A stretch of DNA of 64,000 nt from Bacillus marasmi (lineage in GTDB: Bacteria > Bacillota > Bacilli > Bacillales > Cytobacillaceae). Below the pieces are notes generated by a model that made no database searches, was not told the origin of the DNA, and was given only the letters and a program-made list of their open reading frames with translations. Every line of letters begins with the position of its first letter. The stretch's first letter is position 1. The stretch lies in contig NZ_LR656167.1 in NCBI RefSeq assembly GCF_902168435.1, positions 62,001 through 126,000 of the forward strand, in the 5' to 3' direction. The position numbers and the translations under genes are program-made. Positions 1 to 64,000 of the stretch are shown piece by piece.

Positions 1-894
1 GTTCATTGTTGAACGGCTGTCAGGCGTAGCATGACCATTATAGAACCCGTTGCTTCCGTCAATGACATCGTAAAGAAGCTTCGCTTTTTCTGCGTTAATT
101 TTTTCGACAGCCTCAACACCACCTAGGGAATCAACATGTTCTAACACTAAAGATAATAAGTAGATCGCCAGTGTAGGAGGTGTGTTGTAAAGTGAATTAT
201 TACCAGAATGTGTTTTATAGTCAAGCATAGTTGGAACGCTTTCTGGAGCTTGACCAATTAAATCCTTACGAATAATGACAAGTGTTACGCCAGAAGGACC
301 AAGGTTTTTCTGAGCACCCGCATAGATCATGCCGAATTTATTTACGTCGAATGGTTTACACATAATATCACTTGACATATCGGCAATTAATGGTGCCCCG
401 TTGACTTCAGGGAATGATTGCCATTGTGTGCCGAAAATTGTATTGTTGCTAGTGATATGTAGGTAAGCAGCATCGCTATCTAATTCCACTTTATCTAGGG
501 TAGGAATAGTAGTGTAGTTGTTATCTTTTCCAGTAGCTAGTACAGAAGTTTGACCAACTTTTTTTGCTTCCTTTAATGCCTTTTCAGACCAAGAGCCTGT
601 TAAAACGTAATGTCCAACTTTACCTTCAAGAAGGAGATTCATAGGAATCATTGAAAATTGTGTGCTAGCACCACCTTGTAAAAATAAAATTTCGTATTCA
701 TCTGAAATGTTAAGAAGTTTACGTAGTAGGGCGATTGCTTTGTTATGTACCATTTCGTAATCCTTGCTGCGATGGCTAAGTTCCATCACATTCATACCAG
801 TTCCGTTAAAATCTAACCACTCCTCTTGGGCTTTTTGTAAAACCTCTAGAGGTAAAGCGGCAGGACCCGCATTAAAATTATAGGCGCGTTTCAT
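1..894 (-). CDS. serC: Phosphoserine aminotransferase SerC (partial, C-terminus beyond window)
   Basis: PLP-dependent enzyme converting 3-phosphohydroxypyruvate and glutamate to phosphoserine in cytosolic serine synthesis. The reverse strand reads through 298 codons without a stop, starting MKRAYNFNAGPAALP, the typical SerC N-terminus. The PLP lysine lies in YAGAQKNLGPSG at about residue 196. The family is about 360 aa, so roughly 60 residues are missing beyond position 1. The ATG at 892-894 follows an AGGAGGAA site 6 nt upstream. It lies upstream of hit, as in B. subtilis. Confidence 0.96.
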   Translation of the reverse strand, partial: MKRAYNFNAGPAALPLEVLQKAQEEWLDFNGTGMNVMELSHRSKDYEMVHNKAIALLRKLLNISDEYEILFLQGGASTQFSMIPMNLLLEGKVGHYVLTGSWSEKALKEAKKVGQTSVLATGKDNNYTTIPTLDKVELDSDAAYLHITSNNTIFGTQWQSFPEVNGAPLIADMSSDIMCKPFDVNKFGMIYAGAQKNLGPSGVTLVIIRKDLIGQAPESVPTMLDYKTHSGNNSLYNTPPTLAIYLLSLVLEHVDSLGGVEAVEKINAEKAKLLYDVIDGSNGFYNGHATPDSRSTMN

Positions 895-1010
895 GTTTAT
901 TCCTCCTAAAATGTTTGATTTTTTGACATTTTTCATGGTCTTATCGTACCAAATAAAGAGAATGTCCGTCATTAGAAAATTTAAAATCTTATAATTTTTT
1001 ATTTATTAAA

Positions 1011-1042
1011 AGAAAATAGACTTCCATACAGAGAGAAGTCTA
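1011..1042 (-). terminator. Intrinsic terminator of hit
   Basis: An 8-bp stem (1017-1024 with 1035-1042) is followed on the minus strand by a T-rich tract (TTTTCTTTT). It lies just downstream of the hit stop codon and separates hit from serC transcription. Confidence 0.75.
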
Positions 1043-1052
1043 ATGGTATCCT

Positions 1053-1472
1053 TTACAAATGTTTAGCGATATTTTGGGCCATTGTTTGTAAATCATCAGA
1101 GCTATAATCGTCGTGATGTGTTTTCCAAACTGCCCCGAAGCCGTCACCTTTGCCATACCGAGGGATAAGGTGGAGGTGGTAATGAAAAACCTCCTGACCA
1201 GCTGCTTTACCGTTATTATTTAGTAAATTTAAGCCTTCTGGATTGAATTCTTGTTTAATGGCGTTAGATATCTCAGGAACAACTTCAAAAATATGTTTAG
1301 AGATTTCTGGTGTTAGTTCAAAGACATTTTCTTTATGTATTTTTGGGATGACTAGTGTATGTCCCTTCGTCACTTGACCAATATCAAGAAACGCTAGTAC
1401 ATGTTCATTTTCAAAGACTTTCGCTGAAGGGATTTCTCCGTTGACAATTTTACAAAAAATGCAGTCGCTCAT
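1053..1472 (-). CDS. hit: HIT family nucleotide-binding hydrolase
   Basis: Small cytosolic nucleotide hydrolase of the histidine-triad superfamily (HINT-like, 139 aa). The catalytic motif HYHLHLIPR is seen with His97, His99 and His101. The N-terminal CIFCKIVNGEIPS segment is typical, with Cys4 and Cys7 as candidate zinc ligands. The gene sits between serC and the oppositely oriented ecsABC, as in B. subtilis. The physiological substrate is not known. Own terminator downstream. Confidence 0.95.
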   Translation of the reverse strand: MSDCIFCKIVNGEIPSAKVFENEHVLAFLDIGQVTKGHTLVIPKIHKENVFELTPEISKHIFEVVPEISNAIKQEFNPEGLNLLNNNGKAAGQEVFHYHLHLIPRYGKGDGFGAVWKTHHDDYSSDDLQTMAQNIAKHL

Positions 1473-1535
1473 TCATTTCACCCTTTCGATTAAAAAACTC
1501 TCTTTTCTAAATATTTTAGCATATAATTTCTACTT

Positions 1536-1571
1536 TAAAAAATAGGAAAGACAGGATTCAAACGAATCCTG
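1536..1571 (-). terminator. Intrinsic terminator on the minus strand
   Basis: CAGGATTC/GAATCCTG stem (1552-1559 with 1564-1571, AAAC loop). On the minus strand it is followed by TCTTTCCTATTTTTT. It would end a short transcript coming from the repeat region 1580-1945, which suggests that region is transcribed toward hit. Confidence 0.7.
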
Positions 1572-1579
1572 CCTCCTGA

Positions 1580-1945
1580 AGGGGGGTATTTCATTACTCG
1601 TCTAATTCAGGTTCTTTTCTGCGATAAACACCTCATTTATTTAATAGAAATTAAATAATTAGTGTTTCAAGTGGGTTATTTACGTTGTTCAAAGTGACCA
1701 TCCCCTAATCATAAATAGGTTTTTTACAACTTATTAATGTGGATTGATGATCGTATCTTTAACAAACACCTCATTTGTTTAGTTAAATTAACTGCACAAA
1801 TTCAATTGGTGTAAGGACGTAAATTCATATACATTTTGCAATGTAATCATCCCCTGTTTTAGCAAAATCCCTAAGAATTAACGTTAGTAAATGAACGGGT
1901 CTTTAACAACCACCTCATCCGATTTATGGATTTTTAAAACCATAA
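1580..1945 (-). repeat. Three-unit degenerate repeat with micro-ORFs between hit and ecsA
   Basis: Read on the minus strand, two short boxes alternate with a period of about 140 bp. One box carries GAGGTG(G/T)TTGTTAAAGA (near 1899-1916, 1755-1773 and, weaker, 1612-1630). The other carries AGGGGATG near 1850 and 1707, and a diverged AAGGGG near 1960. In one frame the boxes encode a shared (N/D)EV(V/F)(V/I) segment. The first unit is open (19 aa), the second is interrupted by two in-frame stops, the third is frameshifted. This fills most of the hit-ecsA gap. Nothing else was recognised there. Confidence 0.5.
1884..1943 (-). CDS. Possible 19-aa micro-ORF
   Basis: ATG at 1941-1943, stop at 1884-1886. 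The peptide begins MVLKIHKSDEVVVKD. It is the only intact member of the three-unit repeat. A purine-rich AAGGGG lies 12 nt upstream, longer than ideal spacing. Translation is unproven, and the peptide matches no family I recognise. Confidence 0.25.
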   Translation of the reverse strand: MVLKIHKSDEVVVKDPFIY

Positions 1946-2048
1946 TGAATGTTTACCCCTTCGAAAATTATGATATCCAAAATCGGAAAAGAATATCCAC
2001 TCAATCAAAAAAATTTTTAATTTCGTTTCTCTATCATGACTTCAAGGT

Positions 2049-2076
2049 TTGGAATGAGTTTGAACTTTGGTAAAAT
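2049..2076 (+). promoter_or_regulatory. Sigma-A-type promoter of ecsA
   Basis: TTGGAA, 16-nt spacer, TAAAAT, ending about 30 nt upstream of the ecsA start. Good match to the vegetative consensus. Confidence 0.5.
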
Positions 2077-2107
2077 ATATATATCTGACAAGGGAAGGGC
2101 GTTATGT

Positions 2108-2848
2108 ATGTCTTTACTCAATATTGAAAATCTAACCGGGGGGTATACCCGCAATCCGGTTTTAAAGAGTGTATCGTTTAAAGTAAATAAACAAGAGCTT
2201 GTCGGCTTAATTGGATTAAACGGGGCAGGCAAAAGCACAACGATTAAGCATGTAATTGGTTTAATGGAGCCCCAGAGCGGGAAAATCACGATAAATAACC
2301 AAAGCTTTCATGAAAATAAGGAAGGTTATCGCAAACAATTTAGTTTTGTTCCAGAAACGCCGATATTATATGAAGAATTAACGCTTGAGGAGCATTTAAA
2401 ACTAACAGCAATGGCGTATGGGTTGGATGAAGCTACATATCAAAAAAGAATGGATTTTTTGCTGGATGAATTCAGAATGAAGAAACGGCTTAAATGGTTT
2501 CCTACTCATTTTTCCAAGGGCATGAAGCAAAAAGTCATGATTATGTGCGCTTTTTTAGTCCAGCCTGATTTGTATATCGTCGATGAACCGTTTGTTGGAC
2601 TCGATCCACTTGGGATCCAATCGCTGCTTGATTTAATGAACAAAATGAAGGAAACAGGTGCAGGAATATTAATGTCGACCCATATTCTTGCAACAGCAGA
2701 GCGGTATTGCGACCGTTTTATTATTTTACATAACGGCACGGTTAGAGCAGAAGGGACGTTGAATGAGCTTCGTAAACAATTTGGAATGCCTGACGCAACA
2801 CTTGATGATCTTTATATTCAACTGACAAAGGAAGAAGACTATGTTTGA
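2108..2848 (+). CDS. ecsA: ABC transporter ATP-binding protein EcsA
   Basis: ATPase subunit of the Ecs ABC transporter, which in B. subtilis affects secretion, competence, sporulation and intramembrane proteolysis by RasP. 246 aa. Walker A GLNGAGKST lies near residue 40, Walker B LYIVDEPFVGLDP near 155. The signature motif is divergent (FSKGMKQKV instead of LSGGQ), as expected for EcsA. The ATG at 2108 is chosen because GGAAGGG lies about 8 nt upstream. The open frame extends 24 codons further without a comparable ribosome site. Overlaps ecsB by 8 nt, so the two are probably translationally coupled. Confidence 0.95.
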   Translation: MSLLNIENLTGGYTRNPVLKSVSFKVNKQELVGLIGLNGAGKSTTIKHVIGLMEPQSGKITINNQSFHENKEGYRKQFSFVPETPILYEELTLEEHLKLTAMAYGLDEATYQKRMDFLLDEFRMKKRLKWFPTHFSKGMKQKVMIMCAFLVQPDLYIVDEPFVGLDPLGIQSLLDLMNKMKETGAGILMSTHILATAERYCDRFIILHNGTVRAEGTLNELRKQFGMPDATLDDLYIQLTKEEDYV

Positions 2849-4052
2849 TGAAAGCAAATTGTGGAAGGACAGGTTTAGCCAGTTTACGAAAGAGCTTGGC
2901 CGTTATCTTCGCTATATATTTAATGGTCATCTCGTTGTTGTGTTATTGTTTTTACTTGGCACAGGTGCCTATTATTACGATTTATTTGTAGAGACACTTA
3001 CCTTGGATTTTCCAGCAGCACTGATAATGGCCTTGGTGTTGGGCTTATTTTTAACCCTAAGTCCCATTTATACCTTTTTGCTAGACGCCGATAAAATTTT
3101 TCTATTGCCATTAGAAACCAAGCTTGGCTCCTATTTTAAAAAATCGATTGCAGTTAGTTTTGTGTTTCAACTATATATTTTAGTGATGATTCTAGCCTTG
3201 TTTATGCCGATGTATGTGCAAGTGCATCAAGGGAGCTTTAAGTCTTTCTTTACGTTTTTATTGTTGTTAGCGATCATGAAGCTTTGGAATTTGTTTTCAC
3301 GTTGGCAAATCCAATACCATGTTTCTGAACAGCTTCATGCTTTGGATTCCATTGTTCGTTTTGTGCTGAATGGCTTGTTTGTCTATTTCATGTTGATTGA
3401 AGAGCCTCTATGGATGACTGTCATGTTGGCTCTGATGATTGGGCTTTATGTATACTGGCGCAGAGAAACAAGAAATCGTGGCTTGAAATGGGAGCAATTA
3501 ATTGATTTAGAGGAAAAACGATTGACCTCCTTTTATCGAATCGCAAACTTATTTACGGATGTTCCAAAATTAAAGGACCAGGTAAAACGGCGCAGAGGCC
3601 TTGATTGGATGCTTAACTGGATTTCACTTCGTCAAGAAAACACCTATTTATTTTTATATATGAGCGCGTTTGTTAGAGCAGGGGATTATTTAGGGCTTGT
3701 GTTTAGATTAACGATTATTGGTGGAATTGCTTTGTGGTTAGTCAAATTTGGAATCGGACAGGTATTGATTGTGTTGATTTTCCTTTATTTAACTGGGTTT
3801 CAGCTTTTGCCATTAGCCAATCATCATCAAAATAAACTATGGGTGATGATGTATCCAGTTGCGGAATCTTTGAAATACAAAGCTTTTCAACAGTTATTAT
3901 TAGCTATTTTATTATTTGAAACGGTCATTTTATTTCTGGTTCTATTAGTATCAGGTGCCTATTTGTATGGCTCTATTGCTCTAGGTGCTGGTTTAGCATT
4001 TACCATTTATTTTGTGTTTAGTTACAGCAAGCTGCGATTAAAAAAAATGTGA
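2841..4052 (+). CDS. ecsB: ABC transporter permease EcsB
   Basis: Membrane subunit of the Ecs transporter, 403 aa, close to the B. subtilis protein in length. Several hydrophobic segments are visible (about 28-45, 58-80, 108-130, 160-205, 290-320, 345-395), with a charged cytosolic loop at about 205-265. It overlaps ecsA and is followed by a strong terminator, so ecsAB is one unit and ecsC may be expressed partly separately. Confidence 0.93.
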   Translation: MFDESKLWKDRFSQFTKELGRYLRYIFNGHLVVVLLFLLGTGAYYYDLFVETLTLDFPAALIMALVLGLFLTLSPIYTFLLDADKIFLLPLETKLGSYFKKSIAVSFVFQLYILVMILALFMPMYVQVHQGSFKSFFTFLLLLAIMKLWNLFSRWQIQYHVSEQLHALDSIVRFVLNGLFVYFMLIEEPLWMTVMLALMIGLYVYWRRETRNRGLKWEQLIDLEEKRLTSFYRIANLFTDVPKLKDQVKRRRGLDWMLNWISLRQENTYLFLYMSAFVRAGDYLGLVFRLTIIGGIALWLVKFGIGQVLIVLIFLYLTGFQLLPLANHHQNKLWVMMYPVAESLKYKAFQQLLLAILLFETVILFLVLLVSGAYLYGSIALGAGLAFTIYFVFSYSKLRLKKM

Positions 4053-4061
4053 CGTTTTTTG

Positions 4062-4085
4062 CCCCCTTTTTGAAAGGGGGTTTTT
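4062..4085 (+). terminator. Terminator after ecsB
   Basis: CCCCCTTT/AAAGGGGG stem (4062-4069 with 4073-4080) followed by TTTTT. It lies between ecsB and ecsC and could attenuate read-through into ecsC. Confidence 0.85.
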
Positions 4086-4130
4086 GAAACTTTCGCCTCT
4101 CGATTTCGTAATAAATAAAGGGTGATCAAT

Positions 4131-4847
4131 GTGAATGAATACGAATTAAAAATAAATCAAGAGGTTCAGGAATGGAAACGGAAACTGTCTAAACGTTCGT
4201 CGATTCTGAATCGTGTTTCAAAGAAGGCGCAAACAAAAGTAAATGATATGATTCCGGAAAAGGTTCATCAAGTCGTGACTGAAAGCATGAAGGGACTTGT
4301 AAAAGCGACATTAGTTGGTTCTGATTTTACAACGAAAAAAGGGCAAAGTGTCGGGCTTAGCTTGGCTGAGATGGACGCGGATATGGGTAAAAAGCTTGAG
4401 ACCTTTAGAAAAACAGCGATGCTAGAGGGAGCAGGAACTGGGGCAGGTGGCATACTTTTGGGATTGGCTGACTTCCCGTTATTGCTAACGATTAAAATGA
4501 AGTTTTTATTCGAAGCAGCTGCTAGCTATGGTTTTGATACAAGCAATTATGAGGAGAGATTGTTTCTGCTATATGTATTCCAGTTAGCGTTTTCTAGTGA
4601 TGATACGCGGAAAGAAACACTAGCGATCATTGATAATTGGGATGTGGAAAAGGAGCGTTTGCGTGAACTAGATTGGCGCCAATTTCAGCAGGAGTACCGT
4701 GATTATATTGATTTTGTCAAAATGCTTCAGCTTGTTCCGGGAATTGGCTTAGTCGTTGGTGCAGTCGCAAATTATCGACTTCTCGATCAATTAGGTGAAA
4801 CGGCAATGAATGCTTTTAGGCTTAGAATATTAAAAAATCCCACTTAA
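4131..4847 (+). CDS. ecsC: EcsC family protein
   Basis: 238-aa protein of the EcsC family, found beside ecsAB in Bacillaceae; biochemical function unknown. A central glycine-rich hydrophobic stretch (GAGTGAGGILLGLADFPLLL, about residues 102-121) and a second hydrophobic segment near the C-terminus (LVPGIGLVVGAVANY) suggest membrane association. Start assigned to GTG 4131, which has AAAGGGTGA 5 nt upstream. The in-frame GTG at 4122 lies inside that ribosome site. The stop codon lies in the loop of the terminator shared with the convergent amidohydrolase gene. Confidence 0.9.
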   Translation: MNEYELKINQEVQEWKRKLSKRSSILNRVSKKAQTKVNDMIPEKVHQVVTESMKGLVKATLVGSDFTTKKGQSVGLSLAEMDADMGKKLETFRKTAMLEGAGTGAGGILLGLADFPLLLTIKMKFLFEAAASYGFDTSNYEERLFLLYVFQLAFSSDDTRKETLAIIDNWDVEKERLRELDWRQFQQEYRDYIDFVKMLQLVPGIGLVVGAVANYRLLDQLGETAMNAFRLRILKNPT

Positions 4848-4861
4848 TCGTGGGATTTTTT
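4832..4861. terminator. Bidirectional terminator containing both stop codons
   Basis: 12-bp stem AAAAAATCCCAC/GTGGGATTTTTT with a 6-nt TTAATC loop. The ecsC stop (4845-4847) and the opposite-strand amidohydrolase stop (4844-4846) both fall in the loop. Confidence 0.88.
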
Positions 4862-6019
4862 TTGGTAGTTTACGGCAGCGGTTGCTAATGTTCTTGCTGC
4901 AATCAGCATCGCCCGTTCATCGATATCAAAACGTGGATGGTGATGTGGGTAGGCATCATGAGAGCCAGCACCTGTAAAGAAGAAACTGCCTTTGAGGTTT
5001 TCTAAATAATAGGCAAAATCCTCACCACCCATTTGCGGTTCGGTTTCCTCGACTATTTCAACGCCTGGAACGCTCTTGGCACAGTCCATTAAGAATTCCG
5101 TTTCTTCACGATGATTAACAAGTGCAGGGTAACCACGTTCGTAAACATAATCATATCCACAATCATTTGTGAAGCAAATCCCTTTAGTAATCCGTTCAAT
5201 TTCCTTCTCAATCATCGCCCGAGTATTTTCATTAAAAGTTCGCACTGTTCCAATTAATTTAGCTTTATCAGCAATCACGTTAAAAGCATTATCAGCAACA
5301 AAGGAACCGACTGTGACAACAGCAGAATCAATTGGATTGACCTTGCGGCTCACTATTTGTTGGAGAGTCACAACCAACTGCGCAGCTGTTACGATTGCAT
5401 CTTTTGAAGTATGGGGATGAGCACCGTGACCACCTTTACCGTTGACTGTGATTTCGAAACGGTCGGCAGCAGCCATAATCGGGCCTACCCGAGATTGGAT
5501 TGTTCCGGTTGGGACGGTTGCCCATAAATGTGTTCCGAAGATCGCATCAACTCCATCGAGGCAGCCTGCTTCTATCATTGGCTTAGCGCCTCCAGGGGCA
5601 TATTCCTCAGCGTGTTGATGAATCATAACATAGGTGCCTTCCAAGTCTGCGCGCATTTCGTTGAGATTTTTTGCTAACACAAGCAGTGTCGCTGTATGTC
5701 CATCGTGTCCACAAGCGTGCATGACGCCGGGGACAAGTGATTTATAAGGAGCATCCTTCTCATCTTGGATTGGCAGCGCATCAAAATCAGCGCGAAGAGC
5801 GATGGTGCGACCGGGTTTTGAGCCATAGATTTTTGCTACAACGCCGTTACCACCAATCCGGTCCTGTACCTCAATGCCAAGCTTTTCGTAATATTTCTTG
5901 ATAAAACTTGCAGTTTTTGTTTCCTGGAAGGATAGCTCAGGATGCTGATGCAAATAGCGACGAATCGATACCATTTCGTTAAAGTCATTTTCTAAATTTG
6001 TATAAAGCTTTGCTAACAT
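4844..6019 (-). CDS. M20 family amidohydrolase (YhaA-like)
   Basis: Metal-dependent amidohydrolase of the M20D/N-acyl-amino-acid hydrolase family (391 aa), probably cytosolic, removing acyl groups from amino acids or related amides. Metal-binding and catalytic motifs seen: HACGHDGH, IHQHAEE and GGEDFAYY. The lid or dimerisation insertion (NGKGGHGAHPH) is typical. Start set at ATG 6017-6019, 8 nt after AAAGGAG. A TTG two codons upstream is too close to that site. Convergent with ecsC. The B. subtilis neighbour in this position is yhaA. Exact substrate unknown. Confidence 0.9.
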   Translation of the reverse strand: MLAKLYTNLENDFNEMVSIRRYLHQHPELSFQETKTASFIKKYYEKLGIEVQDRIGGNGVVAKIYGSKPGRTIALRADFDALPIQDEKDAPYKSLVPGVMHACGHDGHTATLLVLAKNLNEMRADLEGTYVMIHQHAEEYAPGGAKPMIEAGCLDGVDAIFGTHLWATVPTGTIQSRVGPIMAAADRFEITVNGKGGHGAHPHTSKDAIVTAAQLVVTLQQIVSRKVNPIDSAVVTVGSFVADNAFNVIADKAKLIGTVRTFNENTRAMIEKEIERITKGICFTNDCGYDYVYERGYPALVNHREETEFLMDCAKSVPGVEIVEETEPQMGGEDFAYYLENLKGSFFFTGAGSHDAYPHHHPRFDIDERAMLIAARTLATAAVNYQKKSHD

Positions 6020-6140
6020 ATTCAACGCTCCTTTACGTAAAATGAGTTGATTTGATTTAAGATTTTGATAATAATTATAACATTGTTTTGTTTAGGATTA
6101 AGACAACGACAGAATATTCTAACTGGAGGAAGAACGTTTG

Positions 6141-6782
6141 ATGAGAAAGTCAAAAATCGCATTTGTGATGTTGTTTATTTCAATCGCAGTTGCAGCTTAT
6201 TTATCAATGATTGCGAAGGTAAGTGGCAAGCTTGGATTTGATGGTCCAATTGCAAGTAGTATTAAGACGATTTTTCCGGAACAAACTCATGAGTTCTTTA
6301 AAATGATCGAAGTTCTTGGTGCAAAACCCGGAATAGGCGTTGTCGGTATCGCAGTGATATTATGGTTATGGTTTAAAAAAAGAAATTACTTTGGAATGGT
6401 TACTGTCCTAATTGCTGTTGCGCTCGGAAATGAACTAAGTAAGTTAATTAAGGACATCATTAAGCGACCGCGACCTGAACTGGAGCATTTAACAGATGTG
6501 GAAAGCTATGGTTTTCCGAGTGGGCATGCAATGGTTGGTGGTATCTTATATATCGTTATTGCTTATTTCTTTTTTAAAGAGATGAAGAATAGAGCAACGA
6601 AATGGCTGGTTGGCTGCTTATTCTTCATAATAATGGGACTTGTTGGTGCAAGTAGAATCGTGCTCCAGGTCCATTATCCATCAGATGTAATGGCGGGTTA
6701 TGCTTTTGGCTATGTTTGGGTATATCTTGTGATTATCGGGTATGAATATATTGATGGAAGAAAGACTAATTTGAGTGTTTAA
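6141..6782 (+). CDS. PAP2 superfamily membrane phosphatase
   Basis: Type 2 phosphatidic acid phosphatase / undecaprenyl-pyrophosphate phosphatase-like protein, 213 aa, with about six hydrophobic segments. The three catalytic motifs are present in order: KDIIKRPRP, YGFPSGHAM and SRIVLQVHYPSDVMAG. It probably dephosphorylates a lipid phosphate at the outer membrane face. GGAGGA lies 10 nt before ATG 6141; a TTG directly before it is an alternative start. Monocistronic, ended by a large hairpin shared with the convergent kinase gene. Confidence 0.9.
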   Translation: MRKSKIAFVMLFISIAVAAYLSMIAKVSGKLGFDGPIASSIKTIFPEQTHEFFKMIEVLGAKPGIGVVGIAVILWLWFKKRNYFGMVTVLIAVALGNELSKLIKDIIKRPRPELEHLTDVESYGFPSGHAMVGGILYIVIAYFFFKEMKNRATKWLVGCLFFIIMGLVGASRIVLQVHYPSDVMAGYAFGYVWVYLVIIGYEYIDGRKTNLSV

Positions 6783-6796
6783 TTCAAAGGAAATAA

Positions 6797-6848
6797 AAAG
6801 AAGCTGACTTCAAATGGCTATTTGCCATTTGAATGACTCAGCTTCTTT
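6797..6848. terminator. Long bidirectional hairpin terminator
   Basis: Outer stem AAAGAAGCTGA/TCAGCTTCTTT and inner stem TTCAAATGGC/GCCATTTGAA around a 5-nt loop, between the convergent PAP2 and histidine kinase genes. Confidence 0.8.
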
Positions 6849-6867
6849 ATTTTTTCTGAAGTAATCG

Positions 6868-8253
6868 TTATTTTTCTATTAAAGGAAATAGAATCGTAAA
6901 GGTTGTTCCTTTATCTAATTCACTTTCGACGGTGATTGTTCCTTTATGGGCTTCTACGAGTGCCTTTACAATTGATAGACCAACCCCGACACCGCCAGTT
7001 TTGCGAGCCCGGGATTTATCGCCCCGGTAAAATCGTTCAAAAATATGGGGGAGATCTTGGCTGGCAATACCGATTCCTTCATCCTTAATTCTAAATCCAC
7101 CCATGCTAATATCCTTGATTGCGGAGATAGTAACTGTTCCGCCTTCCGGTGTGTACTTTAAGGCATTATTAACCACGTTCGTAAGAATTTGTGTTACTTT
7201 ATCAAAATCACCTTTAAAGATGATTTTTTCCTCAGGTATATGAACAATTAAGCTGACGCCTTTTTCTTTAAAAATAGGGGTTTGCAATTGCTGGATTGAA
7301 GAAAGCATTTTATCTGCTTCCAGTTCTGTTTTGTTTAAGCGAATTTGCGGATTTTCAGCTGCTAATAATTTTTCAAGCTCATTTACGAGACGGACGAGCC
7401 TCATTAATTCACTGTGACTTTGCTGAAGTCGGTCAGGAGTGGGCTCCCATATTCCGTCCTGGAATGCTTCAATCTGGCTCCGCAATGTGGCTAAGGGTGT
7501 CCTTAGCTCATGAGCAAGATCGCCGGTAAATTCTTTTCTAAGCCTTTCTTCCTTCTCTAAAGACATGGCTAGTTCATTAAAGGCAACGCCGAGTTGCTTC
7601 ATTTCTTCCGATAAATTGTCGAGCGGAACCCGTACGTTTTGTTTATGCTTAGTTAATTCTTCGACTGCCCCAGAAAGACTGTTCAGTCCAGAGGTGAGTC
7701 GTTTGGAAAATAACATGCTAAATGCCAAGGCGAGAACGATCGTGATGAGCACCGCAATAATAATGTATTTCTGAATCGTCTGCAGAAAGACGGATTCACT
7801 ATCGACGAATCCTTTTGGGTAATAGACCTTTAAGAGTCCGATGGTGTTTCCATCCACTTTTATTAATTCTGATGATGTTTGCCATGTTTCCTCTTGATCC
7901 TGATAGGGGTTCATCCTCATTTCATTATCAGAAGGAATTGGGTCCTCGCTAATGGATGTGGAGTCTATTAGGAGGATTTCGTCTGGCGTATATATTTTAT
8001 AAAATAAGCGATCGGTTGTGCCTTGCTGATAAAGGAGCTGAGTCACACGCTCCCCAGTAAAGGTTCGGTTTTCTTTGTATTCTAGCTTTAAAGCTTTGAT
8101 TAGCTGTGTAATTCTTTCGTTTCGATCTTCGTTAAGATAATGATTAAAGCTGGCTTCAAAGCCCCATTGGATGCTGAAGCTAACAATTAAGATTCCCGAA
8201 AGTGATACTAATAGAAAGTAAAAGAGAATTTTAGCGCGAAGAGTTTTTAGCAT
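6868..8253 (-). CDS. Sensor histidine kinase (HAMP, HisKA, HATPase)
   Basis: Membrane sensor kinase, 461 aa, partner of the response regulator encoded immediately upstream. Order: TM1 about 10-30, extracytoplasmic sensor about 31-160, TM2 about 162-184, HAMP about 185-235, HisKA with phospho-acceptor His248 in DLAHELRTPL, then an ATPase domain with N box, DEGIGI and GVGVGLSIV G boxes. Start is ATG 8251-8253, preceded by GGAGGAG at 6 nt. This makes a 23-nt overlap with the regulator gene and suggests coupling. BaeS-like in domain order; signal unknown. Confidence 0.93.
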   Translation of the reverse strand: MLKTLRAKILFYFLLVSLSGILIVSFSIQWGFEASFNHYLNEDRNERITQLIKALKLEYKENRTFTGERVTQLLYQQGTTDRLFYKIYTPDEILLIDSTSISEDPIPSDNEMRMNPYQDQEETWQTSSELIKVDGNTIGLLKVYYPKGFVDSESVFLQTIQKYIIIAVLITIVLALAFSMLFSKRLTSGLNSLSGAVEELTKHKQNVRVPLDNLSEEMKQLGVAFNELAMSLEKEERLRKEFTGDLAHELRTPLATLRSQIEAFQDGIWEPTPDRLQQSHSELMRLVRLVNELEKLLAAENPQIRLNKTELEADKMLSSIQQLQTPIFKEKGVSLIVHIPEEKIIFKGDFDKVTQILTNVVNNALKYTPEGGTVTISAIKDISMGGFRIKDEGIGIASQDLPHIFERFYRGDKSRARKTGGVGVGLSIVKALVEAHKGTITVESELDKGTTFTILFPLIEK

Positions 8254-8965
8254 CCGCTGCTCCTCCAAATTTATAGCCCATTCCAAATACCGTTAATATA
8301 TATTTTGGATCGCGTGGGTCTAGCTCTATTTTTTTACGTAGGTTTTTAATATGAGTATCAATACTTCGTTCATAACCTTCGTAGGACATTCCATCCTCTT
8401 GGATTTTTTCTAATAAATCCATGCGGCTGTATACGCGACCTGGGTACTTTGCCATATTGGATAACAGTTTATATTCGATTGGCGTGACATTCACAATTGT
8501 ATCCAGGAACAGGATTTCCTTTTTCGTTAAATCAAGAACTAGCTCGCCTTGGTTATAGGTTAAGATTTCAGCCTGTACCTCTGGGTTGGCTTGTCCATGT
8601 TTGTTCGCTCTTCTTAAGATCGCTTGAATTCTGACGACAACCTCTTTTGGACTAAAGGGCTTAGTGACATAATCATCGGCACCAATCACGATTCCGTTGA
8701 TACGATCGTCTTCGCCAGATTTTGCGGTTAGCATAAGGATGGGGACGTCTGATTCCTTGCGAAGCAGACGGCATATTTCCTCGCCAGAAATGTCAGGTAG
8801 CATTAAATCTAGGACAATTAAGTCAGGTTTGACGGTATCGGCTTTTCGAAGTGCGTCTAGTCCGTTATCCGATGTAACAACATGATAGCCTTCTTTTATT
8901 AAGTAAGCTTCTAGTACTTCGACAATCATTCTTTCGTCGTCTACTAGTAAGATGGTCGTTTCCAT
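8231..8965 (-). CDS. OmpR/PhoB family response regulator
   Basis: DNA-binding response regulator, 244 aa. Receiver domain about 1-120 with acidic pair Asp9/Asp10, phospho-acceptor Asp53 (VLDLMLPD) and Lys in VTKPFSPKE. Winged-helix domain about 135-235 (YKLLSNMAKYPGRVYSR, RSIDTHIKNLRKKIE). AAGGAGAG precedes the ATG. First gene of a two-gene operon with the kinase. Target genes cannot be told from the sequence. Confidence 0.94.
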   Translation of the reverse strand: METTILLVDDERMIVEVLEAYLIKEGYHVVTSDNGLDALRKADTVKPDLIVLDLMLPDISGEEICRLLRKESDVPILMLTAKSGEDDRINGIVIGADDYVTKPFSPKEVVVRIQAILRRANKHGQANPEVQAEILTYNQGELVLDLTKKEILFLDTIVNVTPIEYKLLSNMAKYPGRVYSRMDLLEKIQEDGMSYEGYERSIDTHIKNLRKKIELDPRDPKYILTVFGMGYKFGGAADAKNSSR

Positions 8966-9240
8966 GGTGATCTCTCCTTATACTACGTATCTTATCATTG
9001 GTGAAATGAGAAAAAGTAATCTTCATAACTTCCACATAAGTTCTACATAAGTTCTCCATACGTTATTTATATTATATAGTCAAGAGGAAGGCAGTTAAGG
9101 TCACAAAAAGTAAAAATTAACGAACATTGCCAACCTATTCATATTGTAAACAATCATTTTTGACTAAATTAGCTCAGGAAAACCTCCCTTTTACTATAAA
9201 TTGTATTAAAAGGTCAATAAACTCCCATATAAATGTAGAA

Positions 9241-9270
9241 AAGCTAGCCAAATCGGCTAGCTTCTTTTTT
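9241..9270. terminator. Hairpin terminator
   Basis: AAGCTAGCC/GGCTAGCTT stem (9241-9249 with 9255-9263) followed on the plus strand by CTTTTTT and on the minus strand by a weaker T-rich run. It probably ends the transporter transcript on the minus strand. Confidence 0.6.
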
Positions 9271-9275
9271 GCTTT

Positions 9276-9350
9276 AACGCAGCGGGGGACTGTCCCCCAC
9301 TGCACTGAAGCGTTACCGTGGTGGGGGACAGGCCCCCACTGCGGTAACGC
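9276..9350. repeat. Two palindromic GGGGGAC-core elements
   Basis: Copy 1 has core GGGGGACTGTCCCCC at 9284-9298 with weak AACGC/GCGTT outer arms. Copy 2 (9310-9350) has the variant core GTGGGGG-ACAGG-CCCCCAC and perfect outer arms GCGTTACCG/CGGTAACGC. Same family as the elements at 30981-31033 and 34565-34613. They lie directly after the stop codon of the minus-strand transporter gene. Confidence 0.8.
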
Positions 9351-9354
9351 GGTG

Positions 9355-10755
9355 CTAGATTAGAAACATGGCGACGATGGTGGTGACAACGAGGCCGATG
9401 GCGACGGGTTTAAGATTGCGTCGAGCTAATTCAAAGGCGTCAACATTACAGATTGCTGCTGCCGGAATTAGCGCCCACGGAACGAGGGTTCCACCGCCAA
9501 CCCAGATAGCTGCTATTTGCCCAAGTGCAGTAAGTGTAGCAGCACCTGCACCGATTGCTGTTGCAAATAGATTGGCAATAGAACCAGCTAAGGAAATACC
9601 AGAGAAGCCCGAGCCGTCTAACCCCGTAATCGCTCCAACTACAGTCAGTGTTACAGCACCTACTCCTTTGCTTAACGGAACAACATTTGCGAGGGCTAAG
9701 CCCAAATCATTAACGATACCCTGAGATCCTTTTGGGAGATAGTCACCAATAATTGTCGTAAAGCCTGAATCACCAAGATAGAAAAATGCGGCGATAGGAA
9801 TCACCGGACCGAATACTTTAAATCCAAATTGAAAACCATCAATTAAATAGGTTGTAGTTTTCTCTAAGCCTTGATGTTTATGGCTCGTTAGAGTAATGAT
9901 GAGCAGTATAATTATAGAAGTACCACCTACAAGTGCTGTTGCATCGCCACCTTGCAAATCAAACATAAACATCGCGACAACATCCAAGGCAAACAGCACG
10001 GGTATCATAAGTGCGAAAAATCGTTTTTGATTTAGTGATAATAATTTTTGACTTGCCTCTTCTTGTGGTTTTATTGGTAGAACGGATTCATGCGAGCTTA
10101 CTGCCAATTTACCTGATTTCATGTCTCTTTTTAAAAAATAAAATGCAGCAATGGTTGTAACAAGACCCATCACAATGACAAGTGGGATGCTGGCGCTGAT
10201 GACATCACCAACTGGAAGTCCAGCTGCATCTGCTGTCAGTTTCGGAGCTGCTTGAATAATGTAGTCACCTGAAAGGGCAATCCCATGTCCAAATAAATTC
10301 ATTGCCATTGCCACACCTAAAGCAGGTAAGCCAACTCGAACAGCAACTGGTAGTAAAACGGCTCCAAGTAAAGCAACGGCAGGTGAAGGCCAGAAAAACC
10401 ATGAAATGACCATCATCAAAATTCCTATCGTCCAATAAGCAAGGGCAGGAGTACGAATTATTTTCGTAAAAGGGGAAATCATCACATCATTGATACCCGT
10501 AGTTGTTAATGTTTTGCTCATGGCAACAATAATTGAAATTACGAGGATAGTTGATAGAAGTTCAGTAATGGCAAAAATAAAACTAGCAAAAATACTACTT
10601 ACCGAAGCACTTAGTGAACCGGTTGCGGTGATGGCGATTAAAAAGATGCCAACAATACAAACAATGCTGGTATCACGCCTCATCACCATAAACCCAATGA
10701 TAAAGACGATAAACGTCACGTAAATCCAGTGCAGGGCTGTCAAATCCACGCCCAT
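9355..10755 (-). CDS. Multi-pass transporter of the ion/carboxylate transporter superfamily
   Basis: 466-aa integral membrane protein with about 12 hydrophobic segments and glycine/alanine-rich stretches. It resembles GntP/CitMHS-type secondary carriers; the substrate cannot be assigned. A polar cytosolic loop lies at about 218-245. Start is ATG 10753-10755, 6 nt after GGAAGGAGAG; the longer open frame lacks a site. B. subtilis has a membrane protein gene (yhfA) in the hem-yhg neighbourhood that could be the counterpart, but I am not certain. Its 3' end abuts palindromic repeats. Confidence 0.7.
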   Translation of the reverse strand: MGVDLTALHWIYVTFIVFIIGFMVMRRDTSIVCIVGIFLIAITATGSLSASVSSIFASFIFAITELLSTILVISIIVAMSKTLTTTGINDVMISPFTKIIRTPALAYWTIGILMMVISWFFWPSPAVALLGAVLLPVAVRVGLPALGVAMAMNLFGHGIALSGDYIIQAAPKLTADAAGLPVGDVISASIPLVIVMGLVTTIAAFYFLKRDMKSGKLAVSSHESVLPIKPQEEASQKLLSLNQKRFFALMIPVLFALDVVAMFMFDLQGGDATALVGGTSIIILLIITLTSHKHQGLEKTTTYLIDGFQFGFKVFGPVIPIAAFFYLGDSGFTTIIGDYLPKGSQGIVNDLGLALANVVPLSKGVGAVTLTVVGAITGLDGSGFSGISLAGSIANLFATAIGAGAATLTALGQIAAIWVGGGTLVPWALIPAAAICNVDAFELARRNLKPVAIGLVVTTIVAMFLI

Positions 10756-10852
10756 AGTTTTCTCTCCTTCCAACATCCGGGCATGTAATTATCCGGATGT
10801 AATACAGAATATGATATCAAGGAGAAGTTGTGAGCGGTACATGTAAATGGCA

Positions 10853-10896
10853 CAAAAAAAAGAATAGGAAGTCATTTTCATGAGCATTCCCATTCT
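10853..10896 (-). terminator. Terminator of hmoB
   Basis: Imperfect stem AGAAT-A-GGAA / TTCC-C-ATTCT (10861-10870 with 10887-10896) followed on the minus strand by eight T residues. Confidence 0.75.
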
Positions 10897-10905
10897 TCCA
10901 CGAAA

Positions 10906-11421
10906 TCATCCTTCTTCAGGAACGTAATACTTTGTCACGTAGGAAGAGCCAGAGAAAATCTTTTTCGGGGATCCACTCTCAGCAGCACCGCTGGGAGAAG
11001 GTTTTCCGTGTGCTTGCCCAAATGCTTCAGATTTTTTCCACCCTTCAAAACGTGATTCATCCTCCCAGAGCGTTACGATTACATATGTTTCAGAACTTAA
11101 TGGTCGCAATACTCGAATCCCTACAAAACCAGGCATTTTTTCAATGGAACGGTTTCTGTTTTTAAAACGATGTTCAAATAATGCTCGACCTTCCTCGGAA
11201 ACCGGAATATTATTCATTACGATAAATCGAGCAGTGCCAAAATCCCCAACGGAGTCAAGGACTTCATATTTTCGTGGTTCTTTGAAAATAGTATCACCAG
11301 CGGTCTCGTGCAGTAGGAGTGCCTGATCTTCATAAACCATCAGCAGCATCGTTTCACTCGGATGATTGTTTTTGATTTTAAACAAATAATCGTAGGTTCC
11401 ACTTGTCATATATACATTCAT
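10906..11421 (-). CDS. hmoB: Heme-degrading monooxygenase HmoB
   Basis: 171-aa protein with a C-terminal antibiotic-biosynthesis-monooxygenase (ferredoxin-like) domain at about 60-160 (ARFIVMNNIPVSEEGRALFE, MPGFVGIRVLRP, VIVTLWEDESRFEGWKKS). In B. subtilis HmoB opens heme with oxygen to release iron. Start ATG 11419-11421 follows GAGGTGAG; a TTG one codon upstream is less likely. Divergent from hemE, the same relation as in B. subtilis, which places heme breakdown next to heme synthesis. Strong family match over the full length. Confidence 0.92.
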   Translation of the reverse strand: MNVYMTSGTYDYLFKIKNNHPSETMLLMVYEDQALLLHETAGDTIFKEPRKYEVLDSVGDFGTARFIVMNNIPVSEEGRALFEHRFKNRNRSIEKMPGFVGIRVLRPLSSETYVIVTLWEDESRFEGWKKSEAFGQAHGKPSPSGAAESGSPKKIFSGSSYVTKYYVPEEG

Positions 11422-11549
11422 CAAAGCTCACCTCAGCTTTATATTTGGTCATTCCTCTATATAAAATTCAAGATAATAATAGCCAATCCTGCAAAAATCA
11501 ATAACTATTACACATTAAAATTGTGTGAAAATCGTCAATTTATCGACAT

Positions 11550-11577
11550 TTGAAAGCGTCATCTATACAACTATAAA
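11550..11577 (+). promoter_or_regulatory. Promoter of the hemE operon
   Basis: TTGAAA, 16-nt spacer, TATAAA. Transcription would start near 11584, leaving a leader of about 100 nt that contains the 18-bp palindrome at 11632. Confidence 0.5.
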
Positions 11578-11631
11578 AGAAAAGGATATATTGGAAACAG
11601 TTATGTCTTCGATAACCCTAGTTTTTTTTGA

Positions 11632-11649
11632 TTTTAGTATATACTAAAA
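11632..11649. promoter_or_regulatory. Perfect 18-bp palindrome in the hemE leader
   Basis: TTTTAGTATATACTAAAA is fully self-complementary and lies 33 nt upstream of the hemE start, downstream of the likely promoter. It looks like an operator for a dimeric repressor (roadblock position). I do not recognise the regulator; it does not match Fur or PerR boxes. Confidence 0.5.
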
Positions 11650-11681
11650 ATAAGAACCAGTTAGTTTTGAAAGGTGGATAT

Positions 11682-12734
11682 ATGTTCATGACGAAAGTGA
11701 TCAACGAAACATTTTTAAAAGCAGCTAGAGGCGAAAAAACAGATTATGTTCCGGTATGGTATATGCGTCAAGCCGGTCGTTCACAGCCGGAATACCGTGC
11801 AATTAAAGAAAAATATTCCTTATTTGAAATCACTCATCAGCCTGAATTATGTGCGTACGTTACACGCCTTCCGGTTGAAAATTATAATGTAGATGCTGCA
11901 ATTCTATATAAAGATATTATGACTCCGCTACCGGCAATTGGTGTGGATGTTGACATAAAATCAGGAATTGGTCCGGTTATCACAAATCCAATCACATCTT
12001 TAGCGGATGTTGAGAAACTTGGAGAAATACATCCAGAGGAAGATCTTCCTTACGTGTTTGAAACAATCCGTATTTTAACACAAGAACAATTGTCAGTACC
12101 TCTAATCGGTTTTGCTGGTGCACCATTCACTCTAGCTAGCTACATGATTGAAGGCGGTCCTTCTAAAAACTACAATAAAACTAAAGCGTTTATGTATACA
12201 GAGCCAAAAGCATGGTTTGCGTTAATGGACAAGCTTGGTGAGACAACGATTACTTATGTAAAATCACAAATTAAAGCTGGTGCTAAAGCAGTTCAAATTT
12301 TTGATTCATGGGTAGGGGCTTTAAACGTTGAAGATTATCGTTACTTCATTAAACCAGTGATGACAAAAATCTTCTCAGAATTAAGAGCTGAAGGTGTACC
12401 ATTAATTATGTTTGGTGTTGGCGCTAGTCATTTAGCTCTTGAGTGGAACGACCTACCATTAGATGTAGTTGGTTTAGATTGGCGCTTACCAATCGAACAA
12501 GCTCGTTCAATGGGAATCAATAAAACAGTTCAAGGAAATTTAGACCCGGCAATTTTACTTGCTCCATGGGAAGTAATTGAAGAAAAAGCTAAGGCAATTT
12601 TAGATCAAGGAATGGCTCAACCAGGATATATTTTCAATCTTGGTCATGGTGTTTTCCCACAGGTGAACCCAGATACTTTAAAACGACTTACTACCTTTAT
12701 TCATGAGTATTCTGCATCAAAGTTACAAGGTTAA
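11682..12734 (+). CDS. hemE: Uroporphyrinogen decarboxylase
   Basis: Cytosolic enzyme that decarboxylates uroporphyrinogen III to coproporphyrinogen III. 350 aa, near-complete similarity to Bacillus HemE. Hallmark [14 protein letters not shown] is seen at about 21-34, then [30 protein letters not shown] and FNLGHGV near the C-terminus. ATG 11682 sits 4 nt after AGGTGG; ATG 11688 (10 nt) is an alternative. N-terminal alignment with B. subtilis favours 11682. First gene of hemE-hemH-hemY, but separated from hemH by a structured terminator. Confidence 0.96.
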
Positions 12735-12762
12735 TTACTACAACTAAAAGTATTTTAAAGAG

Positions 12763-12833
12763 AAAGCCCCCTAGGTTCCTAAGTGTATTTCCTCCAACTG
12801 GAGGAGTCTTAGCTACTTTTCGGGGCTTCTTTT
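12763..12833 (+). terminator. Three-tier hairpin terminator between hemE and hemH
   Basis: Nested stems in register: AAGCCCC/GGGGCTT outside, CTAAG/CTTAG in the middle, CCTCC/GGAGG inside, followed by TCTTTTC. It would stop or attenuate transcription from hemE before hemH, unlike a simple hemEHY operon. Confidence 0.65.
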
Positions 12834-12918
12834 CAATAAAAAGCTTTTTTGTTGCTAAAATTGATACTTTTTTGGGAAAATACACAGGAAGATAAAAGTA
12901 TAGAATAGGTGGAGACAA

Positions 12919-13854
12919 ATGCAAAAAAAGAAAATGGGACTTCTAGTAATGGCCTATGGGACACCAACTAAAGAAGAGGACATCGAACGTTATTACACAC
13001 ATATCCGCCATGGTCGGAAACCTACCCCTGAAATGCTAGAGGATTTAAAAAACCGTTATGAAGCGATTGGTGGTATTTCACCATTGGCTAAAATTACCCT
13101 AGATCAGGCCGAAAAGCTTGAACAGCATTTAAACAGTGTTCAGGACGAAATAGAATTTAAGATGTACCTTGGACTTAAACATATAGAGCCTTTTATTGAA
13201 GACGCCGTGAAAGCGATGCATGATGATGGTATCGAAGAAGCAGTCAGCATTGTACTGGCTCCGCATTTTTCTACCTTTAGCATAAAAACTTACAATGGAC
13301 GAGTACAGGAAGAAGCGGCAAAGCTTGGCGGTCCGACGTTTACCTGTGTAGAAAGCTGGTATCAAGAGCCTAAGTTTATTCAATATTGGGCAAAACAGGT
13401 TCGGGATACATATGACAAAATGCCAGAAAATGAAAGACAGAACGCGATGTTAATAGTATCAGCACATAGCCTCCCTGCAAGAATTGTACAAATGGGTGAT
13501 CCATACCCAGATCAGCTTCAAGAAACTGCAGATTTAATTGCAAAGGAAGCGGGGATTGAAAAATTTGCAGTCGGTTGGCAAAGTGCAGGAAACACTCCTG
13601 AGCCCTGGCTTGGACCAGACGTGCAGGACTTAACAGCAGACTTGTTTGAAGAAGCAGGCTATAAGGCGTTTGTCTACACACCAGTCGGATTTGTTGCTGA
13701 TCATTTAGAGGTGCTTTATGACAATGATACAGAATGTAAAGCAGTAACAGACAGAGTGGGAGCAAGCTACTATCGACCAGAAATGCCAAACTCAAAACCA
13801 GAATTTATAGATGCAATGGCAACCGTCGTCTTGAAAAAATTATCAGTTCTCTAG
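12919..13854 (+). CDS. hemH: Coproporphyrin ferrochelatase
   Basis: Inserts iron into coproporphyrin III in the Gram-positive heme branch (also called CpfC). 311 aa, the usual length. The metal-binding pair His183 (SAHSLPARI) and Glu264 ([10 protein letters not shown]) match the B. subtilis enzyme positions exactly. AGGTGGAG precedes ATG 12919. Soluble monomer expected. Followed after 28 nt by hemY. Confidence 0.97.
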
Positions 13855-13882
13855 TGAATAAACCGAAAAGAAGGGTTTTACC

Positions 13883-15298
13883 ATGTTAGAAAAGAAACAG
13901 AGGGTAGTGATTATTGGGGGAGGAATTACCGGTCTTGCAACGGCGTACTATTTGCAACAGCAAGCGATTCAACAAAACCTACCCTTTGAAGTGAAGTTAA
14001 TTGAAGCATCGCATCGTCTTGGGGGTAAGATGCAAACGGTTGTTCAAGATGGTTATGTGATTGAAAGAGGTCCGGACTCGTTCCTTGAGCGAAAGCATAG
14101 TGCCATGCGCCTAGCTAAAGAAGTAGGACTTGATAATAAGCTTGTGAACAATACCGCAGGTCAGTCGTTCATACTTGCAAATGGACGTCTTTATCCGATG
14201 CCTGGCGGTTCGATTATGGGTATTCCAACAGAAGTAGGACCATTTATTACAACTCATTTATTTTCTGTGACTGGAAAAATGAGGGCTGCTGCAGATTTAA
14301 TTATACCGCGCTCTAGAGGTAAAGAAGATCAGTCGCTTGGACATTTTTTTCGCCGCCGCTTAGGTGACGAAGTCTTAGAGAATCTTATTGAACCATTGTT
14401 GTCTGGAATTTATGCTGGGGATATTGATCAATTAAGCCTACAATCAACCTTTCCACAGTTTTATCAGGTAGAGCAAAAATATCGCAGTTTAATTTTAGGA
14501 ATGAGAAAATCGACACCGACGAAGCCGAAAATCTCAGCAAGCTCGGAAAAGAAAAAAGGACAGTTTTTAACCGTATCAACTGGATTGCAATCCTTCGTCG
14601 AAGCGATTGAAGCTAAGCTTCAGCCGCAATCGGTTATTAAAGGTTATCGGGTGGAATCAGTTCGAAGGGTTGGCAAAGAGTACGAGCTTGAGTTGAATAG
14701 CCGAGAAAGAATTATCGCTGATAGCGTTGTCGTTGCTGTCCCGCATTATGTGGCAGCGTCAATTTTTTCACAATATGATTACTTTTCGGTATTTAAAGAG
14801 GTGCCAGCAACTTCTGTAGCTACAGTCGCACTTGCTTTTTCAAAATCAGCTATTAAAAAAGACATTGATGGAACAGGCTTTGTTGTTTCAAGGAATAGCG
14901 ACTTCTCTATTACGGCTTGTACCTGGACTCATAAAAAATGGCCGCACAGCACGCCTGATGGAAAGGTGTTGCTCCGCTGCTATGTAGGCCGTCCAGGACA
15001 TGAAACGATTGTCGACCTTTCTGACGATGAGATTATTAATATTGTTTTGGATGATTTGAAAAAAACGATGGATATTACAGAGAAACCGGAATTGTCGGTT
15101 GTAACACGTTGGAAGGATTCCATGCCGCAATATACTGTAGGTCACCAGTCAAGACTAGAGACTGTTACAAATCGGGTAGCTGAGGATTTACCAGGAGTAT
15201 TTTTAGCTGGAAGCTCATATCGCGGAATTGGAGTCCCTGACTGTATTGACCAAGCCGAGGAAACAGTAAAAAAAGTATTGAAGTATTTAGATAAATAA
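13883..15298 (+). CDS. hemY: Coproporphyrinogen III oxidase (HemY/CgoX)
   Basis: FAD enzyme oxidising coproporphyrinogen III to coproporphyrin III with oxygen, the step before HemH. 471 aa. N-terminal dinucleotide-binding motif VVIIGGGITGLATAYYL at about 8-24, then ERGPDSFL. The C-terminal flavin motif region (LAGSSYRGIGVPDCIDQAEETV) is intact. Membrane-peripheral in the family. AAGAAGGG precedes ATG. Ends in a strong terminator. Confidence 0.96.
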   Translation: MLEKKQRVVIIGGGITGLATAYYLQQQAIQQNLPFEVKLIEASHRLGGKMQTVVQDGYVIERGPDSFLERKHSAMRLAKEVGLDNKLVNNTAGQSFILANGRLYPMPGGSIMGIPTEVGPFITTHLFSVTGKMRAAADLIIPRSRGKEDQSLGHFFRRRLGDEVLENLIEPLLSGIYAGDIDQLSLQSTFPQFYQVEQKYRSLILGMRKSTPTKPKISASSEKKKGQFLTVSTGLQSFVEAIEAKLQPQSVIKGYRVESVRRVGKEYELELNSRERIIADSVVVAVPHYVAASIFSQYDYFSVFKEVPATSVATVALAFSKSAIKKDIDGTGFVVSRNSDFSITACTWTHKKWPHSTPDGKVLLRCYVGRPGHETIVDLSDDEIINIVLDDLKKTMDITEKPELSVVTRWKDSMPQYTVGHQSRLETVTNRVAEDLPGVFLAGSSYRGIGVPDCIDQAEETVKKVLKYLDK

Positions 15299-15300
15299 CA

Positions 15301-15330
15301 AAAAAGCAGCTGTTTTCAGTTGCTTTTTTG
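15301..15330 (+). terminator. Terminator of hemHY
   Basis: 12-bp stem AAAAAGCAGCTG/CAGTTGCTTTTT (one G-T pair) with TTTT loop and a trailing T. Confidence 0.85.
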
Positions 15331-15347
15331 TTAGTAAAATATTTTTC

Positions 15348-15415
15348 TTGTTTTTATCAAGCAGGTCTGATAAATTAATAACGTACTAAATGACTAAAAA
15401 GGTCATTCAGTCATT
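15348..15415 (+). promoter_or_regulatory. yhgD promoter with TetR-type operator
   Basis: TTGTTT, 17 nt, TAAATT (15348-15376), then AATGAC at 15389, GTCATT at 15402 and GTCATT at 15410. The last two form a direct repeat of 8-bp period. The same layout (AATGAC ... GTCAGT NN GTCACT) occurs before yhgE, which points to autoregulation by YhgD. Confidence 0.6.
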
Positions 15416-15435
15416 TTGAGAGGAGGCGATGTTGG

Positions 15436-16008
15436 TTGGTGATAGATCGAAAACAGATGATTATCGAAGCTGCAACTAAATCATTCTCTTTATTTGGCTA
15501 TAAAGCAACAACGATGGATCAAGTCGCGAAATTAGCTAATGTTGGTAAAGGGACAATTTATACCTTTTTTAAAAATAAAGAAGAATTGTTTGATGAAATC
15601 ATGCTCAGTTTAATGAAGGAAATGAAGGTAGCAGCGGCGGAAACAATCGATAGTTCACTAAAATTTCATGAAAATCTCCATCGTGCTCTATTTAAAATGA
15701 TTGAATTTCGCAATCAACACCAATTGATGATTAAACTATTTCAGGAAGAAAGAGAGATGGGAACGCCGGCAGTTCAAGAGATGATTGAAAAGGTAGAGCA
15801 AACGATAATCAGTTATATGAAAGAAAAGCTGATCATGGGCATTGAAAAGGGTGATATTGCCAAATGTGATCCTGAGCTGACTGCTTTTATTATGATTAAA
15901 CTCTATATATCGCTCATATTTGATTGGGAAAAAAAGCATTCACCTTTATCGAAGGAAGAAATCGGCTCATTATTTGAACGATTTATTGTAAAAGGATTAT
16001 CGATTTAG
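15436..16008 (+). CDS. yhgD: TetR/AcrR family regulator (YhgD-like)
   Basis: 190-aa TetR repressor. N-terminal HTH at about 8-55 (IIEAATKSFSLFGYKATTMD, ANVGKGTIYTFFKNKEELF), C-terminal helical ligand domain. TTG 15436 lies 9 nt after AGGAGG; an adjacent GTG is the alternative. Positioned directly before yhgE, as in B. subtilis. Shared operator half-sites before both genes support local control of yhgE. Ligand unknown. Confidence 0.9.
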   Translation: MVIDRKQMIIEAATKSFSLFGYKATTMDQVAKLANVGKGTIYTFFKNKEELFDEIMLSLMKEMKVAAAETIDSSLKFHENLHRALFKMIEFRNQHQLMIKLFQEEREMGTPAVQEMIEKVEQTIISYMKEKLIMGIEKGDIAKCDPELTAFIMIKLYISLIFDWEKKHSPLSKEEIGSLFERFIVKGLSI

Positions 16009-16031
16009 ATAATCCTCATTTTTACGAATTA

Positions 16032-16066
16032 AATGACCAATTGAGAAAAGCGGTCAGTTCGTCACT
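16032..16066 (+). promoter_or_regulatory. YhgD-type operator before yhgE
   Basis: AATGAC at 16032, GTCAGT at 16053 and GTCACT at 16061. The two right-hand hexamers have the same 8-bp period as in the yhgD promoter. Confidence 0.5.
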
Positions 16067-16086
16067 ATAAATAAGGAGTGTGAAGT

Positions 16087-18297
16087 ATGAAACAAAGGCT
16101 TATGTATCAGGAATGGTTGTCCATTTTTCAAAATAAAAAAGTTCTCATACCAGTCATTGCAATTTTGTTTATCCCTGTTCTATATGCCGGTATGTTCCTA
16201 TGGGCTTTTTGGGACCCGTATGCTCGATTAAATGAGCTACCGGTAGTAGTGATTAATGAGGATCAAGGGGCTACTTTTGAAGGAAAGGCTTTAGAGCTTG
16301 GGAAAGACTTATCCGAGAAGCTTGCAGACAGTGATGAGTTCGAATTTCACATTTCTGAAAATAAAACCAAAGCAAAAGAGGACTTAAAAGGTCAAGAGTA
16401 CTATATGATGATCCAAATTCCGAGTGATTTTTCAGAAAACGCAACAACGCTGTTGGATGAAAACCCACAGAAGCTAGAACTTGTCTATATTCCGAATGAA
16501 GGTTATAACTTTCTTTCAGCTCAAATTGGAAATACGGCGATTGAGAAATTGAAAGCGTCTATTTCAGAGAAAGTGTCTGAAACATACGCTGAAACGATGT
16601 TTGATAAAGTTGGTGCGCTCGCGGATGGCATGGTTGCAGCTAGTGATGGTGCGGCTAAAATTGATGAAGGCGCGCTAAGCTTAAAGGATGGCACCGAATC
16701 GCTACACGAATCGCTCAAGTTGCTTGCTAGTAAGGCGGTCGAATTTCAAACTGGTATGACAAAAGCGAATACTGGGACAAAAGATTTACAAACAGGTGCT
16801 GCAACTCTTGCTTCTGGTTTAAAACAACTTGAAGATGGTCATGAAAAGTTACAAAATGCCTCAAATGAACTATTAGCAGGTGAAGAGGAACTAGGCAAAG
16901 GGATTGCTAAATCTAAGCAAGGCATAGATTTAGCAAACAGCAAGATGCCAGAAATTCTTGGTGGTACGGAAGAATTGCAGAAAGGAACTGAAAAACTCCT
17001 AAAGCAAGTTGAAACGAGTGCAACAACAACATCTAGTTCAGCACAGAAAATCAACGAAGGGATTCTCAGTTTACAGAAGCAATTAACACCGTTATTAAGT
17101 CAATTACCAACTGAGCAGCAAGCAGCACTGAATGATTCATTTGCACAATTAGCAGCTGGAAGTAAGGCTATTGCTGACGGGAATGCCTATTTAGCCGACA
17201 TGATGTCCTCACCAGAAGGAGGCGACAAATTAACCTCAGGATTGTCCAGTTTAATGGATGGACAAACTCAACTACAATCCGGCATTGAACAACTAGCTGA
17301 TGGCAGCAGTTTATTGCAAGCGGGATCTAATAAAATCATTACTGGGCAAAAGCAATTTAATAGTGGTATGGAAACATATTCAACAAATTTTGCAACTGCA
17401 AAAAATGGTGCTTTAACGCTTGCTAGTGGAACAAATGAACTTTCTAGTGGAATGACCCAGCTATCTGATGGCACTGATAAAATCATTGATGGGACAGGGC
17501 AGTTAACTGACGGGGCTGAACGAGTTGCAGCAGGAAATGCGGAGCTTAAGGCAGGAACTGAAGAACTGGCCAGTAAGTTAACTGAAGGTGCAAACCAAGC
17601 ATCAAAGGTTGACGGTAATGAAGAAACCTTCAGCATGTTTGCTTCACCTGTTGGGGTGAAAAATGAAAAAATGAATGAAGTGCCAAACTACGGAACGGGA
17701 TTTACGCCTTACTTCTTATCCCTCGGCTTATTTGTCGGAGCACTCTTGCTTTCTATAGTATTTCCATTAAGGGAGCCCGTGGCAGTTCCAAAAAGTGGCT
17801 GGAGTTGGTTTATGAGTAAGTTTGGCGTCATTTCAATTATTGGGATTATTCAAGCCTTGATTGCTGTTGCTATTATCTATTTTGGTTTAGGTATCGAAGT
17901 TCAAAATGTTCCATTATTTATTTTGTTTGCAATTGGAACAAGTTTAACATTTATCACTTTAATCCAAGTACTAGTCACAACCATGAGTGATGTCGGTCGA
18001 TTTGTTGCGATTCTAATTTTGATTTTACAGCTGACAACAAGCGCTGGTACCTTTCCACTGGAATTAATTCCAGAATTCCTACAGGGCTTTAATACGCTGT
18101 TACCGATGACTTATTCTGTACAAGGCTTTAAAGCAGTTATTTCCAGTGGTGATTTTTCATTTATGTGGATGAATTTTGGTGTACTGATTGGATTCATTCT
18201 CTTATTTATTGCTGGAACAGTGACGTATTTTAATTTTAAACACAAACGGAGCTATTCGGCTTTTAAAGAGACTTTTGAAGAACAGGTGGCTAATTAA
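16087..18297 (+). CDS. yhgE: YhgE/Pip family ABC-2-type membrane protein
   Basis: 736-aa membrane protein of the YhgE/Pip family, related to ABC-2 permeases and type VII secretion-linked proteins (EsaA-like). One N-terminal TM (about 19-40), then a long extracytoplasmic region (about 45-535) with helical repeats rich in (L/A)xDGxxxLxxG, e.g. LADGSSLLQAGSNKI, predicted coiled coil. Five or six TMs lie at about 540-725. Control by the adjacent TetR gene is likely. Function in export is inferred, not shown. Confidence 0.9.
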   Translation: MKQRLMYQEWLSIFQNKKVLIPVIAILFIPVLYAGMFLWAFWDPYARLNELPVVVINEDQGATFEGKALELGKDLSEKLADSDEFEFHISENKTKAKEDLKGQEYYMMIQIPSDFSENATTLLDENPQKLELVYIPNEGYNFLSAQIGNTAIEKLKASISEKVSETYAETMFDKVGALADGMVAASDGAAKIDEGALSLKDGTESLHESLKLLASKAVEFQTGMTKANTGTKDLQTGAATLASGLKQLEDGHEKLQNASNELLAGEEELGKGIAKSKQGIDLANSKMPEILGGTEELQKGTEKLLKQVETSATTTSSSAQKINEGILSLQKQLTPLLSQLPTEQQAALNDSFAQLAAGSKAIADGNAYLADMMSSPEGGDKLTSGLSSLMDGQTQLQSGIEQLADGSSLLQAGSNKIITGQKQFNSGMETYSTNFATAKNGALTLASGTNELSSGMTQLSDGTDKIIDGTGQLTDGAERVAAGNAELKAGTEELASKLTEGANQASKVDGNEETFSMFASPVGVKNEKMNEVPNYGTGFTPYFLSLGLFVGALLLSIVFPLREPVAVPKSGWSWFMSKFGVISIIGIIQALIAVAIIYFGLGIEVQNVPLFILFAIGTSLTFITLIQVLVTTMSDVGRFVAILILILQLTTSAGTFPLELIPEFLQGFNTLLPMTYSVQGFKAVISSGDFSFMWMNFGVLIGFILLFIAGTVTYFNFKHKRSYSAFKETFEEQVAN

Positions 18298-18528
18298 TAA
18301 AACAATCCTTACACCCAGCTTGAAAAAATGGCTGGGGTGTAAATATTAAAAGTTGAACAAGAAATTGATTTTGATTAATACTTATGATTACGATTACTTG
18401 AATTAATGCCTGCGATGTTAAACAATGCATTAAATAACGTAATATTTTGTGAAATGTAGTACCTTCAAAAGAAACCCCAGTCACATGACTGGGGTTTTCA
18501 TATATGGCACACTATTGATGTGGGAACC
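18298..18528. other. Intergenic region after yhgE with two hairpins
   Basis: Imperfect stem at 18309-18342 (TTACACCCAGC with GCTGGGGTGTAA), with only a short A/T-rich tail, probably ends yhgE. A strong palindromic terminator at 18472-18497 follows. Between them nothing is recognised. Confidence 0.55.
18472..18500. terminator. Bidirectional palindromic terminator
   Basis: AAACCCCAGTCA/TGACTGGGGTTT, a 26-bp palindrome with a 2-nt centre and T/A tails on both sides. It serves yhfH on the minus strand and read-through from yhgE. Confidence 0.8.
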
Positions 18529-18663
18529 CTATTGATTAGTAACGCTTAAACATTTATCGCATGTATTGCCGTAACATTCATGCTGTTCTTCAATCTCTTC
18601 ACCACACACTGCACATTTTTTTTTCGGTAAGTTTTTAAAAAATTCTAGGACGTTTTTAATCAT
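18529..18663 (-). CDS. yhfH: YhfH family small zinc-ribbon protein
   Basis: 44-aa protein beginning MIKNVLEFFKNLPKKK and carrying two CxxC knuckles: CAVCG at 17-21 and CYGNTCDKC at 30-38, probably binding one zinc. AGGGGGAG lies 7 nt before ATG 18661-18663. Matches the YhfH family in size and pattern, and neighbours yhfI and lplJ as in B. subtilis. Function unknown. Confidence 0.85.
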   Translation of the reverse strand: MIKNVLEFFKNLPKKKCAVCGEEIEEQHECYGNTCDKCLSVTNQ

Positions 18664-18841
18664 CGTGATGCTCCCCCTTAAAAATCGAATTGTAAGAACT
18701 TTGTTAATGTTAAGATTATTGTAATATAACAGATGAAATTGGTCAATCGGTGTTTTAAAACAAAATTCTGGAAATATAATTTATCGGTAAATTTGAGTAT
18801 AGTAATACTAATGGCAAATCAATATGTTGGGAGGAAGTAAT

Positions 18842-19579
18842 ATGCAATTACAAATAATCGGCTGTTGGGGTGGTTATCCTAAAGCAAATGAAGCGAGCTC
18901 GGGATATTTATTGGAATGTGAAGGTTTTCATTTATTAATTGATTGTGGGAGCGGTGTGTTATCAAAACTGCAAAACACGCTGAAGCCTGAGCAAATTGAT
19001 GCTGTCATCGTATCACATTATCATTCAGACCATATTGCCGACATAGGTGTACTTCAGCATGCTCGGCTAATCCAAGGGATACTGGCTGGAACTTTGCCTA
19101 ACTTGCCGATTTATGGACATCAGCTAAATGCCCAAGAGTTTGAAAAGCTTACCTATAAGCAAATCACAAAGGGGATTGCTTATGAGCCTATTGCTCCCTT
19201 AAATGTTGGACCATTTAAAATCCAATTTTTACAGACGGCGCATCCTGTTCCTTGCTTTGCAATGAGAATCGAAGCAAAAGGAAAGGTGTTGGTATATACA
19301 GCCGATACTTCGTTTAAGCCAGAATTAATTGACTTTTCTAAGGATGCTGATGTGCTATTATGCGAGTGCAATTTTTATGGGAATTTGGATGGAAAAGCCG
19401 CGGGTCATATGAGGAGCTTCGATTGTGGAACTCTAGCAAGTAAGGCAAATGTAAAAGAGCTGGTACTTACTCATCTTCCTCATTTCGGGAATTTACAGCA
19501 GCTTGTTGAAGAAGCAGGACAGCATTTCACAGGAAAAATACAGCTTGCTTTTCAAGATTTAAAAATAATCATCGACTAA
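18842..19579 (+). CDS. yhfI: MBL-fold metallohydrolase YhfI
   Basis: 245-aa beta-lactamase-fold hydrolase, probably cytosolic. Metal ligands in SHYHSDHIADIG (HxHxDH, about 59-70), TAHPVPC, YTADTS and the late TH (LTHLPH). RNase Z/phosphodiesterase-like subfamily; substrate unknown. ATG 18842 follows GGGAGGAAG. Directly upstream of lplJ (21-nt gap), so the two are probably co-transcribed. Confidence 0.9.
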   Translation: MQLQIIGCWGGYPKANEASSGYLLECEGFHLLIDCGSGVLSKLQNTLKPEQIDAVIVSHYHSDHIADIGVLQHARLIQGILAGTLPNLPIYGHQLNAQEFEKLTYKQITKGIAYEPIAPLNVGPFKIQFLQTAHPVPCFAMRIEAKGKVLVYTADTSFKPELIDFSKDADVLLCECNFYGNLDGKAAGHMRSFDCGTLASKANVKELVLTHLPHFGNLQQLVEEAGQHFTGKIQLAFQDLKIIID

Positions 19580-19600
19580 TATTTATATGGAGGCGATATT

Positions 19601-20590
19601 GTGCTTTTTATCGATAATAAGGGAATAACAGATCCACGGATAAATCTTGCAATTGAAGAATACGCATTAAAAAAATTAAATATAAATGAAACATATTTAT
19701 TGTTTTACATAAATGAGCCATCAATCATCATTGGTAAAAATCAAAACACGATTGAAGAAATCAATACAGATTATGTTGAGAAAAATGGGATTCATGTTGT
19801 GCGGCGCTTATCGGGGGGTGGGGCAGTTTATCATGATTTAGGAAATTTGAATTTCAGTTTTATCACTAAGGATGACGGAGAAAGTTTTCATAATTTCCAA
19901 AAGTTCACCCAACCCGTCATAAACGCACTAAAAAAATTAGGTGTAAACGCTGAGCTTAGTGGCAGGAATGATATCGTTGCTGAAGGTCGGAAAATCTCCG
20001 GAAATGCCCAGTTCTCGACTAAAGGAAGAATGTTCAGCCATGGAACACTTTTGTTCGATTCGGAAATTGATAGTGTAGTTTCTGCTCTAAAAGTGAAAAA
20101 GGACAAAATTGAATCGAAGGGAATTAAATCAATTCGCAGCCGGGTCGCGAATATCTCTGAATTTTTATCAGAAAGTATCACGATAGAAGATTTCAGACAC
20201 CTGTTGCTAGAAAGCATATTTGAAGGTGAAACTGATATTCCTGAATATGTTTTGACAGAATCGGATTGGAAGGAAATTAATCAACTCTCAAAGGAACGCT
20301 ATCAAAATTGGGATTGGAATTATGGAAAGTCACCAAAATTCAATCTTCAACATTCACACCGCTTTCCAGTTGGCCAAATTGATGTTCGCTTAGAGGTGAA
20401 TAAGGGAGAGATTGGGTTATGTAAAATTTACGGAGATTTTTTTGGGATAGGAGATGTCCAAGACATTGAAGAACGCCTTGTAGGTATACGTTACGAACGA
20501 GCGCTAATCGAACAAGCACTAGCGGATATCGATATTAAACATTACTTCGGTAATATCACAAAAGAAGACTTTATTCAATTACTCTATTAA
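19601..20590 (+). CDS. lplJ: Lipoate-protein ligase LplJ
   Basis: ATP-dependent ligase that activates free lipoate to lipoyl-AMP and transfers it to lipoyl domains or GcvH. 329 aa with the BPL/LplA fold: RRLSGGGAVYHDLGNLN at about 66-82, GRNDIVAEGRKISGNAQ with the catalytic lysine at about 121-137, HGTLLFD, plus a C-terminal accessory domain. GTG start 7 nt after GGAGG. Second gene of the yhfI-lplJ unit. Confidence 0.95.
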   Translation: MLFIDNKGITDPRINLAIEEYALKKLNINETYLLFYINEPSIIIGKNQNTIEEINTDYVEKNGIHVVRRLSGGGAVYHDLGNLNFSFITKDDGESFHNFQKFTQPVINALKKLGVNAELSGRNDIVAEGRKISGNAQFSTKGRMFSHGTLLFDSEIDSVVSALKVKKDKIESKGIKSIRSRVANISEFLSESITIEDFRHLLLESIFEGETDIPEYVLTESDWKEINQLSKERYQNWDWNYGKSPKFNLQHSHRFPVGQIDVRLEVNKGEIGLCKIYGDFFGIGDVQDIEERLVGIRYERALIEQALADIDIKHYFGNITKEDFIQLLY

Positions 20591-20597
20591 CCCAAAC

Positions 20598-20629
20598 AAC
20601 CACGGTGCCATAATACATCGTGGTTTTAC
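20598..20629 (+). terminator. Terminator of yhfI-lplJ
   Basis: AACCACG/CGTGGTT stem (20598-20604 with 20619-20625) followed by a short T-rich stretch. The remaining intergenic DNA to 20934 is AT-rich and holds a TGACA/TGTCA inverted repeat (20796-20811) and a promoter. Confidence 0.65.
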
Positions 20630-20850
20630 TTTTAATTAAATATTGGAATAGCAAAAACGGACAGGCTTCGACAGAAATATTATTTAAAAAAGATAAATTG
20701 ATAATGTTTGTTGGAAAAAATTATAAATATTTATCAGGGGTAGTAAATAAGATAAAACCTAGAATAACATATTTTATGTTGTTAAATCAGTTATTTGACA
20801 GAAAATTGTCATAAATCAATCCGAAAAATATTTAAAATATCTAAAAATAC

Positions 20851-20880
20851 TTGCAATTAAAAATAATTTCGCGCTATAAT
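20851..20880 (+). promoter_or_regulatory. Promoter of the ABC importer operon
   Basis: TTGCAA, 18-nt spacer, TATAAT; 54 nt upstream of the lipoprotein gene. Confidence 0.65.
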
Positions 20881-20934
20881 TTAGTGCATAAAAGCGGAAA
20901 AGTAAAAAAGCAAAATTGAGGGGGAAGAAAAACC

Positions 20935-21921
20935 ATGAAAAAAGGTTGGAAAACGCTGATAGCTGCTAGTTTAATTGGCAGTGTTATACTTAGCGGTTGT
21001 GGCAGTAAGGAAACTAGTGATAACGGAAGTTCTGACGAAAAAACCTATAAAGTTGGTGTAAGCCAATTTGTTGAGCATGATTCCCTTGATAAAGCTTTTG
21101 AAGGATTTAAACAAGCACTTAAGGATGAGGGTTTAAAGGTTGAATACGATGTTCAAAATGCTCAAGCAGACATGAACAATAACTTACCAATTGCCCAAAA
21201 TTTTGTAGGTGACAATGTTGATTTGATTTTCGCAAATTCAACACCAAGTGCACTAGGAGCATTGAATGCAACGAAGGATATTCCAATTATTTTTACATCT
21301 GTTACAGACCCTGTTGCACCTGGGCTTGTAAAGGCAATGGATGAGCCAGGTGAGAATATTACTGGTACAACTGATAATCACCCAGATGCGATTCCTAATA
21401 CTGTTAAATTTATTGATGAACAGTTTGAAGGGAACAAAGTTGGTTTGATTTATAACGCCGGTGAACAAAATTCCGAAGCGCAAATTAAGCTAGTGGAAAA
21501 AGCAGCAAAAGGTACAGACTTAAAGCTTGTAAAAGCGACAGTATCTACAACAGCAGAAGTTAAACAGGCTGCCGAGTCCTTAATTGGTGCAGTTGATATG
21601 ATTTATATTGTGACAGACAATACGGTTGTAGCTGCTCTTGATTCCGTTGTGAAGGTTGCTGAGGATAATGATATTCCATTATTTGTCGGTGAGCTTGATT
21701 CTGTAGAAAATGGCGGTTTTGCAGCTTACGGATTTGATTATTATGATATCGGATATCAAGCAGGCTTAATGGCGTCTAAAGTTCTAAAGGGCGAGAAGAA
21801 AACGAGTGAAATACCGGTTGAATATCCTGAGAAACTGACACTTGTCATCAATAAAAATGCCGCAGAAAAAATGAATGTTGAAATCAAAAAAGAATGGGAA
21901 GAAATGGCTGAAATAAAATAG
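20935..21921 (+). CDS. ABC transporter substrate-binding lipoprotein (TrpX/DUF534-like)
   Basis: Extracytoplasmic binding protein, 328 aa. Lipoprotein signal peptide with lipobox LSGC (Cys22). The mature part matches the ABC_sub_bind family (VGVSQFVEHDSLDKAFEGFKQ, FANSTPSALGALNATKDIPI, YGFDYYDIGYQAG). Relatives include the streptococcal tryptophan importer TrpXYZ, so an aromatic amino acid or similar small ligand is possible but unproven. First gene of a three-gene importer operon; a hairpin follows it. Confidence 0.9.
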   Translation: MKKGWKTLIAASLIGSVILSGCGSKETSDNGSSDEKTYKVGVSQFVEHDSLDKAFEGFKQALKDEGLKVEYDVQNAQADMNNNLPIAQNFVGDNVDLIFANSTPSALGALNATKDIPIIFTSVTDPVAPGLVKAMDEPGENITGTTDNHPDAIPNTVKFIDEQFEGNKVGLIYNAGEQNSEAQIKLVEKAAKGTDLKLVKATVSTTAEVKQAAESLIGAVDMIYIVTDNTVVAALDSVVKVAEDNDIPLFVGELDSVENGGFAAYGFDYYDIGYQAGLMASKVLKGEKKTSEIPVEYPEKLTLVINKNAAEKMNVEIKKEWEEMAEIK

Positions 21922-21968
21922 TAAGTGGAAAAACAAATCCATTGAACATAGTTGTAATAAGTGGTGTG

Positions 21969-22004
21969 AAGGTAGTTGATCTGAGTTACGGTCAACTACC
22001 TTTA
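21969..22004 (+). terminator. Attenuator-like hairpin between binding-protein and permease genes
   Basis: 11-bp perfect stem AAGGTAGTTGA/TCAACTACCTT with a 12-nt loop and only a short T run. It probably stabilises or partially terminates the upstream message, giving excess binding protein. Confidence 0.55.
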
Positions 22005-22038
22005 CATTCATACAGCCATGATAGAAAGGAAGAATCAT

Positions 22039-23067
22039 ATGTTTACCGCCATATTTGGCTCTTTGGAAGCTGGTGTGATTTACGCACTGATGGCTTTAGG
22101 GGTTTATCTATCATTTCGAATATTAGATTTCCCAGATTTGACGGTGGATGGTAGCTTTGTAACTGGGGCTGCCGTTGCTGCTGTGTTGATAGTTGAGGGG
22201 GTTAGCCCATTTATAGCAACAGTTGTAGCGCTACTTGCAGGAGTATTGGCAGGGCTTATGACTGGAATACTTCACACGAAGGGGAAAATAAATCCGCTCC
22301 TATCAGGAATACTAATGATGATTGCCTTATATTCAATTAATCTACGAATTATGGGGAAATCAAATGTCCCTCTTTTAAACGAAGAAACCTTGATTACACA
22401 AATCAATGATTTTTGGAGCAAATTGGGCATTGATGCTGCGCTTGAATCTGCCCTTATTAATATTGGCTTAGGTGAGTTTGTTCCGAAAACTTGGGGAACG
22501 CTTATCGTCATGCTGTTGTTAACCTTAATTGTGAAATTTGCTATCGACTGGTTCCTAAAAACGGATTTAGGTTTGGCAATTCGAGCAACAGGTGATAATG
22601 AAACGATGATTCGTAGTTTCTCAGCTAATACCGATTTTCTGAAAACTTTAGGACTGGGATTATCAAATGGTCTTGTCGCTTTATCAGGAGCATTAATTGC
22701 ACAATATGGTAGCTTCAGTGATGTTGGAATGGGAATCGGGATGATCGTCATTGGCCTAGCTTCGGTTATTATTGGTGAAGCGATTTTTGGTACGAAGAAT
22801 ATTGTCCGCGCAACATTTGCTGTAATTGGGGGTGCGATATTATATCGTATTATTGTGTCAATCGCCCTCCGTGTTCAATTTTTGGAAACTGGAGATATGA
22901 AATTAATTACTGCTTGTATTGTTATTATTGCGCTTATTATTCCAAAGTTGCTTGATTCGCAGCGTGAACGAAAGCGTAAGCGGAAACGGTTATTGGAAGC
23001 GAGTAAGAAACAGAGTCCGGTAGAGAGAAGTGGTGAGCAGCTTGCTAGCATTAAATCAGATCTTTAA
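22039..23067 (+). CDS. ABC transporter permease (BPD_transp_2 family)
   Basis: 342-aa inner-membrane permease with about 8-9 hydrophobic segments and a highly basic C-terminal tail (RERKRKRKRLLEASKK). GDNETMIRSFSANTDFLKTLGLGLSNGLVALSG-type coupling region at about 188-220. ATG 22039 follows AAAGGAAG; an ATG seven codons upstream lies before the site. Overlaps the ATPase gene. Confidence 0.88.
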   Translation: MFTAIFGSLEAGVIYALMALGVYLSFRILDFPDLTVDGSFVTGAAVAAVLIVEGVSPFIATVVALLAGVLAGLMTGILHTKGKINPLLSGILMMIALYSINLRIMGKSNVPLLNEETLITQINDFWSKLGIDAALESALINIGLGEFVPKTWGTLIVMLLLTLIVKFAIDWFLKTDLGLAIRATGDNETMIRSFSANTDFLKTLGLGLSNGLVALSGALIAQYGSFSDVGMGIGMIVIGLASVIIGEAIFGTKNIVRATFAVIGGAILYRIIVSIALRVQFLETGDMKLITACIVIIALIIPKLLDSQRERKRKRKRLLEASKKQSPVERSGEQLASIKSDL

Positions 23068-23836
23068 GGTATTTAATGAAGGGACTCCTGATGAGAAGGT
23101 TGCCTTAGATCATGTGAATCTTCATTTGAATAAAGGTGATTTTGTGACAGTTATTGGTAGTAATGGTGCCGGTAAATCTACATTGATGAACATTATTTCC
23201 GGGAAACTAATTACCGATATTGGTTCCGTCTCGATTGACGGGAAGGACGTAACCCATGTTAAGGAACATAAACGGGCAAGATTAATTGGTCGTGTGTTCC
23301 AAGATCCAATGGCGGGTACAGCACCGAAAATGACAATTGAAGAAAATTTAGCGATTGCCTACTCACGTGTGGGAGCGCGTGGCCTTCGAAGTGGTTTATC
23401 AAAAAAACGCCGTGATTTCTTCAGGGAGAAATTAGAAATGCTTCATTTGGGTTTGGAAAATCGGTTACAGGCAAAAGCAGGTTTGTTATCTGGTGGTGAG
23501 CGTCAAGCACTATCGTTATTGATGGCGACTTTCACTGAGCCAAAAATTCTATTGCTAGATGAACACACTGCTGCACTTGATCCATCAAGAGCTGAGCTCG
23601 TTACGCAGCTGACGAAAGAGATTGTAAATGAATACCAATTAACTACGTTAATGGTTACCCATAATATGCAACAGGCCCTAGACCTTGGTAATCGGTTAAT
23701 AATGATGGATAAGGGTCAAATTATTTTTGAAGCAAATGAGGAAGAAAAGCAGGATTTAACGATTGAACGTTTGTTGAGCGAGTTCCAACGCATTCGTGGT
23801 GAAAAAATGAACAGTGACCGTGCTGTCTTGATTTAA
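23030..23836 (+). CDS. ABC transporter ATP-binding protein
   Basis: 268-aa ATPase energising the importer. Walker A GSNGAGKST about 40-48, Q-loop VFQDPM, signature LSGGERQALSLL, Walker B ILLLDEHTAALDP (His in place of the usual Pro after the catalytic Glu), and H-loop VTHNM. The start is ambiguous: GTG 23030 or 23033 inside the permease gene, or TTG 23042; the shorter forms still hold the whole domain. Last gene of the operon. Confidence 0.88.
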   Translation: MVSSLLALNQIFKVFNEGTPDEKVALDHVNLHLNKGDFVTVIGSNGAGKSTLMNIISGKLITDIGSVSIDGKDVTHVKEHKRARLIGRVFQDPMAGTAPKMTIEENLAIAYSRVGARGLRSGLSKKRRDFFREKLEMLHLGLENRLQAKAGLLSGGERQALSLLMATFTEPKILLLDEHTAALDPSRAELVTQLTKEIVNEYQLTTLMVTHNMQQALDLGNRLIMMDKGQIIFEANEEEKQDLTIERLLSEFQRIRGEKMNSDRAVLI

Positions 23837-23912
23837 TAAATTTGGATGTTGATTTCCGCTCCAGTCAACGTTGAAAAAATCAACATTGTTCATTAACACA
23901 GCCGAAAAAAAT

Positions 23913-23945
23913 GCATGCATCCAAAATATCGGATGCATGTTTTTC
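23913..23945. terminator. Bidirectional terminator
   Basis: GCATGCATCC/GGATGCATGT stem (23913-23922 with 23931-23940) with an 8-nt loop and T/A tails on both sides; it ends the importer operon and the convergent germination operon. Confidence 0.85.
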
Positions 23946-25049
23946 TTATGGTGTCGCATTTCTATTTTTATTTCGAAAAAAGATTAAGGTTAAAAAAACG
24001 AGCATGATCGGAATGGCTGCGCCCATAATGATATTCATTGGTACGTAGGATTGAAATAAAAACTCATTAAATTCGGCATAGTTCTTTGCGAAAAACAAGG
24101 AGCCAATACCAATTAGCCATGCTAAGGGAACAACAAGTGGCTGATAGCTCGATAACTTAAATATTTGTCCGATCCCTAAACTGAGTCCGTAAAAAAAGAC
24201 AGAAATTCGTATCATCGAACCAACCGTCCAAAACAATATTGCAATTGTATCAAACCGATTAATCACATCTCCACTAGTGATATAGCGAACCTCAGAAAAG
24301 GTTGGAAAGGCCATTTTTGCAGCCTCTACTGGACCGAATAATGCGATTGGTCCTGTAATTGGTCCTAGGAAAAAGATGAGTGTAATTATAGCTGTCCATA
24401 GCCCTGTTTTCCCGAGCTTTTCCGGTCTTTGTACATACGGAAGAATCATCCCCATGATGACAAATTCTCCAAACCATCCCATGACAGATAATGAACCAAG
24501 CGCCACAGGTCGAAGCCCATTTCCTAAAATCGGCAATAGATTTGAATAATCCTTTTCTTTTCCTATAGTTAAGAAAACAACTGATATAGCTACAATAACT
24601 AAAACGGGTAGCATAATTTGATTTAATCTCCCTAAAGTTTCTAGGCCTCGGGAAACGATAAAAGTTGTTAACAGGAGAATGATAGAAACAAATGCCCAAT
24701 AAGGTGTTTCAGGCAAAATCCTCGAATAAGCTTCAACAAACAATCTTGTCCCCAAGGTAACCATGATAAAAAAGTATCCTAGATAAAGGATTCCAAGTAA
24801 TTTTCCGACCCAAGAGAAGTGCATAAATAGTATTTCAATTAAAGTTAGTCCAGGAAAGTATTGTGCTAGCTTTACTAATGAAAAGATGCCTGTTAAGCCC
24901 AAAATTGTGCCAACTATAGCGGCAATCCAGCCATCCTGTCTGCTTTGTGAAAAAATAACTGTTAATACAATTAAATGACCAATAATCGTTAGGGAGGTAA
25001 TTGCTAACATTGCGGCTTGTGTATTACTGATTCGACCATGCTCTATCAC
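23946..25049 (-). CDS. gerKB: Spore germinant receptor permease subunit (GerKB/GerAB family)
   Basis: B subunit of a GerA-type germinant receptor in the spore inner membrane; amino-acid permease-like fold binding the germinant. 367 aa with about 10 hydrophobic segments. Starts MIEHGRISNTQAAMLAI, typical of the family. GTG 25047-25049 is preferred because GGAGG lies 8 nt upstream. The in-frame ATG at 25064 directly follows the upstream stop without its own site. Last gene of the A-C-(small)-B operon. Specificity cannot be deduced. Confidence 0.88.
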   Translation of the reverse strand: MIEHGRISNTQAAMLAITSLTIIGHLIVLTVIFSQSRQDGWIAAIVGTILGLTGIFSLVKLAQYFPGLTLIEILFMHFSWVGKLLGILYLGYFFIMVTLGTRLFVEAYSRILPETPYWAFVSIILLLTTFIVSRGLETLGRLNQIMLPVLVIVAISVVFLTIGKEKDYSNLLPILGNGLRPVALGSLSVMGWFGEFVIMGMILPYVQRPEKLGKTGLWTAIITLIFFLGPITGPIALFGPVEAAKMAFPTFSEVRYITSGDVINRFDTIAILFWTVGSMIRISVFFYGLSLGIGQIFKLSSYQPLVVPLAWLIGIGSLFFAKNYAEFNEFLFQSYVPMNIIMGAAIPIMLVFLTLIFFRNKNRNATP

Positions 25050-25064
25050 TGATGATGCCTCCAT

Positions 25065-25280
25065 TCATTTAACAAGCTGACTTAGGCCATTAAATATACT
25101 AGCAATGGAATATCCTTTGATTTCAAAAATTAATAATATACCAGAAACAACCGCGAGACTGATAATGCTTACAACGACTTTAAACGTACGATAGTCTTTA
25201 TTTTTAATCAAAAAATAACAGTTTGTCGTTGATGATATGCAAATTAAGAAGATAAGGACTAAACTAAGTAATATTTTCAT
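25065..25280 (-). CDS. Small membrane protein of the germination operon (GerD-subunit-like)
   Basis: 71 aa with a hydrophobic N-terminal segment (about 3-22) and a second one (about 35-55). Lies between the C and B subunit genes, 3 nt after the C gene stop, and its TGA is followed directly by the next open frame. Size, two TMs and position fit the fourth 'D' subunits known in several Bacillus germinant receptor operons. Sequence alone gives no function. Confidence 0.7.
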   Translation of the reverse strand: MKILLSLVLIFLICISSTTNCYFLIKNKDYRTFKVVVSIISLAVVSGILLIFEIKGYSIASIFNGLSQLVK

Positions 25281-25283
25281 AAC

Positions 25284-26537
25284 TTACCTCGATTCGTATG
25301 CTTTACTCGGTTCTTTATGGAGACCAAAGCGAGATATATTAGTTTGAACCTGTAATCTAATGTGTAAATTCTTTAGTCCGTCTTTTCGCCAGTTAGGCGC
25401 AATTTTATCCCATTCCCTTGGGTTTTTTCGATAAATTGCCTCTCCAAAGGAAAATACATCTGTCTGCCATTGTTTTTGGGCCTTTGTTAGGATAGTTTTA
25501 ACTTCCTTAGTAACGAATTTTTCGAGTTGTTGATTTAACTCATCAATGTTTTCACTATCGAGCTTCATATTTGGACAGTTAACCTCATTAATGTCAGCCT
25601 TTACGTTTATTTTTAAGGTTAGCTTATCCGCAGGATTGGTCGGATCCGGAATACGTTGTGATTTTGTATCACGGATAATGATACTGACATTTTCATTGGG
25701 GTTAGTGCCGCAATTTAACACGATGATATCGTTTTTTACATTTCCACGAACCCATAACAATCCACGTGTTTCGCTTTCATTTAAAAAACCATATAATTTC
25801 CCATGTTTGAAAACCGCGGTTCCACCTAAACTAGCTACAGAAACTTTATCTTTTAATTCTTTATTAAGAGTATGATTCTCGCCATTTGCAGCAATTCCGA
25901 TATTTTTGGCTGTCGAGAGAACACCGGTAACTGGGTCGGTAGTGTTACTCGTAAAGGACTTCATGAACTGGCTTAAATCAGATATCATATTTGCACTGAT
26001 ATTCCGTCCTGCTTTTGTAAAATCGAGAATTTCAAGACCAAGTGTTGCATTAAATTCTGGGGCGGTTCTAATGATTTCGCTAACCTTTTCCTTCGTCACG
26101 ATTAATTTAATATTAGGCCGAAATCGAGTTTCACGCTGAAAATAGTCTAAGGTTGGTTGCATTCGCTTTTGCGCAACTTTTTGACTGATCAATAATATAT
26201 TCATATGTCCTAAATAGACTTTTTCAGGAATTGAGTTTGATAGCTGATACAAAGCTTTAGAAATCGATTTTCCAGTCGCTGTCTGGAATATAAAATTATT
26301 TTGATGATCATCACTCATTTTTTCTGTCATAGCAGGTGAGAATAGTGCTCCAGGTCTAACAATTGCAGCTGTTACTTCGTATTCGCCAGCCTCATTAATA
26401 TCAATTCCTAATACATTTGTAATGGCCATATTATGAACTTCAATTGAGCTCCAACAGCCAGACAAAAGTAAAATGAAGAAGAGTAAAGGGATGTAACAAA
26501 GTTTATGAATCATTTTCCCGGAAAAGAGATTGCTCAT
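25284..26537 (-). CDS. gerKC: Ger(x)C family germinant receptor lipoprotein
   Basis: C subunit, 417 aa, a lipoprotein of the spore inner membrane. Lipobox LLSGCW with the lipidated Cys at about 28, followed by the conserved SSIEVHNMAITNVLGID start of the mature domain and the family C-terminal domain (QKQWQTDVFSFGEAIYRKNPREWDKI). AAGGATG precedes ATG; overlaps the A subunit gene by 4 nt. Confidence 0.93.
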   Translation of the reverse strand: MSNLFSGKMIHKLCYIPLLFFILLLSGCWSSIEVHNMAITNVLGIDINEAGEYEVTAAIVRPGALFSPAMTEKMSDDHQNNFIFQTATGKSISKALYQLSNSIPEKVYLGHMNILLISQKVAQKRMQPTLDYFQRETRFRPNIKLIVTKEKVSEIIRTAPEFNATLGLEILDFTKAGRNISANMISDLSQFMKSFTSNTTDPVTGVLSTAKNIGIAANGENHTLNKELKDKVSVASLGGTAVFKHGKLYGFLNESETRGLLWVRGNVKNDIIVLNCGTNPNENVSIIIRDTKSQRIPDPTNPADKLTLKINVKADINEVNCPNMKLDSENIDELNQQLEKFVTKEVKTILTKAQKQWQTDVFSFGEAIYRKNPREWDKIAPNWRKDGLKNLHIRLQVQTNISRFGLHKEPSKAYESR

Positions 26538-28078
26538 ATTTCATCCTTCTCCTTTTTAAATGAAGGTGCCTCTGTATCTGAACTAGATTTTGTTCCAAAT
26601 CCAATTGGCCTCGAATCCATTGCCCACCATGGTGCCCGTACGAACACATCCTTCCATCTTTCCATTCGTGCCGGTGAAACAGGAAAGAAGTACGGGGTGC
26701 CAAACGAGCGGATACTGACTAAATATGTTAATCCAAACATGAGTCCTACAATTATCCCCATAAATCCAAATAGACCAGCTAACAGAAGCAATGGCAAACC
26801 AGAAAAGCGGATAGTTTGATGAAACACATAATTAGGCAAAATAAATGATGTAAGTGCAGTCACGGAAACAACTATCGCAAGTATTGGTCCCACAATACCT
26901 GCTTGAACAGCTGCTTGACCAATTAGAACCAGTCCTAAAATCGTAACGATAGGCCCGCCAAAGGGTTTTGGCATTCTAAGACCTGCTTCCCGAAGTAATT
27001 CAAAAGTAAGATACATAAAAAGTGCTTCAAGTAGTACAGGGTAGGGAAGAGCCTCGCGATTGGCAGCAATTCTAATGATAAAGGGACTTTGGAGTAAATC
27101 TTGATGGAAAGAAACAAGCGCAACATAAAAGGCTGGAAGTATGAGTGTGACAAACAGACCGAGAAACCGAATCCACCGAATAATGGTTGCCGCAAATGCT
27201 CCGTCATAATAATCCTCACTAGAATGAAGGAATTCCACAAAGAGAGCTGGAACTGTAAGGGCAAATGGAGAACCATCAACAAGTATGGCAACCTTTCCAT
27301 CTAACAGACTTCCGCAAACGTGATCAGGACGTTCAGTACTATAAACGGTTGGAACAGGTGACCTTGGCTGATCTTTTATCATAGATTCCACATAATGACT
27401 GTCAAGAATACTATCAGTTTGGATTTGTGATAAACGATGATGAACCTCTTCGACTACTTCGTGACTTGCTTTTCCGTGAATGTAAATTACGCTAATCTTT
27501 GTTTTCGATTGTTTTCCTATAGTTGAATTTTCAACTTTTAAAGCTGATGTTTTTAGTTTTTTTCGAATCATCATCACATTTTTTTGAAGGTCCTCGACAA
27601 ACCCCTCTTTAGGACCTCGGACAGTTTGCTCAGTTTCAGGAGTGCTAATATGTCTGCCTAAATCGGCCTTTGTATTAAAGATAAATGCAGATTCTACTTC
27701 GTTGACCATTAACACAGCATTTCCTTCTAATAGGTGTTCAGAAACAGTCTCAAGCGAGTTGACCTCCATTAAAAGACTATAAGCAAATCTCTGGTAAATA
27801 AATTTGGAAATGTCGCCTTGACTAGAGATTGCATCGTTGCCAAGTGCTAGCTTTGTTTCAATTCTTTGCATTGCTTCACGACTAACCATATCGTTTAGAT
27901 AAATTAAGCAACACGAAAAGTGGTTTATATTTGTAGAATGAGATATCAAATCATTACATAAATCAAACATTCCATGCAAACTATCGAGGTTTTCTTGCAA
28001 ATCTGCTGACAAATGCTTGGAGATTTTTCGTTTTACTAATTGCCTTTGTGTTCCGTGTGAAGGATCATGACCTGCCAT
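26534..28078 (-). CDS. gerKA: Spore germination protein GerKA/GerAA family
   Basis: A subunit of the germinant receptor, 514 aa. N-terminal soluble domains about 1-270; TMs about 280-300, 345-365, 375-440. Conserved family segments: VESMIKDQPRSPVPTVYSTERPD, GKVAILVDGSPFALTVPALF, REAGLRMPKPFGGPI. AGGAGGTG lies 7 nt before ATG. First gene of the operon; a forespore (sigma-G) promoter is expected upstream in 28079-28200, but I could not assign one with confidence. Confidence 0.94.
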   Translation of the reverse strand: MAGHDPSHGTQRQLVKRKISKHLSADLQENLDSLHGMFDLCNDLISHSTNINHFSCCLIYLNDMVSREAMQRIETKLALGNDAISSQGDISKFIYQRFAYSLLMEVNSLETVSEHLLEGNAVLMVNEVESAFIFNTKADLGRHISTPETEQTVRGPKEGFVEDLQKNVMMIRKKLKTSALKVENSTIGKQSKTKISVIYIHGKASHEVVEEVHHRLSQIQTDSILDSHYVESMIKDQPRSPVPTVYSTERPDHVCGSLLDGKVAILVDGSPFALTVPALFVEFLHSSEDYYDGAFAATIIRWIRFLGLFVTLILPAFYVALVSFHQDLLQSPFIIRIAANREALPYPVLLEALFMYLTFELLREAGLRMPKPFGGPIVTILGLVLIGQAAVQAGIVGPILAIVVSVTALTSFILPNYVFHQTIRFSGLPLLLLAGLFGFMGIIVGLMFGLTYLVSIRSFGTPYFFPVSPARMERWKDVFVRAPWWAMDSRPIGFGTKSSSDTEAPSFKKEKDEI

Positions 28079-28262
28079 TTCTTAACACCTCCTAACCGTT
28101 AAGTTTTCCTAGTAATGCTTGAAATATTACACTCTGGTAAAAAGTAATAAAAAGAATTTGTAAAGAAAAAGATAACAAGAGTAGCGTTAGAAATAATATA
28201 ATTGTTTTGGTTGCGTATTTTAGTAACTAAATCTAACTTAGAAATTTCATTGGAGTGATTGG

Positions 28263-29255
28263 ATGAAAGCTGTTGTGCACGCAGGAAAAACTGGATTAGA
28301 AGGGCTTACATACCGAGAATTTGAAGAAATTGAGCCAAAAGCTGGCGAAGTAAGAGTCAAGCTTAAAACAGCTGGCCTGAATCACCGCGATTTATTTTCG
28401 CTAGTGCGTCATCAGCCAAATGACCCTCCGTTAATATTAGGTTCGGATGGGGCAGGAATTGTTGATGCTGTTGGAGATGGTGTTGAAGGCATAAAGGTTG
28501 GTGATGAGGTGATCATTAACCCAAGCTTAGGATGGAAAGAAAATAGTGATGCTCCACCCCCAGGATTTGAAATTTTAGGATTGCCATTTCACGGTACCTT
28601 TGCTGAGAAGGTTGTTGTCCCTGCTGAAAATGCTGTTAAAAAACCAGCTTATTTAACTTGGGAAGAAGCAGGAGTACTTTCTCTGGCTGCTTTAACCGCC
28701 TACCGCGCCTTATTTACACGTGGGAAAATAAAAGCTGGCATGAATGTATTAATACCAGGGATTGGTGGCGGCGTAGCTACATTGTTGATGCAGTTTGCAA
28801 AAGCAGTTGGCGCAACGGTCTACGTAACGTCTCGTTCGAAGGACAAGTGTGAGAAGGCACTTGAGCTTGGAGCGGATAAAGCGTTTGATAGTAATGGGGA
28901 TTGGAATGAAGCACTTGAAGGTGTGAAAATGGACCTAATCATCGATTGCGTTGGTCCCGCAACGTTTAATCAATCTTTAGCACAGCTCCGCCAAGGAGGC
29001 ACGATTGTTACATTTGGTTCATCAACTGGTGATGAGGTACAGATCAATTTACGAAGTTTCTTTTATGGGCAATTTAATTTCTACGGTTCAACAATGGGCA
29101 GTGGTGAGGAGTATATTGAAATGCTTCAGTTTATCGAAAAACACCAAATACGTCCAGTAATCGATCAAATGTATCCATTGGAGCAATTTGACCAAGCTTT
29201 TGACCGTTTAGAAAAAGCGGAGCAACTCGGAAAACTTGGATTTTTGATTGGATAG
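28263..29255 (+). CDS. Zinc-independent MDR oxidoreductase (quinone reductase/YogA-like)
   Basis: Medium-chain dehydrogenase/reductase, 330 aa, NAD(P)H-dependent. GroES-like N-terminal domain about 1-125, Rossmann domain about 125-290 with GIGGGVATLLMQFAKAVGA. The catalytic zinc ligands of classical alcohol dehydrogenases are absent (GLNHRDLF and GSDGAG in their places), so a quinone or enone reductase is more likely than an alcohol dehydrogenase. Divergent from the germination operon; monocistronic. Confidence 0.88.
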   Translation: MKAVVHAGKTGLEGLTYREFEEIEPKAGEVRVKLKTAGLNHRDLFSLVRHQPNDPPLILGSDGAGIVDAVGDGVEGIKVGDEVIINPSLGWKENSDAPPPGFEILGLPFHGTFAEKVVVPAENAVKKPAYLTWEEAGVLSLAALTAYRALFTRGKIKAGMNVLIPGIGGGVATLLMQFAKAVGATVYVTSRSKDKCEKALELGADKAFDSNGDWNEALEGVKMDLIIDCVGPATFNQSLAQLRQGGTIVTFGSSTGDEVQINLRSFFYGQFNFYGSTMGSGEEYIEMLQFIEKHQIRPVIDQMYPLEQFDQAFDRLEKAEQLGKLGFLIG

Positions 29256-29279
29256 ATTGTATACAATTAATACAAGAAA

Positions 29280-29317
29280 GGCATCGACAATTATTATTTG
29301 CCGATGCCTGTTTTTAT
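29280..29317. terminator. Terminator between oxidoreductase and methyltransferase genes
   Basis: GGCATCG/CGATGCC stem (29280-29286 with 29302-29308), followed by TGTTTTTATTT. The T tract runs into the stop codon of the convergent methyltransferase gene. Confidence 0.8.
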
Positions 29318-30192
29318 TTAGAAGTTTTTTTGCCTATTAAGATTTCTAAATCAACGGTAATCTCGTAAATATTTTTTGCTAAAAACGCTTGAACTTCCTC
29401 ATCGGTTCTATCCCATGTTAAAGGTGTCATTCGAATCAACGATTCCAGTGAAGTCTTGTCTAGGTTCACAGAATAGGTTAGCCTTAATGAATCTAGCAAT
29501 TGAAATCTTTCGTTGAAGCGGTCGATGGTATCTGAGTTTGAATAGGTTTTTTTATCAGTTTCATGATAGAAGGCTTGCCTTAACTCTTTTAGATAGCTGC
29601 TTTGAGGAACAACTTTAATGAGCAATCCGTCTTTTTTTAATAGCCGATTAAATTCAGCATAGTTTGAAGGGGATAAAATATTAAGGATAACGTCAAATTG
29701 ATGCTCTTGAAATGGTGTATTAGCTAAGTCGGCAACAGTCCAAATCTTCTCTGCATGATTTTTGGCAGCTGCGATGATTCCTTCCTTGGCAATATCAATG
29801 CCAACACCAATTGCTGTTGTAGAGACTCCCTCACAAATGCTTGAAAGGTGCGTACCTTCTCCACAGCCTGTATCGAGTATCATTACTTTATGATCAAATC
29901 CGTCCCGATTAATAATGTTTTCGATTGATTCGATTAATGGATTGAAAAAACCCTCCTCAGCCATTAGTCTTCTTCGGGCTTCGAAAAGCTGTTTATCATA
30001 CTTCGTCTTAATTTGATGGGTTGTCAAATTAAGATAACCTTGCTTTGTAAAATCAAACGTGTGCTTGTTTTGGCAAATTAAACTCTTTAACTCTACGACA
30101 TCCATGGTACAACCACAGACAGGACATTTGAAAATTCCAGCGAAATTCTTAACGAATTGAGCGCTGCTCATTCTCTTATTTTGGGCAGACAA
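29314..30192 (-). CDS. RlmA-type 23S rRNA (guanine-N1) methyltransferase
   Basis: SAM-dependent methyltransferase, 292 aa. N-terminal zinc finger at about 20-45 (CPVCGCTMD ... CQNKHTFD), then FTKQGYLNLT, SAM motif I MILDTGCGEGTHLS, and LNILSPSNYAEFNRLLKKDG, the RlmA/TlrB-type layout. Start assigned to TTG 30190-30192 because GAGGTG ends 6 nt upstream; the in-frame GTG at 30199-30201 is part of that ribosome site. Whether it modifies G745 or G748 cannot be told here. Confidence 0.87.
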   Translation of the reverse strand: MSAQNKRMSSAQFVKNFAGIFKCPVCGCTMDVVELKSLICQNKHTFDFTKQGYLNLTTHQIKTKYDKQLFEARRRLMAEEGFFNPLIESIENIINRDGFDHKVMILDTGCGEGTHLSSICEGVSTTAIGVGIDIAKEGIIAAAKNHAEKIWTVADLANTPFQEHQFDVILNILSPSNYAEFNRLLKKDGLLIKVVPQSSYLKELRQAFYHETDKKTYSNSDTIDRFNERFQLLDSLRLTYSVNLDKTSLESLIRMTPLTWDRTDEEVQAFLAKNIYEITVDLEILIGKKTSK

Positions 30193-30405
30193 TATAGACA
30201 CCTCTTTATTGTATTACGTTGTATTTGAATTTTCTTGGACTGGATATTTGATAATTTCATTATTTTATCATAAACAATGGTTGGATTCTTCTTTCATTAC
30301 TGTAAATCCAGGAATAAGTCGTGTGATTTGATTAAATATATTGGACGGGTTAAATTTTAAGTTAAGCAATATAGTTATAGTTGATTGAAAGAAAGGAGCG
30401 ATTTT

Positions 30406-30972
30406 ATGTCGTTAACGACTTGGTTTGAAAAGGGAATGACTTTTGATGAGTATCGTGCTGGTATGAAAGTGAATGTAAAGCAGCTTAATCATGTTTATGA
30501 GGAATTAAGATTTTTACATAATGATTTAGATTTCTTTCATGATTTGGCCAAACGGAATTGGAGAGGTGTTGTCCTAACAGCAGATTGGTGTGGGGATGCA
30601 GCACTTAATGTTCCTGTTATTCAAAGGATTGCAGAGGAAGGAAAAATAGAGCTACGCTATCTAATTCGTGATGAGAATTTAGAGTTAATGGATCAATATT
30701 TAACAAATGGGACATCTAGAGCTATTCCTATTTTTATTTTCATCGATGAGAGTGGAGCGGAAGTAGCGGTTTGGGGACCACGGGCAAATGAGGTTCAGGA
30801 TTTAGTAATGGCTTTAAGAGCTGAGCTTCCTCCGTCAGAAGCACCCGATTTTGAAGAGAAGCAAAAAAATATGTATCGTGATTTTAGAAATAAGGTAACT
30901 TCTGACCCCGAAATCTGGAGAAATGTTATCGACAGTGTCAAAGCGTGTTTTGTTAAGGGAGTTGAGAAATAA
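30406..30972 (+). CDS. Thioredoxin-like protein with a single active-site cysteine
   Basis: 188-aa cytosolic protein of the thioredoxin superfamily. The CxxC region reads ADWCGDA (Cys near residue 60), so only the first cysteine of the usual CGPC is kept. A cis-proline motif RAIPIFIF follows. The family is widespread in Bacillus and uncharacterised; thiol bacillithiolation or peroxide roles are guesses. ATG 30406 follows AAAGGAGCG; an ATG seven codons upstream precedes that site. Confidence 0.85.
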   Translation: MSLTTWFEKGMTFDEYRAGMKVNVKQLNHVYEELRFLHNDLDFFHDLAKRNWRGVVLTADWCGDAALNVPVIQRIAEEGKIELRYLIRDENLELMDQYLTNGTSRAIPIFIFIDESGAEVAVWGPRANEVQDLVMALRAELPPSEAPDFEEKQKNMYRDFRNKVTSDPEIWRNVIDSVKACFVKGVEK

Positions 30973-30980
30973 AGCAATTC

Positions 30981-31033
30981 TTTCACACACTAAAGCAATG
31001 GGGGACTGTCCCCCATTGCTTTAGTGTGTGAAA
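30981..31033. repeat. 53-bp perfect palindrome with GGGGGACTGTCCCCC core
   Basis: 26-bp arms around a single central T at 31007. Core GGGGGACTGTCCCCC with outer arms TTTCACACACTAAAGCAAT. It covers the last codons and stop (31021-31023) of the minus-strand gene and could act as terminator for both convergent genes. Confidence 0.9.
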
Positions 31034-32268
31034 ATGGCGTAGTGGCCGATGTTGTTTAGCCAGAGCTTGGCGTTTTGTCCGTCAGGTTTTGCAATCCAGA
31101 GGTCACCTTTAAATGCGGACTCTTTTCTCCTGAGCCAGGTGATTTGGTTTGTTGCAGGTACATATCTAGGTTGAACATCTTCAAAGCCTTTAACTGGTTT
31201 TGAGATTCGTTTTTGCTTTCCATCACTAATACTTATCGAGTATAACGATGCATTTGGTCGTTTTTTCGGATCATTCGACCATTCTGCCTCCTTCACTCGA
31301 GAAACGACAACCCCAACATCACCAACCCATGTAAAACCCATTTCAGCATAATCAGGTGGTGTCAGTTCAATTGTTTTTAGTGCAGGAAGCTCAGTCACTT
31401 TCAAATCTTTATTTTTAAATCCAAATACGATTCTTCCGCCACCAGCGATATATCCTAGTAAATTTTTCGAAACGGCCCATTGCGGTTCGTCTAGATGTAG
31501 AATGATTTCATCGAGTACTTCAAAATATTTTCCATCAGATGACAGTAGACAAAGCATATTGCTATCCATTGACATGGATGCCGTCGGGCTTACAATAAAG
31601 GATAACCATTTTTCATCTGGGGAAAAAGCAAACGAACCAACATTAATTGATAATACATTTGCATCCTTTTTAGAAAGTTCTTTAGGAATGATAAAAAAGC
31701 GTTGTCCGCTCATTAGGTTTGTACTTTTGAGGATCTTTGGAACAGCCACCTTATACAGAATTGGATTCGTCCAGCCATCAGGGCGCAAGGTGGCACCTGA
31801 AGAAACAATAAACGACTTTCCGTCAGGGAACCAATTGTAGTCGTCGACCCCTAAAGAGATATTATAAAATTGATCCAAATCAGAAATGTTTAAAACGCCT
31901 CTGTCAGTAAATGCAACGATATTTTGATTTGGAGACCATTTAGGGTTCCTTCCATTATAAAATATTTTCCTATGTTGTTTAGTCTCGATGCTATATACCC
32001 AAAGTTCATTTTGTGGTTCTATGTTCGAGTTTGGTGTTCCGTTCAATTTTTTCTGATATAAGAGCCATTTCCCATCATGGGACCATTGGGGAGGATATGG
32101 GAATACAGCTAATTCTGTTGTGATTTTTTCCTGCGTCCCATTGACTTCAATCCAAAGAAAGCCGTCTTTTTCAAATGCTATTTGAAGTGGAGCATTAGAC
32201 GCTTGTACTGTTGATGCAAACCAAAAGTCCATTGTAAATATGAGGAAAAAAATTAAATGCTTTTTCAT
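31021..32268 (-). CDS. Secreted TolB-like beta-propeller protein
   Basis: 415-aa exported protein. Signal peptide about 1-23 (MKKHLIFFLIFTMDFWFASTVQA), then WD40-like/TolB propeller repeats with recurrent PQWSHDGKWLLY, PKWSPNQNIVAFTD, NWFPDGKSFIVSS and FSPDEKWLSFIV blades. No lipobox and no catalytic domain seen. Function unknown; the family is common in sporulating Bacillaceae. Its C-terminal codons lie inside the palindromic repeat. Confidence 0.85.
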   Translation of the reverse strand: MKKHLIFFLIFTMDFWFASTVQASNAPLQIAFEKDGFLWIEVNGTQEKITTELAVFPYPPQWSHDGKWLLYQKKLNGTPNSNIEPQNELWVYSIETKQHRKIFYNGRNPKWSPNQNIVAFTDRGVLNISDLDQFYNISLGVDDYNWFPDGKSFIVSSGATLRPDGWTNPILYKVAVPKILKSTNLMSGQRFFIIPKELSKKDANVLSINVGSFAFSPDEKWLSFIVSPTASMSMDSNMLCLLSSDGKYFEVLDEIILHLDEPQWAVSKNLLGYIAGGGRIVFGFKNKDLKVTELPALKTIELTPPDYAEMGFTWVGDVGVVVSRVKEAEWSNDPKKRPNASLYSISISDGKQKRISKPVKGFEDVQPRYVPATNQITWLRRKESAFKGDLWIAKPDGQNAKLWLNNIGHYAIFTH

Positions 32269-32454
32269 TAGTCACTCAACTCTTTCATCAGTTTCTATTA
32301 GCTTTTTCTTTTACTAGAAGGAAAATACGGAGACATGGTCGTTTTACAAATAGGGTTTGTTTGAAATGAAGGGATTTTGGAAAAAGATGAAGAAATGAAT
32401 AGAGCAAGTTATTAATAATTATTACTCTCACATTACGGAAGAAGGTGTTGCTAG

Positions 32455-33162
32455 GTGACTTTAGAAGAAATCATGACGAAGCTTGCAGAATTGGGTTCGG
32501 AGCAAACAAAAAATACGTTAATAAATCATGGTGCGAGAGAGCCGTTCTTTGGTGTGAAGATTGGCGATTTAAAAAAACTTGTGAAATATGTGAAAAAGGA
32601 CCATGGATTAGCGCTGGCATTATATGAAACTGGAAATTCTGATGCGATGTATTTGGCAGGGCTATCAATTAACCCTAAGCTGATGACGAAGGAAGATTTA
32701 CATAATTGGGTTCAAAAAGCGTATTGGTATCAGCCGGCTGAATATACTGTGGCAGGCGTTGCAGCTGAAAGTGACTATGCCCTTGAGTTGGCACGGGAGT
32801 GGATGAAATCAGACGAAGAAATGATTGCATGTTGCGGATGGAGTACGTATGCCAATTATCTTTCGATTACACCAGATGAAAATTTAGATTTAGAAGAGAT
32901 TAAGCATCTATTAGATGTCATCGCTGAAACCATTCATTCAGAAAAGAATCGCGTTCGATATAATATGAACACATTCGTCATTAGCGTTGGATCATTCGTT
33001 GTTCCACTGTATGAGGATGCGATGAGAGTTGCAGGTCAAATTGGCAAGGTCCAGGTCAATGTTGGTCAAACCGCATGTAAAGTGCCTATCGCGACTGATT
33101 ATATTAAAAAGGTAGAAGCGAAATCTAAGATTGGTTCAAAGAAAAAAACATGCATCTGCTAA
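32455..33162 (+). CDS. DNA alkylation repair family protein (AlkD-like)
   Basis: 235-aa all-helical protein resembling AlkD-type HEAT-repeat DNA glycosylases and the DNA_alkylation family (INHGAREPFFGVKIGDLKKLVK, AGLSINPKLMTKEDLHNWV, NMNTFVISVGSFVVPLYEDA). Catalytic residues of true alkylpurine glycosylases cannot be confirmed by eye, so repair activity is inferred. The C-terminus ends KKKTCIC, a cysteine-containing basic tail. GTG start 7 nt after AAGGTG. Monocistronic. Confidence 0.8.
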   Translation: MTLEEIMTKLAELGSEQTKNTLINHGAREPFFGVKIGDLKKLVKYVKKDHGLALALYETGNSDAMYLAGLSINPKLMTKEDLHNWVQKAYWYQPAEYTVAGVAAESDYALELAREWMKSDEEMIACCGWSTYANYLSITPDENLDLEEIKHLLDVIAETIHSEKNRVRYNMNTFVISVGSFVVPLYEDAMRVAGQIGKVQVNVGQTACKVPIATDYIKKVEAKSKIGSKKKTCIC

Positions 33163-33214
33163 AATGGCGTCAGTAAGGAATGTATTTGCATATTGATATC
33201 AGGAGATTACTCGA

Positions 33215-34567
33215 ATGGGGATATTGTATAAAAAAACTGTTAAACTCATTAAATTTAATCCTGCCCAAACCTTATCAATTGGATTTTTATGTCTAATTGC
33301 TCTTGGAACCTTGCTGTTGATGCTGCCTTTTGCGACAAAGGACCGTCATCATTTAGCATTTGTTGATGCTTTGTTCGAAGCTACAACCGCAGTCTGTGTG
33401 ACGGGTCTAGTAGTGGTTGATACGGAAACAACCTTTACGATTTTCGGTCAGATTGTGATGATGTTGTTAATCCAAGTGGGTGGGCTGGGCTTTATGACCT
33501 TTGGAATCCTTATTGCACTGTTCCTTGGGAAAAATATTGGTCTGCAAAGCAGATTGATGATTCAGGAATCTTTGAATCAGCTTTCCTTGGAGGGAATGGT
33601 TAGATTAGTTAAATTTGTTATTGGTTTCACCTTTTTAGTAGAGGGAGTAGGAGCAATTATATTGGCCATTCGCTGGGCAAGTGACTTTGGATGGCCAAAA
33701 GCCATATATTATGGTGTTTTTCATTCAATCTCAGCTTTTAATAATGCTGGGATTGATATCATGGGGGATTTCCGAAGTATGACTGACTATTCCTCAGATA
33801 TTACGATACTAACAACAGTAAGCTTACTGTTAATGATTGGTGGAATCGGGTATACAGTCATTTTAGATTGTCTTAGAAAAAAATCATTAAAAAAATTATC
33901 TTTACATTCAAAATTAGTCCTGATAATGACAATCATATTAGTTTTCTTTGGGACTAGCTTGATATTCATACTAGAATACAATAATCCCGGTACACTGGGA
34001 GGACTTTCGTTAAAAGATAAACTACTTAATGCCTATTTCCATGGTGTTGTCCCAAGAACAGCAGGTTTTAATAGTTTGGATATGGGGGAACTCACTTTAA
34101 GTTCCCAATTCGTTACGATACTACTCATGTTTATTGGTGGGGGGTCGGGAGGAACGGCTGGCGGAATTAAAGTGACAACATTTTTCATTATCTTCCTCGC
34201 GGTTTGGAGCTTAATCAGAGGTAGAGACGATGTCAATATTTTGGAAAAGCGGATTCCAAAGGAAATTATCTTTAGAGCATTTTCGATTACTGTATACTCA
34301 ACCGCTGTAGTGTTTTTTACGCTATTTATCTTAACGATAACAGAGAATGCTCCATTAAATGTCCTGCTGTTTGAGGTTGTTTCAGCCTTCGCAACGGTTG
34401 GGATGTCGTTAGGGATTACACCTGATCTTAGTATAATTGGGAAATTGGTTATAACTATTCTTATGTTTGTTGGTAGGGTTGGGCCGCTTACTATCGCGTT
34501 TGCCTTAGCTAAAGTAAATCAAAAACCACCATATAAATACGTAGAAGAAAAAATCATGATAGGTTAA
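33215..34567 (+). CDS. ktrD: Ktr system potassium uptake protein (KtrB/KtrD)
   Basis: Potassium translocating subunit of the TrkH/Ktr superfamily, 450 aa. The four pore-loop filter glycines are seen in order: AVCVTGLVV, SAFNNAGIDI, VPRTAGFNS and AFATVGMSL. A flexible gating-loop glycine stretch (GGGSGGTAGGIKVTT) is present. No KtrA/KtrC regulator gene is adjacent, which fits KtrD (its partner KtrC is encoded elsewhere in B. subtilis). The stop codon is the left edge of a 49-bp palindrome. Confidence 0.92.
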   Translation: MGILYKKTVKLIKFNPAQTLSIGFLCLIALGTLLLMLPFATKDRHHLAFVDALFEATTAVCVTGLVVVDTETTFTIFGQIVMMLLIQVGGLGFMTFGILIALFLGKNIGLQSRLMIQESLNQLSLEGMVRLVKFVIGFTFLVEGVGAIILAIRWASDFGWPKAIYYGVFHSISAFNNAGIDIMGDFRSMTDYSSDITILTTVSLLLMIGGIGYTVILDCLRKKSLKKLSLHSKLVLIMTIILVFFGTSLIFILEYNNPGTLGGLSLKDKLLNAYFHGVVPRTAGFNSLDMGELTLSSQFVTILLMFIGGGSGGTAGGIKVTTFFIIFLAVWSLIRGRDDVNILEKRIPKEIIFRAFSITVYSTAVVFFTLFILTITENAPLNVLLFEVVSAFATVGMSLGITPDLSIIGKLVITILMFVGRVGPLTIAFALAKVNQKPPYKYVEEKIMIG

Positions 34568-34613
34568 CGCGTTGAAGCGGTGGGGGACTGTCCCCCACCG
34601 CTTCAACGCGTTA
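34565..34613. repeat. 49-bp perfect palindrome spanning stop codon to stop codon
   Basis: 24-bp arms around T34589; core GTGGGGGACTGTCCCCCAC, outer arms TAACGCGTTGAAGCG. The left end is the ktrD TAA (34565-34567) and the right end is the complement of the brnQ TAA (34611-34613). Probably works as a bidirectional terminator although T tracts are lacking. Confidence 0.9.
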
Positions 34614-35939
34614 TTCTGTCAGTGTTTCGGAAGTTTTTAGTGCTGGTTTGGTTAGGGTGTTTATTACCAATCCAATGACGGTACCAACGATTGCTGGGAT
34701 AATCCAGTCAAGTCCTACAGCGGAAAATGGTAGAGCATTTCTTAAGGATTGCACTGCTCCAAGTTCCATCCCTGTTGCTGCTAATCCTCCAAGTACAGCG
34801 AAAACACCAGTAAATAACATGGCACTTCCGTATACCACACGTGAATTTTTGAAAAAGTGATTGAAAAAGGTTAGCATGATTAACACAATTGTTAGTGGAT
34901 AAGCTGTTACTAAAAACGGTACTGATACTTTAAGGATTTGGCTTAAGCCTAAGTTTGAAAGGGTAAATCCAACTAAAGTGACTACTAAAACAACTTGTCG
35001 ATAGCTCAATTTTGGAAGCAAATTAGAGAAATATTGTCCACAGGCGGTCGTTAATCCGACCACAGTTGTAAAGCAGGCTAAAGTGAAAATAAATCCAAGC
35101 AATGCTGTCCCGCTATTGCCAAATAACATGGTAGCTGCAGAAGCAAGAATTTGGGTCCCACTTTCATATGTTCCGCTTGCGGCCATTTTACCACCCATCC
35201 AGCCGATGCTGATATACACTAAAGCGAGTAAAACACCAGCAACGAGAGATGCTTTAAATGTATATTTCGTCAACAGCTTGCTGTCACTTACACCTTTTTG
35301 TTTCACTGCTGTTAATATTACGATACCGAATGCCAAGGATGCTAGGGCATCCATTGTGTTATAACCTTCTAAAAAGCCTTTAAAAAATGCTCCAGCTTGA
35401 TAATCACCAACTGGCGCGGTCAAGTTTCCGTCTAACTTCAAAAAGCCAGCAACACATAAAACAATCATGGCTAAAACTAAAGTCGGCGTAATCCAGCGCC
35501 CCATATATTTTTCCATTTTTGCTGGGTTTAAGCTAATTACATAAACCAATAAGAAAAAGACTACTGAAAATAAAAATAATACTAGTGTTAAATCCCAGGA
35601 TGCATCGATAAAAGGAACAACGCCCATTTCAAACGCCACATTGGCATTTCGGGGTATTGCTAGGAATGGCCCAATTGATAAATAAACAATCACCATGAAC
35701 ACTGTACTAAATACAGGATGAACACGATTTCCAATCTCTGTGATTCCACCTTTAACAAGCGAAATAGCTATTAGTACAGCAAGTGGGAGTCCAACTCCAG
35801 TTATAATAAAACCTGCCATTGCCATCCAAAAAGAGGTGCCCGACTGAGCTCCTAAAAAAGGAGGGAAAATTAAGTTTCCGGCCCCAAAAAACATTGAAAA
35901 TAACATCAAACCGATAAATAAACTATCAACTTTTTTCAT
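34611..35939 (-). CDS. brnQ: Branched-chain amino acid carrier BrnQ
   Basis: LIVCS-family sodium- or proton-coupled symporter for Ile, Leu and Val, 442 aa, about 12 TMs. Typical N-terminus (DSLFIGLMLFSMFFGAGNLIFPPFLG) and conserved GFLEGYNTMDALASLAFGIV. AAAGGGAGAG precedes ATG. Preceded by a T-box leader, so expression should rise when a branched-chain amino acyl-tRNA is uncharged. Confidence 0.95.
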   Translation of the reverse strand: MKKVDSLFIGLMLFSMFFGAGNLIFPPFLGAQSGTSFWMAMAGFIITGVGLPLAVLIAISLVKGGITEIGNRVHPVFSTVFMVIVYLSIGPFLAIPRNANVAFEMGVVPFIDASWDLTLVLFLFSVVFFLLVYVISLNPAKMEKYMGRWITPTLVLAMIVLCVAGFLKLDGNLTAPVGDYQAGAFFKGFLEGYNTMDALASLAFGIVILTAVKQKGVSDSKLLTKYTFKASLVAGVLLALVYISIGWMGGKMAASGTYESGTQILASAATMLFGNSGTALLGFIFTLACFTTVVGLTTACGQYFSNLLPKLSYRQVVLVVTLVGFTLSNLGLSQILKVSVPFLVTAYPLTIVLIMLTFFNHFFKNSRVVYGSAMLFTGVFAVLGGLAATGMELGAVQSLRNALPFSAVGLDWIIPAIVGTVIGLVINTLTKPALKTSETLTE

Positions 35940-36030
35940 TACAAACTCTCCCTTTTTAGTAATATTTTTCCGTATAAATCAATGACGAATCACCCAACGC
36001 TAATGGACGCTGGTGTTTTCCTGGAAAAAT

Positions 36031-36302
36031 AAAAAAACCCGTCCCTATAACAAGGGACGAGTTTGTGCTCGCGTTACCACCCTAATTCCGCATCAACACA
36101 AAACATGCGGCTCTCAAGATCAACGTACCATCATACGTGTTCCATAGTAACGGAGGAAAACCCGTCAAAGCTTACTATATTTTCAGCTTTGCATCTCAGA
36201 GATGATCTTCAGAAAGGTACTGAACATCGGCTTTCACCACACGCCGACTCTCTTTGGAACAGCAATCCAAACTTACTCTTCTCGTCATTGAATTTATTAT
36301 TT
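36031..36302 (-). ncRNA. T-box leader of brnQ (probable isoleucine specifier)
   Basis: On the minus strand the leader contains an AGAGAG/GGTG...GCC stem I region, the conserved T-box AGGGTGGTAACGCG (36070-36083), and a terminator CGTCCCT/AGGGACG followed by TTTTTTT (36031-36060). The likely specifier context TGAAG-ATC-ATCTCTGAG suggests AUC (Ile). Uncharged tRNA would pair with the T-box and prevent termination, switching on brnQ. Confidence 0.9.
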
Positions 36303-36308
36303 AAAAAT

Positions 36309-36337
36309 AATTTAACAAAGGTGGTTCAATCTGTCAA
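36309..36337 (-). promoter_or_regulatory. Promoter of the brnQ T-box leader
   Basis: Minus strand TTGACA, 17-nt spacer, TAAATT: a near-consensus sigma-A promoter placing the start near 36302. Confidence 0.8.
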
Positions 36338-36339
36338 TA

Positions 36340-36607
36340 TTTTTTGATAGTTTTTATTTTTATAAAACTTCAAAGTGCATCCTGCCGAATTGAAGGGGGA
36401 GCCTTTTGAAAATTCAATTGGACAAATTCTTCTACAAAAATGTTAATCTTGTAAAATCGACAATGGTAAATGTTTCTGTTTTTTTAGGATTAGATAAAAC
36501 CTTTTGCTAGACATGGATAGTATTCACTTGTATATAATATAATACAATGCGTATGTTATTTGTATTATTCAATTAAATTGTTTTGTTTAGTATTTTGCAA
36601 TATTAAT
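36340..36607. other. Intergenic region between brnQ leader and azlC
   Basis: AT-rich, about 270 bp, with no convincing open frame. TATAAT-like stretches near 36534-36545 may belong to an azlC promoter, but no clear -35 was identified. Confidence 0.4.
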
Positions 36608-36624
36608 AGGTGGTGAGAAAGACC

Positions 36625-37353
36625 TTGGAAGAAATCGTGTTAAATAAACCTTCAACGGAATTTAAGAAGGGCTTACAGTCGGGATTGAGCATTGCGATAG
36701 GTTATTTACCAATTGCTTTAACGTTTGGACTACTTGCCAAAACAACAGGAATAACGCTTATTGAAACTTTATCGATGAGTATATTCGTGTATGCGGGGGC
36801 GTCGCAATACATAGCATTAAATTTAATTTCGCTTGGAACCGGGGCGTTTGAGATTATCCTGACAACATTCATTGTCAACATTCGTCACTTTCTTATGTCT
36901 GCGTCGCTCAATGAAATGAGCGAAGATGATTCCATTAGTAAGAAAATAGTTTATTCCTATGGGATAACGGATGAAACATTTTCAGTTGCAGCAACAAATG
37001 AAGGAAAAGTATCAGCACGTTACATGTTTGGTCTTACCTCAATAGCCTATTTGAGTTGGGTTATTAATTCAGGAGTTGGATATGTAATTGGTGCTGCTTT
37101 GCCCGAGACACTTCAGGAAAGTATGTCTGTTGCACTTTATGCGATGTTTGTTGGACTGCTAGTACCATCTCTTAAGAAAAGCGTGAAGGTTATTTTACTT
37201 GCTGTTTTGGCGGCATGCTTTAACTCTGTTTTCACGCTTAGTGGGTGGCTATCTACCGGGTGGTCGATTGTTGCATCCACACTTCTTTCTGCAGTTTTAA
37301 TTGAAATGGTCAATTCGTTCAAGCTGAGACAGGGAGGGAGAGGCCTTGAATAA
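36625..37353 (+). CDS. azlC: AzlC family branched-chain amino acid exporter subunit
   Basis: Large subunit of an AzlCD-type exporter, 242 aa, about 6-8 TMs (GLSIAIGYLPIALTFGLLAK, FVYAGASQYIALNLI, NIRHFLMSASLN). Start assigned to TTG 36625, 9 nt after AGGTGG; the GTG at 36610 overlaps that site. Overlaps azlD by 8 nt. In B. subtilis AzlCD exports leucine analogues; here it lies near brnQ, so export and import of branched-chain amino acids cluster. Confidence 0.9.
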   Translation: MEEIVLNKPSTEFKKGLQSGLSIAIGYLPIALTFGLLAKTTGITLIETLSMSIFVYAGASQYIALNLISLGTGAFEIILTTFIVNIRHFLMSASLNEMSEDDSISKKIVYSYGITDETFSVAATNEGKVSARYMFGLTSIAYLSWVINSGVGYVIGAALPETLQESMSVALYAMFVGLLVPSLKKSVKVILLAVLAACFNSVFTLSGWLSTGWSIVASTLLSAVLIEMVNSFKLRQGGRGLE

Positions 37354-37648
37354 TTTAATCTGGATGATTATCGGAATGGGGCTAGTCACTTTTATCCCAC
37401 GAATGCTCCCGTTTGTTTTATTTAAAGGGAAGCAGCTCCCTCCATTTTTACAAGGTGTTTTGCGGAATGTTCCATATGCCACGTTAGGAGCGCTTATATT
37501 TCCAGGAATTTTATTAATTCAGGATGATATTTGGTACGGATTGCTTGGAGCGGGGGCTGCTTTTATTATCGCTTGGTTCGGTGCCAATGTGATTGTGGTC
37601 GTACTAGGCTCTATTGCCGTCTTAACTGTATATTCTTATTTCTTTTAA
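37346..37648 (+). CDS. azlD: AzlD family membrane protein
   Basis: Small partner of AzlC, 100 aa, with three to four TMs and the family motif MGLVTFIPRMLPF. TTG start after GGGAGGGAG, overlapping azlC. Forms a complex with AzlC in the membrane. Confidence 0.9.
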   Translation: MNNLIWMIIGMGLVTFIPRMLPFVLFKGKQLPPFLQGVLRNVPYATLGALIFPGILLIQDDIWYGLLGAGAAFIIAWFGANVIVVVLGSIAVLTVYSYFF

Positions 37649-37667
37649 GTTTTTATTACATAGGAAA

Positions 37668-37698
37668 AACCCGTCAATTTGTGCGGGTTCTTTTTTTT
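37668..37698 (+). terminator. Terminator of azlCD
   Basis: AACCCG/CGGGTT stem (37668-37673 with 37684-37689), then C and eight T residues. Confidence 0.8.
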
Positions 37699-37778
37699 GA
37701 TTATGATAACGATGTTCTATTTCGTTGGAATTTTACTAAACATAATAATGAGAAGTTGTACAAAAAGGAGGACAGCAA

Positions 37779-39053
37779 ATGGCACGAAAGCTTGGCATTT
37801 TTGCCGTATTACTATATGCCGTTTATGGGTTATTGATCTATTTTTACCTTTTTTATATTGCGGATACAGGCTTACCGTTTGAATATGGTGGCACAAAAGC
37901 TGATCCTGCTACATTTTTAAATGGCAGGGAACTGATGCTTACCGAAGAATATTCGCGAACGAGAAATTTACTTTTTTTCCTGTCAACACCACTTGAGTGG
38001 CTCATTTACTTTTTAATTTTATTGGTGGGATTATCGAAGGCATTTAAAGGCTGGGCAGATAACTCATCCAAGTACAAAGCGGCACAAACGGCTATTTATT
38101 TATTTTGGCTATCCCTGTTTTCTTATATCGCGACGTTCCCAGTTGGTTATATTAGCTATTCCCTTGCAAAAACGTATAATATTTCAACGCAAACGTTTGC
38201 GGGATGGATGAAGGATAATCTGATTGACTTCTGGATTAATTATTTAACCATGTTTATTACTGTGGCTGTTTTATATTGGCTGATGAAAAAGAGTGTGAAG
38301 CGATGGTGGTTATATGCTTGGCTCTTATCTGTTCCATTTACTCTTTTTTTAATGTTTTTGCAGCCAGTCGTTATCGATCCACTATATAATGATTTTTATC
38401 AGTTAAAGGATAAGGAGCTCGAAGCAAAGATTCTCGCTTTAGCTGAAAAAGCTGAGATTCCAGCGGAGCATGTATTCGAAGTGAACATGGCGGAAAAAAC
38501 CAATGCATTAAACGCTTATGTTACCGGAATCGGTGCAAATTCACGGATTGTGTTGTGGGATACGACCTTAAATCGGCTTGATGATGAGCAAATTTTATTT
38601 ATTATGGCACACGAAATGGCGCACTATGTAGAAAAGCATATTTACATCGGCATAGCTGGTTACTTGCTGCTCAGTCTTGTTGGATTGTATTTAGTATATC
38701 GGATTATGAATTGGGCAGTTCCGAGGTACGGTAAGGTGTTAAAATTTGAATCGGCTGCAGATATTCGTTCGTTACCATTTTTATTAATGGTTCTGTCAAT
38801 GCTGATGTTCGTCTCTAGTCCCTTAAGTAATTTTGTATCACGTTACCAAGAAACTAGGGCTGATCGATATGCAATTGAAATGACAGAAAATCCTGAAGCT
38901 GCGATTGATTCATTTCAGGAGCTGACAAGAGCAGGGCTCAGTCAGGTCAACCCACCATTATTGGTTAAAATTTTCCGTTACGGACATCCGACGATGCTTG
39001 AACGGATTTCAAGGCTTGAGGAGTACGAAATTCAACAGCTAAAACAAAAGTAA
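37779..39053 (+). CDS. yhfN: M48 family membrane zinc metalloprotease YhfN
   Basis: 424-aa Ste24/CAAX-protease-like membrane enzyme. TMs at about 5-27, 65-85, 105-130, 150-168, 177-195, then zinc motif HEMAH (278-282) with the third ligand Glu in RYQETRADRYA. A late TM pair lies at about 287-345. AAAGGAGGA precedes ATG. YhfN is the B. subtilis counterpart in length and position. Presumed role in membrane protein turnover. Confidence 0.9.
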   Translation: MARKLGIFAVLLYAVYGLLIYFYLFYIADTGLPFEYGGTKADPATFLNGRELMLTEEYSRTRNLLFFLSTPLEWLIYFLILLVGLSKAFKGWADNSSKYKAAQTAIYLFWLSLFSYIATFPVGYISYSLAKTYNISTQTFAGWMKDNLIDFWINYLTMFITVAVLYWLMKKSVKRWWLYAWLLSVPFTLFLMFLQPVVIDPLYNDFYQLKDKELEAKILALAEKAEIPAEHVFEVNMAEKTNALNAYVTGIGANSRIVLWDTTLNRLDDEQILFIMAHEMAHYVEKHIYIGIAGYLLLSLVGLYLVYRIMNWAVPRYGKVLKFESAADIRSLPFLLMVLSMLMFVSSPLSNFVSRYQETRADRYAIEMTENPEAAIDSFQELTRAGLSQVNPPLLVKIFRYGHPTMLERISRLEEYEIQQLKQK

Positions 39054-39061
39054 TAAAAAAC

Positions 39062-39090
39062 AAAACCCCTGTTTCTACAGGGGTTTTTAA
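39062..39090. terminator. Terminator after yhfN
   Basis: AAAACCCCTGT/ACAGGGGTTTT stem with TTCT loop and T tail; also usable from the minus strand by yhzC. Confidence 0.85.
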
Positions 39091-39117
39091 TGGTAAGAAA
39101 TTCGTTAGCTTTTGGAC

Positions 39118-39354
39118 TTAAGATCCAAATCGCTTATTTAGTTCTCGATATTGTGTGGATAAATGAATGAATTCTTCTTGGTTGCGATCATCAATGGCCT
39201 GATCGATGAGAGTTAATAATTTTTCCCTTCTCGAAGTTAAAAGCACCTCAGACAGTAGCATCTCAATGTACAACTCCAAAACAAAGGATTCACTTGATTT
39301 TTTTCTATTCATGGCACCGGATTTCATTAACTCTGAATAAGATCTCTCTTTCAT
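39118..39354 (-). CDS. yhzC: IDEAL-domain protein YhzC
   Basis: 78-aa protein ending in an IDEAL domain (LLTLIDQAIDDRNQEEFIHLS, about 46-66), a short helical motif found in Bacillales. AGGGGTGA precedes ATG 39352-39354. Divergent neighbour of comK, the same as yhzC in B. subtilis. Function unknown. Confidence 0.85.
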   Translation of the reverse strand: MKERSYSELMKSGAMNRKKSSESFVLELYIEMLLSEVLLTSRREKLLTLIDQAIDDRNQEEFIHLSTQYRELNKRFGS

Positions 39355-39543
39355 CGTTATCACCCCTGCAACCTTTTTACTATTATATGGAGTTTATATA
39401 AAACAATCAATAAAAAATTTCGAAAATTAAAAATATAATTTCTGGAATTTATGAATAAATTAGCAATTTTTCATCAAATTTCCTATATTCGAAAATTGAA
39501 GATGCTATTATATTTTTAGAATTTGAAAAGGAGATGAAAATCA

Positions 39544-40032
39544 TTGAATCAAGAAAAGACATTATTATTTGTAGAAGAATATGAAATTAATCGTTTTACG
39601 ACGCTGATAAGGCCAGTGCTGTACGGTGAGAAAGTGTATTCGGAGGTTTTTGAGCTTCAGGATCAATTTCTTGTTCCATTGCCACCAACGGTAATCGTAG
39701 ATAAAAGCTGCAAATATTTCGGATCGAGTTTTCAAGGCAGAGTGACCGGCACACAACAACTAACGGGTTATCAAAGAAAGGTACCAATTGCGATTGATCC
39801 AACCTTCCACATTCTCTTCATGCCAACATCTTCGCCCTACAACCATGATTGTACTTGGTTATCCCATGAACATGTATTAGATTATCATCGAGAAGATTCC
39901 AAGAGCACACGAGTGATATTTCGAAACCAATCAACCCATATCATCCCAATGTCCTATAGTTCTTTTAATACCCAATTAGAACGGACTTCCCATTTGCGTT
40001 CAAAATTAATGCAAAGATATGATAAATGGTAA
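39544..40032 (+). CDS. comK: Competence transcription factor ComK
   Basis: ComK-family activator of DNA uptake genes, 162 aa, shorter than the 192-aa B. subtilis protein, the difference being at the C-terminus. Conserved segments: CKYFGSSFQGRVTGTQQLTGYQRKVPIAIDP and FMPTSSPYNHDCTWLSHEHVLDY. The B. subtilis C-terminal tail carries the MecA-dependent degradation region, so altered proteolytic control is possible. TTG start after AAAAGGAG. Upstream DNA is very AT-rich, as for ComK targets, but no canonical box pair was assigned. Confidence 0.88.
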   Translation: MNQEKTLLFVEEYEINRFTTLIRPVLYGEKVYSEVFELQDQFLVPLPPTVIVDKSCKYFGSSFQGRVTGTQQLTGYQRKVPIAIDPTFHILFMPTSSPYNHDCTWLSHEHVLDYHREDSKSTRVIFRNQSTHIIPMSYSSFNTQLERTSHLRSKLMQRYDKW

Positions 40033-40061
40033 GTTTTTTGAAAATGTAAGGGTTTACAAAT

Positions 40062-40107
40062 ACAGCAGAAAGAGGATGACATGATTAGGTCATCCTCTTT
40101 CTGCTGT
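40062..40107. repeat. 19-bp inverted repeat between comK and yhjD
   Basis: Perfect arms ACAGCAGAAAGAGGATGAC and complement around an 8-nt loop. The right arm encodes the last residues of YhjD (stop at 40090-40092). No T tract on either side, so a terminator role is plausible but not certain. Confidence 0.6.
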
Positions 40108-40470
40108 CCCGGGAATATGGCGCCGATATAAATAGTACTCCAGTAACTCCTGGACTTTGTTACGAATTCTTGGATTAAAATAATTATGGTGCTCCTCATA
40201 GCCTTTATAGAGGAACATAAACATCGTGAACGCTTCGTCCCGGTGGATTTCCTCAACCTTTAATTGATTCTGCTTCATCGTACGCTTGACCTCAGCTAAT
40301 TCCCTTTGAATTACCTTTAGGGTTTCCTCCACTAATACAGAGTAGGGCTTTTTGAGCTTAAACGGACTTTTATCAATGACGTTCAAATCACGGTTCAACA
40401 CTGTAATAACCATTGGTAAATAAATGGCTTTTTCCATCAAGTCACGTTCTTCCTCTGGAATTCTTGTCAT
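40090..40470 (-). CDS. yhjD: YhjD-like conserved hypothetical protein
   Basis: 126-aa soluble, mostly helical protein; AGAAGGATG precedes ATG. Conserved features: YLPMVITVLNRD, KKPYSVLVEETL, then a charged helix. No catalytic motif. The position beside comK and length match B. subtilis yhjD. Function unknown. Confidence 0.75.
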   Translation of the reverse strand: MTRIPEEERDLMEKAIYLPMVITVLNRDLNVIDKSPFKLKKPYSVLVEETLKVIQRELAEVKRTMKQNQLKVEEIHRDEAFTMFMFLYKGYEEHHNYFNPRIRNKVQELLEYYLYRRHIPGTAERG

Positions 40471-40650
40471 ATCCCATCCTTCTTTCGAGAAAAATAGAAC
40501 ATTTGTTCGTTGTTTATTTTACTAAAAATCATACTCCAAATCAAGATAATCTCATTATTAATATTTCAGTTAAAAAAAATTCCCCAAAAACAGGAAACTG
40601 ATGTAGGATAAAAGAAAACATTATCATATAAAAATGAAAGGGCTAGGAAA

Positions 40651-41586
40651 ATGAGATTAGAGAAAAACAAAAAGAAAAAATTAAGGTTGAAGAAAAAGTG
40701 GAAAATCACTTTTAATCTATTATTTGCCTTAATTTTAGGAATCATGATTTATTCCTACTATCAATATAAACAGGGACTATTGGTATCTAAGGGGAAGGTG
40801 GAGAAGGAGCAAATAAATTATCAATTTAATGGAAAGCGAGATCAGTTTGGTGGAACGAACATTTTATTAATCGGCAGCGATGCTCGTGAAAAGGAGACTT
40901 CAAGAGCTGATACGATTATGGTTGTCAATTATCACCCAGATAAAAAAACATTTAAACTGATATCAATTATGCGAGATACGTATGTGGACATTCCTGGTCA
41001 TGGGAAAAATAAAATCAATACGGCATATGCGTATGGTGGTCCGGAGCTATTAAGGAAAACACTAAAGGAAAACTTTGATTTGGAATTACAGTATTATTCG
41101 ATTGTTGATTTCCAAGGCTTTATACATGTGATTGATGAGGCGTTTCCTGATGGAGTCAAGATAGACGTAGAAAAAAGAATGGAAGAATACCTTGATGTTA
41201 CTCTCGAACCCGGTGAGCAGATGCTCGATGGTAAGCATTTGCTGAATTATGTGAGATTTCGTCACGATGCCGTTGGAGATTTTGGACGGGTTGAGCGACA
41301 GCAAAAGGTAGTAAATGCCTTGGCAAGCCAATTTGCAAGTATTGAGACAATCCCAAAGCTTCCGAAGCTAGTTGGGGTAGTAAGACCGTTTATTAATACC
41401 AATTTATCGACGGGAAATATGATTTCAATTGGTTCAGACTATATGAGGAAAAAAGGCGAAATTGAAACATTGCGAATACCGATTGATGGTGGTTATGAGG
41501 ATCAGCGGATTAGTGGAGTAGGCGCTGTGCTAAGGCTGGATTTCGAGAAAAATAATCAGGCAATTTATAATTTTCTAAAGAAATAA
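40651..41586 (+). CDS. tagU: LCP family polyisoprenyl-teichoic acid transferase (TagU-like)
   Basis: LytR-CpsA-Psr enzyme attaching wall teichoic acid or other glycopolymers to peptidoglycan, 311 aa. Basic N-terminus, single TM about 24-43, extracellular LCP domain from about 68 with GSDAREKETSRADTIMVV, SIMRDTYVDIPGHGKNKINTAYAYGG and LNYVRFRHDAVGDFGRVERQQ. These arginine/aspartate motifs bind the pyrophosphate lipid. Monocistronic. Confidence 0.92.
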   Translation: MRLEKNKKKKLRLKKKWKITFNLLFALILGIMIYSYYQYKQGLLVSKGKVEKEQINYQFNGKRDQFGGTNILLIGSDAREKETSRADTIMVVNYHPDKKTFKLISIMRDTYVDIPGHGKNKINTAYAYGGPELLRKTLKENFDLELQYYSIVDFQGFIHVIDEAFPDGVKIDVEKRMEEYLDVTLEPGEQMLDGKHLLNYVRFRHDAVGDFGRVERQQKVVNALASQFASIETIPKLPKLVGVVRPFINTNLSTGNMISIGSDYMRKKGEIETLRIPIDGGYEDQRISGVGAVLRLDFEKNNQAIYNFLKK

Positions 41587-41708
41587 AATGCAGTTATCCA
41601 GATTTTTTTTTAATAGGAAAAAAGTGTAGAATAAAAATATTGGGGGAATGCAATTAGGAACATTGCCAACCAACTATTTGAGTTGTAGTAATTGAGGAGA
41701 GGCACTTA

Positions 41709-42326
41709 ATGGATTTTGATACATTGAAAGAATGGTTTACGATTGAGAATATTATGACATTGATAAATGAATATCGATTACTTGGCCCGCTACCAGGGAT
41801 ATTACTTCCGATGCTGGAAGCGTTCCTACCATTCTTACCATTAGTATTGTTTGTGATGGCGAATGCCAATGCATTTGGCTTATGGTTAGGATTTTTATTT
41901 TCATGGATAGGTGCATGTGCAGGCGCTGTGCTGGTGTTTCTATTTTTTAGAAAATTTGGTCAACAGAGATTTTTGCGTTTTTTACACCGACATCCGGCAG
42001 TTGAAAAGTTAATGAAATGGGTGGAGGAACATGGATTTGGCCCGATTTTTCTATTATTGTGCTTTCCTTTCACTCCTTCAGCTGTAGTAAACATTGTGGC
42101 AGGACTTTCCAATGTTAGCATAGCTCAATATATGCTGGCAGTAATTGCCGGGAAAATGGTCATGATTTTTACCATTAGCTTTGTCGGTTATGACCTTAAG
42201 GCCCTCATCACTCAGCCGGTGCGTACGATTGTTGTAACTGTGGTCATCTTTTTATTATGGTTTGTTGGAAAAAGAATAGAAGTACGCTTGAATAGAAGTG
42301 CAAATAGAGAGCATAGCCGTGGATAA
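41709..42326 (+). CDS. yhjE: TVP38/TMEM64 (DedA-like) membrane protein YhjE
   Basis: 205-aa membrane protein of the VTT/SNARE-associated family, about five TMs. Conserved GPLPGILLPMLEAFLPFLPL and FLLLCFPFTPSAVVNIVAGLS. Members of this superfamily act in lipid scrambling or undecaprenyl phosphate recycling; this one is uncharacterised. GAGGAGAGG precedes ATG. 42 nt upstream of sipV, same order as B. subtilis yhjE-sipV. Confidence 0.88.
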   Translation: MDFDTLKEWFTIENIMTLINEYRLLGPLPGILLPMLEAFLPFLPLVLFVMANANAFGLWLGFLFSWIGACAGAVLVFLFFRKFGQQRFLRFLHRHPAVEKLMKWVEEHGFGPIFLLLCFPFTPSAVVNIVAGLSNVSIAQYMLAVIAGKMVMIFTISFVGYDLKALITQPVRTIVVTVVIFLLWFVGKRIEVRLNRSANREHSRG

Positions 42327-42368
42327 TATTGAACAAAATCTTGTAGGAATGATAGAGGAGGAGACGTC

Positions 42369-42923
42369 GTGAAGGAAGAATTAAAGCAAGAAAGCATAGA
42401 ATGGCTTAAAGCATTAGTAATCGGAATTATGATTTTTGCCTTCATTAGAACTTTTTTCTTCTCTAATTATGTAGTGGAAGGCGAGTCAATGAAGCCAACA
42501 CTCGAAGATGGGAATAAGCTAGTTGTTAATAAAATCGGCTATCAAATCGGAGACTTTAATCGTTTCGATGTCATTGTTTTTCACGCGAATGAAACTGAGG
42601 ATTATGTAAAACGAATCGTTGGGCTGCCTGGAGATCAAATTGAATACAAGGATGACGAACTCTTTATTAATGGAGAAAAAATCGATGAGCCTTTTTTAGA
42701 TATATATCGGGAACAGGCGGCTGGTGGTAGACTTACAGGCGATTTCTCCTTGCTCGAAATTACGGGCGAGAAAAAAGTGCCTGCTGGGCAATTATTTGTA
42801 TTAGGTGATAACAGATTAGGAAGCTGGGACAGCCGTCACTTCGGTTTCATCTCAATCGAACAAGTTGTCGGAAAAGTAGACCTATGCTATTGGCCGCTAA
42901 ATGAAATGACAGTATCATTTTAA
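42369..42923 (+). CDS. sipV: Type I signal peptidase SipV
   Basis: Membrane serine protease removing signal peptides, 184 aa. One N-terminal TM (about 14-32). Catalytic Ser40 in VEGESMKPTL and Lys81 in DYVKRIVGLPGD, plus box E GDNRLGSWDSRHFG. GTG start after GAGGAGGAGA. Ends in a strong terminator. SipV is a minor signal peptidase in B. subtilis. Confidence 0.92.
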   Translation: MKEELKQESIEWLKALVIGIMIFAFIRTFFFSNYVVEGESMKPTLEDGNKLVVNKIGYQIGDFNRFDVIVFHANETEDYVKRIVGLPGDQIEYKDDELFINGEKIDEPFLDIYREQAAGGRLTGDFSLLEITGEKKVPAGQLFVLGDNRLGSWDSRHFGFISIEQVVGKVDLCYWPLNEMTVSF

Positions 42924-42927
42924 CTGC

Positions 42928-42976
42928 AAAGAGTCAGGATTATTTCGTAATACGACATAATCCTGACTCTTTTTTC
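42928..42976 (+). terminator. Terminator of yhjE-sipV
   Basis: 16-bp stem AAAGAGTCAGGATTAT/ATAATCCTGACTCTTT with a 13-nt loop and T tail. Confidence 0.88.
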
Positions 42977-43044
42977 GACCACATTTTTACAAAAGCTATG
43001 ATAAAGTGGTGGAAGATTCTGAAAAATCGAAAGAGGGATTAGGA

Positions 43045-46000
43045 TTGAACTCAATTCCACTAATTCAAACAAAGCTGATGATACCCACTACTAAACATAC
43101 TGACCTTCGACGTGCCAAATTAACAAAAAAATTAAAAACAATCAACAGTCATCCTTTAACGATCGTTCATGCTGGGGCAGGCTATGGAAAAAGTACAGCG
43201 ATGGCCTTATATGTAATCGATGAAAAATGTAGCTGTTGTTGGTATTCCATTTCAGCAATGGATGATGACATACTACCCTTTTTAACCTACCTAGTGGCCT
43301 CGATTCGAACAAGTATCCCGCAATTTGGAAGAGAAATGGAAGCGTATATTAAAGAAATGGACCGATATATTCGGGAACAGGAGCTGCATTTGCTTTGCAG
43401 CATTTTTATTAATGAGATTCTCGCAATTAAGCAGGAGCTGCTTTTGATATTAGATGATTTTCAGCAAATTGAACATTCATATAATGTGAATCGATGGATG
43501 GAACTTCTATTAGAGCATATTCCGTCCAATTTACACTTAATTGTTATCTCGCGCAGTCGACCAGCTTGGAAACCGATTACGAGGATGAAAGCCAATCGGC
43601 TAGTATTGGAAGTGACAAAGGATGATTTAATGCTATCGAAGGAGGAAGTTGAACTCCTTCTAAATGAAATTTATGAAATGACATTGCCGCAAGCTGAATT
43701 GGATCAAATCTATCAATTGACAGAGGGATGGGTTATTGCCTTAGGAATGATTGCTGGCCAAACTGAAAATTATCAGCATTTGCGGAGTGGAATATATGAG
43801 CATTCAAGGTCCTTAAAGGAGCTGTTCCATTACTTAGCTATGGAAGTATTTGCAAAACAGGAGCCTGAAATTCAGAGCTTTTTGGAGCAAACCTCTATTC
43901 TGGTGGAAATGAATGAAGGGATTTGCAATGCGATTTTGGGTATTGAGCATTCCAAGCAGTTGCTTGAGAGGCTGACAGCAAAAAATTTATTTATCCAGAA
44001 AATGACTGATAAGGACTATCGCTATCATGCTTTGTTTCGGGAATTTCTTGAGAAACAGCTTCGCAGTAATTCAGCTCATGCAGTTATTGGATTACATGAA
44101 CGGGCTGCCCTATTTTTTCAAAACAATCAAATGCTTGAGGAAGCTTTAATTCATTATGAAAAAATAAACCAAACGAAAGCAATTGCATCATTGCTTGAAA
44201 CACATGGTTTAAGATTGCTGGTAAACGGTAAACTGGAAGGCTTGCTCGAACGTCTAACAAAGATTCCCGAAGCCAATAAGCAAGGGAGTTGTACCCTTTG
44301 GTTTTTACAAGGGGAAATTCACCGCTATCGTTCTAGCTATAAAGAGGCAGAAGTATGTTATCAACGCGCAATTGAGATTGCAGAGCTCAAGCATGATGTG
44401 ATTGGCAAAAGTAAAGCGTTGGAAGGGAAGGCGAGAATTTATTTAGATACCATTCAACCAAATCTGGCTGAACGCCTGTTGTATGAGGCAATTGAACTGT
44501 TGGAGCAGGATGAACTGCATTCAAAAGCACAAATTGCTAGTCTATATCAATTGTTAGCTGAAAATTTAATTAATCTAGGGCATGGACAGAAAGCGGAAAA
44601 ATGGCTTAATCGTGCGAAGTTGTTTAATGTTCCACTTGATAGTAGCTCTCTTGAGGCCAGGTTATATTTGCGGACTGGAAAATTCACCAGGGCAAAACAG
44701 ATTCTTCATTTGACGAGGGAGGCAGAACAGGCAAGTAAATCAAGCTTACCACAATCACATCGCGAAACCGAATTGCTACTTTCAATCATTGCCGCTTTCA
44801 CTGGTGAAGGTGAGAAGGCGAAGGAATTAGCCCAAGAAGGAATTCATCATGGATTAAAAATGAAGGCACCATTTGTTGAAGCTTGCGGCTGGATCCGAAT
44901 GGGACATGCTGTTCAACTACTTAATCGCTATGATTCTACTTTAGCAATTGAGTGCTATGAAACCGCTTTAGAGATCATGGAAAGTCTTCACGTTGAAAAA
45001 GGAAAAGCTGAAAGTTTAATGGGACTTTGTTATTTATATGGTACAAAGGGCGAGTATCACAAAGCACTAGAAGTCGGAAAGCTTGCTTTACAAGAAACAG
45101 AAAGAGTGAAGGACCATTGGCTTTCAGGATTTATTACGTTATCTATCGGAATCGCTACCTTTTATAGTGGAAGGACTGAAGAAGCGTTAGCACACTTTCA
45201 GCGCGGTGATGATATGTTCTTGGAATGTAATGATGATTTTGGGCAGATGTTAAGTCATTTTTGGCTGGCGTATAGTTATTATCAGCTCGGCAATCATTCA
45301 AGCTTCAGCACCCATTTTTTATTATTTCTTCAGAAAATGGAATATGGACGCTATGAGTTTTTTTTATCAAAACGAACCTTATTTGGACCAAATGATTTGC
45401 AGGTTTTTGCACCATTATTAATTGAAGCACAGAAACAGCAAATCCCCTCTCCTTACGTTCCAAAGCTGCTTAAAGAAATGAATCTGATACGTATCAATTC
45501 TCATCCAGGCTACTCGCTCCGGGTCAAGGCCCTTGGTCAATTTCGTGTTTGGCTTGGTGAAAAAGAAGTCGAAAGTCGAAGTTGGCAAAGGGGGAAGGCA
45601 AAGGAGTTATTTCAGCTATTTATTACCAATAAGCACAAACTGATTCCAAAAGAGGAGATTTATCAAATCTTGTGGCCTGAGCAAACAGAAGCTAATGCTG
45701 CTCGGGATTTTAAAGTAGCCTTGAATGCTTTGAATCATGTGCTGGAACCGAACCGAAAGGCTCGCGCCAATTCCTTTTTTATTTTACGAGAGGGAGTATG
45801 TTACGGTCTAAATCCGAATGCTGGATTAGAAATTGATACAACCTTTTTTGAACACTATATGATGCTCGGTTTAGAGGAAAAAGACATGAATAAAGCCTTG
45901 AATTATTTAATAAGAGGGCTTGATTATTATGGTGGTGATTTTTTACCGGATCGGCTGTATGAGGATTGGTGTGTCCAAGAACGTGAACGTTTACTTAATT

Positions 46001-46278
46001 ATTTTTTGCGGGGAGCGGAAAAGTTAGCCCAAGCTTGTGTTCGAAATGAGGATTATGACTCGGCGATTGAGTGGTGCCTAAAAATCATTAGCCATGATTG
46101 TACTTGGGAGGAAGCCTACCGATTGTTAATGTATAGTTATTTCCGGAAAAATAATCGTCCGCAAGCAATCAAATGGTTTAGAAAATGCAAGGATATTCTG
46201 GAACAAGAATTAGGTGTTTCGCCAATGGAACCAACTGTTCATATGTACGAGATGATACTTGAGGCTGAAATTGATTAG
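43045..46278 (+). CDS. MalT-like ATPase/TPR/BTAD transcriptional activator
   Basis: 1077-aa STAND-type regulator. N-terminal PLIQTKLMIP (MalT family start), P-loop GAGYGKST at about 44-51, Walker B LLLILDDF near 135, then winged-helix and TPR-like helical repeats at about 330-830. The C-terminal OmpR-like DNA-binding domain is at about 832-930 (LRVKALGQFRVWLGEKEV, GKAKELFQLFI, PKEEIYQILWPE), and a bacterial transcriptional activator domain (BTAD) is at about 950-1075. This SARP-like C-terminus normally binds heptamer direct repeats. Start TTG 43045 has AGAGGG 7 nt upstream; the GTG at 43006 has no site. Likely activator of the downstream liv and synthetase promoters. Confidence 0.9.
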   Translation: MNSIPLIQTKLMIPTTKHTDLRRAKLTKKLKTINSHPLTIVHAGAGYGKSTAMALYVIDEKCSCCWYSISAMDDDILPFLTYLVASIRTSIPQFGREMEAYIKEMDRYIREQELHLLCSIFINEILAIKQELLLILDDFQQIEHSYNVNRWMELLLEHIPSNLHLIVISRSRPAWKPITRMKANRLVLEVTKDDLMLSKEEVELLLNEIYEMTLPQAELDQIYQLTEGWVIALGMIAGQTENYQHLRSGIYEHSRSLKELFHYLAMEVFAKQEPEIQSFLEQTSILVEMNEGICNAILGIEHSKQLLERLTAKNLFIQKMTDKDYRYHALFREFLEKQLRSNSAHAVIGLHERAALFFQNNQMLEEALIHYEKINQTKAIASLLETHGLRLLVNGKLEGLLERLTKIPEANKQGSCTLWFLQGEIHRYRSSYKEAEVCYQRAIEIAELKHDVIGKSKALEGKARIYLDTIQPNLAERLLYEAIELLEQDELHSKAQIASLYQLLAENLINLGHGQKAEKWLNRAKLFNVPLDSSSLEARLYLRTGKFTRAKQILHLTREAEQASKSSLPQSHRETELLLSIIAAFTGEGEKAKELAQEGIHHGLKMKAPFVEACGWIRMGHAVQLLNRYDSTLAIECYETALEIMESLHVEKGKAESLMGLCYLYGTKGEYHKALEVGKLALQETERVKDHWLSGFITLSIGIATFYSGRTEEALAHFQRGDDMFLECNDDFGQMLSHFWLAYSYYQLGNHSSFSTHFLLFLQKMEYGRYEFFLSKRTLFGPNDLQVFAPLLIEAQKQQIPSPYVPKLLKEMNLIRINSHPGYSLRVKALGQFRVWLGEKEVESRSWQRGKAKELFQLFITNKHKLIPKEEIYQILWPEQTEANAARDFKVALNALNHVLEPNRKARANSFFILREGVCYGLNPNAGLEIDTTFFEHYMMLGLEEKDMNKALNYLIRGLDYYGGDFLPDRLYEDWCVQERERLLNYFLRGAEKLAQACVRNEDYDSAIEWCLKIISHDCTWEEAYRLLMYSYFRKNNRPQAIKWFRKCKDILEQELGVSPMEPTVHMYEMILEAEID

Positions 46279-46316
46279 GAGGCTGTTTTAAAAAACAGCC
46301 TCCATTCCTTTTAATG
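46278..46316. terminator. Terminator between regulator and coat protein genes
   Basis: 12-bp stem GGAGGCTGTTTT/AAAACAGCCTCC (46278-46289 with 46292-46303), then ATTCCTTTT; it begins at the regulator stop codon. Confidence 0.8.
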
Positions 46317-47000
46317 CATATTATTGTTGTTGATGTTGTTCTGGTAATTGATATTTCCGAAGCCTGTGCTTGTGTTTTGCTGAATTTGTGATGTACCTTG
46401 AGCAGGGGCAAAGGAATTAATAATTTGCATCATATCTTGCTGAGAGAACTGTGGAACTTGGTAGCTATGGTGCTTATTTTGATAAATTGATAATTCATAT
46501 GCCATTTCGACGCAATTCGGAATGGAATCAGCAAGGACGCGGCGTACCACCGGGTTGGTCGTTTCGCAAGCTGCCATCGTTTTAGCGGTGGCGTTGTTTT
46601 TACAGGTTGCAAGCAGGCAACCTGCGACAATTTCTTCTGACATTTCCATCTCAGATTGAATTGGTTTTTTAGGTTGTGTTGGCGTTAATCCATAAATAAA
46701 GTCGTTATTTTGCCTCATTTGATAACTCTGTGTTTCCTGAGCAGGGTTTTGCCCTGATTTAAAGCAATCCAACGTAATATTGTATTCGTTTTGGGTGAAT
46801 TGATATTGGCGATCGATTATATCTAATAGCTCGGGATCTTTCACATATTTGCGCAATAAGGAATATTGATTAAGTGCGCCGATTGTTCCAGATAAAACCT
46901 CATGAACATCCATTACCTCATGGCCACCGTGATTTAATTGGGGTGGTACAGTCCCCGAGTGCATATTTATATGTGTTTGCCCTGGTTGTTGATTTTGCAT
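46311..47000 (-). CDS. CotF-like spore coat protein
   Basis: 229-aa coat protein with a CotF domain (about 20-165: VLSGTIGALNQYSLLRKYVKDPELLDI, VAGCLLATCKNNATAKTMAACETTNPVVRRVLADSIPN) and an Asn/Gln-rich C-terminus (QNNINNNNMH). GGAGGGAG precedes ATG 46998-47000. Expressed late in the mother cell by analogy; a sigma-K promoter was not confidently found. Divergent from the liv operon and shares its upstream region. Confidence 0.88.
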   Translation of the reverse strand: MQNQQPGQTHINMHSGTVPPQLNHGGHEVMDVHEVLSGTIGALNQYSLLRKYVKDPELLDIIDRQYQFTQNEYNITLDCFKSGQNPAQETQSYQMRQNNDFIYGLTPTQPKKPIQSEMEMSEEIVAGCLLATCKNNATAKTMAACETTNPVVRRVLADSIPNCVEMAYELSIYQNKHHSYQVPQFSQQDMMQIINSFAPAQGTSQIQQNTSTGFGNINYQNNINNNNMH

Positions 47001-47071
47001 GTTTACTCCCTCCAATAAAGATATTTCAACACTCGATTAGTTTGGTTTCATTTATAAAAAATATTCATTCA

Positions 47072-47104
47072 TGTAACTGAATTGTAACTCGCCACCTTTA
47101 TGAT
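47072..47104 (+). promoter_or_regulatory. liv operon promoter with TGTAACT direct repeat (BTAD-type operator)
   Basis: TGTAACT at 47072-47078 and 47083-47089 (4-nt gap, 11-bp period), then 9 nt to the -10 TATGAT at 47099-47104. The second heptamer occupies the -35 position. Identical spacing occurs at 55458-55490. This is the arrangement used by SARP/BTAD activators. Confidence 0.7.
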
Positions 47105-47163
47105 AGCTTTACAGCAATGATTAACGAATAGACGAACTAAATAATCCAGGGGGGAAGAGACAA

Positions 47164-48390
47164 TTGAAAGCAAGTTCCCGAAATCTACTATTAGTCAGTG
47201 TACTTGCCGTTGTAATGATTTTTACCAGTGCTTGTAGCTCCAATAAAACCGGAAGTGATTCTAACGATTCGGGTAAAGAAAAAGCACCAATTAAAATCGG
47301 TGTACTTGCCTCGTTAACGGGAGGCTTAGAATCATACGGAAAGCAGACGCTTAGAGGCTTTGAGTTAGGTCTTGACTATGCAACTGATGGGAAAATGGAG
47401 GTTGCTGGAAGGAAAATCGAATTTATTACAGAAGATACTGAAACAAAACCTGAAGTAGCTGTTCAAAAGGCGACCAAGCTTTTAGAAGAGGATGAGGTTG
47501 ATTTTCTAGTCGGATCTTCAAGCTCAGGTGATACGCTTGCAGTTCTACCGCTTGCGGAAGAATATGAAAAAATTATGATTGTTGAGCCAGCTGCAGCTGA
47601 CAGTATAACTGGTACAGAGTATAATCCATTTATCTTCCGAACAGCTCGTAACTCATCACAGGATGCAGTTGCCGGTGCAGCAGCAATTGCTAAAAAAGGT
47701 GTAAAAATTGCTACGCTTGCTCCGGATTATTCATTTGGACGCGATGGTGTTACTGCATTTAAAGAAGCTGCATTAAAACTAGGTGCTGAAATTGTGCATG
47801 AAGAGTATGCAGATCCTGCTGCAACCGATTTCACTTCTAATATTCAAAAGGTGATTGATGCGAAGCCAGATTACTTATTTGTTGTATGGGCTGGAGCAAA
47901 CTCACCGTGGAATCAAATCGCTGACATGAAGGTTCAGGAAAAAGGAATCAAGATCTCAACAGGTGCCCCTGATATTGCTGCATTAGCAACAATGGAACCG
48001 TTAATTGGCATGGAAGGATTCACTGTTTATTATCATGACCTACCGAAAAATGACATCAATAAATGGCTTGTAGATGAGCATAAAAAACGCTTTAAGGGTG
48101 AGGTACCTGACTTATTTACACCAGGAGGTATGAGTGCCGCTATCGCCATTGTTGAAGCATTGAAGAAAACAGAAGGCGATACAGATTCCGAAAAATTAAT
48201 TGAGACAATGGAAGGAATGAAGTTTGATACACCAAAAGGTGAGATGACCTTCCGTCCTGAAGATCACCAAGCACTACAAGCGCTTTACGCAATTAAATTA
48301 GAGAAAAAAGAAGGCGTAGATTATCCCGTACCAGTGTTAATCCGTGAATTAACACCAAAAGAAACAGAGCCACCAATCCGAAATAAATAA
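47164..48390 (+). CDS. livJ: Branched-chain-type ABC importer binding lipoprotein
   Basis: 408-aa extracytoplasmic binding protein of the Peripla_BP_6 family. Lipobox TSACSS with the lipidated Cys at about 24; mature domain starts IKIGVLASLTGGLESYGKQTLRGFELG. Ligand-contact region GSSSSGDTLAVLP. These proteins bind branched-chain amino acids but also many amides and carboxylates, e.g. aromatic acids. TTG start 6 nt after GGGGGGAAG. First gene of an eight-gene operon. A 13-bp hairpin follows, which favours higher expression of this subunit. Confidence 0.88.
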   Translation: MKASSRNLLLVSVLAVVMIFTSACSSNKTGSDSNDSGKEKAPIKIGVLASLTGGLESYGKQTLRGFELGLDYATDGKMEVAGRKIEFITEDTETKPEVAVQKATKLLEEDEVDFLVGSSSSGDTLAVLPLAEEYEKIMIVEPAAADSITGTEYNPFIFRTARNSSQDAVAGAAAIAKKGVKIATLAPDYSFGRDGVTAFKEAALKLGAEIVHEEYADPAATDFTSNIQKVIDAKPDYLFVVWAGANSPWNQIADMKVQEKGIKISTGAPDIAALATMEPLIGMEGFTVYYHDLPKNDINKWLVDEHKKRFKGEVPDLFTPGGMSAAIAIVEALKKTEGDTDSEKLIETMEGMKFDTPKGEMTFRPEDHQALQALYAIKLEKKEGVDYPVPVLIRELTPKETEPPIRNK

Positions 48391-48410
48391 CGTAGCTCAA
48401 ATCCTGCCAA

Positions 48411-48443
48411 ATGAACTTCGGTAACATAGTTACCGGGGTTCAT
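48411..48443 (+). terminator. Attenuator-like hairpin between livJ and livG
   Basis: 13-bp stem (48411-48423 with 48431-48443, two G-T pairs), outer ATGAAC/GTTCAT, 7-nt loop, weak T-rich tail. Located in the binding-protein/ATPase gap, where such hairpins are common. Confidence 0.5.
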
Positions 48444-48474
48444 TGTCTATATTTCAAGAAGGTGGTGGTCTAAT

Positions 48475-49248
48475 CTGACAACGATTATTGAAACAAATGG
48501 TCTTACGATTACATTTGGTGGCCATACGGCAGTTGACGCCGTAAACATGAAAATTACCCAAAACCAATTCAAATCGATTATCGGTCCCAATGGTGCTGGC
48601 AAGACAACCCTGTTCAACTTATTAAGTGGTCAACTCCAACCAACTAGTGGGCGGGTTATTTATCGGGGCAAGGATATCACACGACTATCACCTACCGCCA
48701 GAACACGTCTTGGTATCGGACGATCTTTTCAAATCACGAATGTTTTTCCGAACTTAACCGTGCTTGAGAATGTACGATTGGCAGTCCAATCTCAAGGAAA
48801 AGTGCGCTACAACATGCTTTCATCTTATAAAAAATACGCCCAATTTGAAGCTCTAGCGCTCGAATGGCTTGAACTAGTCCTCCTTGCTGATAAAAAAGAC
48901 TCGCTCGCTGCCAATCTCGCTCATGGGGAAAAACGAAAGCTAGAAATAGCGATGCTGCTTGCACTTAATACAGAGGTGCTATTGCTAGATGAACCGACAG
49001 CAGGTATGTCATTGGAGGAAGTGCCTGCGATTCTTGAAGTAATAAAAAAAATCAAGGATCAGGGCAATCGGACAATTGTGTTAATTGAACACAAGATGGA
49101 TATGATTTTAGAATTATCAGACTCAATCATGGTGCTATTTAATGGTCGTTTATTAGCCGATGGAACACCTCAGGAAATAATTGAAAACGAAACAGTTCAA
49201 TCAGCCTATTTAGGAGGGGTATATGATGAGCGTCCTCTTAAAACTTGA
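48475..49248 (+). CDS. livG: Branched-chain-type ABC importer ATPase LivG (CTG start)
   Basis: 257-aa ATPase. Walker A GPNGAGKTT, RTFQ-like IGRSFQITNVFPN, signature LAHGEKRKLEIAM, Walker B VLLLDEPTAGM and C-terminal ADGTPQEI. The first ATG (48547) would cut off the first beta-strands (TIIETNGLTITFGGHTAVDAVN), which are read in frame without a stop. The only codon placed correctly after AAGGTGG (9 nt) is CTG 48475, so a rare CTG start is proposed. Overlaps livF by 26 nt. Confidence 0.85.
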   Translation: MTTIIETNGLTITFGGHTAVDAVNMKITQNQFKSIIGPNGAGKTTLFNLLSGQLQPTSGRVIYRGKDITRLSPTARTRLGIGRSFQITNVFPNLTVLENVRLAVQSQGKVRYNMLSSYKKYAQFEALALEWLELVLLADKKDSLAANLAHGEKRKLEIAMLLALNTEVLLLDEPTAGMSLEEVPAILEVIKKIKDQGNRTIVLIEHKMDMILELSDSIMVLFNGRLLADGTPQEIIENETVQSAYLGGVYDERPLKT

Positions 49249-49933
49249 AAACGTCGAAACGTATATCGATCAATTCCACATTTTGCAAGGTGTTTCATTG
49301 GAAGTGAAAAAAGGAGAAGTAACGGTCTTACTCGGTAGAAATGGTGCAGGAAAAACAACAACATTAAGAACAATCATGGGCTTGAATAAAGCTACTAGCG
49401 GGTCAATCCTTTATAAAAATAAACCAATCCAAACATTCCCCACTTATATGATTGCACAGCATGGTATTGGTTATGTCCCGGAAGATCAAGGGATTTTTGC
49501 AGAACTAACAGTTGAGGAAAACATGAAGGTTGCGATGAGACAAGAAAATGAGCAAACAAAAGAGCGGCTGTTCTCAATATTGGAGCTTTTTCCTGATTTA
49601 AAAAGGTTTTGGAAAAAACCAGGTGGCTTGTTAAGTGGTGGGCAGAAGCAAATGCTGTCCATCGCTAGGGCTTATGTCAATGAAAATGAGCTACTGCTTA
49701 TCGATGAACCAAGCAAAGGCTTAGCCCCGATAGTTGTTGAAAAAGTGATGGAATCAATAATGCAAATAAAAGAAAAAACGACGATTATTCTCGTTGAACA
49801 AAATTATATGATGGCGAGTAACGTAGGAGACCATTTTTACATTGTGGATGATGGTCGAACCGTATTGGATGGAAGGATGTCACTCTTAAAAGAAGATGAA
49901 CAATTACGTCGCAAATACCTTGGGATTGCCTAG
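49223..49933 (+). CDS. livF: Branched-chain-type ABC importer ATPase LivF
   Basis: 236-aa second ATPase. Walker A GRNGAGKTT, signature LSGGQKQMLSIAR, Walker B LLLIDEPSKGLAP, H-loop VEQN. Two consecutive ATG codons (49223, 49226) follow AGGAGGGG; either could be used. Pairs with LivG under the LivHM permease dimer. Confidence 0.92.
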   Translation: MMSVLLKLENVETYIDQFHILQGVSLEVKKGEVTVLLGRNGAGKTTTLRTIMGLNKATSGSILYKNKPIQTFPTYMIAQHGIGYVPEDQGIFAELTVEENMKVAMRQENEQTKERLFSILELFPDLKRFWKKPGGLLSGGQKQMLSIARAYVNENELLLIDEPSKGLAPIVVEKVMESIMQIKEKTTIILVEQNYMMASNVGDHFYIVDDGRTVLDGRMSLLKEDEQLRRKYLGIA

Positions 49934-49950
49934 GAAAGGGGGCTGAATAA

Positions 49951-50811
49951 ATGGAGGTATTAGTCAATCTCACCTTAAACGGTTTAGCGACAGGAATGTT
50001 GATCTTTTTGTTAGCTGCTGGATTAACCCTTATTTTTGGTTTGATGGATGTCCTTAATTTTGCCCATGGTGGTTTGTTTGCATGGGGAGCTTATAGTGGA
50101 ATTTGGATTTATGCAGAAACAAATAGCTTTTTTATCGGGATGATTGGTGCGATATTAACGGGCTGTTTGCTTGGAATCATTACTGAGAAATGGATTATTA
50201 AACCGGTATATGGCAATCATGTCCAACAAATATTAATTACGCTTGGCTTGATGTTAGTTTTATCTGAAATGCTGAAGGTTGTTTGGGGACCGAATCAAAT
50301 TTCTGCTGCTCCGCCAGATTATTTAGCAGGAAGCTGGGAACTTGGTGGTGTTATCATCATCAAATATCGAGTATTTATCATTTTAATTGGACTGTTAATT
50401 TATGGGATAGTCCAGTATACACTAAAAAATACGAAAATCGGCCTTGTCGTTCGTGCCGGAGTAATGAATAAGGAAATGGTGCAGGCACTTGGCATTAATA
50501 TTCAAAGGGTATTTATGCTCGTATTTATGGTAGGTGCAGGTATGGCTGCTTTAGGTGGCGTACTTCTTGGACCGTATTCAGGGGTTATCCATGCGGAAAT
50601 GGGAATGGAGTTTGCCATACTTGCCTTCATCGTTGTTGTGATTGGGGGCATGGGGAATTTCTCTGGTTCCATTTTGGCAGCAATTCTTGTTGGACTTTCA
50701 GGCTCATTTATGGCCTATTATGTTCCAGATTTGGCTTTAGCTGTGAATATGTTACTCATGGCGATTGTATTAATCTTTAGACCACAGGGTTTGTTCGGAA
50801 TGAGAGGGTGA
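49951..50811 (+). CDS. livH: Branched-chain-type ABC importer permease LivH
   Basis: 286-aa permease, about eight TMs. Family markers LTLIFGLMDVLNFAHGGLFAWGAY near the start and VIGGMGNFSGSILAAILVG near the end. AAAGGGGGC precedes ATG. Third membrane or ATPase component of the importer. Confidence 0.92.
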   Translation: MEVLVNLTLNGLATGMLIFLLAAGLTLIFGLMDVLNFAHGGLFAWGAYSGIWIYAETNSFFIGMIGAILTGCLLGIITEKWIIKPVYGNHVQQILITLGLMLVLSEMLKVVWGPNQISAAPPDYLAGSWELGGVIIIKYRVFIILIGLLIYGIVQYTLKNTKIGLVVRAGVMNKEMVQALGINIQRVFMLVFMVGAGMAALGGVLLGPYSGVIHAEMGMEFAILAFIVVVIGGMGNFSGSILAAILVGLSGSFMAYYVPDLALAVNMLLMAIVLIFRPQGLFGMRG

Positions 50812-50816
50812 ATTCG

Positions 50817-51815
50817 ATGCAATGGATGAACAATAATCGTTCTACTTTTCTACTCCTAATGTGCGGAATTGTCCTACTTATTCTTCCTTTTGTGTATGAA
50901 TCTCGCAGCCTACTTATCTTACTCACCCAAGTATTTATTTTTGCAATATTTGCGATGAGCTACGATTTACTGCTTGGCTTTACTGGAATTGTCTCATTTG
51001 GGCATGCGATGTATTTCGGAATAGGTGCATATTCGTTTGCGATCATCATGAAGCAGTTTGAGCCAACTGAGGTATATATGTTTCTCGCTCTTGCCGTGAC
51101 GATTGTTCTATCAGCGCTAGTGAGTTGGATTGTTGGCATGTTGTCGCTGAGGTTAAAAAGCCATTACTATGCAATGTTAACCCTTGCGTTAGCCGGCTTA
51201 TTCTTAGTGGCTGCAGAGAAGTGGCGAACATTAACGTACGGAAATGACGGGTTTACATTTCGGGTTCCAGGGTTGTTAAAGGATCGCACCGATTTTTATT
51301 TAATTTGTCTCATTGGCATGTTGGTAGTGTTTTTATTGTTAAAACGGTTTACAAATTCTCCAGTTGGCAAAGTGTTGCAAGCAATTAGGGAAAATGAAAA
51401 AAGAACAGAATCACTAGGGTTCCAAGTCATCCATTATAAAATCATTGCCAGTGTGGTGTCAGGTATATTGGCCGGAATATCGGGATGTCTTTATGCGGTG
51501 TCGCTCCGCTTTGTAAACACGAGCGTCTTTGCTCTAGATATTACGCTTGATGCATTGTTGATGACGATTATTGGTGGGGTTGGAACACTAATTGGAGCAA
51601 TTATTGGTGCTGGACTTATTGAATTTGCTCACCACTGGCTGACTGAACTTGCGAAAACACACTGGATTTTTGAAAGATGGATCATCTTTTTTGGGATAAT
51701 TTATATTCTCGTTGTTATGTTTTTCCCACTTGGAATTATTGGGACACTTAGGTCGCTTACCTTTAGACGAAATAAACGACCTTCACAAAAATCGGAGCAA
51801 AAGCTGACTGGTTAG
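50817..51815 (+). CDS. livM: Branched-chain-type ABC importer permease LivM
   Basis: 332-aa permease, about nine TMs; LLGFTGIVSFGHAMYFGIGAYSF and TIIGGVGTLIGAIIGA markers, with the coupling region AIRENEKRTESLGF. ATG 50817 lies 5 nt after GAGGGTGA; the GTG at 50808 overlaps the livH stop and the ribosome site itself. Basic C-terminal tail. Confidence 0.92.
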   Translation: MQWMNNNRSTFLLLMCGIVLLILPFVYESRSLLILLTQVFIFAIFAMSYDLLLGFTGIVSFGHAMYFGIGAYSFAIIMKQFEPTEVYMFLALAVTIVLSALVSWIVGMLSLRLKSHYYAMLTLALAGLFLVAAEKWRTLTYGNDGFTFRVPGLLKDRTDFYLICLIGMLVVFLLLKRFTNSPVGKVLQAIRENEKRTESLGFQVIHYKIIASVVSGILAGISGCLYAVSLRFVNTSVFALDITLDALLMTIIGGVGTLIGAIIGAGLIEFAHHWLTELAKTHWIFERWIIFFGIIYILVVMFFPLGIIGTLRSLTFRRNKRPSQKSEQKLTG

Positions 51816-51877
51816 TCCTGATGTTCTTAGAAAATAGTCCTTTGGATTAAAAGACAATCAAGTGAGGTGGGGTGCGG

Positions 51878-52882
51878 ATGCCGATTGCAATTGTCAGTAC
51901 TGGAATTTACTTGCCAAAACGGACGATGACGGCGCAGCAAATTGCTGATAAAGCAGGTCTTCCAATTAATGTGGTTGTTGAAAAAATGGGAATAAAGCAA
52001 AAGTACGTTCCGGGACTTGAAGATCATACGTGTGAAATGGGAATCCGCGCAGCCAAGCAGGCGCTAGAAAAAGCAAGGATTGATCCTTCCGACATTGATG
52101 TCATCATTTATATCGGCGAGGAACATAAGGAGTATCCGCTCTGGACATCAGGAATTAAGCTCCAGGAGGCAATTGGAGCGGTCAATGCCTGGGCCTTTGA
52201 TATTGCGCTCAGATGTGGAACGACCATCATGGGATTGAAGCTTGCGAAGTCACTGATGAATGGGGACCCAGCGATTAACACAGTCTTACTTGCTGGTGGT
52301 TATCGGAACGTGGATTTTATTAATTATGAAAATAAGAGAACACGATTCATGTTTAATTTGGGAGCTGGTGGCGGGGCGATTTTACTTCAGAAGGGTAATC
52401 ATAGCAATGTTGTGTTAGAGACGGATGTTATTACAGATGGGTCGTTTTCAGAGGATGTTGTTGTTCCTGTTGGAGGAACAAAGCAACCATTAACTCGAGA
52501 AAATTTAGATTTGTATATGTTAGATGTCACCGATCCTGAGGGAATGAAACAGCGACTTGAGCAAAAGTCGATGGCAAATTTTCTAAAAGTGATAAGAGCA
52601 TCGCTTCGAAAAAGCGGTTATCGCGAATCAGATATTTCGTATGTTGCCCTTCTTCACATGAAGCGCTCTGCACACGAATTTGTATTGTCGGAATTAGGTC
52701 TGTCTCTCGATCAATCAATCTATTTAGAGGATTATGGTCATATTGGTCAAATCGATCAAATTTTGTCCTTGGAGTTGGCTGAACAGGCTGGAAAAATAAA
52801 ACCCGGTGACATCATCGTACTCGTAAGTGCGGGTATTGGCTATGCATGGGGAGCGACGACGATTCGCTGGGGGGAAGGATGA
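51878..52882 (+). CDS. KAS III-like thiolase-superfamily protein
   Basis: 334-aa beta-ketoacyl synthase III-like enzyme. Candidate nucleophile Cys113 (DIALRCGTTIMG) is at the same distance as FabH Cys112. A His is present in LLHMKRSAHEF. The position of the third FabH residue (Asn of GNTSAAS) reads GHIGQID, i.e. His. It is therefore not an ordinary FabH; an acyl-CoA condensing or thiolytic enzyme is likely. AGGTGG lies 7 nt before ATG 51878. Followed by hydrolase and SDR genes in the same operon. Confidence 0.82.
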   Translation: MPIAIVSTGIYLPKRTMTAQQIADKAGLPINVVVEKMGIKQKYVPGLEDHTCEMGIRAAKQALEKARIDPSDIDVIIYIGEEHKEYPLWTSGIKLQEAIGAVNAWAFDIALRCGTTIMGLKLAKSLMNGDPAINTVLLAGGYRNVDFINYENKRTRFMFNLGAGGGAILLQKGNHSNVVLETDVITDGSFSEDVVVPVGGTKQPLTRENLDLYMLDVTDPEGMKQRLEQKSMANFLKVIRASLRKSGYRESDISYVALLHMKRSAHEFVLSELGLSLDQSIYLEDYGHIGQIDQILSLELAEQAGKIKPGDIIVLVSAGIGYAWGATTIRWGEG

Positions 52883-52892
52883 TGCATATTTT

Positions 52893-53786
52893 ATGAAGAT
52901 TAACCTAAAAAAAGTGGAGTTAGCAAATGGAGAAACGATTGCTTACCGGGAGCGTGAGGGGGGAGACAAAAAGCTATTATTGATTCATGGCAATATGACC
53001 TCTTCAAAGCACTGGGATTTAATTCTGGAAAACATCGATGCATCATTTAAAGTATTTGCAGTTGATTTACGAGGCTTTGGTGAATCCAGTTATCAAGAGA
53101 AGATATTTTCTTTAAAGGATTTTTCTGATGATATAAAGCTTTGGGCAGATGAGATTGGATTAACGGATTTTGCTATGATTGGTTGGTCAACTGGTGGCGG
53201 AGTGGCAATGCAATTTGCCATAGATTATCCAGGATATGCTAACAAGTTGATTTTACTGGAATCCGTGTCAACGCGGGGGTATCCTTACTTTGCCGTTGAC
53301 GATAGTGGTATGCCAGACTTTACAAAGCGCTTAACCACTTATGAGCAAATTAAAAATGATCGAATTAGAGTAATTCCAACACAGACTGCCTATGAACAAA
53401 AAAATCGTGAATTTCTTAGAGCCGTCTGGAATGCGGTTATTTATAATCATAATCAACCTGAACCTTGGCGTTATGAAGAATATATTGATGACATGTTAAC
53501 CCAGCGTAATTATGCTGAAGTCATTCACGCGCTCAATATGTTTAATATTAGTGCTGTCGATAATGAAGCAGCAAAGGGTACCAATCAGGCTAGTAATATT
53601 CAAATTCCCGTTCACGTTTTACGTGGTGAGCATGATCTGGTGGTTACTGCAAATATGACCCAGGAAATTATTGCAGATCTTGGCGAAATAGCAAGTTATA
53701 TAGAATTGAAGAATTGTGGACATTCACCGTTGGTTGATGATTTAGGGCAGCTATTAGAAGTTATCACTGATTTTCTAAATATTTAA
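52893..53786 (+). CDS. Alpha/beta hydrolase
   Basis: 297-aa hydrolase with oxyanion motif LIHGNMTSSKHW, nucleophile elbow GWSTGG (Ser99), Asp248 (GEHDLVV) and His277 (NCGHSPL): a complete triad. Probably cytosolic; acts on an ester, thioester or C-C bond of the pathway intermediate. Start ATG 52893 follows GGAAGGATG about 12 nt upstream; frames further upstream lie inside the preceding gene. 11 nt after the KAS-like gene. Confidence 0.85.
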   Translation: MKINLKKVELANGETIAYREREGGDKKLLLIHGNMTSSKHWDLILENIDASFKVFAVDLRGFGESSYQEKIFSLKDFSDDIKLWADEIGLTDFAMIGWSTGGGVAMQFAIDYPGYANKLILLESVSTRGYPYFAVDDSGMPDFTKRLTTYEQIKNDRIRVIPTQTAYEQKNREFLRAVWNAVIYNHNQPEPWRYEEYIDDMLTQRNYAEVIHALNMFNISAVDNEAAKGTNQASNIQIPVHVLRGEHDLVVTANMTQEIIADLGEIASYIELKNCGHSPLVDDLGQLLEVITDFLNI

Positions 53787-53803
53787 CTGAGGAGTGGGTT
53801 AGG

Positions 53804-54544
53804 ATGAGATTATCTGGAAAAGTGGCTATCATCACAGGGGCAGCAAATGGACTTGGACTCGCAGCTGCGGAAATTTTTGCTAAAGAAGGTGCCAGTGTTG
53901 CAATTGCTGATTTCAATGAGGAGTTAGGTCAGGCTAGAGCACAAGAGCTAGCTGACCGAGGGCATCGAGTCGCCTTTTTCCAAGTAAACGTCGCCGACCA
54001 AAATAGCGTAAATACGATGGTAAAGAATGTACTAGATACTTTTGGGAAAATTGATATTTTAGTGAATAATGCCGGAATTACGAGAGATGCGATGTTGAAA
54101 AAAATGACGTTAGAAAACTTCCAAAAAGTCATCGATGTTAATTTAACCGGCGTCTTCCTTTGTACACATGCTGTATTGCCGTCAATGCTCGAACAAGGGA
54201 GTGGCAGAATTATCAATACATCATCCGTCTCAGGTGTTTATGGAAACATCGGTCAGACAAATTATGCGGCTGCAAAGGCGGCGGTTGTTGGAATGACGAA
54301 GACGTGGGCAAAAGAACTTGGTCGCAAGGGAATTAACGTAAATGCAGTTGCACCAGGTTTTATCGAGACAAATATGACAGCTGCGGTTCCAGAAAAGGTC
54401 CTAGATACGATTAAGCAAACGATTCCTCTTGGACACCTTGGTAAGCCGGAAGACATTGCTAATGCCTATTTATACTTGGCTTCAGATGATGGGAAGTATG
54501 TTAATGGAACTACACTCCATGTCGATGGCGGAATTATGATGTAA
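53804..54544 (+). CDS. FabG-like short-chain dehydrogenase/reductase
   Basis: 246-aa classical SDR. Cofactor motif TGAANGLG at 11-18, NNAG at 88-91, catalytic Ser141, Tyr154 and Lys158 (YAAAK). ADFNEE after beta-2 suggests NAD preference, since acidic Asp36 takes the ribose-binding position. Would interconvert a 3-oxoacyl and 3-hydroxyacyl thioester. Last gene of the liv operon; strong terminator follows. Confidence 0.88.
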   Translation: MRLSGKVAIITGAANGLGLAAAEIFAKEGASVAIADFNEELGQARAQELADRGHRVAFFQVNVADQNSVNTMVKNVLDTFGKIDILVNNAGITRDAMLKKMTLENFQKVIDVNLTGVFLCTHAVLPSMLEQGSGRIINTSSVSGVYGNIGQTNYAAAKAAVVGMTKTWAKELGRKGINVNAVAPGFIETNMTAAVPEKVLDTIKQTIPLGHLGKPEDIANAYLYLASDDGKYVNGTTLHVDGGIMM

Positions 54545-54573
54545 AAAACGGAGGCCTAGTTGCCTCCGTTTTT
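54543..54573. terminator. Bidirectional terminator after the liv operon
   Basis: AAAAACGGAGGC/GCCTCCGTTTTT stem with CTAGTT loop and T tails on both strands. Confidence 0.88.
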
Positions 54574-54593
54574 TTGTGGAATTTTGTACCCAC

Positions 54594-54821
54594 CTAATGC
54601 GTTGTATTCCCACTGTATTCTTCCATTAAACTCACACACATTCCAAAGCCAAAGGTAACCATTGCTCCAATCAATACTCCTATTCCGGCAGCAGATATTG
54701 CGTGCGAATGGATGTAATCGCTTACAATCATTCCAATAATAAAGAGAATTAAGCCGAGTATAAAACCCCAAGTTGCAAGTGATCTAAAATTCGCTAATGT
54801 TCGTTTCGGGTTATTTTGCAC
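54594..54821 (-). CDS. Small two-TM membrane protein
   Basis: 75 aa with TMs at about 16-36 and 42-64 and short polar ends. GTG start after AAGGAGGATG with good spacing. Not recognised as a named family. Convergent with the SDR gene and sharing its terminator. Confidence 0.7.
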   Translation of the reverse strand: MQNNPKRTLANFRSLATWGFILGLILFIIGMIVSDYIHSHAISAAGIGVLIGAMVTFGFGMCVSLMEEYSGNTTH

Positions 54822-54900
54822 AATATCATCCTCCTTGTAAAGAATATTCTAACAATTGTAACAATTTTGTCAAACTTTTTTGAAATCTTCCTCTAGTTGG

Positions 54901-54964
54901 TGATTCTGAAAAGAATAATCATATTGATGGATTGATTCTGAAAAGAATAATCATATTGATGGAT
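54901..54964. repeat. 32-bp perfect tandem duplication
   Basis: Two identical adjacent copies of a 32-bp unit beginning TGATTCTGAAAAGAATAATC (54901-54932, 54933-54964). Lies at the left end of a 700-bp gene-free stretch (54822-55520). Confidence 0.9.
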
Positions 54965-55018
54965 TCTTTCCAAAAGATTGTTGCTTTTGGGCTTGAGGCA
55001 GAAGGGAATAAAAGTTTT

Positions 55019-55411
55019 GCGGACATATAAGCTGTTATTTGTGTTAAAACTAGCATTTTCGAGTTGTGAGCGGACATATAATCCGCTATTTGCCCAAAAT
55101 GCAGATTAAATTGGATGATTTTCACGAAATAAGGTCGCTAGTGTCCGCTAAATTCTTAAATCAATGCATTTGACTGCAAATAAGGTATTCTGAGTCCGCT
55201 GAAATCACTAGCATCATCCGGAACGGACATAGGAGCCGTTATTTGTACAAAAAACAGTGCCATCCAGGCGTGAGCGGACATATAATCCGCTATTTTCCCA
55301 AAATGCAGATTAAATTGCATGATTTTCACGAAATAAGGTCGCTAGTGTCCGCTAAATTCTTAAATCAAAGGATTTGACTGCAAATAAGGTATTCTGTGTC
55401 CGCTGAAATCA
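55019..55411. repeat. 204-bp tandem repeat with GCGGACA hairpins
   Basis: Copy 1 is 55019-55222, copy 2 is 55223-55411. The last 142 bp (55066-55207 vs 55270-55411) are nearly identical; the first part is diverged. Each contains AGCGGA-N7-TCCGCT and further GTCCGCT motifs able to form hairpins. No open frame. Looks like a dispersed non-coding repeat family rather than an IS. Confidence 0.85.
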
Positions 55412-55457
55412 GAAACCAGATAGTGAAACAAAGACTTGATAGACATGCTAAGCACCG

Positions 55458-55490
55458 TGTAACTCACTTGTAACTTTCCTCACGTATTAT
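55458..55490 (+). promoter_or_regulatory. Acyl-CoA synthetase promoter with TGTAACT direct repeat
   Basis: TGTAACT at 55458-55464 and 55469-55475, 4-nt gap, then 9 nt to -10 TATTAT at 55485-55490. Same layout as the liv operon promoter; indicates shared control by the BTAD regulator. Confidence 0.7.
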
Positions 55491-55520
55491 TAAAGCAATA
55501 ATAACGAGGGAGAGATCACG

Positions 55521-57038
55521 ATGCGGTGGGAAATGGATTGGATAGATAACAGAGCAAGATTGACGCCAAATCGGGTTGCAATTATTGATGCTGATACAAA
55601 TGAAACCTATACCTATCGAAACATAAATATGAGAGCAAGCGCGCTTGCAAGTTGGTTTATAGAAAATGGGGTAAAAAAAGGCGACAGGGTTGCGCTTTTG
55701 TCCCCCAATCATATCTCCTATTTTGATTTACTTTTTGCTTGTGCGAAAATCGGGGCGATATTTGTTCCGCTAAATTGGCGCTTAGCCAAGGAGGAGTTAA
55801 ATTATATACTGTCGGATTGTACTCCTGTTTTGATTGGATACCACACTCAGTTCCAAGAAAAAGTCGAGCAGCTACACGCAGAGACTGAAAGGTCCTTTTG
55901 TATTAACTCTGCTGAGTATGCTAATCTTCTCGTAAACAATACTAGCCTAAAAGATATGGTGGAACTAAGGGAAGAGGACCCACTGGCAATGATTTACACC
56001 GGAGGGACAACAGGTAAACCGAAAGGGGTTGTCCTGGCTCATCGCTCGATTATGTCCAATGCATTAAATACTGTGTTAAGCTGGAATTTAACGGAGCATG
56101 ACTGTACATTATCCAGTATGCCAATGTTTCATACTGGAGGATTAAATGTATTATCGATACCACTCTTGCTTATTGGCGGAAAAGTAGTCATCACTTCAGC
56201 ATTTGATCCAGTAAAATCAATTGAATATATTAACACATATCATTGTACAATCGTCATTTTCGTACCAACGATGTACCATATGATGTTTCAAACAGAAGAG
56301 TTCAAAAGCAGCAAATTTCCTTCAATTCGAATATTTCTTTCGGGTGGTGCCCCGTGTCCGCTTGAGGTTTATGATACTTTTCAAAAGAAAGGAATTGCCT
56401 TTAAGGAAGGCTACGGATTAACAGAAGCCGGTCCAAATAATTTTTATATTGACCCTAAAGTTGCCAATATTAAACGAGGGTCAGTAGGTAAACCTATGAT
56501 GTTTAATATGGTTAAATTGGTTACAGAGGATGGACATGAGGCTGGGCCAAATGAAGTTGGTGAAATATTAATTAAAGGAAAGCATGTATTCATTCAATAT
56601 TGGAATAATCCAGAGGCAACCGCTCAAAGCATGCAGAATGGGTGGCTTCATACGGGGGACCTTGGTCGGATGGACGAGGAAGGCTTCTTCTATATTGTCG
56701 GTCGAAAAAAAGATATGATTATTACTGGTGGGGAAAATGTTTATCCGCTTGAAATAGAGCACTGGCTTGAATCCCATCCTGAAATTGATGAAGCTGCCGT
56801 AATCGGCCTTCCAGACACGAAATGGGGCGAAGTTGTAACTGCCTTTGTTGTAGTGACAAATTCACTACTTCAGGGCACTGATTTAATAGCCTATTGCGGG
56901 CGCAAACTAGGAAAATATAAAATACCGCGGAAGTTCATTTTGGTCGATGAACTGCCGAAAACTCATGTTGGAAAAATTGATAAAAAACGTTTAAAGGAAA
57001 TAGGTATTCAAGTGCTAGAAATGAATAAATCTAGTTGA
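55521..57038 (+). CDS. Acyl-CoA synthetase (AMP-forming)
   Basis: 505-aa class I adenylate-forming ligase. P-loop YTGGTTGKPKGVV at about 157-169, EGYGLTEAG near 295, TGDLGRMDEEGFFYIVGRKKDMI near 380, and catalytic lysine in KTHVGKIDKK near the end. Would activate a fatty or aromatic acid to its CoA thioester. AGGGAGAG lies 6 nt before ATG. Monocistronic, but shares the promoter motif with the liv operon, so it is probably the activating enzyme for the imported substrate. Confidence 0.88.
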   Translation: MRWEMDWIDNRARLTPNRVAIIDADTNETYTYRNINMRASALASWFIENGVKKGDRVALLSPNHISYFDLLFACAKIGAIFVPLNWRLAKEELNYILSDCTPVLIGYHTQFQEKVEQLHAETERSFCINSAEYANLLVNNTSLKDMVELREEDPLAMIYTGGTTGKPKGVVLAHRSIMSNALNTVLSWNLTEHDCTLSSMPMFHTGGLNVLSIPLLLIGGKVVITSAFDPVKSIEYINTYHCTIVIFVPTMYHMMFQTEEFKSSKFPSIRIFLSGGAPCPLEVYDTFQKKGIAFKEGYGLTEAGPNNFYIDPKVANIKRGSVGKPMMFNMVKLVTEDGHEAGPNEVGEILIKGKHVFIQYWNNPEATAQSMQNGWLHTGDLGRMDEEGFFYIVGRKKDMIITGGENVYPLEIEHWLESHPEIDEAAVIGLPDTKWGEVVTAFVVVTNSLLQGTDLIAYCGRKLGKYKIPRKFILVDELPKTHVGKIDKKRLKEIGIQVLEMNKSS

Positions 57039-57045
57039 CCTGCAG

Positions 57046-57075
57046 GCTGTCGATTATTATAATCGACAGCTTTTG
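57046..57075 (+). terminator. Terminator of the synthetase gene
   Basis: GCTGTCGATTA/TAATCGACAGC stem with 3-nt loop, then TTTTG. Confidence 0.82.
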
Positions 57076-57210
57076 TTCGTTTCATATTTGTTTGTCGATG
57101 AATGTTAAGGTAGACTAACGATATATTAAAGTGAAACTTTCTTTGAATATTCACTAGCATTTTGTGGAATTATTTAGTTTGTAAGTTAGATGAAGGGAGC
57201 TTTTTCAAAA

Positions 57211-57573
57211 ATGACAGAAAATCTTTACGAAAAGTTAGGCGGGGAACAAGCAGTATCAAAGGTGGTGGATTATTTCTATGATGAGCTGGTTTTAAAAGAC
57301 GAGACAGTCAATGGTTTTTTTGAGAATACTGACATGGATAAACAGCGCAGCCATCAAACAAAATTTATTAGCTTTGCTTTAGGTGGACCTAATCAATACT
57401 CCGGACAATCAATGGCAAAGGCTCACGAGGGAATGAATCTCCATCCAGAGCATTTTAATGCAATTGCCAATCATTTACATAAAGCTTTAGCGCATCATGG
57501 TGTAAGTGAAGCGGACATAGACCAAGCTTTATCGAAGGTTGCTTCATTGAGAGAAGATATTTTATATAAATAA
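57211..57573 (+). CDS. Group I truncated hemoglobin
   Basis: 120-aa 2-over-2 globin. Conserved LYEKLGGEQAVSKVVDYFYDEL start, FFENTDMDKQRSHQTKFISFALGGP, and the proximal histidine region AHEGMNLHPEHF. Group I members bind oxygen or NO; NO detoxification is typical. ATG 57211 is used because AAGGGAG lies 11 nt upstream, after the earlier ATG at 57190. Monocistronic. Confidence 0.92.
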   Translation: MTENLYEKLGGEQAVSKVVDYFYDELVLKDETVNGFFENTDMDKQRSHQTKFISFALGGPNQYSGQSMAKAHEGMNLHPEHFNAIANHLHKALAHHGVSEADIDQALSKVASLREDILYK

Positions 57574-57582
57574 AAAATGCAA

Positions 57583-57618
57583 AAACAAAGCGATCCACTC
57601 CGTGGGTCGCTTTTGTTT
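57583..57618 (+). terminator. Terminator of the truncated hemoglobin gene
   Basis: Imperfect 16-bp stem around GCGATCCAC/GTGGGTCGC with a TTTTGTTT tail. Confidence 0.75.
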
Positions 57619-57701
57619 GTATACCAACAATGTAAACGCTTTTAAAATATTAATAAATTCCAGCGTAATAAATAATTTACTGAATATTAAAATTTAATAC
57701 A

Positions 57702-57730
57702 TTGACAATGAATATCAGTGGTGCTATCCT
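57702..57730 (+). promoter_or_regulatory. Promoter of the ATP-grasp/alpha-E/transglutaminase operon
   Basis: TTGACA, 17-nt spacer, TATCCT. It leaves a leader of about 175 nt before 57915, in which no known riboswitch was recognised. Confidence 0.55.
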
Positions 57731-57914
57731 TTGTGTTAGAAAAGCTTACATGTTAAGTTAGCAAATATAACTGAATTCTTTGTGTTAACGGTCGAATACA
57801 AAAATACCTACGCAAACGCCTAAGGTTATTGTTAGGAAATATTACATAATTCTTGTTTTTACGACAAAAGTTGATACGAAAGAAAATACATAGAACAGTT
57901 TTAGGAGGAAGAAG

Positions 57915-59351
57915 ATGTTTTCAGAATACGATTTTGAATCTAGTTTTGATGAAATGTTTGATGAACAAGGTGGAATTCGCAATCATTATGAACAAATACA
58001 TAGTCAACTATCAGAAATGGGTGAATCAGAATTAGCGGAATTACAAGCCGCTATGCAGAAGTATATGATGAAGCAGGGGGTAACGTTTACTTTATATAAC
58101 GGTAACGAAGGTAATTCCTTGGAACGAACAATACCTGTTGATATCATACCAAGAGTTATTCCAGCTCCTGAATGGTCCCTAATTGAAAAAGGAATTAAAC
58201 AGCGTGTAACAGCTATGAATCAATTTATCCGTGATGTGTACCATGAACAAGTCATTCTCCGCGAAGGCATTATTCCTCGGAAAATGGTTGTCTCTAATCC
58301 GTATTTCCTAACTGAAATGATGGGCGTTAAAGTTCCCGGTGATGTCTACATTCCTTTATCTGGGATTGATTTAATCCGCGATGAGTCAGGACAATACTAT
58401 GTTTTAGAGGATAACCTAAGAACTCCATCAGGACTCTCTTATATTTATAAAAATCGAGCTTGGATGAAAAGGTTGTTCCAAGAGTTGATGACAAAACATA
58501 AGGTTCGTCCAATCGATAAAAGCTTGAATTCTTTACTATCGATACTAAGAAGTCTTTCTCCTACAAATAAAAAAAATCCGGTTGTTGTTCTATTGACTCC
58601 AGGTTGCTATAATTCCGCATATTTTGAACATACTTTTTTAGCTCAGCAACTTGGGATTCCGCTTGTTGAAGGCAAGGATTTAAAGGTCATTAATCAAAAG
58701 GTATACATGAAAACGATAAAAGGTCTGCAACAGGTAGATGTTGTATATCGCCGAGTCGATGATGAATTTCTTGATCCATTATGTTTCAGAGCTGATTCAC
58801 TTCTAGGAGTCCCTGGAATCATGAATGCATATCGTGCTGGAAATGTGGCGCTGGCTAATGCACCGGGGACAGGAATTGCTGATGATAAAGCAATCTACAC
58901 CTATGTACCAGATATGATTCGCTTTTATTTAAATGAAGAGCCGATATTGAAAAATATCCCAACGTATGTTCTTTCTAGGGAGAATGATCTGCGGTATGTT
59001 TTAGCTCATCTACCCGAAATGGTTGTAAAGGAAACTGCTTTATCGGGTGGGTATGGAATGTTGATTGGACCTAGTTCAACGCAACAGGAAATCGCTGAGT
59101 TTAAGCGAAAGATTGTTCAAGCTCCAGAAAAATATATTGCGCAGCCTACTATTAATCTTTCGAGTGTGCCTTCACTAGTTAGCGATGGAATCAAAGGTCG
59201 CCATGTAGATTTGAGACCGTTTGCGTTTATGGGGACCAATGAAATAGAGGTATTGCCTGGTGGTTTAACAAGGGTTGCCTTAAAGGAAGGCAGTCTGGTG
59301 GTTAATTCATCGCAAGGCGGCGGAAGCAAAGATACTTGGGTATTATACTAA
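57915..59351 (+). CDS. Circularly permuted ATP-grasp type 2 protein
   Basis: 478-aa protein of the circularly permuted ATP-grasp family (DUF404/DUF407). Seen: YHEQVILREGIIPRKMVVSNPYF, DLIRDESGQYYVLEDNLRTPSG, VVVLLTPGCYNSAYFEHTFLAQQLGIPLVEG, DVVYRRVDDEFLDPL and GTGIADDKAIYTYVPDMI. Predicted carboxylate-amine ligase, perhaps making a small peptide; product unknown. AGGAGGAAG precedes ATG. First gene of a conserved three-gene operon. Confidence 0.9.
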   Translation: MFSEYDFESSFDEMFDEQGGIRNHYEQIHSQLSEMGESELAELQAAMQKYMMKQGVTFTLYNGNEGNSLERTIPVDIIPRVIPAPEWSLIEKGIKQRVTAMNQFIRDVYHEQVILREGIIPRKMVVSNPYFLTEMMGVKVPGDVYIPLSGIDLIRDESGQYYVLEDNLRTPSGLSYIYKNRAWMKRLFQELMTKHKVRPIDKSLNSLLSILRSLSPTNKKNPVVVLLTPGCYNSAYFEHTFLAQQLGIPLVEGKDLKVINQKVYMKTIKGLQQVDVVYRRVDDEFLDPLCFRADSLLGVPGIMNAYRAGNVALANAPGTGIADDKAIYTYVPDMIRFYLNEEPILKNIPTYVLSRENDLRYVLAHLPEMVVKETALSGGYGMLIGPSSTQQEIAEFKRKIVQAPEKYIAQPTINLSSVPSLVSDGIKGRHVDLRPFAFMGTNEIEVLPGGLTRVALKEGSLVVNSSQGGGSKDTWVLY

Positions 59352-59374
59352 TATATTAAAGGAAGTGTGGATGA

Positions 59375-60250
59375 ATGTTAAATCGAATTGTTGCATCATT
59401 TTATTGGATTGGCCGTTATTCTGAAAGAATTGATTACACAGCACGTCTCGCTGATGTGAATATTTACGGACATTATAAACTTAGTGATAATGAAGAGTAT
59501 TACAATTCCGTCATGACCAACCTAACGTTTGTTAGAAATAATGTTCGTGAAATAAGACAATATGCGACCAATCGGATGTGGGATTGTATTAATGGTTTTT
59601 ATTTATGGTTATCTGACCATGATCATGCTGCTGAGCATAGACCATTTAAGGTGTTAAATCGTGTTCGCAATGAAGTGTCCTTGTTTAAAAACGTTGCTGA
59701 TTCATCAATGCTTCATGAAGTGGAGTGGCGATTTCTAACAGCTGGTGAACAACTAGAATGTGCTGAAAATACAGCTCGTATGATACTGCATGTACTAGAC
59801 TCACTTGAGAGAGAAGAAGACTTACATAACTTAGAATATCATCGTCTAGTTACGTTGCTTGAAAGCGTTGATGGATTTGAAGCTTTTCGAAAGGTACACG
59901 CCAACCATTTTACAATAGATAAGATTATTGAATTTTTATTGTTAAATTCTCTTTTCTCTAAATCTGTCTATTATTCTTTATTTTCCTTAGAGGAAAATTT
60001 TAAAGGGTTAAAATTAGAATATCAATTGGATCATCTTTCGAAAGTAATTCGTTTAGTTAATCGATTACGTGCACTTTTATACCAAAGTTTAGACTTGAAA
60101 GGGAAAACAATTGTCGAGCACCGTGAATTTTTTAACACAATTATTCTAGGGTGTGGTCAAATCAATCAGGAAATTGAGAGAAGTATTGCCCATGAACCGG
60201 AAATGGATATTAAAGACAACTTTCATCGGAAACTGGCAGAGCTTGTATGA
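59375..60250 (+). CDS. Alpha-E domain protein
   Basis: 291-aa all-helical alpha-E (DUF403) protein; start ASFYWIGRYSERIDYTARLADVN is the family hallmark. No catalytic motif known. Always linked with the ATP-grasp partner; a regulatory or scaffold subunit is assumed. Overlaps the transglutaminase gene by 4 nt. Confidence 0.9.
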   Translation: MLNRIVASFYWIGRYSERIDYTARLADVNIYGHYKLSDNEEYYNSVMTNLTFVRNNVREIRQYATNRMWDCINGFYLWLSDHDHAAEHRPFKVLNRVRNEVSLFKNVADSSMLHEVEWRFLTAGEQLECAENTARMILHVLDSLEREEDLHNLEYHRLVTLLESVDGFEAFRKVHANHFTIDKIIEFLLLNSLFSKSVYYSLFSLEENFKGLKLEYQLDHLSKVIRLVNRLRALLYQSLDLKGKTIVEHREFFNTIILGCGQINQEIERSIAHEPEMDIKDNFHRKLAELV

Positions 60251-61122
60251 AGCTAGAAATCATTCATCAAACGAGTTATACATACGAGGAAGAGGTTGGC
60301 TACAGTGTCAATGAGATTCGTTTAACCCCAAGGACGAACTTTCGGCAATCCTGTGCCAATCATACAATAATGACTTATCCGAATACCGAATTGTTTTCCT
60401 ATCAGGACTACTTTGGTAATATTGCCCATGCCTTTACAGTGGCAAAGCCACATCGCGAGCTTATAATTAAGACACATTCAATAGTCGATACCCATGAAAA
60501 AGATCGCAATGAGTACAATCTGTTTCCTTATCGAAAAGAAGAGGATTTTTTAAAAAGTGAAAAATTTATCAATCACCATGCAGAGTTTTTATCAGCAACA
60601 CCCTATACATCGCTGACGGAAGAAGTGAAAAATTATGCAATGACCCTCTCTGGGATTGATTCAGCGGGGGGTGTCTATCAGTTGCTAAGAGAAATTTCCG
60701 AAACGATTTATTCGACTTTTATTTATGATCCAAATGCAACTCACGTACATACTACAGTAGAAGAAACATTAAAGCTCAAAAGAGGTGTATGTCAAGATTT
60801 TGCCCATCTAATGATCACGATTTGTCGGATAAAGGGTATTCCCGCCCGTTATATAAGTGGTTACCATTTTATCGGAGACCTTCAAGGTGGTCACGCTGAT
60901 TTTGAACAAGCCTCCCACGCCTGGATTGAAGCTTATGTGCCGGGTATCGGCTGGGTTGGTTTTGACCCTACTAATAACGGTTTAATCAATTGGCGCTATG
61001 TGAAGGTGGGCCATGGACGTGATTATCGTGATATCGTACCTGTCAAAGGTATCTATCAAGGCGCATCAGCGCAAACGATGACAGTTGAAGTCGATGTAAA
61101 ACTTGTAAACGATAAAAATTAA
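60247..61122 (+). CDS. Transglutaminase-like cysteine protease
   Basis: 291-aa protein with an N-terminal beta domain (about 1-100) and transglutaminase-like core. Catalytic Cys182 (RGVCQDFAHLM), His224 (SHAWIEAY) and Asp240 (GFDPTNN) form a complete triad. No signal peptide, so cytosolic. Expected to hydrolyse or transfer amide bonds, possibly on the product of the ATP-grasp ligase. Confidence 0.92.
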   Translation: MKLEIIHQTSYTYEEEVGYSVNEIRLTPRTNFRQSCANHTIMTYPNTELFSYQDYFGNIAHAFTVAKPHRELIIKTHSIVDTHEKDRNEYNLFPYRKEEDFLKSEKFINHHAEFLSATPYTSLTEEVKNYAMTLSGIDSAGGVYQLLREISETIYSTFIYDPNATHVHTTVEETLKLKRGVCQDFAHLMITICRIKGIPARYISGYHFIGDLQGGHADFEQASHAWIEAYVPGIGWVGFDPTNNGLINWRYVKVGHGRDYRDIVPVKGIYQGASAQTMTVEVDVKLVNDKN

Positions 61123-61165
61123 CAAAAAACAACCTCATCAACAAGCGATGGGGTTGTTTTGACGT
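61123..61165 (+). terminator. Terminator of the ATP-grasp operon
   Basis: AAAACAACCTCATC/GATGGGGTTGTTTT stem (one G-T pair); the second arm itself ends in TTTT. Confidence 0.7.
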
Positions 61166-61182
61166 TTAGGAGATATATTCCG

Positions 61183-61211
61183 TTGACACTATATAACGAA
61201 CGTGATATTTT
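61183..61211 (+). promoter_or_regulatory. Promoter of the sinR-like/eps operon
   Basis: TTGACA, 17-nt spacer, TATTTT. Two SinR-type palindromes lie just downstream. Confidence 0.65.
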
Positions 61212-61225
61212 ATAAGAAACGCATT

Positions 61226-61241
61226 GTTCTGTATACAGAAC
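61226..61241. promoter_or_regulatory. SinR-type palindromic operator 1
   Basis: GTTCTGTATACAGAAC, a perfect 16-bp palindrome made of two GTTCT half-sites (SinR consensus GTTCTYT), about 10 nt downstream of the expected transcription start, a roadblock position. Confidence 0.6.
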
Positions 61242-61301
61242 TGTTATTTCGGGGAATTTAAATGTATTTATTTTAAAAGCATAAAGTTTATTAGGTTGAA
61301 T

Positions 61302-61317
61302 GTTCTTTAAAGTGAAC
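61302..61317. promoter_or_regulatory. SinR-type palindromic operator 2
   Basis: GTTCTTTAAAGTGAAC; the left half matches the SinR consensus exactly and the right half has one degenerate GTTCACT. 26 nt before the regulator start. Confidence 0.6.
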
Positions 61318-61342
61318 AAATAATGCTGAACGAGGTAAAGTG

Positions 61343-61681
61343 ATGATTGGAAACATAATTAACGAACTTCGGAAAAAAAAGGGACTCTCGTTATCAGAAT
61401 TAGCTGACCGTGCAAAAATCTCAAAATCCTATTTGAGTAATATTGAACGAAATTTAAACCAAAATCCATCTATACAAGTGATGCAAAAGCTTGCTAATGT
61501 ACTTGGGGTAGATTTGAACTCCCTACTTATTCGTAAAAAAGAGGAACAGGATGAAGTAGTAAATGTAGAGGAATGGGAAGAAATTGTAAATGAGATTAAG
61601 GATTTAGAAAGAGAACAAATTAAGGAATTCAAAACGATAGTCGATTATATAAAGTGGAAAAATCAGCGTGAGATAAAATAG
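61343..61681 (+). CDS. SinR/SlrR-like biofilm master regulator
   Basis: 112-aa protein. N-terminal XRE-type HTH at about 1-65 (GLSLSELADRAKISKSYLSNIERNLNQNPSIQVMQKLA, the SinR recognition region) and a C-terminal helical hairpin at about 75-110 (VEEWEEIVNEIKDLEREQIKEF) like the SinR/SinI dimerisation domain. No sinI gene is adjacent. GAGGT lies 6 nt before ATG 61343. Directly precedes epsA (44 nt), so it is probably in the eps transcript and autoregulated through the upstream palindromes. Confidence 0.88.
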   Translation: MIGNIINELRKKKGLSLSELADRAKISKSYLSNIERNLNQNPSIQVMQKLANVLGVDLNSLLIRKKEEQDEVVNVEEWEEIVNEIKDLEREQIKEFKTIVDYIKWKNQREIK

Positions 61682-61725
61682 GTGTTTAATATAATAAACA
61701 AATTACTCATAAAAGTGGTGGGATT

Positions 61726-62424
61726 GTGGAGAAAGAAATCAATATAAAAAAATTGTTGTATGTGATTCGGAAGCGTATTTGGATTGTGATACTTCTTTCT
61801 ATATTATTCTCTATATTTGGTGGAGTCTATAGTGTGTTTTTTACAAAGCCTCTCTATGAATCATCATCACGACTTATTGTAAATGCTGAGCCAGAGTTAA
61901 TGAATACGTTAATGGTGATGATTGAGGAGCCATCTTTTTTGGAGTATGTGATTGTGGACTTGGGCTTAGAAAAGACTCCTGAACAATTAAGTGAACAAGT
62001 ATATGCAGAAAGTATTGAAGGTTCTTCAATCGTGAAAATATCGGTTATGGATGCTAACCCGCTTATGGCGAAAAAAATAGCTGATGCAACAGCCAAGGTT
62101 TTTCAAAAAGAAGTACCAAAGCTATTAGAGTTTAAAGATATATCAATTTTTTCAAAAGCAAAGCTAGGATCAAAGCCAATTAATGATGATCATGAAACTA
62201 GAATGATGCTTGGCTTTATTGTTGGATTGATTACAAGTGTCGGATTAATCTTTTTAATGAATTTCTTCGATGACACAATCAAATCAGAAAAAGAAGCTGA
62301 GCTGTTATTGGACTTGCCTGTCTTTGGGTATATATCAAAAGTCGATACTCGGCAAAAATCTGGATTAAAAAATAAGCGGATAAAAGTTAAGGTTAGGGGA
62401 GCATCACATGGAACAATTGAGTAG
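61726..62424 (+). CDS. epsA: Polysaccharide chain-length/BY-kinase modulator EpsA
   Basis: 232-aa Wzz-type membrane modulator: TM1 about 19-39, extracytoplasmic domain, TM2 about 161-182, short cytosolic tail that activates the tyrosine kinase. Conserved GGVYSVFFTKPLYESSSRLIV. GTG start after GTGGTGGG. Overlaps epsB by 17 nt. Confidence 0.9.
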   Translation: MEKEINIKKLLYVIRKRIWIVILLSILFSIFGGVYSVFFTKPLYESSSRLIVNAEPELMNTLMVMIEEPSFLEYVIVDLGLEKTPEQLSEQVYAESIEGSSIVKISVMDANPLMAKKIADATAKVFQKEVPKLLEFKDISIFSKAKLGSKPINDDHETRMMLGFIVGLITSVGLIFLMNFFDDTIKSEKEAELLLDLPVFGYISKVDTRQKSGLKNKRIKVKVRGASHGTIE

Positions 62425-63070
62425 AAAATCTACTAATGTAAGAAAAAAAATCAACCTGATCTCATCGACTAATTTTTATAGCAAAGTCCTTGAACAATAT
62501 CGTTCAATTCGAACAAACTTTAATTCTTATATAAAAGGACTTGATTACCAAACCTTGTTGATTAGTTCTCCGAATAGCGGAGAAGGAAAATCAACTATCG
62601 CTGCCAATTTTGCGATTTCTTTAACACAACAAGGAAGAAGGGTTTTGCTGATTGACGCCGATTTAAGAAAGCCAACTCTTCATTTGTCATTTAAAACGGA
62701 TAATACCTTTGGCTTATGCGATGTATTAAGAGGGAATATATTACTAGAGGATTCGATATCTAAGACTGATATCAGCAACTTAGATTTACTATCAAGCGGC
62801 TCGATTCCATATAATTCATCTGAGCTATTAGGTTCAAATGAGATGGAAAAGCTTATTGAAAAGGTTACCGGAATTTACGATGTCATTATTTTTGATGCTC
62901 CAGCATTGTTGGAAGTTGCTGATGGGAAAATAATAGCGAGTCAATGTGATGGAACAATTCTTGTTTTGAAGTGGGGAAAAACAAAAAGTGATGAGGCGTT
63001 AGAAGCGAAGAAATCACTTGAATCGACAAATGCAAAAGTTTTAGGAGTTATTTTAAACGAAAAGGATTAA
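62408..63070 (+). CDS. epsB: Tyrosine-protein kinase EpsB (CpsD/CapB family)
   Basis: 220-aa cytosolic BY-kinase. Walker A SSPNSGEGKST near 56-66, Walker A' VLLIDADLRKPT, Walker B VIIFDAPA. The C-terminus ends GVILNEKD with no tyrosine cluster, unlike typical autophosphorylating BY-kinases. Works with EpsA to control exopolysaccharide synthesis. Confidence 0.9.
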   Translation: MEQLSRKSTNVRKKINLISSTNFYSKVLEQYRSIRTNFNSYIKGLDYQTLLISSPNSGEGKSTIAANFAISLTQQGRRVLLIDADLRKPTLHLSFKTDNTFGLCDVLRGNILLEDSISKTDISNLDLLSSGSIPYNSSELLGSNEMEKLIEKVTGIYDVIIFDAPALLEVADGKIIASQCDGTILVLKWGKTKSDEALEAKKSLESTNAKVLGVILNEKD

Positions 63071-63087
63071 CAATAGTTTTTTCTGAT

Positions 63088-63114
63088 GAACATCATTAAT
63101 GTGTTCTTTTTTTG
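63088..63114 (+). terminator. Terminator between epsB and the EAR element
   Basis: GAACA-t-CATT/AATG-TGTTC stem (63088-63106, one bulged T, no spacer beyond the turn) followed by seven T residues. Overlaps a GTTCTTT SinR-type half-site (63103-63109). Confidence 0.65.
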
Positions 63115-63182
63115 GGACTAATCGTTCTATATAACGTACAAATCATTCTATATATGGAAAAATATGGTGATGTCTTCTAACC

Positions 63183-63291
63183 GGTATCAATGGAGGCACT
63201 CGGTCGTGCTGCGGGTTTAAACAACCTTAGACGTAAATCGTCATAAGTGTGATGTGAGGTGGGGTTAGATGCCCTCTACTTATTGGATACG
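63183..63291 (+). ncRNA. EAR (eps-associated RNA) processive antitermination element
   Basis: Located after epsB and before the next eps gene, exactly where the EAR (epsC RNA) lies in Bacillales. GTATC/GATAC closing pair (63184-63188 with 63286-63290), GGAGGCACTCGG, GGTTTAAACAACCTTAGACG and GAGGTGGGGTTAGATGCCCTC segments fit the motif as I remember it. It would let RNA polymerase read through terminators in the long eps operon. Confidence 0.8.
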
Positions 63292-63412
63292 ATCTGAAAA
63301 GTATCTTTGGAATTGAGATTTTTCATTATAATGTCTATTCAGATTGTATAATGAAAGTTTTCAATTAACTGCAAGCTGATTTTTTATTTAATTGAATTTG
63401 AAAAGGAGCGAA

Positions 63413-64000
63413 ATGCTGGCATGTTTTAGAGTCAATGCTGGTAAAAGAAAAATGAAAAAAATACTTTATATCACAACTGTCAGTGATACTATTAATTCCT
63501 TTTTAGTACCCCATATAGAAAAGCTAATTAGCGAGGGAAATATAGTTGATTGCGCTTGCTTTATTGATGAAGAAATTGATCCCAAGCTTCGTTCCTTGGG
63601 TGTATTAGTTCACAATGTTCCATTTACGAGAAATCCGCTCAATCCAATTAATTTTAAGGCGTATAAAGAATTGATAAAAATCCAACAGGAGCTCTACTAT
63701 GATATTGTCCATGTGCATACACCGATTGCTGCTATATATGGGAGACTGTTAAAAATAAAGTTTCCGAGAATCAGGACGATTTATACGGTCCACGGGTTTC
63801 ATTTTTATAAAGGTGCACCATTAGTTAATTGGGGCCTTTATTATCCGATTGAGAAATTCATGACAAATTATACAGATGCGATGATTACAATTAATAGCGA
63901 GGATTATAAAATTGCAAAAAAACTAAGATGTAAGGAAACTCTCATCGTAAACGGTGTAGGAGTTAATTTTGCCTCCTATAATAAAGAATTATTTGACAGG
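63413..64000 (+). CDS. epsD: EpsD-like family 4 glycosyltransferase (partial)
   Basis: 196 codons present, C-terminal part beyond the window. N-terminal GT4 Rossmann fold: KKILYITTVSDTINSFLVPH, DIVHVHTPIAAIYGRLL, TIYTVHGFHFYKG, DAMITINSEDY, VNGVGV. Transfers a sugar to a lipid-linked exopolysaccharide intermediate. Start uncertain: ATG 63413 has AAAAGGAG but only a 4-nt gap; ATG 63452 (MKKILYIT) aligns with typical family N-termini but has a weak site. No epsC-like gene lies between epsB and this one. Confidence 0.85.
   Translation, partial: MLACFRVNAGKRKMKKILYITTVSDTINSFLVPHIEKLISEGNIVDCACFIDEEIDPKLRSLGVLVHNVPFTRNPLNPINFKAYKELIKIQQELYYDIVHVHTPIAAIYGRLLKIKFPRIRTIYTVHGFHFYKGAPLVNWGLYYPIEKFMTNYTDAMITINSEDYKIAKKLRCKETLIVNGVGVNFASYNKELFDR

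Follow-up and report, generated by a model that had tools for sequence, protein, structure and literature searches.

A MalT-like regulator with a C-terminal SARP-type domain likely controls polyhydroxybutyrate utilization through a conserved direct-repeat operator in Bacillaceae

Knowledge of SARP activators comes largely from Actinobacteria and from antibiotic clusters. In AfsR, 11-bp direct repeats overlap the −35 region about 8–9 bp from the −10 box, and the centre of the box lies at −29.5 (PMC10936776). Outside the Actinobacteria, the C-terminal BTAD of the Thermus protein DnrS is reported to be required for transcriptional activation; the term "direct repeat" is absent from the main text of that paper (PMC5748679). 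Among the enzymes of polyhydroxybutyrate (PHB) breakdown, the lipase-box intracellular PHB depolymerases have a Trp at position x1 of the box (PMC2666664). Our literature search on TGTAACT, BTAD with MalT, PHB depolymerase regulation and 3-hydroxybutyrate ABC transporters gave no lead, and it found no regulator and operator shared by intracellular PhaZ and extracellular PHB depolymerases.

We analyzed a 64,000-nucleotide stretch of Bacillus marasmi DNA (the window), in which a regulator gene lies directly upstream of an importer–hydrolase cluster and an acyl-CoA synthetase gene (Table 1). The regulator's reading frame is open, as initially annotated, and starts with either GTG at 43006 or TTG at 43045. 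A Pfam scan detected TPRs and a BTAD (PF03704; 71.3 bits, cut-off 22.1) at residues 943–1072 of 1077, but neither a separate winged-helix match nor a LuxR-type HTH at the C-terminus, that end being occupied by the BTAD. Residues 6–520 were MalT-like (NF003420; 256 bits, under the model cut-off of 537), and the full-length MalT model was not matched. The last 263 aa aligned with AfsR (8hvr) both by phmmer (E 5e-4, residues 10–261) and by profile (E 1.3e-6, residues 37–261), whereas the first 175 of these residues, which comprise the winged helix and the start of the BTA, matched nothing but PhoB winged helices, and these weakly (E 0.03); AfsR was missed at a threshold of E 0.05. In the putative recognition-helix stretch, F75, K76, V77, N80 and L82 (numbered within the last 263 residues) were invariant over 24 orthologues.

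The regulator thus appears to possess both a BTAD and a winged helix–BTA unit homologous to those of solved SARPs. Like the MalT-type STAND activators, it has an N-terminal NTPase half followed by TPRs and probably responds to an inducer together with ATP; unlike them, it scores under the MalT cut-off and has a BTAD instead of a LuxR-type HTH. It shares the winged helix plus BTA with AfsR and the Streptomyces SARPs and, with AfsR, NTPase and TPR modules within the same protein, but their order is reversed, sensor and TPRs coming first and the SARP domain last, so that the N-terminal SARP domain typical of the class is not seen (compared with PMC10936776). Its C-terminal BTAD outside the Actinobacteria recalls DnrS, which differs by its GAF sensor and by acting alongside DnrT (PMC5748679).

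Table 1. Predicted features of the regulator, operators and target genes (positions in the window)
Feature	Position	Strand	Remarks
MalT-like/TPR/BTAD regulator, SARP-type at C-terminus	43045..46278	+	1077 aa; proposed activator
Operator 1, TGTAACT-N4-TGTAACT	47072..47089	+	TGTAACTGAATTGTAACT
−10 box TATGAT	47099..47104	+	9 nt past operator 1; A at 47111 as predicted start
Lipoprotein-like substrate-binding protein, ABC importer (Peripla_BP_6)	47164..48390	+	PF13458, 236 bits
ABC ATPase, LivG/UrtD-like	48547..49248	+	true start may be further upstream
Second ABC ATPase, LivF-like	49223..49933	+	ORF kept in orthologous clusters; label from position and reading
ABC permease, LivH/UrtB-like	49951..50811	+	score under curated cut-offs
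ABC permease, LivM/UrtC-like	50808..51815	+	score under curated cut-offs
KAS III-like condensing enzyme (NF005308)	51872..52882	+	530.9 bits, cut-off 315
Intracellular PHB depolymerase-type hydrolase, GWSTG box	52893..53786	+	start chosen within ORF 52827-53786
FabG-like short-chain dehydrogenase	53804..54544	+	best solved relative 4nbu (3-oxoacyl-ACP reductase), 356 bits
Terminator-like stem and T run	~54547..54576		by eye
Operator 2, TGTAACT-N4-TGTAACT	55458..55475	+	TGTAACTCACTTGTAACT
−10 box TATTAT	55485..55490	+	9 nt past operator 2; A at 55497 as predicted start
Acyl-CoA synthetase (AMP-binding)	55521..57038	+	PF00501, 290 bits

The hydrolase of the cluster scored 452.5 bits against the curated model NF050089 (cut-off 300), and its solved relatives 8ynv and 8ynw (E ~1e-84) are named poly(3-hydroxybutyrate) depolymerase. 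Judged by its translation it would belong to the lipase-box class, with Trp at x1 as in Bacillus intracellular PhaZ (PMC2666664). The solved relatives nearest to the substrate-binding protein (3n0x and 3nnd) are described merely as possible substrate-binding proteins. The FabG-like enzyme is a candidate 3-hydroxybutyryl oxidoreductase. For the acyl-CoA synthetase, the best curated models stayed under their cut-offs save two general ones and indicated no substrate; it is a candidate for activating 3-hydroxybutyrate or acetoacetate.

The two reported promoters, each consisting of a TGTAACT-N4-TGTAACT repeat, 9 nt and a TATGAT or TATTAT box, were confirmed in the sequence. They appear to drive separate units, because a terminator-like stem stands after the FabG gene and ahead of the ligase gene. 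In the B. marasmi genome (4,638,330 bases scanned), the exact repeat occurred only at these two promoters. Allowing up to 2 mismatches gave 24 matches (the 2 exact ones and 22 with 2 mismatches) against 64 for the reversed pattern used as a control, indicating no general excess of such repeats, and a limit of 3 mismatches gave 3 matches in the window, fewer than the shuffle mean of 6.8; the signal therefore lies only in the exact matches. The reality of the operator is settled by its conservation at all 71 examinable orthologous transporter genes, and chance was ruled out as its origin by this conservation in orthologous promoters and by its co-occurrence with the regulator.

For the promoter comparison we used transporter matches of at least 45% identity and ligases of at least 50%, with a near-complete start and more than 400 bases upstream, taken from 80 named loci; these come from Bacillus relatives and overlap with the genome set described below, since some of the organisms are the same. 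The initial annotation would have been contradicted by absence of the motif upstream of orthologous clusters, and the motif was present: an operator with at most one mismatch in 12 positions lay within 350 bases upstream of 71/71 transporter genes, and one with at most one mismatch lay upstream of 30/32 ligase genes examined. In L161, and presumably also in L160, the cluster stands on the upstream side of the regulator gene and continues beyond the end of the locus. Both are among the nine named loci without a countable transporter gene (also L131, L135, L138, L158, L159, L162 and L179), and their arrangement also accounts for the two ligase genes that lack a site, as these follow FabG. In L158 the transporter gene is absent from the locus, yet an exact site stands ahead of FabG, and in the genome of L179 (G034, also represented by L051) the transporter lies ~15 kb off, with an exact site (L092). 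The exact site was kept even where the regulator was only 32–33% identical to that of B. marasmi (L248 and L249), in clusters that also contain the transporter, PhaZ and FabG.

The spacing between operator and −10 box (TANNAT) was 9 nt in 120 of the 121 unique promoters, which included 71 transporter and 31 ligase promoters, and no conserved −35 box was present among them. In the 71 transporter promoters the T, A and T of TANNAT were invariant, and an A occupied repeat position 40, the predicted start, in 98%. The proposal of a SARP-style operator is borne out by this geometry: the repeats have a period of 11 bp, the −10 box follows 9 nt behind the heptamer (8 nt if an 8-bp contact unit is assumed), and a conserved −35 box is missing. 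As in AfsR and the Streptomyces SARPs, the 11-bp repeats overlap the −35 region and some 8 bp separate the 3′ repeat from the −10 box; the box centre is about −28.5 from the predicted start, compared with −29.5 in AfsR (PMC10936776). Unlike in those systems, the host is a member of the Bacillaceae, the heptamer is TGTAACY and the targets resemble polymer catabolism instead of antibiotic synthesis; the actinobacterial host and antibiotic targets of described SARPs are replaced here by Bacillus relatives and PHB-related genes.

Next to this conservation stands the distribution of the operator across genomes, which supports the proposed tie to the BTAD regulator. In the family set (193 genomes), the exact operator was found in 86/88 genomes with the regulator versus 6/105 without it, and in the order sample (328 genomes) in 80/84 versus 27/244. 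These counts were tallied by hand from the regulator and operator searches, and they do not represent independent events, the genomes being related. Genomes holding distant paralogues only (G070, G091, G130, G149, G181 and G030) were scored as regulator-negative, and those with a C-terminal fragment (G012) or with the gene otherwise broken or split counted as positive. The reversed control was found in 9/88 regulator-bearing and 25/105 regulator-less genomes of the family set, and the six regulator-less matches therefore look like background. Two regulator-less sites were inspected: one was a relic promoter (G088) and the other (G066, L252) had neither a nearby cluster gene nor a fitting −10 box. 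An exact site was missing from five genomes with the regulator (G148, G012, G279, G334 and G453), but each had a one-mismatch site, which in four of the five preceded the transporter; the site in G012 had no recognisable target. Three natural negatives (G062, G033 and G075) kept the transporter and most pathway genes and lacked both the regulator and the operator. None of 79 regulator genes had an operator within 400 bases upstream, and autoregulation was thus not seen.

Operators also occurred away from the cluster. Of 11 such distant sites in regulator-bearing genomes (L096–L106), seven preceded PHB-depolymerase-family ORFs (L096, L098, L100, L102, L103, L105 and L106) and one a ligase gene (L099); the other three, with no gene nearby (L097) or ahead of an asnB-like (L101) or a spoVT-like gene (L104), both named by reading of translations, were exact but of no evident relevance and are probably non-functional. 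The site G020:C5:43823 and those in five regulator-less genomes lay outside this survey. Nearer sites preceded ligase genes (L094 and L095) and the displaced transporter gene mentioned above, and in three loci (L244, L245 and L246) a depolymerase gene with its own operator was located within the cluster. Among the four of the seven depolymerase-family proteins that were searched with NF050058 (extracellular type 1 PHA depolymerase, cut-off 150), three scored 329.8 (L103), 323.1 (L096) and 282.7 bits (L106), and a short ORF (L102) stayed under the cut-off with 106.9 bits. The operator-marked secreted enzymes fit catalytic domain type 1 of the extracellular PHB depolymerases (PMC2666664).

We then compared depolymerase genes in a sample of 30 fetched loci, out of 51 match rows, plus 24 genes from 27 rows (three rows being second pieces). 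An operator preceded 19/25 of these genes in regulator-bearing genomes versus 0/29 in regulator-less ones; five of the 19 were first met via the motif, and the protein search alone gives 14/20. The six unmarked genes of regulator-bearing genomes were all farther from the query (42–52% identity). In the 54% identity class, chosen after seeing the data, the operator was present in 19/19 versus 0/9. Operator-marked depolymerases were spread over six family labels (f1, f4, f6, f11, f21 and f28). At E 1e-25 the query, itself operator-marked and hence favouring its own clade, matched in 18/193 family genomes, 10 of them among the 88 with the regulator. The B. marasmi genome contained no PF10503 depolymerase, and this organism may only scavenge PHB breakdown products; the regulator-bearing genomes without a match may likewise be scavengers, or another compound may be their main substrate. 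The initial annotation had proposed a regulon for an unknown carboxylate. Comparative genomics supports the regulon, but "unknown" can be replaced: the presence of unlinked operators at secreted PHB depolymerase genes makes 3-hydroxybutyrate, or its oligomers derived from PHB, the most likely carboxylate.

It is unlikely that the same operator and regulator serve a different acid or ester, short-chain or branched, with the secreted depolymerases added later and on the side in certain lineages. Such a reading would suit the broad binding-protein and ligase families, the presence of a KAS III-like enzyme, which is dispensable for simple 3-hydroxybutyrate oxidation, and the absence of such an extracellular enzyme from our searches of B. 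marasmi and 78/88 regulator-bearing family genomes; it is opposed by the PHB-depolymerase type of the cluster hydrolase, with a solved relative named accordingly, and by the occurrence of operator-bearing depolymerases in six family labels and inside the cluster. Very unlikely, in our estimate, is a cluster that mobilises the cell's stored PHB under a regulator reporting internal rather than outside PHB. The secreted enzymes and the importer carry the operator, and PhaC over the cut-off is absent from 14/20 regulator-bearing genomes of a 61-genome set, even though six of these 14 have PhaC-like matches of 243–296 bits, the hydrolase falls in the intracellular class and B. marasmi itself has a class III PhaC (448.5 bits, cut-off 365.3).

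We also considered whether the operator is read by another factor, the BTAD regulator merely travelling with the genes. Binding of the regulator to the operator is a prediction, and neighbourhood alone can produce co-occurrence; but the three clusters without the regulator are also without the operator, unlinked depolymerase genes with a site were observed only in genomes that have the regulator, the geometry is SARP-like, and the putative recognition helix has invariant residues. This makes a different reader highly improbable, and the repeat is very probably read by the BTAD regulator.

From these comparisons it is highly likely that genes for PHB/3-hydroxybutyrate use are switched on by a SARP-type activator whose SARP domain lies at the C-terminus, following a MalT-like sensor. 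Composed of a sensor NTPase, a TPR arm and a winged-helix/BTAD domain, it would bind 3-hydroxybutyrate, an oligomer or its CoA ester as the probable ligand, with ATP, and would probably sit as a side-by-side pair on the TGTAACY direct repeats. The repeats overlap the position of the missing −35 box, where the bound regulator may dock sigma and RNA polymerase; its effect would be activation and not repression. A secreted PHB depolymerase, where present, would belong to the regulon; the ABC importer would take up 3-hydroxybutyrate or oligomers, and the intracellular depolymerase-type hydrolase, FabG-type oxidoreductase, KAS III-like enzyme and acyl-CoA ligase would complete it.

We consider it likely, if somewhat less firmly, that this is a widespread PHB-eating regulon of the Bacillaceae under a previously undescribed class of regulator. 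Such a regulator would combine a MalT-like sensor NTPase with a SARP domain at its C-terminus, respond to a product of PHB breakdown and take over the contact that the housekeeping sigma factor otherwise makes at −35, with an operator almost unchanged in sequence even where the regulators share as little as 32% identity. The constancy of the operator, two near-invariant heptamers at fixed spacing, makes it usable for finding new PHB-depolymerase genes and for assigning a function to a branched-chain-type ABC importer. For these Bacillus relatives the model predicts which regulator, operator and importer serve the use of PHB/3-hydroxybutyrate, and it bears on the breakdown of biodegradable plastic in soil and sea. 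If it is true, the promoter logic of SARPs governs catabolism in Bacillus relatives that are common in soil and sea, and the sensor and DNA-binding domains stand in swapped order.

Both promoters that had been claimed to share a direct-repeat operator carry it as described, and the spacer to the −10-like hexamer is exactly 9 nt in each. A scan of the genome (4,638,330 bases, 46 contigs), proposed in the initial annotation, returned these two sites as the only exact matches; the 22 further matches each contained two mismatches, and over the whole genome a backward control pattern outnumbered the real pattern at up to two mismatches (64 versus 24). Site 1 precedes an operon encoding, in order, a substrate-binding protein, a pair of ATPases, a pair of permeases and then three enzymes (KAS III-like, alpha/beta hydrolase and FabG-like dehydrogenase), closed by a terminator-like stem (by eye), while site 2 is the promoter of a separate acyl-CoA ligase gene. 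The interval from FabG to the ligase promoter contains two alike stretches arranged in tandem, and a short tandem repeat was also seen by eye. A CotF-like spore coat gene, reversed between the regulator gene and the operon, was restricted to the window's own genus among the loci compared (L039, L040, L056, L107).

Operators and side features of the window (window coordinates)
Feature	Position	Strand	Sequence or remark
Operator 1	47072-47089	+	TGTAACTGAATTGTAACT, then 9 nt, then TATGAT
Operator 2	55458-55475	+	TGTAACTCACTTGTAACT, then 9 nt, then TATTAT
CotF-like gene	46311-47015	-	
Tandem alike stretches	54980-55420		~150-200 bases, by eye (GCGGACATATAATCCGC..., GTCCGCT...)
Short tandem repeat	about 54905-54965		by eye

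Many family and order genomes encode orthologues of the regulator, the MalT-like/TPR/BTAD protein proposed as activator, with identities of 32-83%, and 80 organism-named loci were collected, including those of Neobacillus, Mesobacillus, Cytobacillus, Sutcliffiella, Virgibacillus, Oceanobacillus, Peribacillus and Rossellomorea. Comparison of upstream regions bore out the expected conservation in orthologous clusters: an operator with at most one mismatch lay within 350 bases upstream of all 71 examinable transporter genes, the remaining 9 loci having no countable transporter gene, and likewise upstream of 30 of the 32 ligase genes. In the two exceptions (L160, L161) the ligase gene follows FabG, an order read in L161. 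In genome G002, where the transporter genes are missing at the cluster, the operator precedes the KAS III gene instead; the regulator there was found in three pieces (G002:C1:3961805-3965037) with both operators exact, reflecting either recent decay or a sequencing fault. Pooling of 121 unique promoters gave the consensus TGTAACY-N4-TGTAACY-N9-TANNAT; the spacing was 9 nt in 120 of them (transporter 70/71, ligase 31/31, depolymerase 19/19) and no conserved −35 box. An A 7 nt beyond the −10 box, the expected start, occurred in 98% of transporter and 96% of ligase promoters; the 19 depolymerase promoters had a looser −10 box and no such preference (A in 36%). L250 has two exact operators, at 4115 and 4207 with 92 bp between them, upstream of its transporter gene, and paired exact operators, judged by position, were also seen in G262, G321 and G293. 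At L244 (about 13245-13659) and L245 (about 4663-5094), an extra alpha/beta hydrolase, 29-32% identical to the cluster hydrolase, lies between regulator and transporter and has its own operator-like site (1-2 mismatches) and −10 box.

In the family set (193 genomes), 86 of the 88 genomes that encode a regulator orthologue had the exact operator, versus 6 of the 105 that do not; in the order sample (328 genomes), the figures were 80/84 and 27/244, both tables being tallied by hand. The Fisher values (1e-44 and 3e-47, respectively) are only descriptive, because related genomes are not independent. Within one genus (for example g18, g20 or g24), some genomes have both regulator and operator and others neither. 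All five regulator-bearing genomes without an exact site (G148, G012, G279, G334, G453) have one-mismatch sites: in four, TGCAACT or TGCAACC precedes the transporter gene, and in G012, where the regulator was found as a fragment only, the site has no recognisable target. Even regulators merely 32-33% identical are still accompanied by an exact TGTAACT pair (L248, L249). Regarding autoregulation, the 400 bases upstream of the regulator gene contained no operator in any of 79 loci. One genome without the regulator has three TGTAACT heptamers in a row with an 11-bp period (G340:C1:1707629-1707657).

Three genomes (G062, G033, G075) provide natural negatives, keeping the transporter (transporter gene 76-83% identical) and most pathway genes; orthologous FabG is missing in G062 and G033, and a close KAS III in G075. 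Genome searches found no regulator match in them, and no operator-like sequence lies within 400 bases of their transporter genes (best, 3-4 mismatches of 12). In two regulator-less clusters of one genus (L087, L088), a common promoter-like stretch (GTATACTCTTGTCC...TTAATA) occupies the operator's place upstream of the transporter, a possible swap of control, although plain relatedness could explain the likeness. Decay is seen in G088, where the regulator and PhaZ (cluster hydrolase) genes are fragmented and one intact operator-promoter remains with no ligase gene downstream; this site (L090, 9863, minus strand), with its −10 box intact, is a fossil promoter. L089 (1368-4598) and L091 show parallel arrangements without an operator, in which their own ligase and KAS III (40-42% to the window's) precede the transporter, with a TetR-like gene also read in L089.

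Eleven exact sites away from the cluster, all in regulator-bearing genomes, were taken up. Seven immediately precede genes for PHB-depolymerase-family esterases that start with a signal-peptide-like sequence (L096, L098, L100, L102, L103, L105, L106), one precedes a ligase gene (L099), and three precede nothing relevant (L097, L101, L104). Five of the seven esterases were placed in Esterase_PHB; L103, L096 and L106 exceed the cut-off of NF050058 (extracellular type 1 short-chain PHA depolymerases), and the short L102 ORF falls below it. A protein search with L100 as query widened the gene set: the operator (at most one mismatch) was present at 19 of 25 examined depolymerase genes in regulator-bearing genomes versus 0 of 29 in regulator-less ones (p about 1e-9, the genomes being related and not independent). 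Five of the 19 had first been met via the motif (G028, G026, G046, G056, G039), and leaving them out gives 14 of 20. The six genes lacking an operator lie further from the query, at 42-52% identity; at 54% identity or above, a cut chosen afterwards, the counts are 19/19 versus 0/9. In G279, G334 and G094 (L244, L245, L246), a depolymerase with its own site lies inside the cluster. Searches of open-access papers yielded no regulator of secreted PHB depolymerases in Bacillaceae.

According to the available text of PMC10936776, SARP activators bind 11-bp direct repeats whose 3′ repeat lies 8 bp from the −10 box, and AfsR dimerises side by side across the −35 region and offers sigma region 4 an alternative docking place. 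Set against that description, the present operator has the same period and the same missing −35, its centre, counted from the predicted start, lying near −28.5 compared with −29.5 in AfsR. The order of parts in AfsR is the reverse of that in the window regulator, whose last 263 residues match AfsR over nearly the whole length (E 5e-4 with the single sequence, 1.3e-6 with a profile); the first 175 of these searched alone found only PhoB, weakly, and not AfsR. The stretch FKVALNAL, which we take to be the recognition helix predicted by analogy, has five invariant residues in 24 orthologues (F, K, V, N and the final L), in keeping with an operator that is likewise invariant. The MalT-like character of the sensor half makes an inducer plus ATP the likely trigger. 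A BTAD activator outside Actinobacteria is known in Thermus (DnrS; PMC5748679, available text); for Bacillaceae, our searches of open-access papers turned up neither a SARP-type regulator nor the TGTAACT operator.

The cluster hydrolase passes the intracellular short-chain PHA depolymerase model (452.5 bits, cut-off 300), the solved structures closest to it carry the name poly(3-hydroxybutyrate) depolymerase, and its GWSTG box includes the class-typical Trp, which the PHA Depolymerase Engineering Database paper, in its available text (PMC2666664), assigns to the intracellular class. Together with the remote depolymerases and the FabG-like enzyme (closest solved relative, 4nbu), this hydrolase class points to PHB as the substrate of the regulon, as judged from sequence. 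Among the 88 family genomes with the regulator, 78 gave no match to the depolymerase query at E 1e-25. The cluster's distribution is not accounted for by internal PHB alone, since in a 61-genome set PhaC was over the cut-off in 6 of 20 regulator-bearing genomes; among the other 14, six had weaker PhaC-like matches (243-296 bits) and the remaining eight none scoring above 22 bits. In a regulon directed at PHB from outside, the polymer would be cut outside the cell, 3-hydroxybutyrate or oligomers would be imported, and these would be hydrolysed, oxidised and then CoA-activated. In B. marasmi, whose genome encodes a class III PhaC and no PF10503 protein, the substrates of the cluster would thus be monomers or oligomers that the cell scavenges, or its internal PHB.
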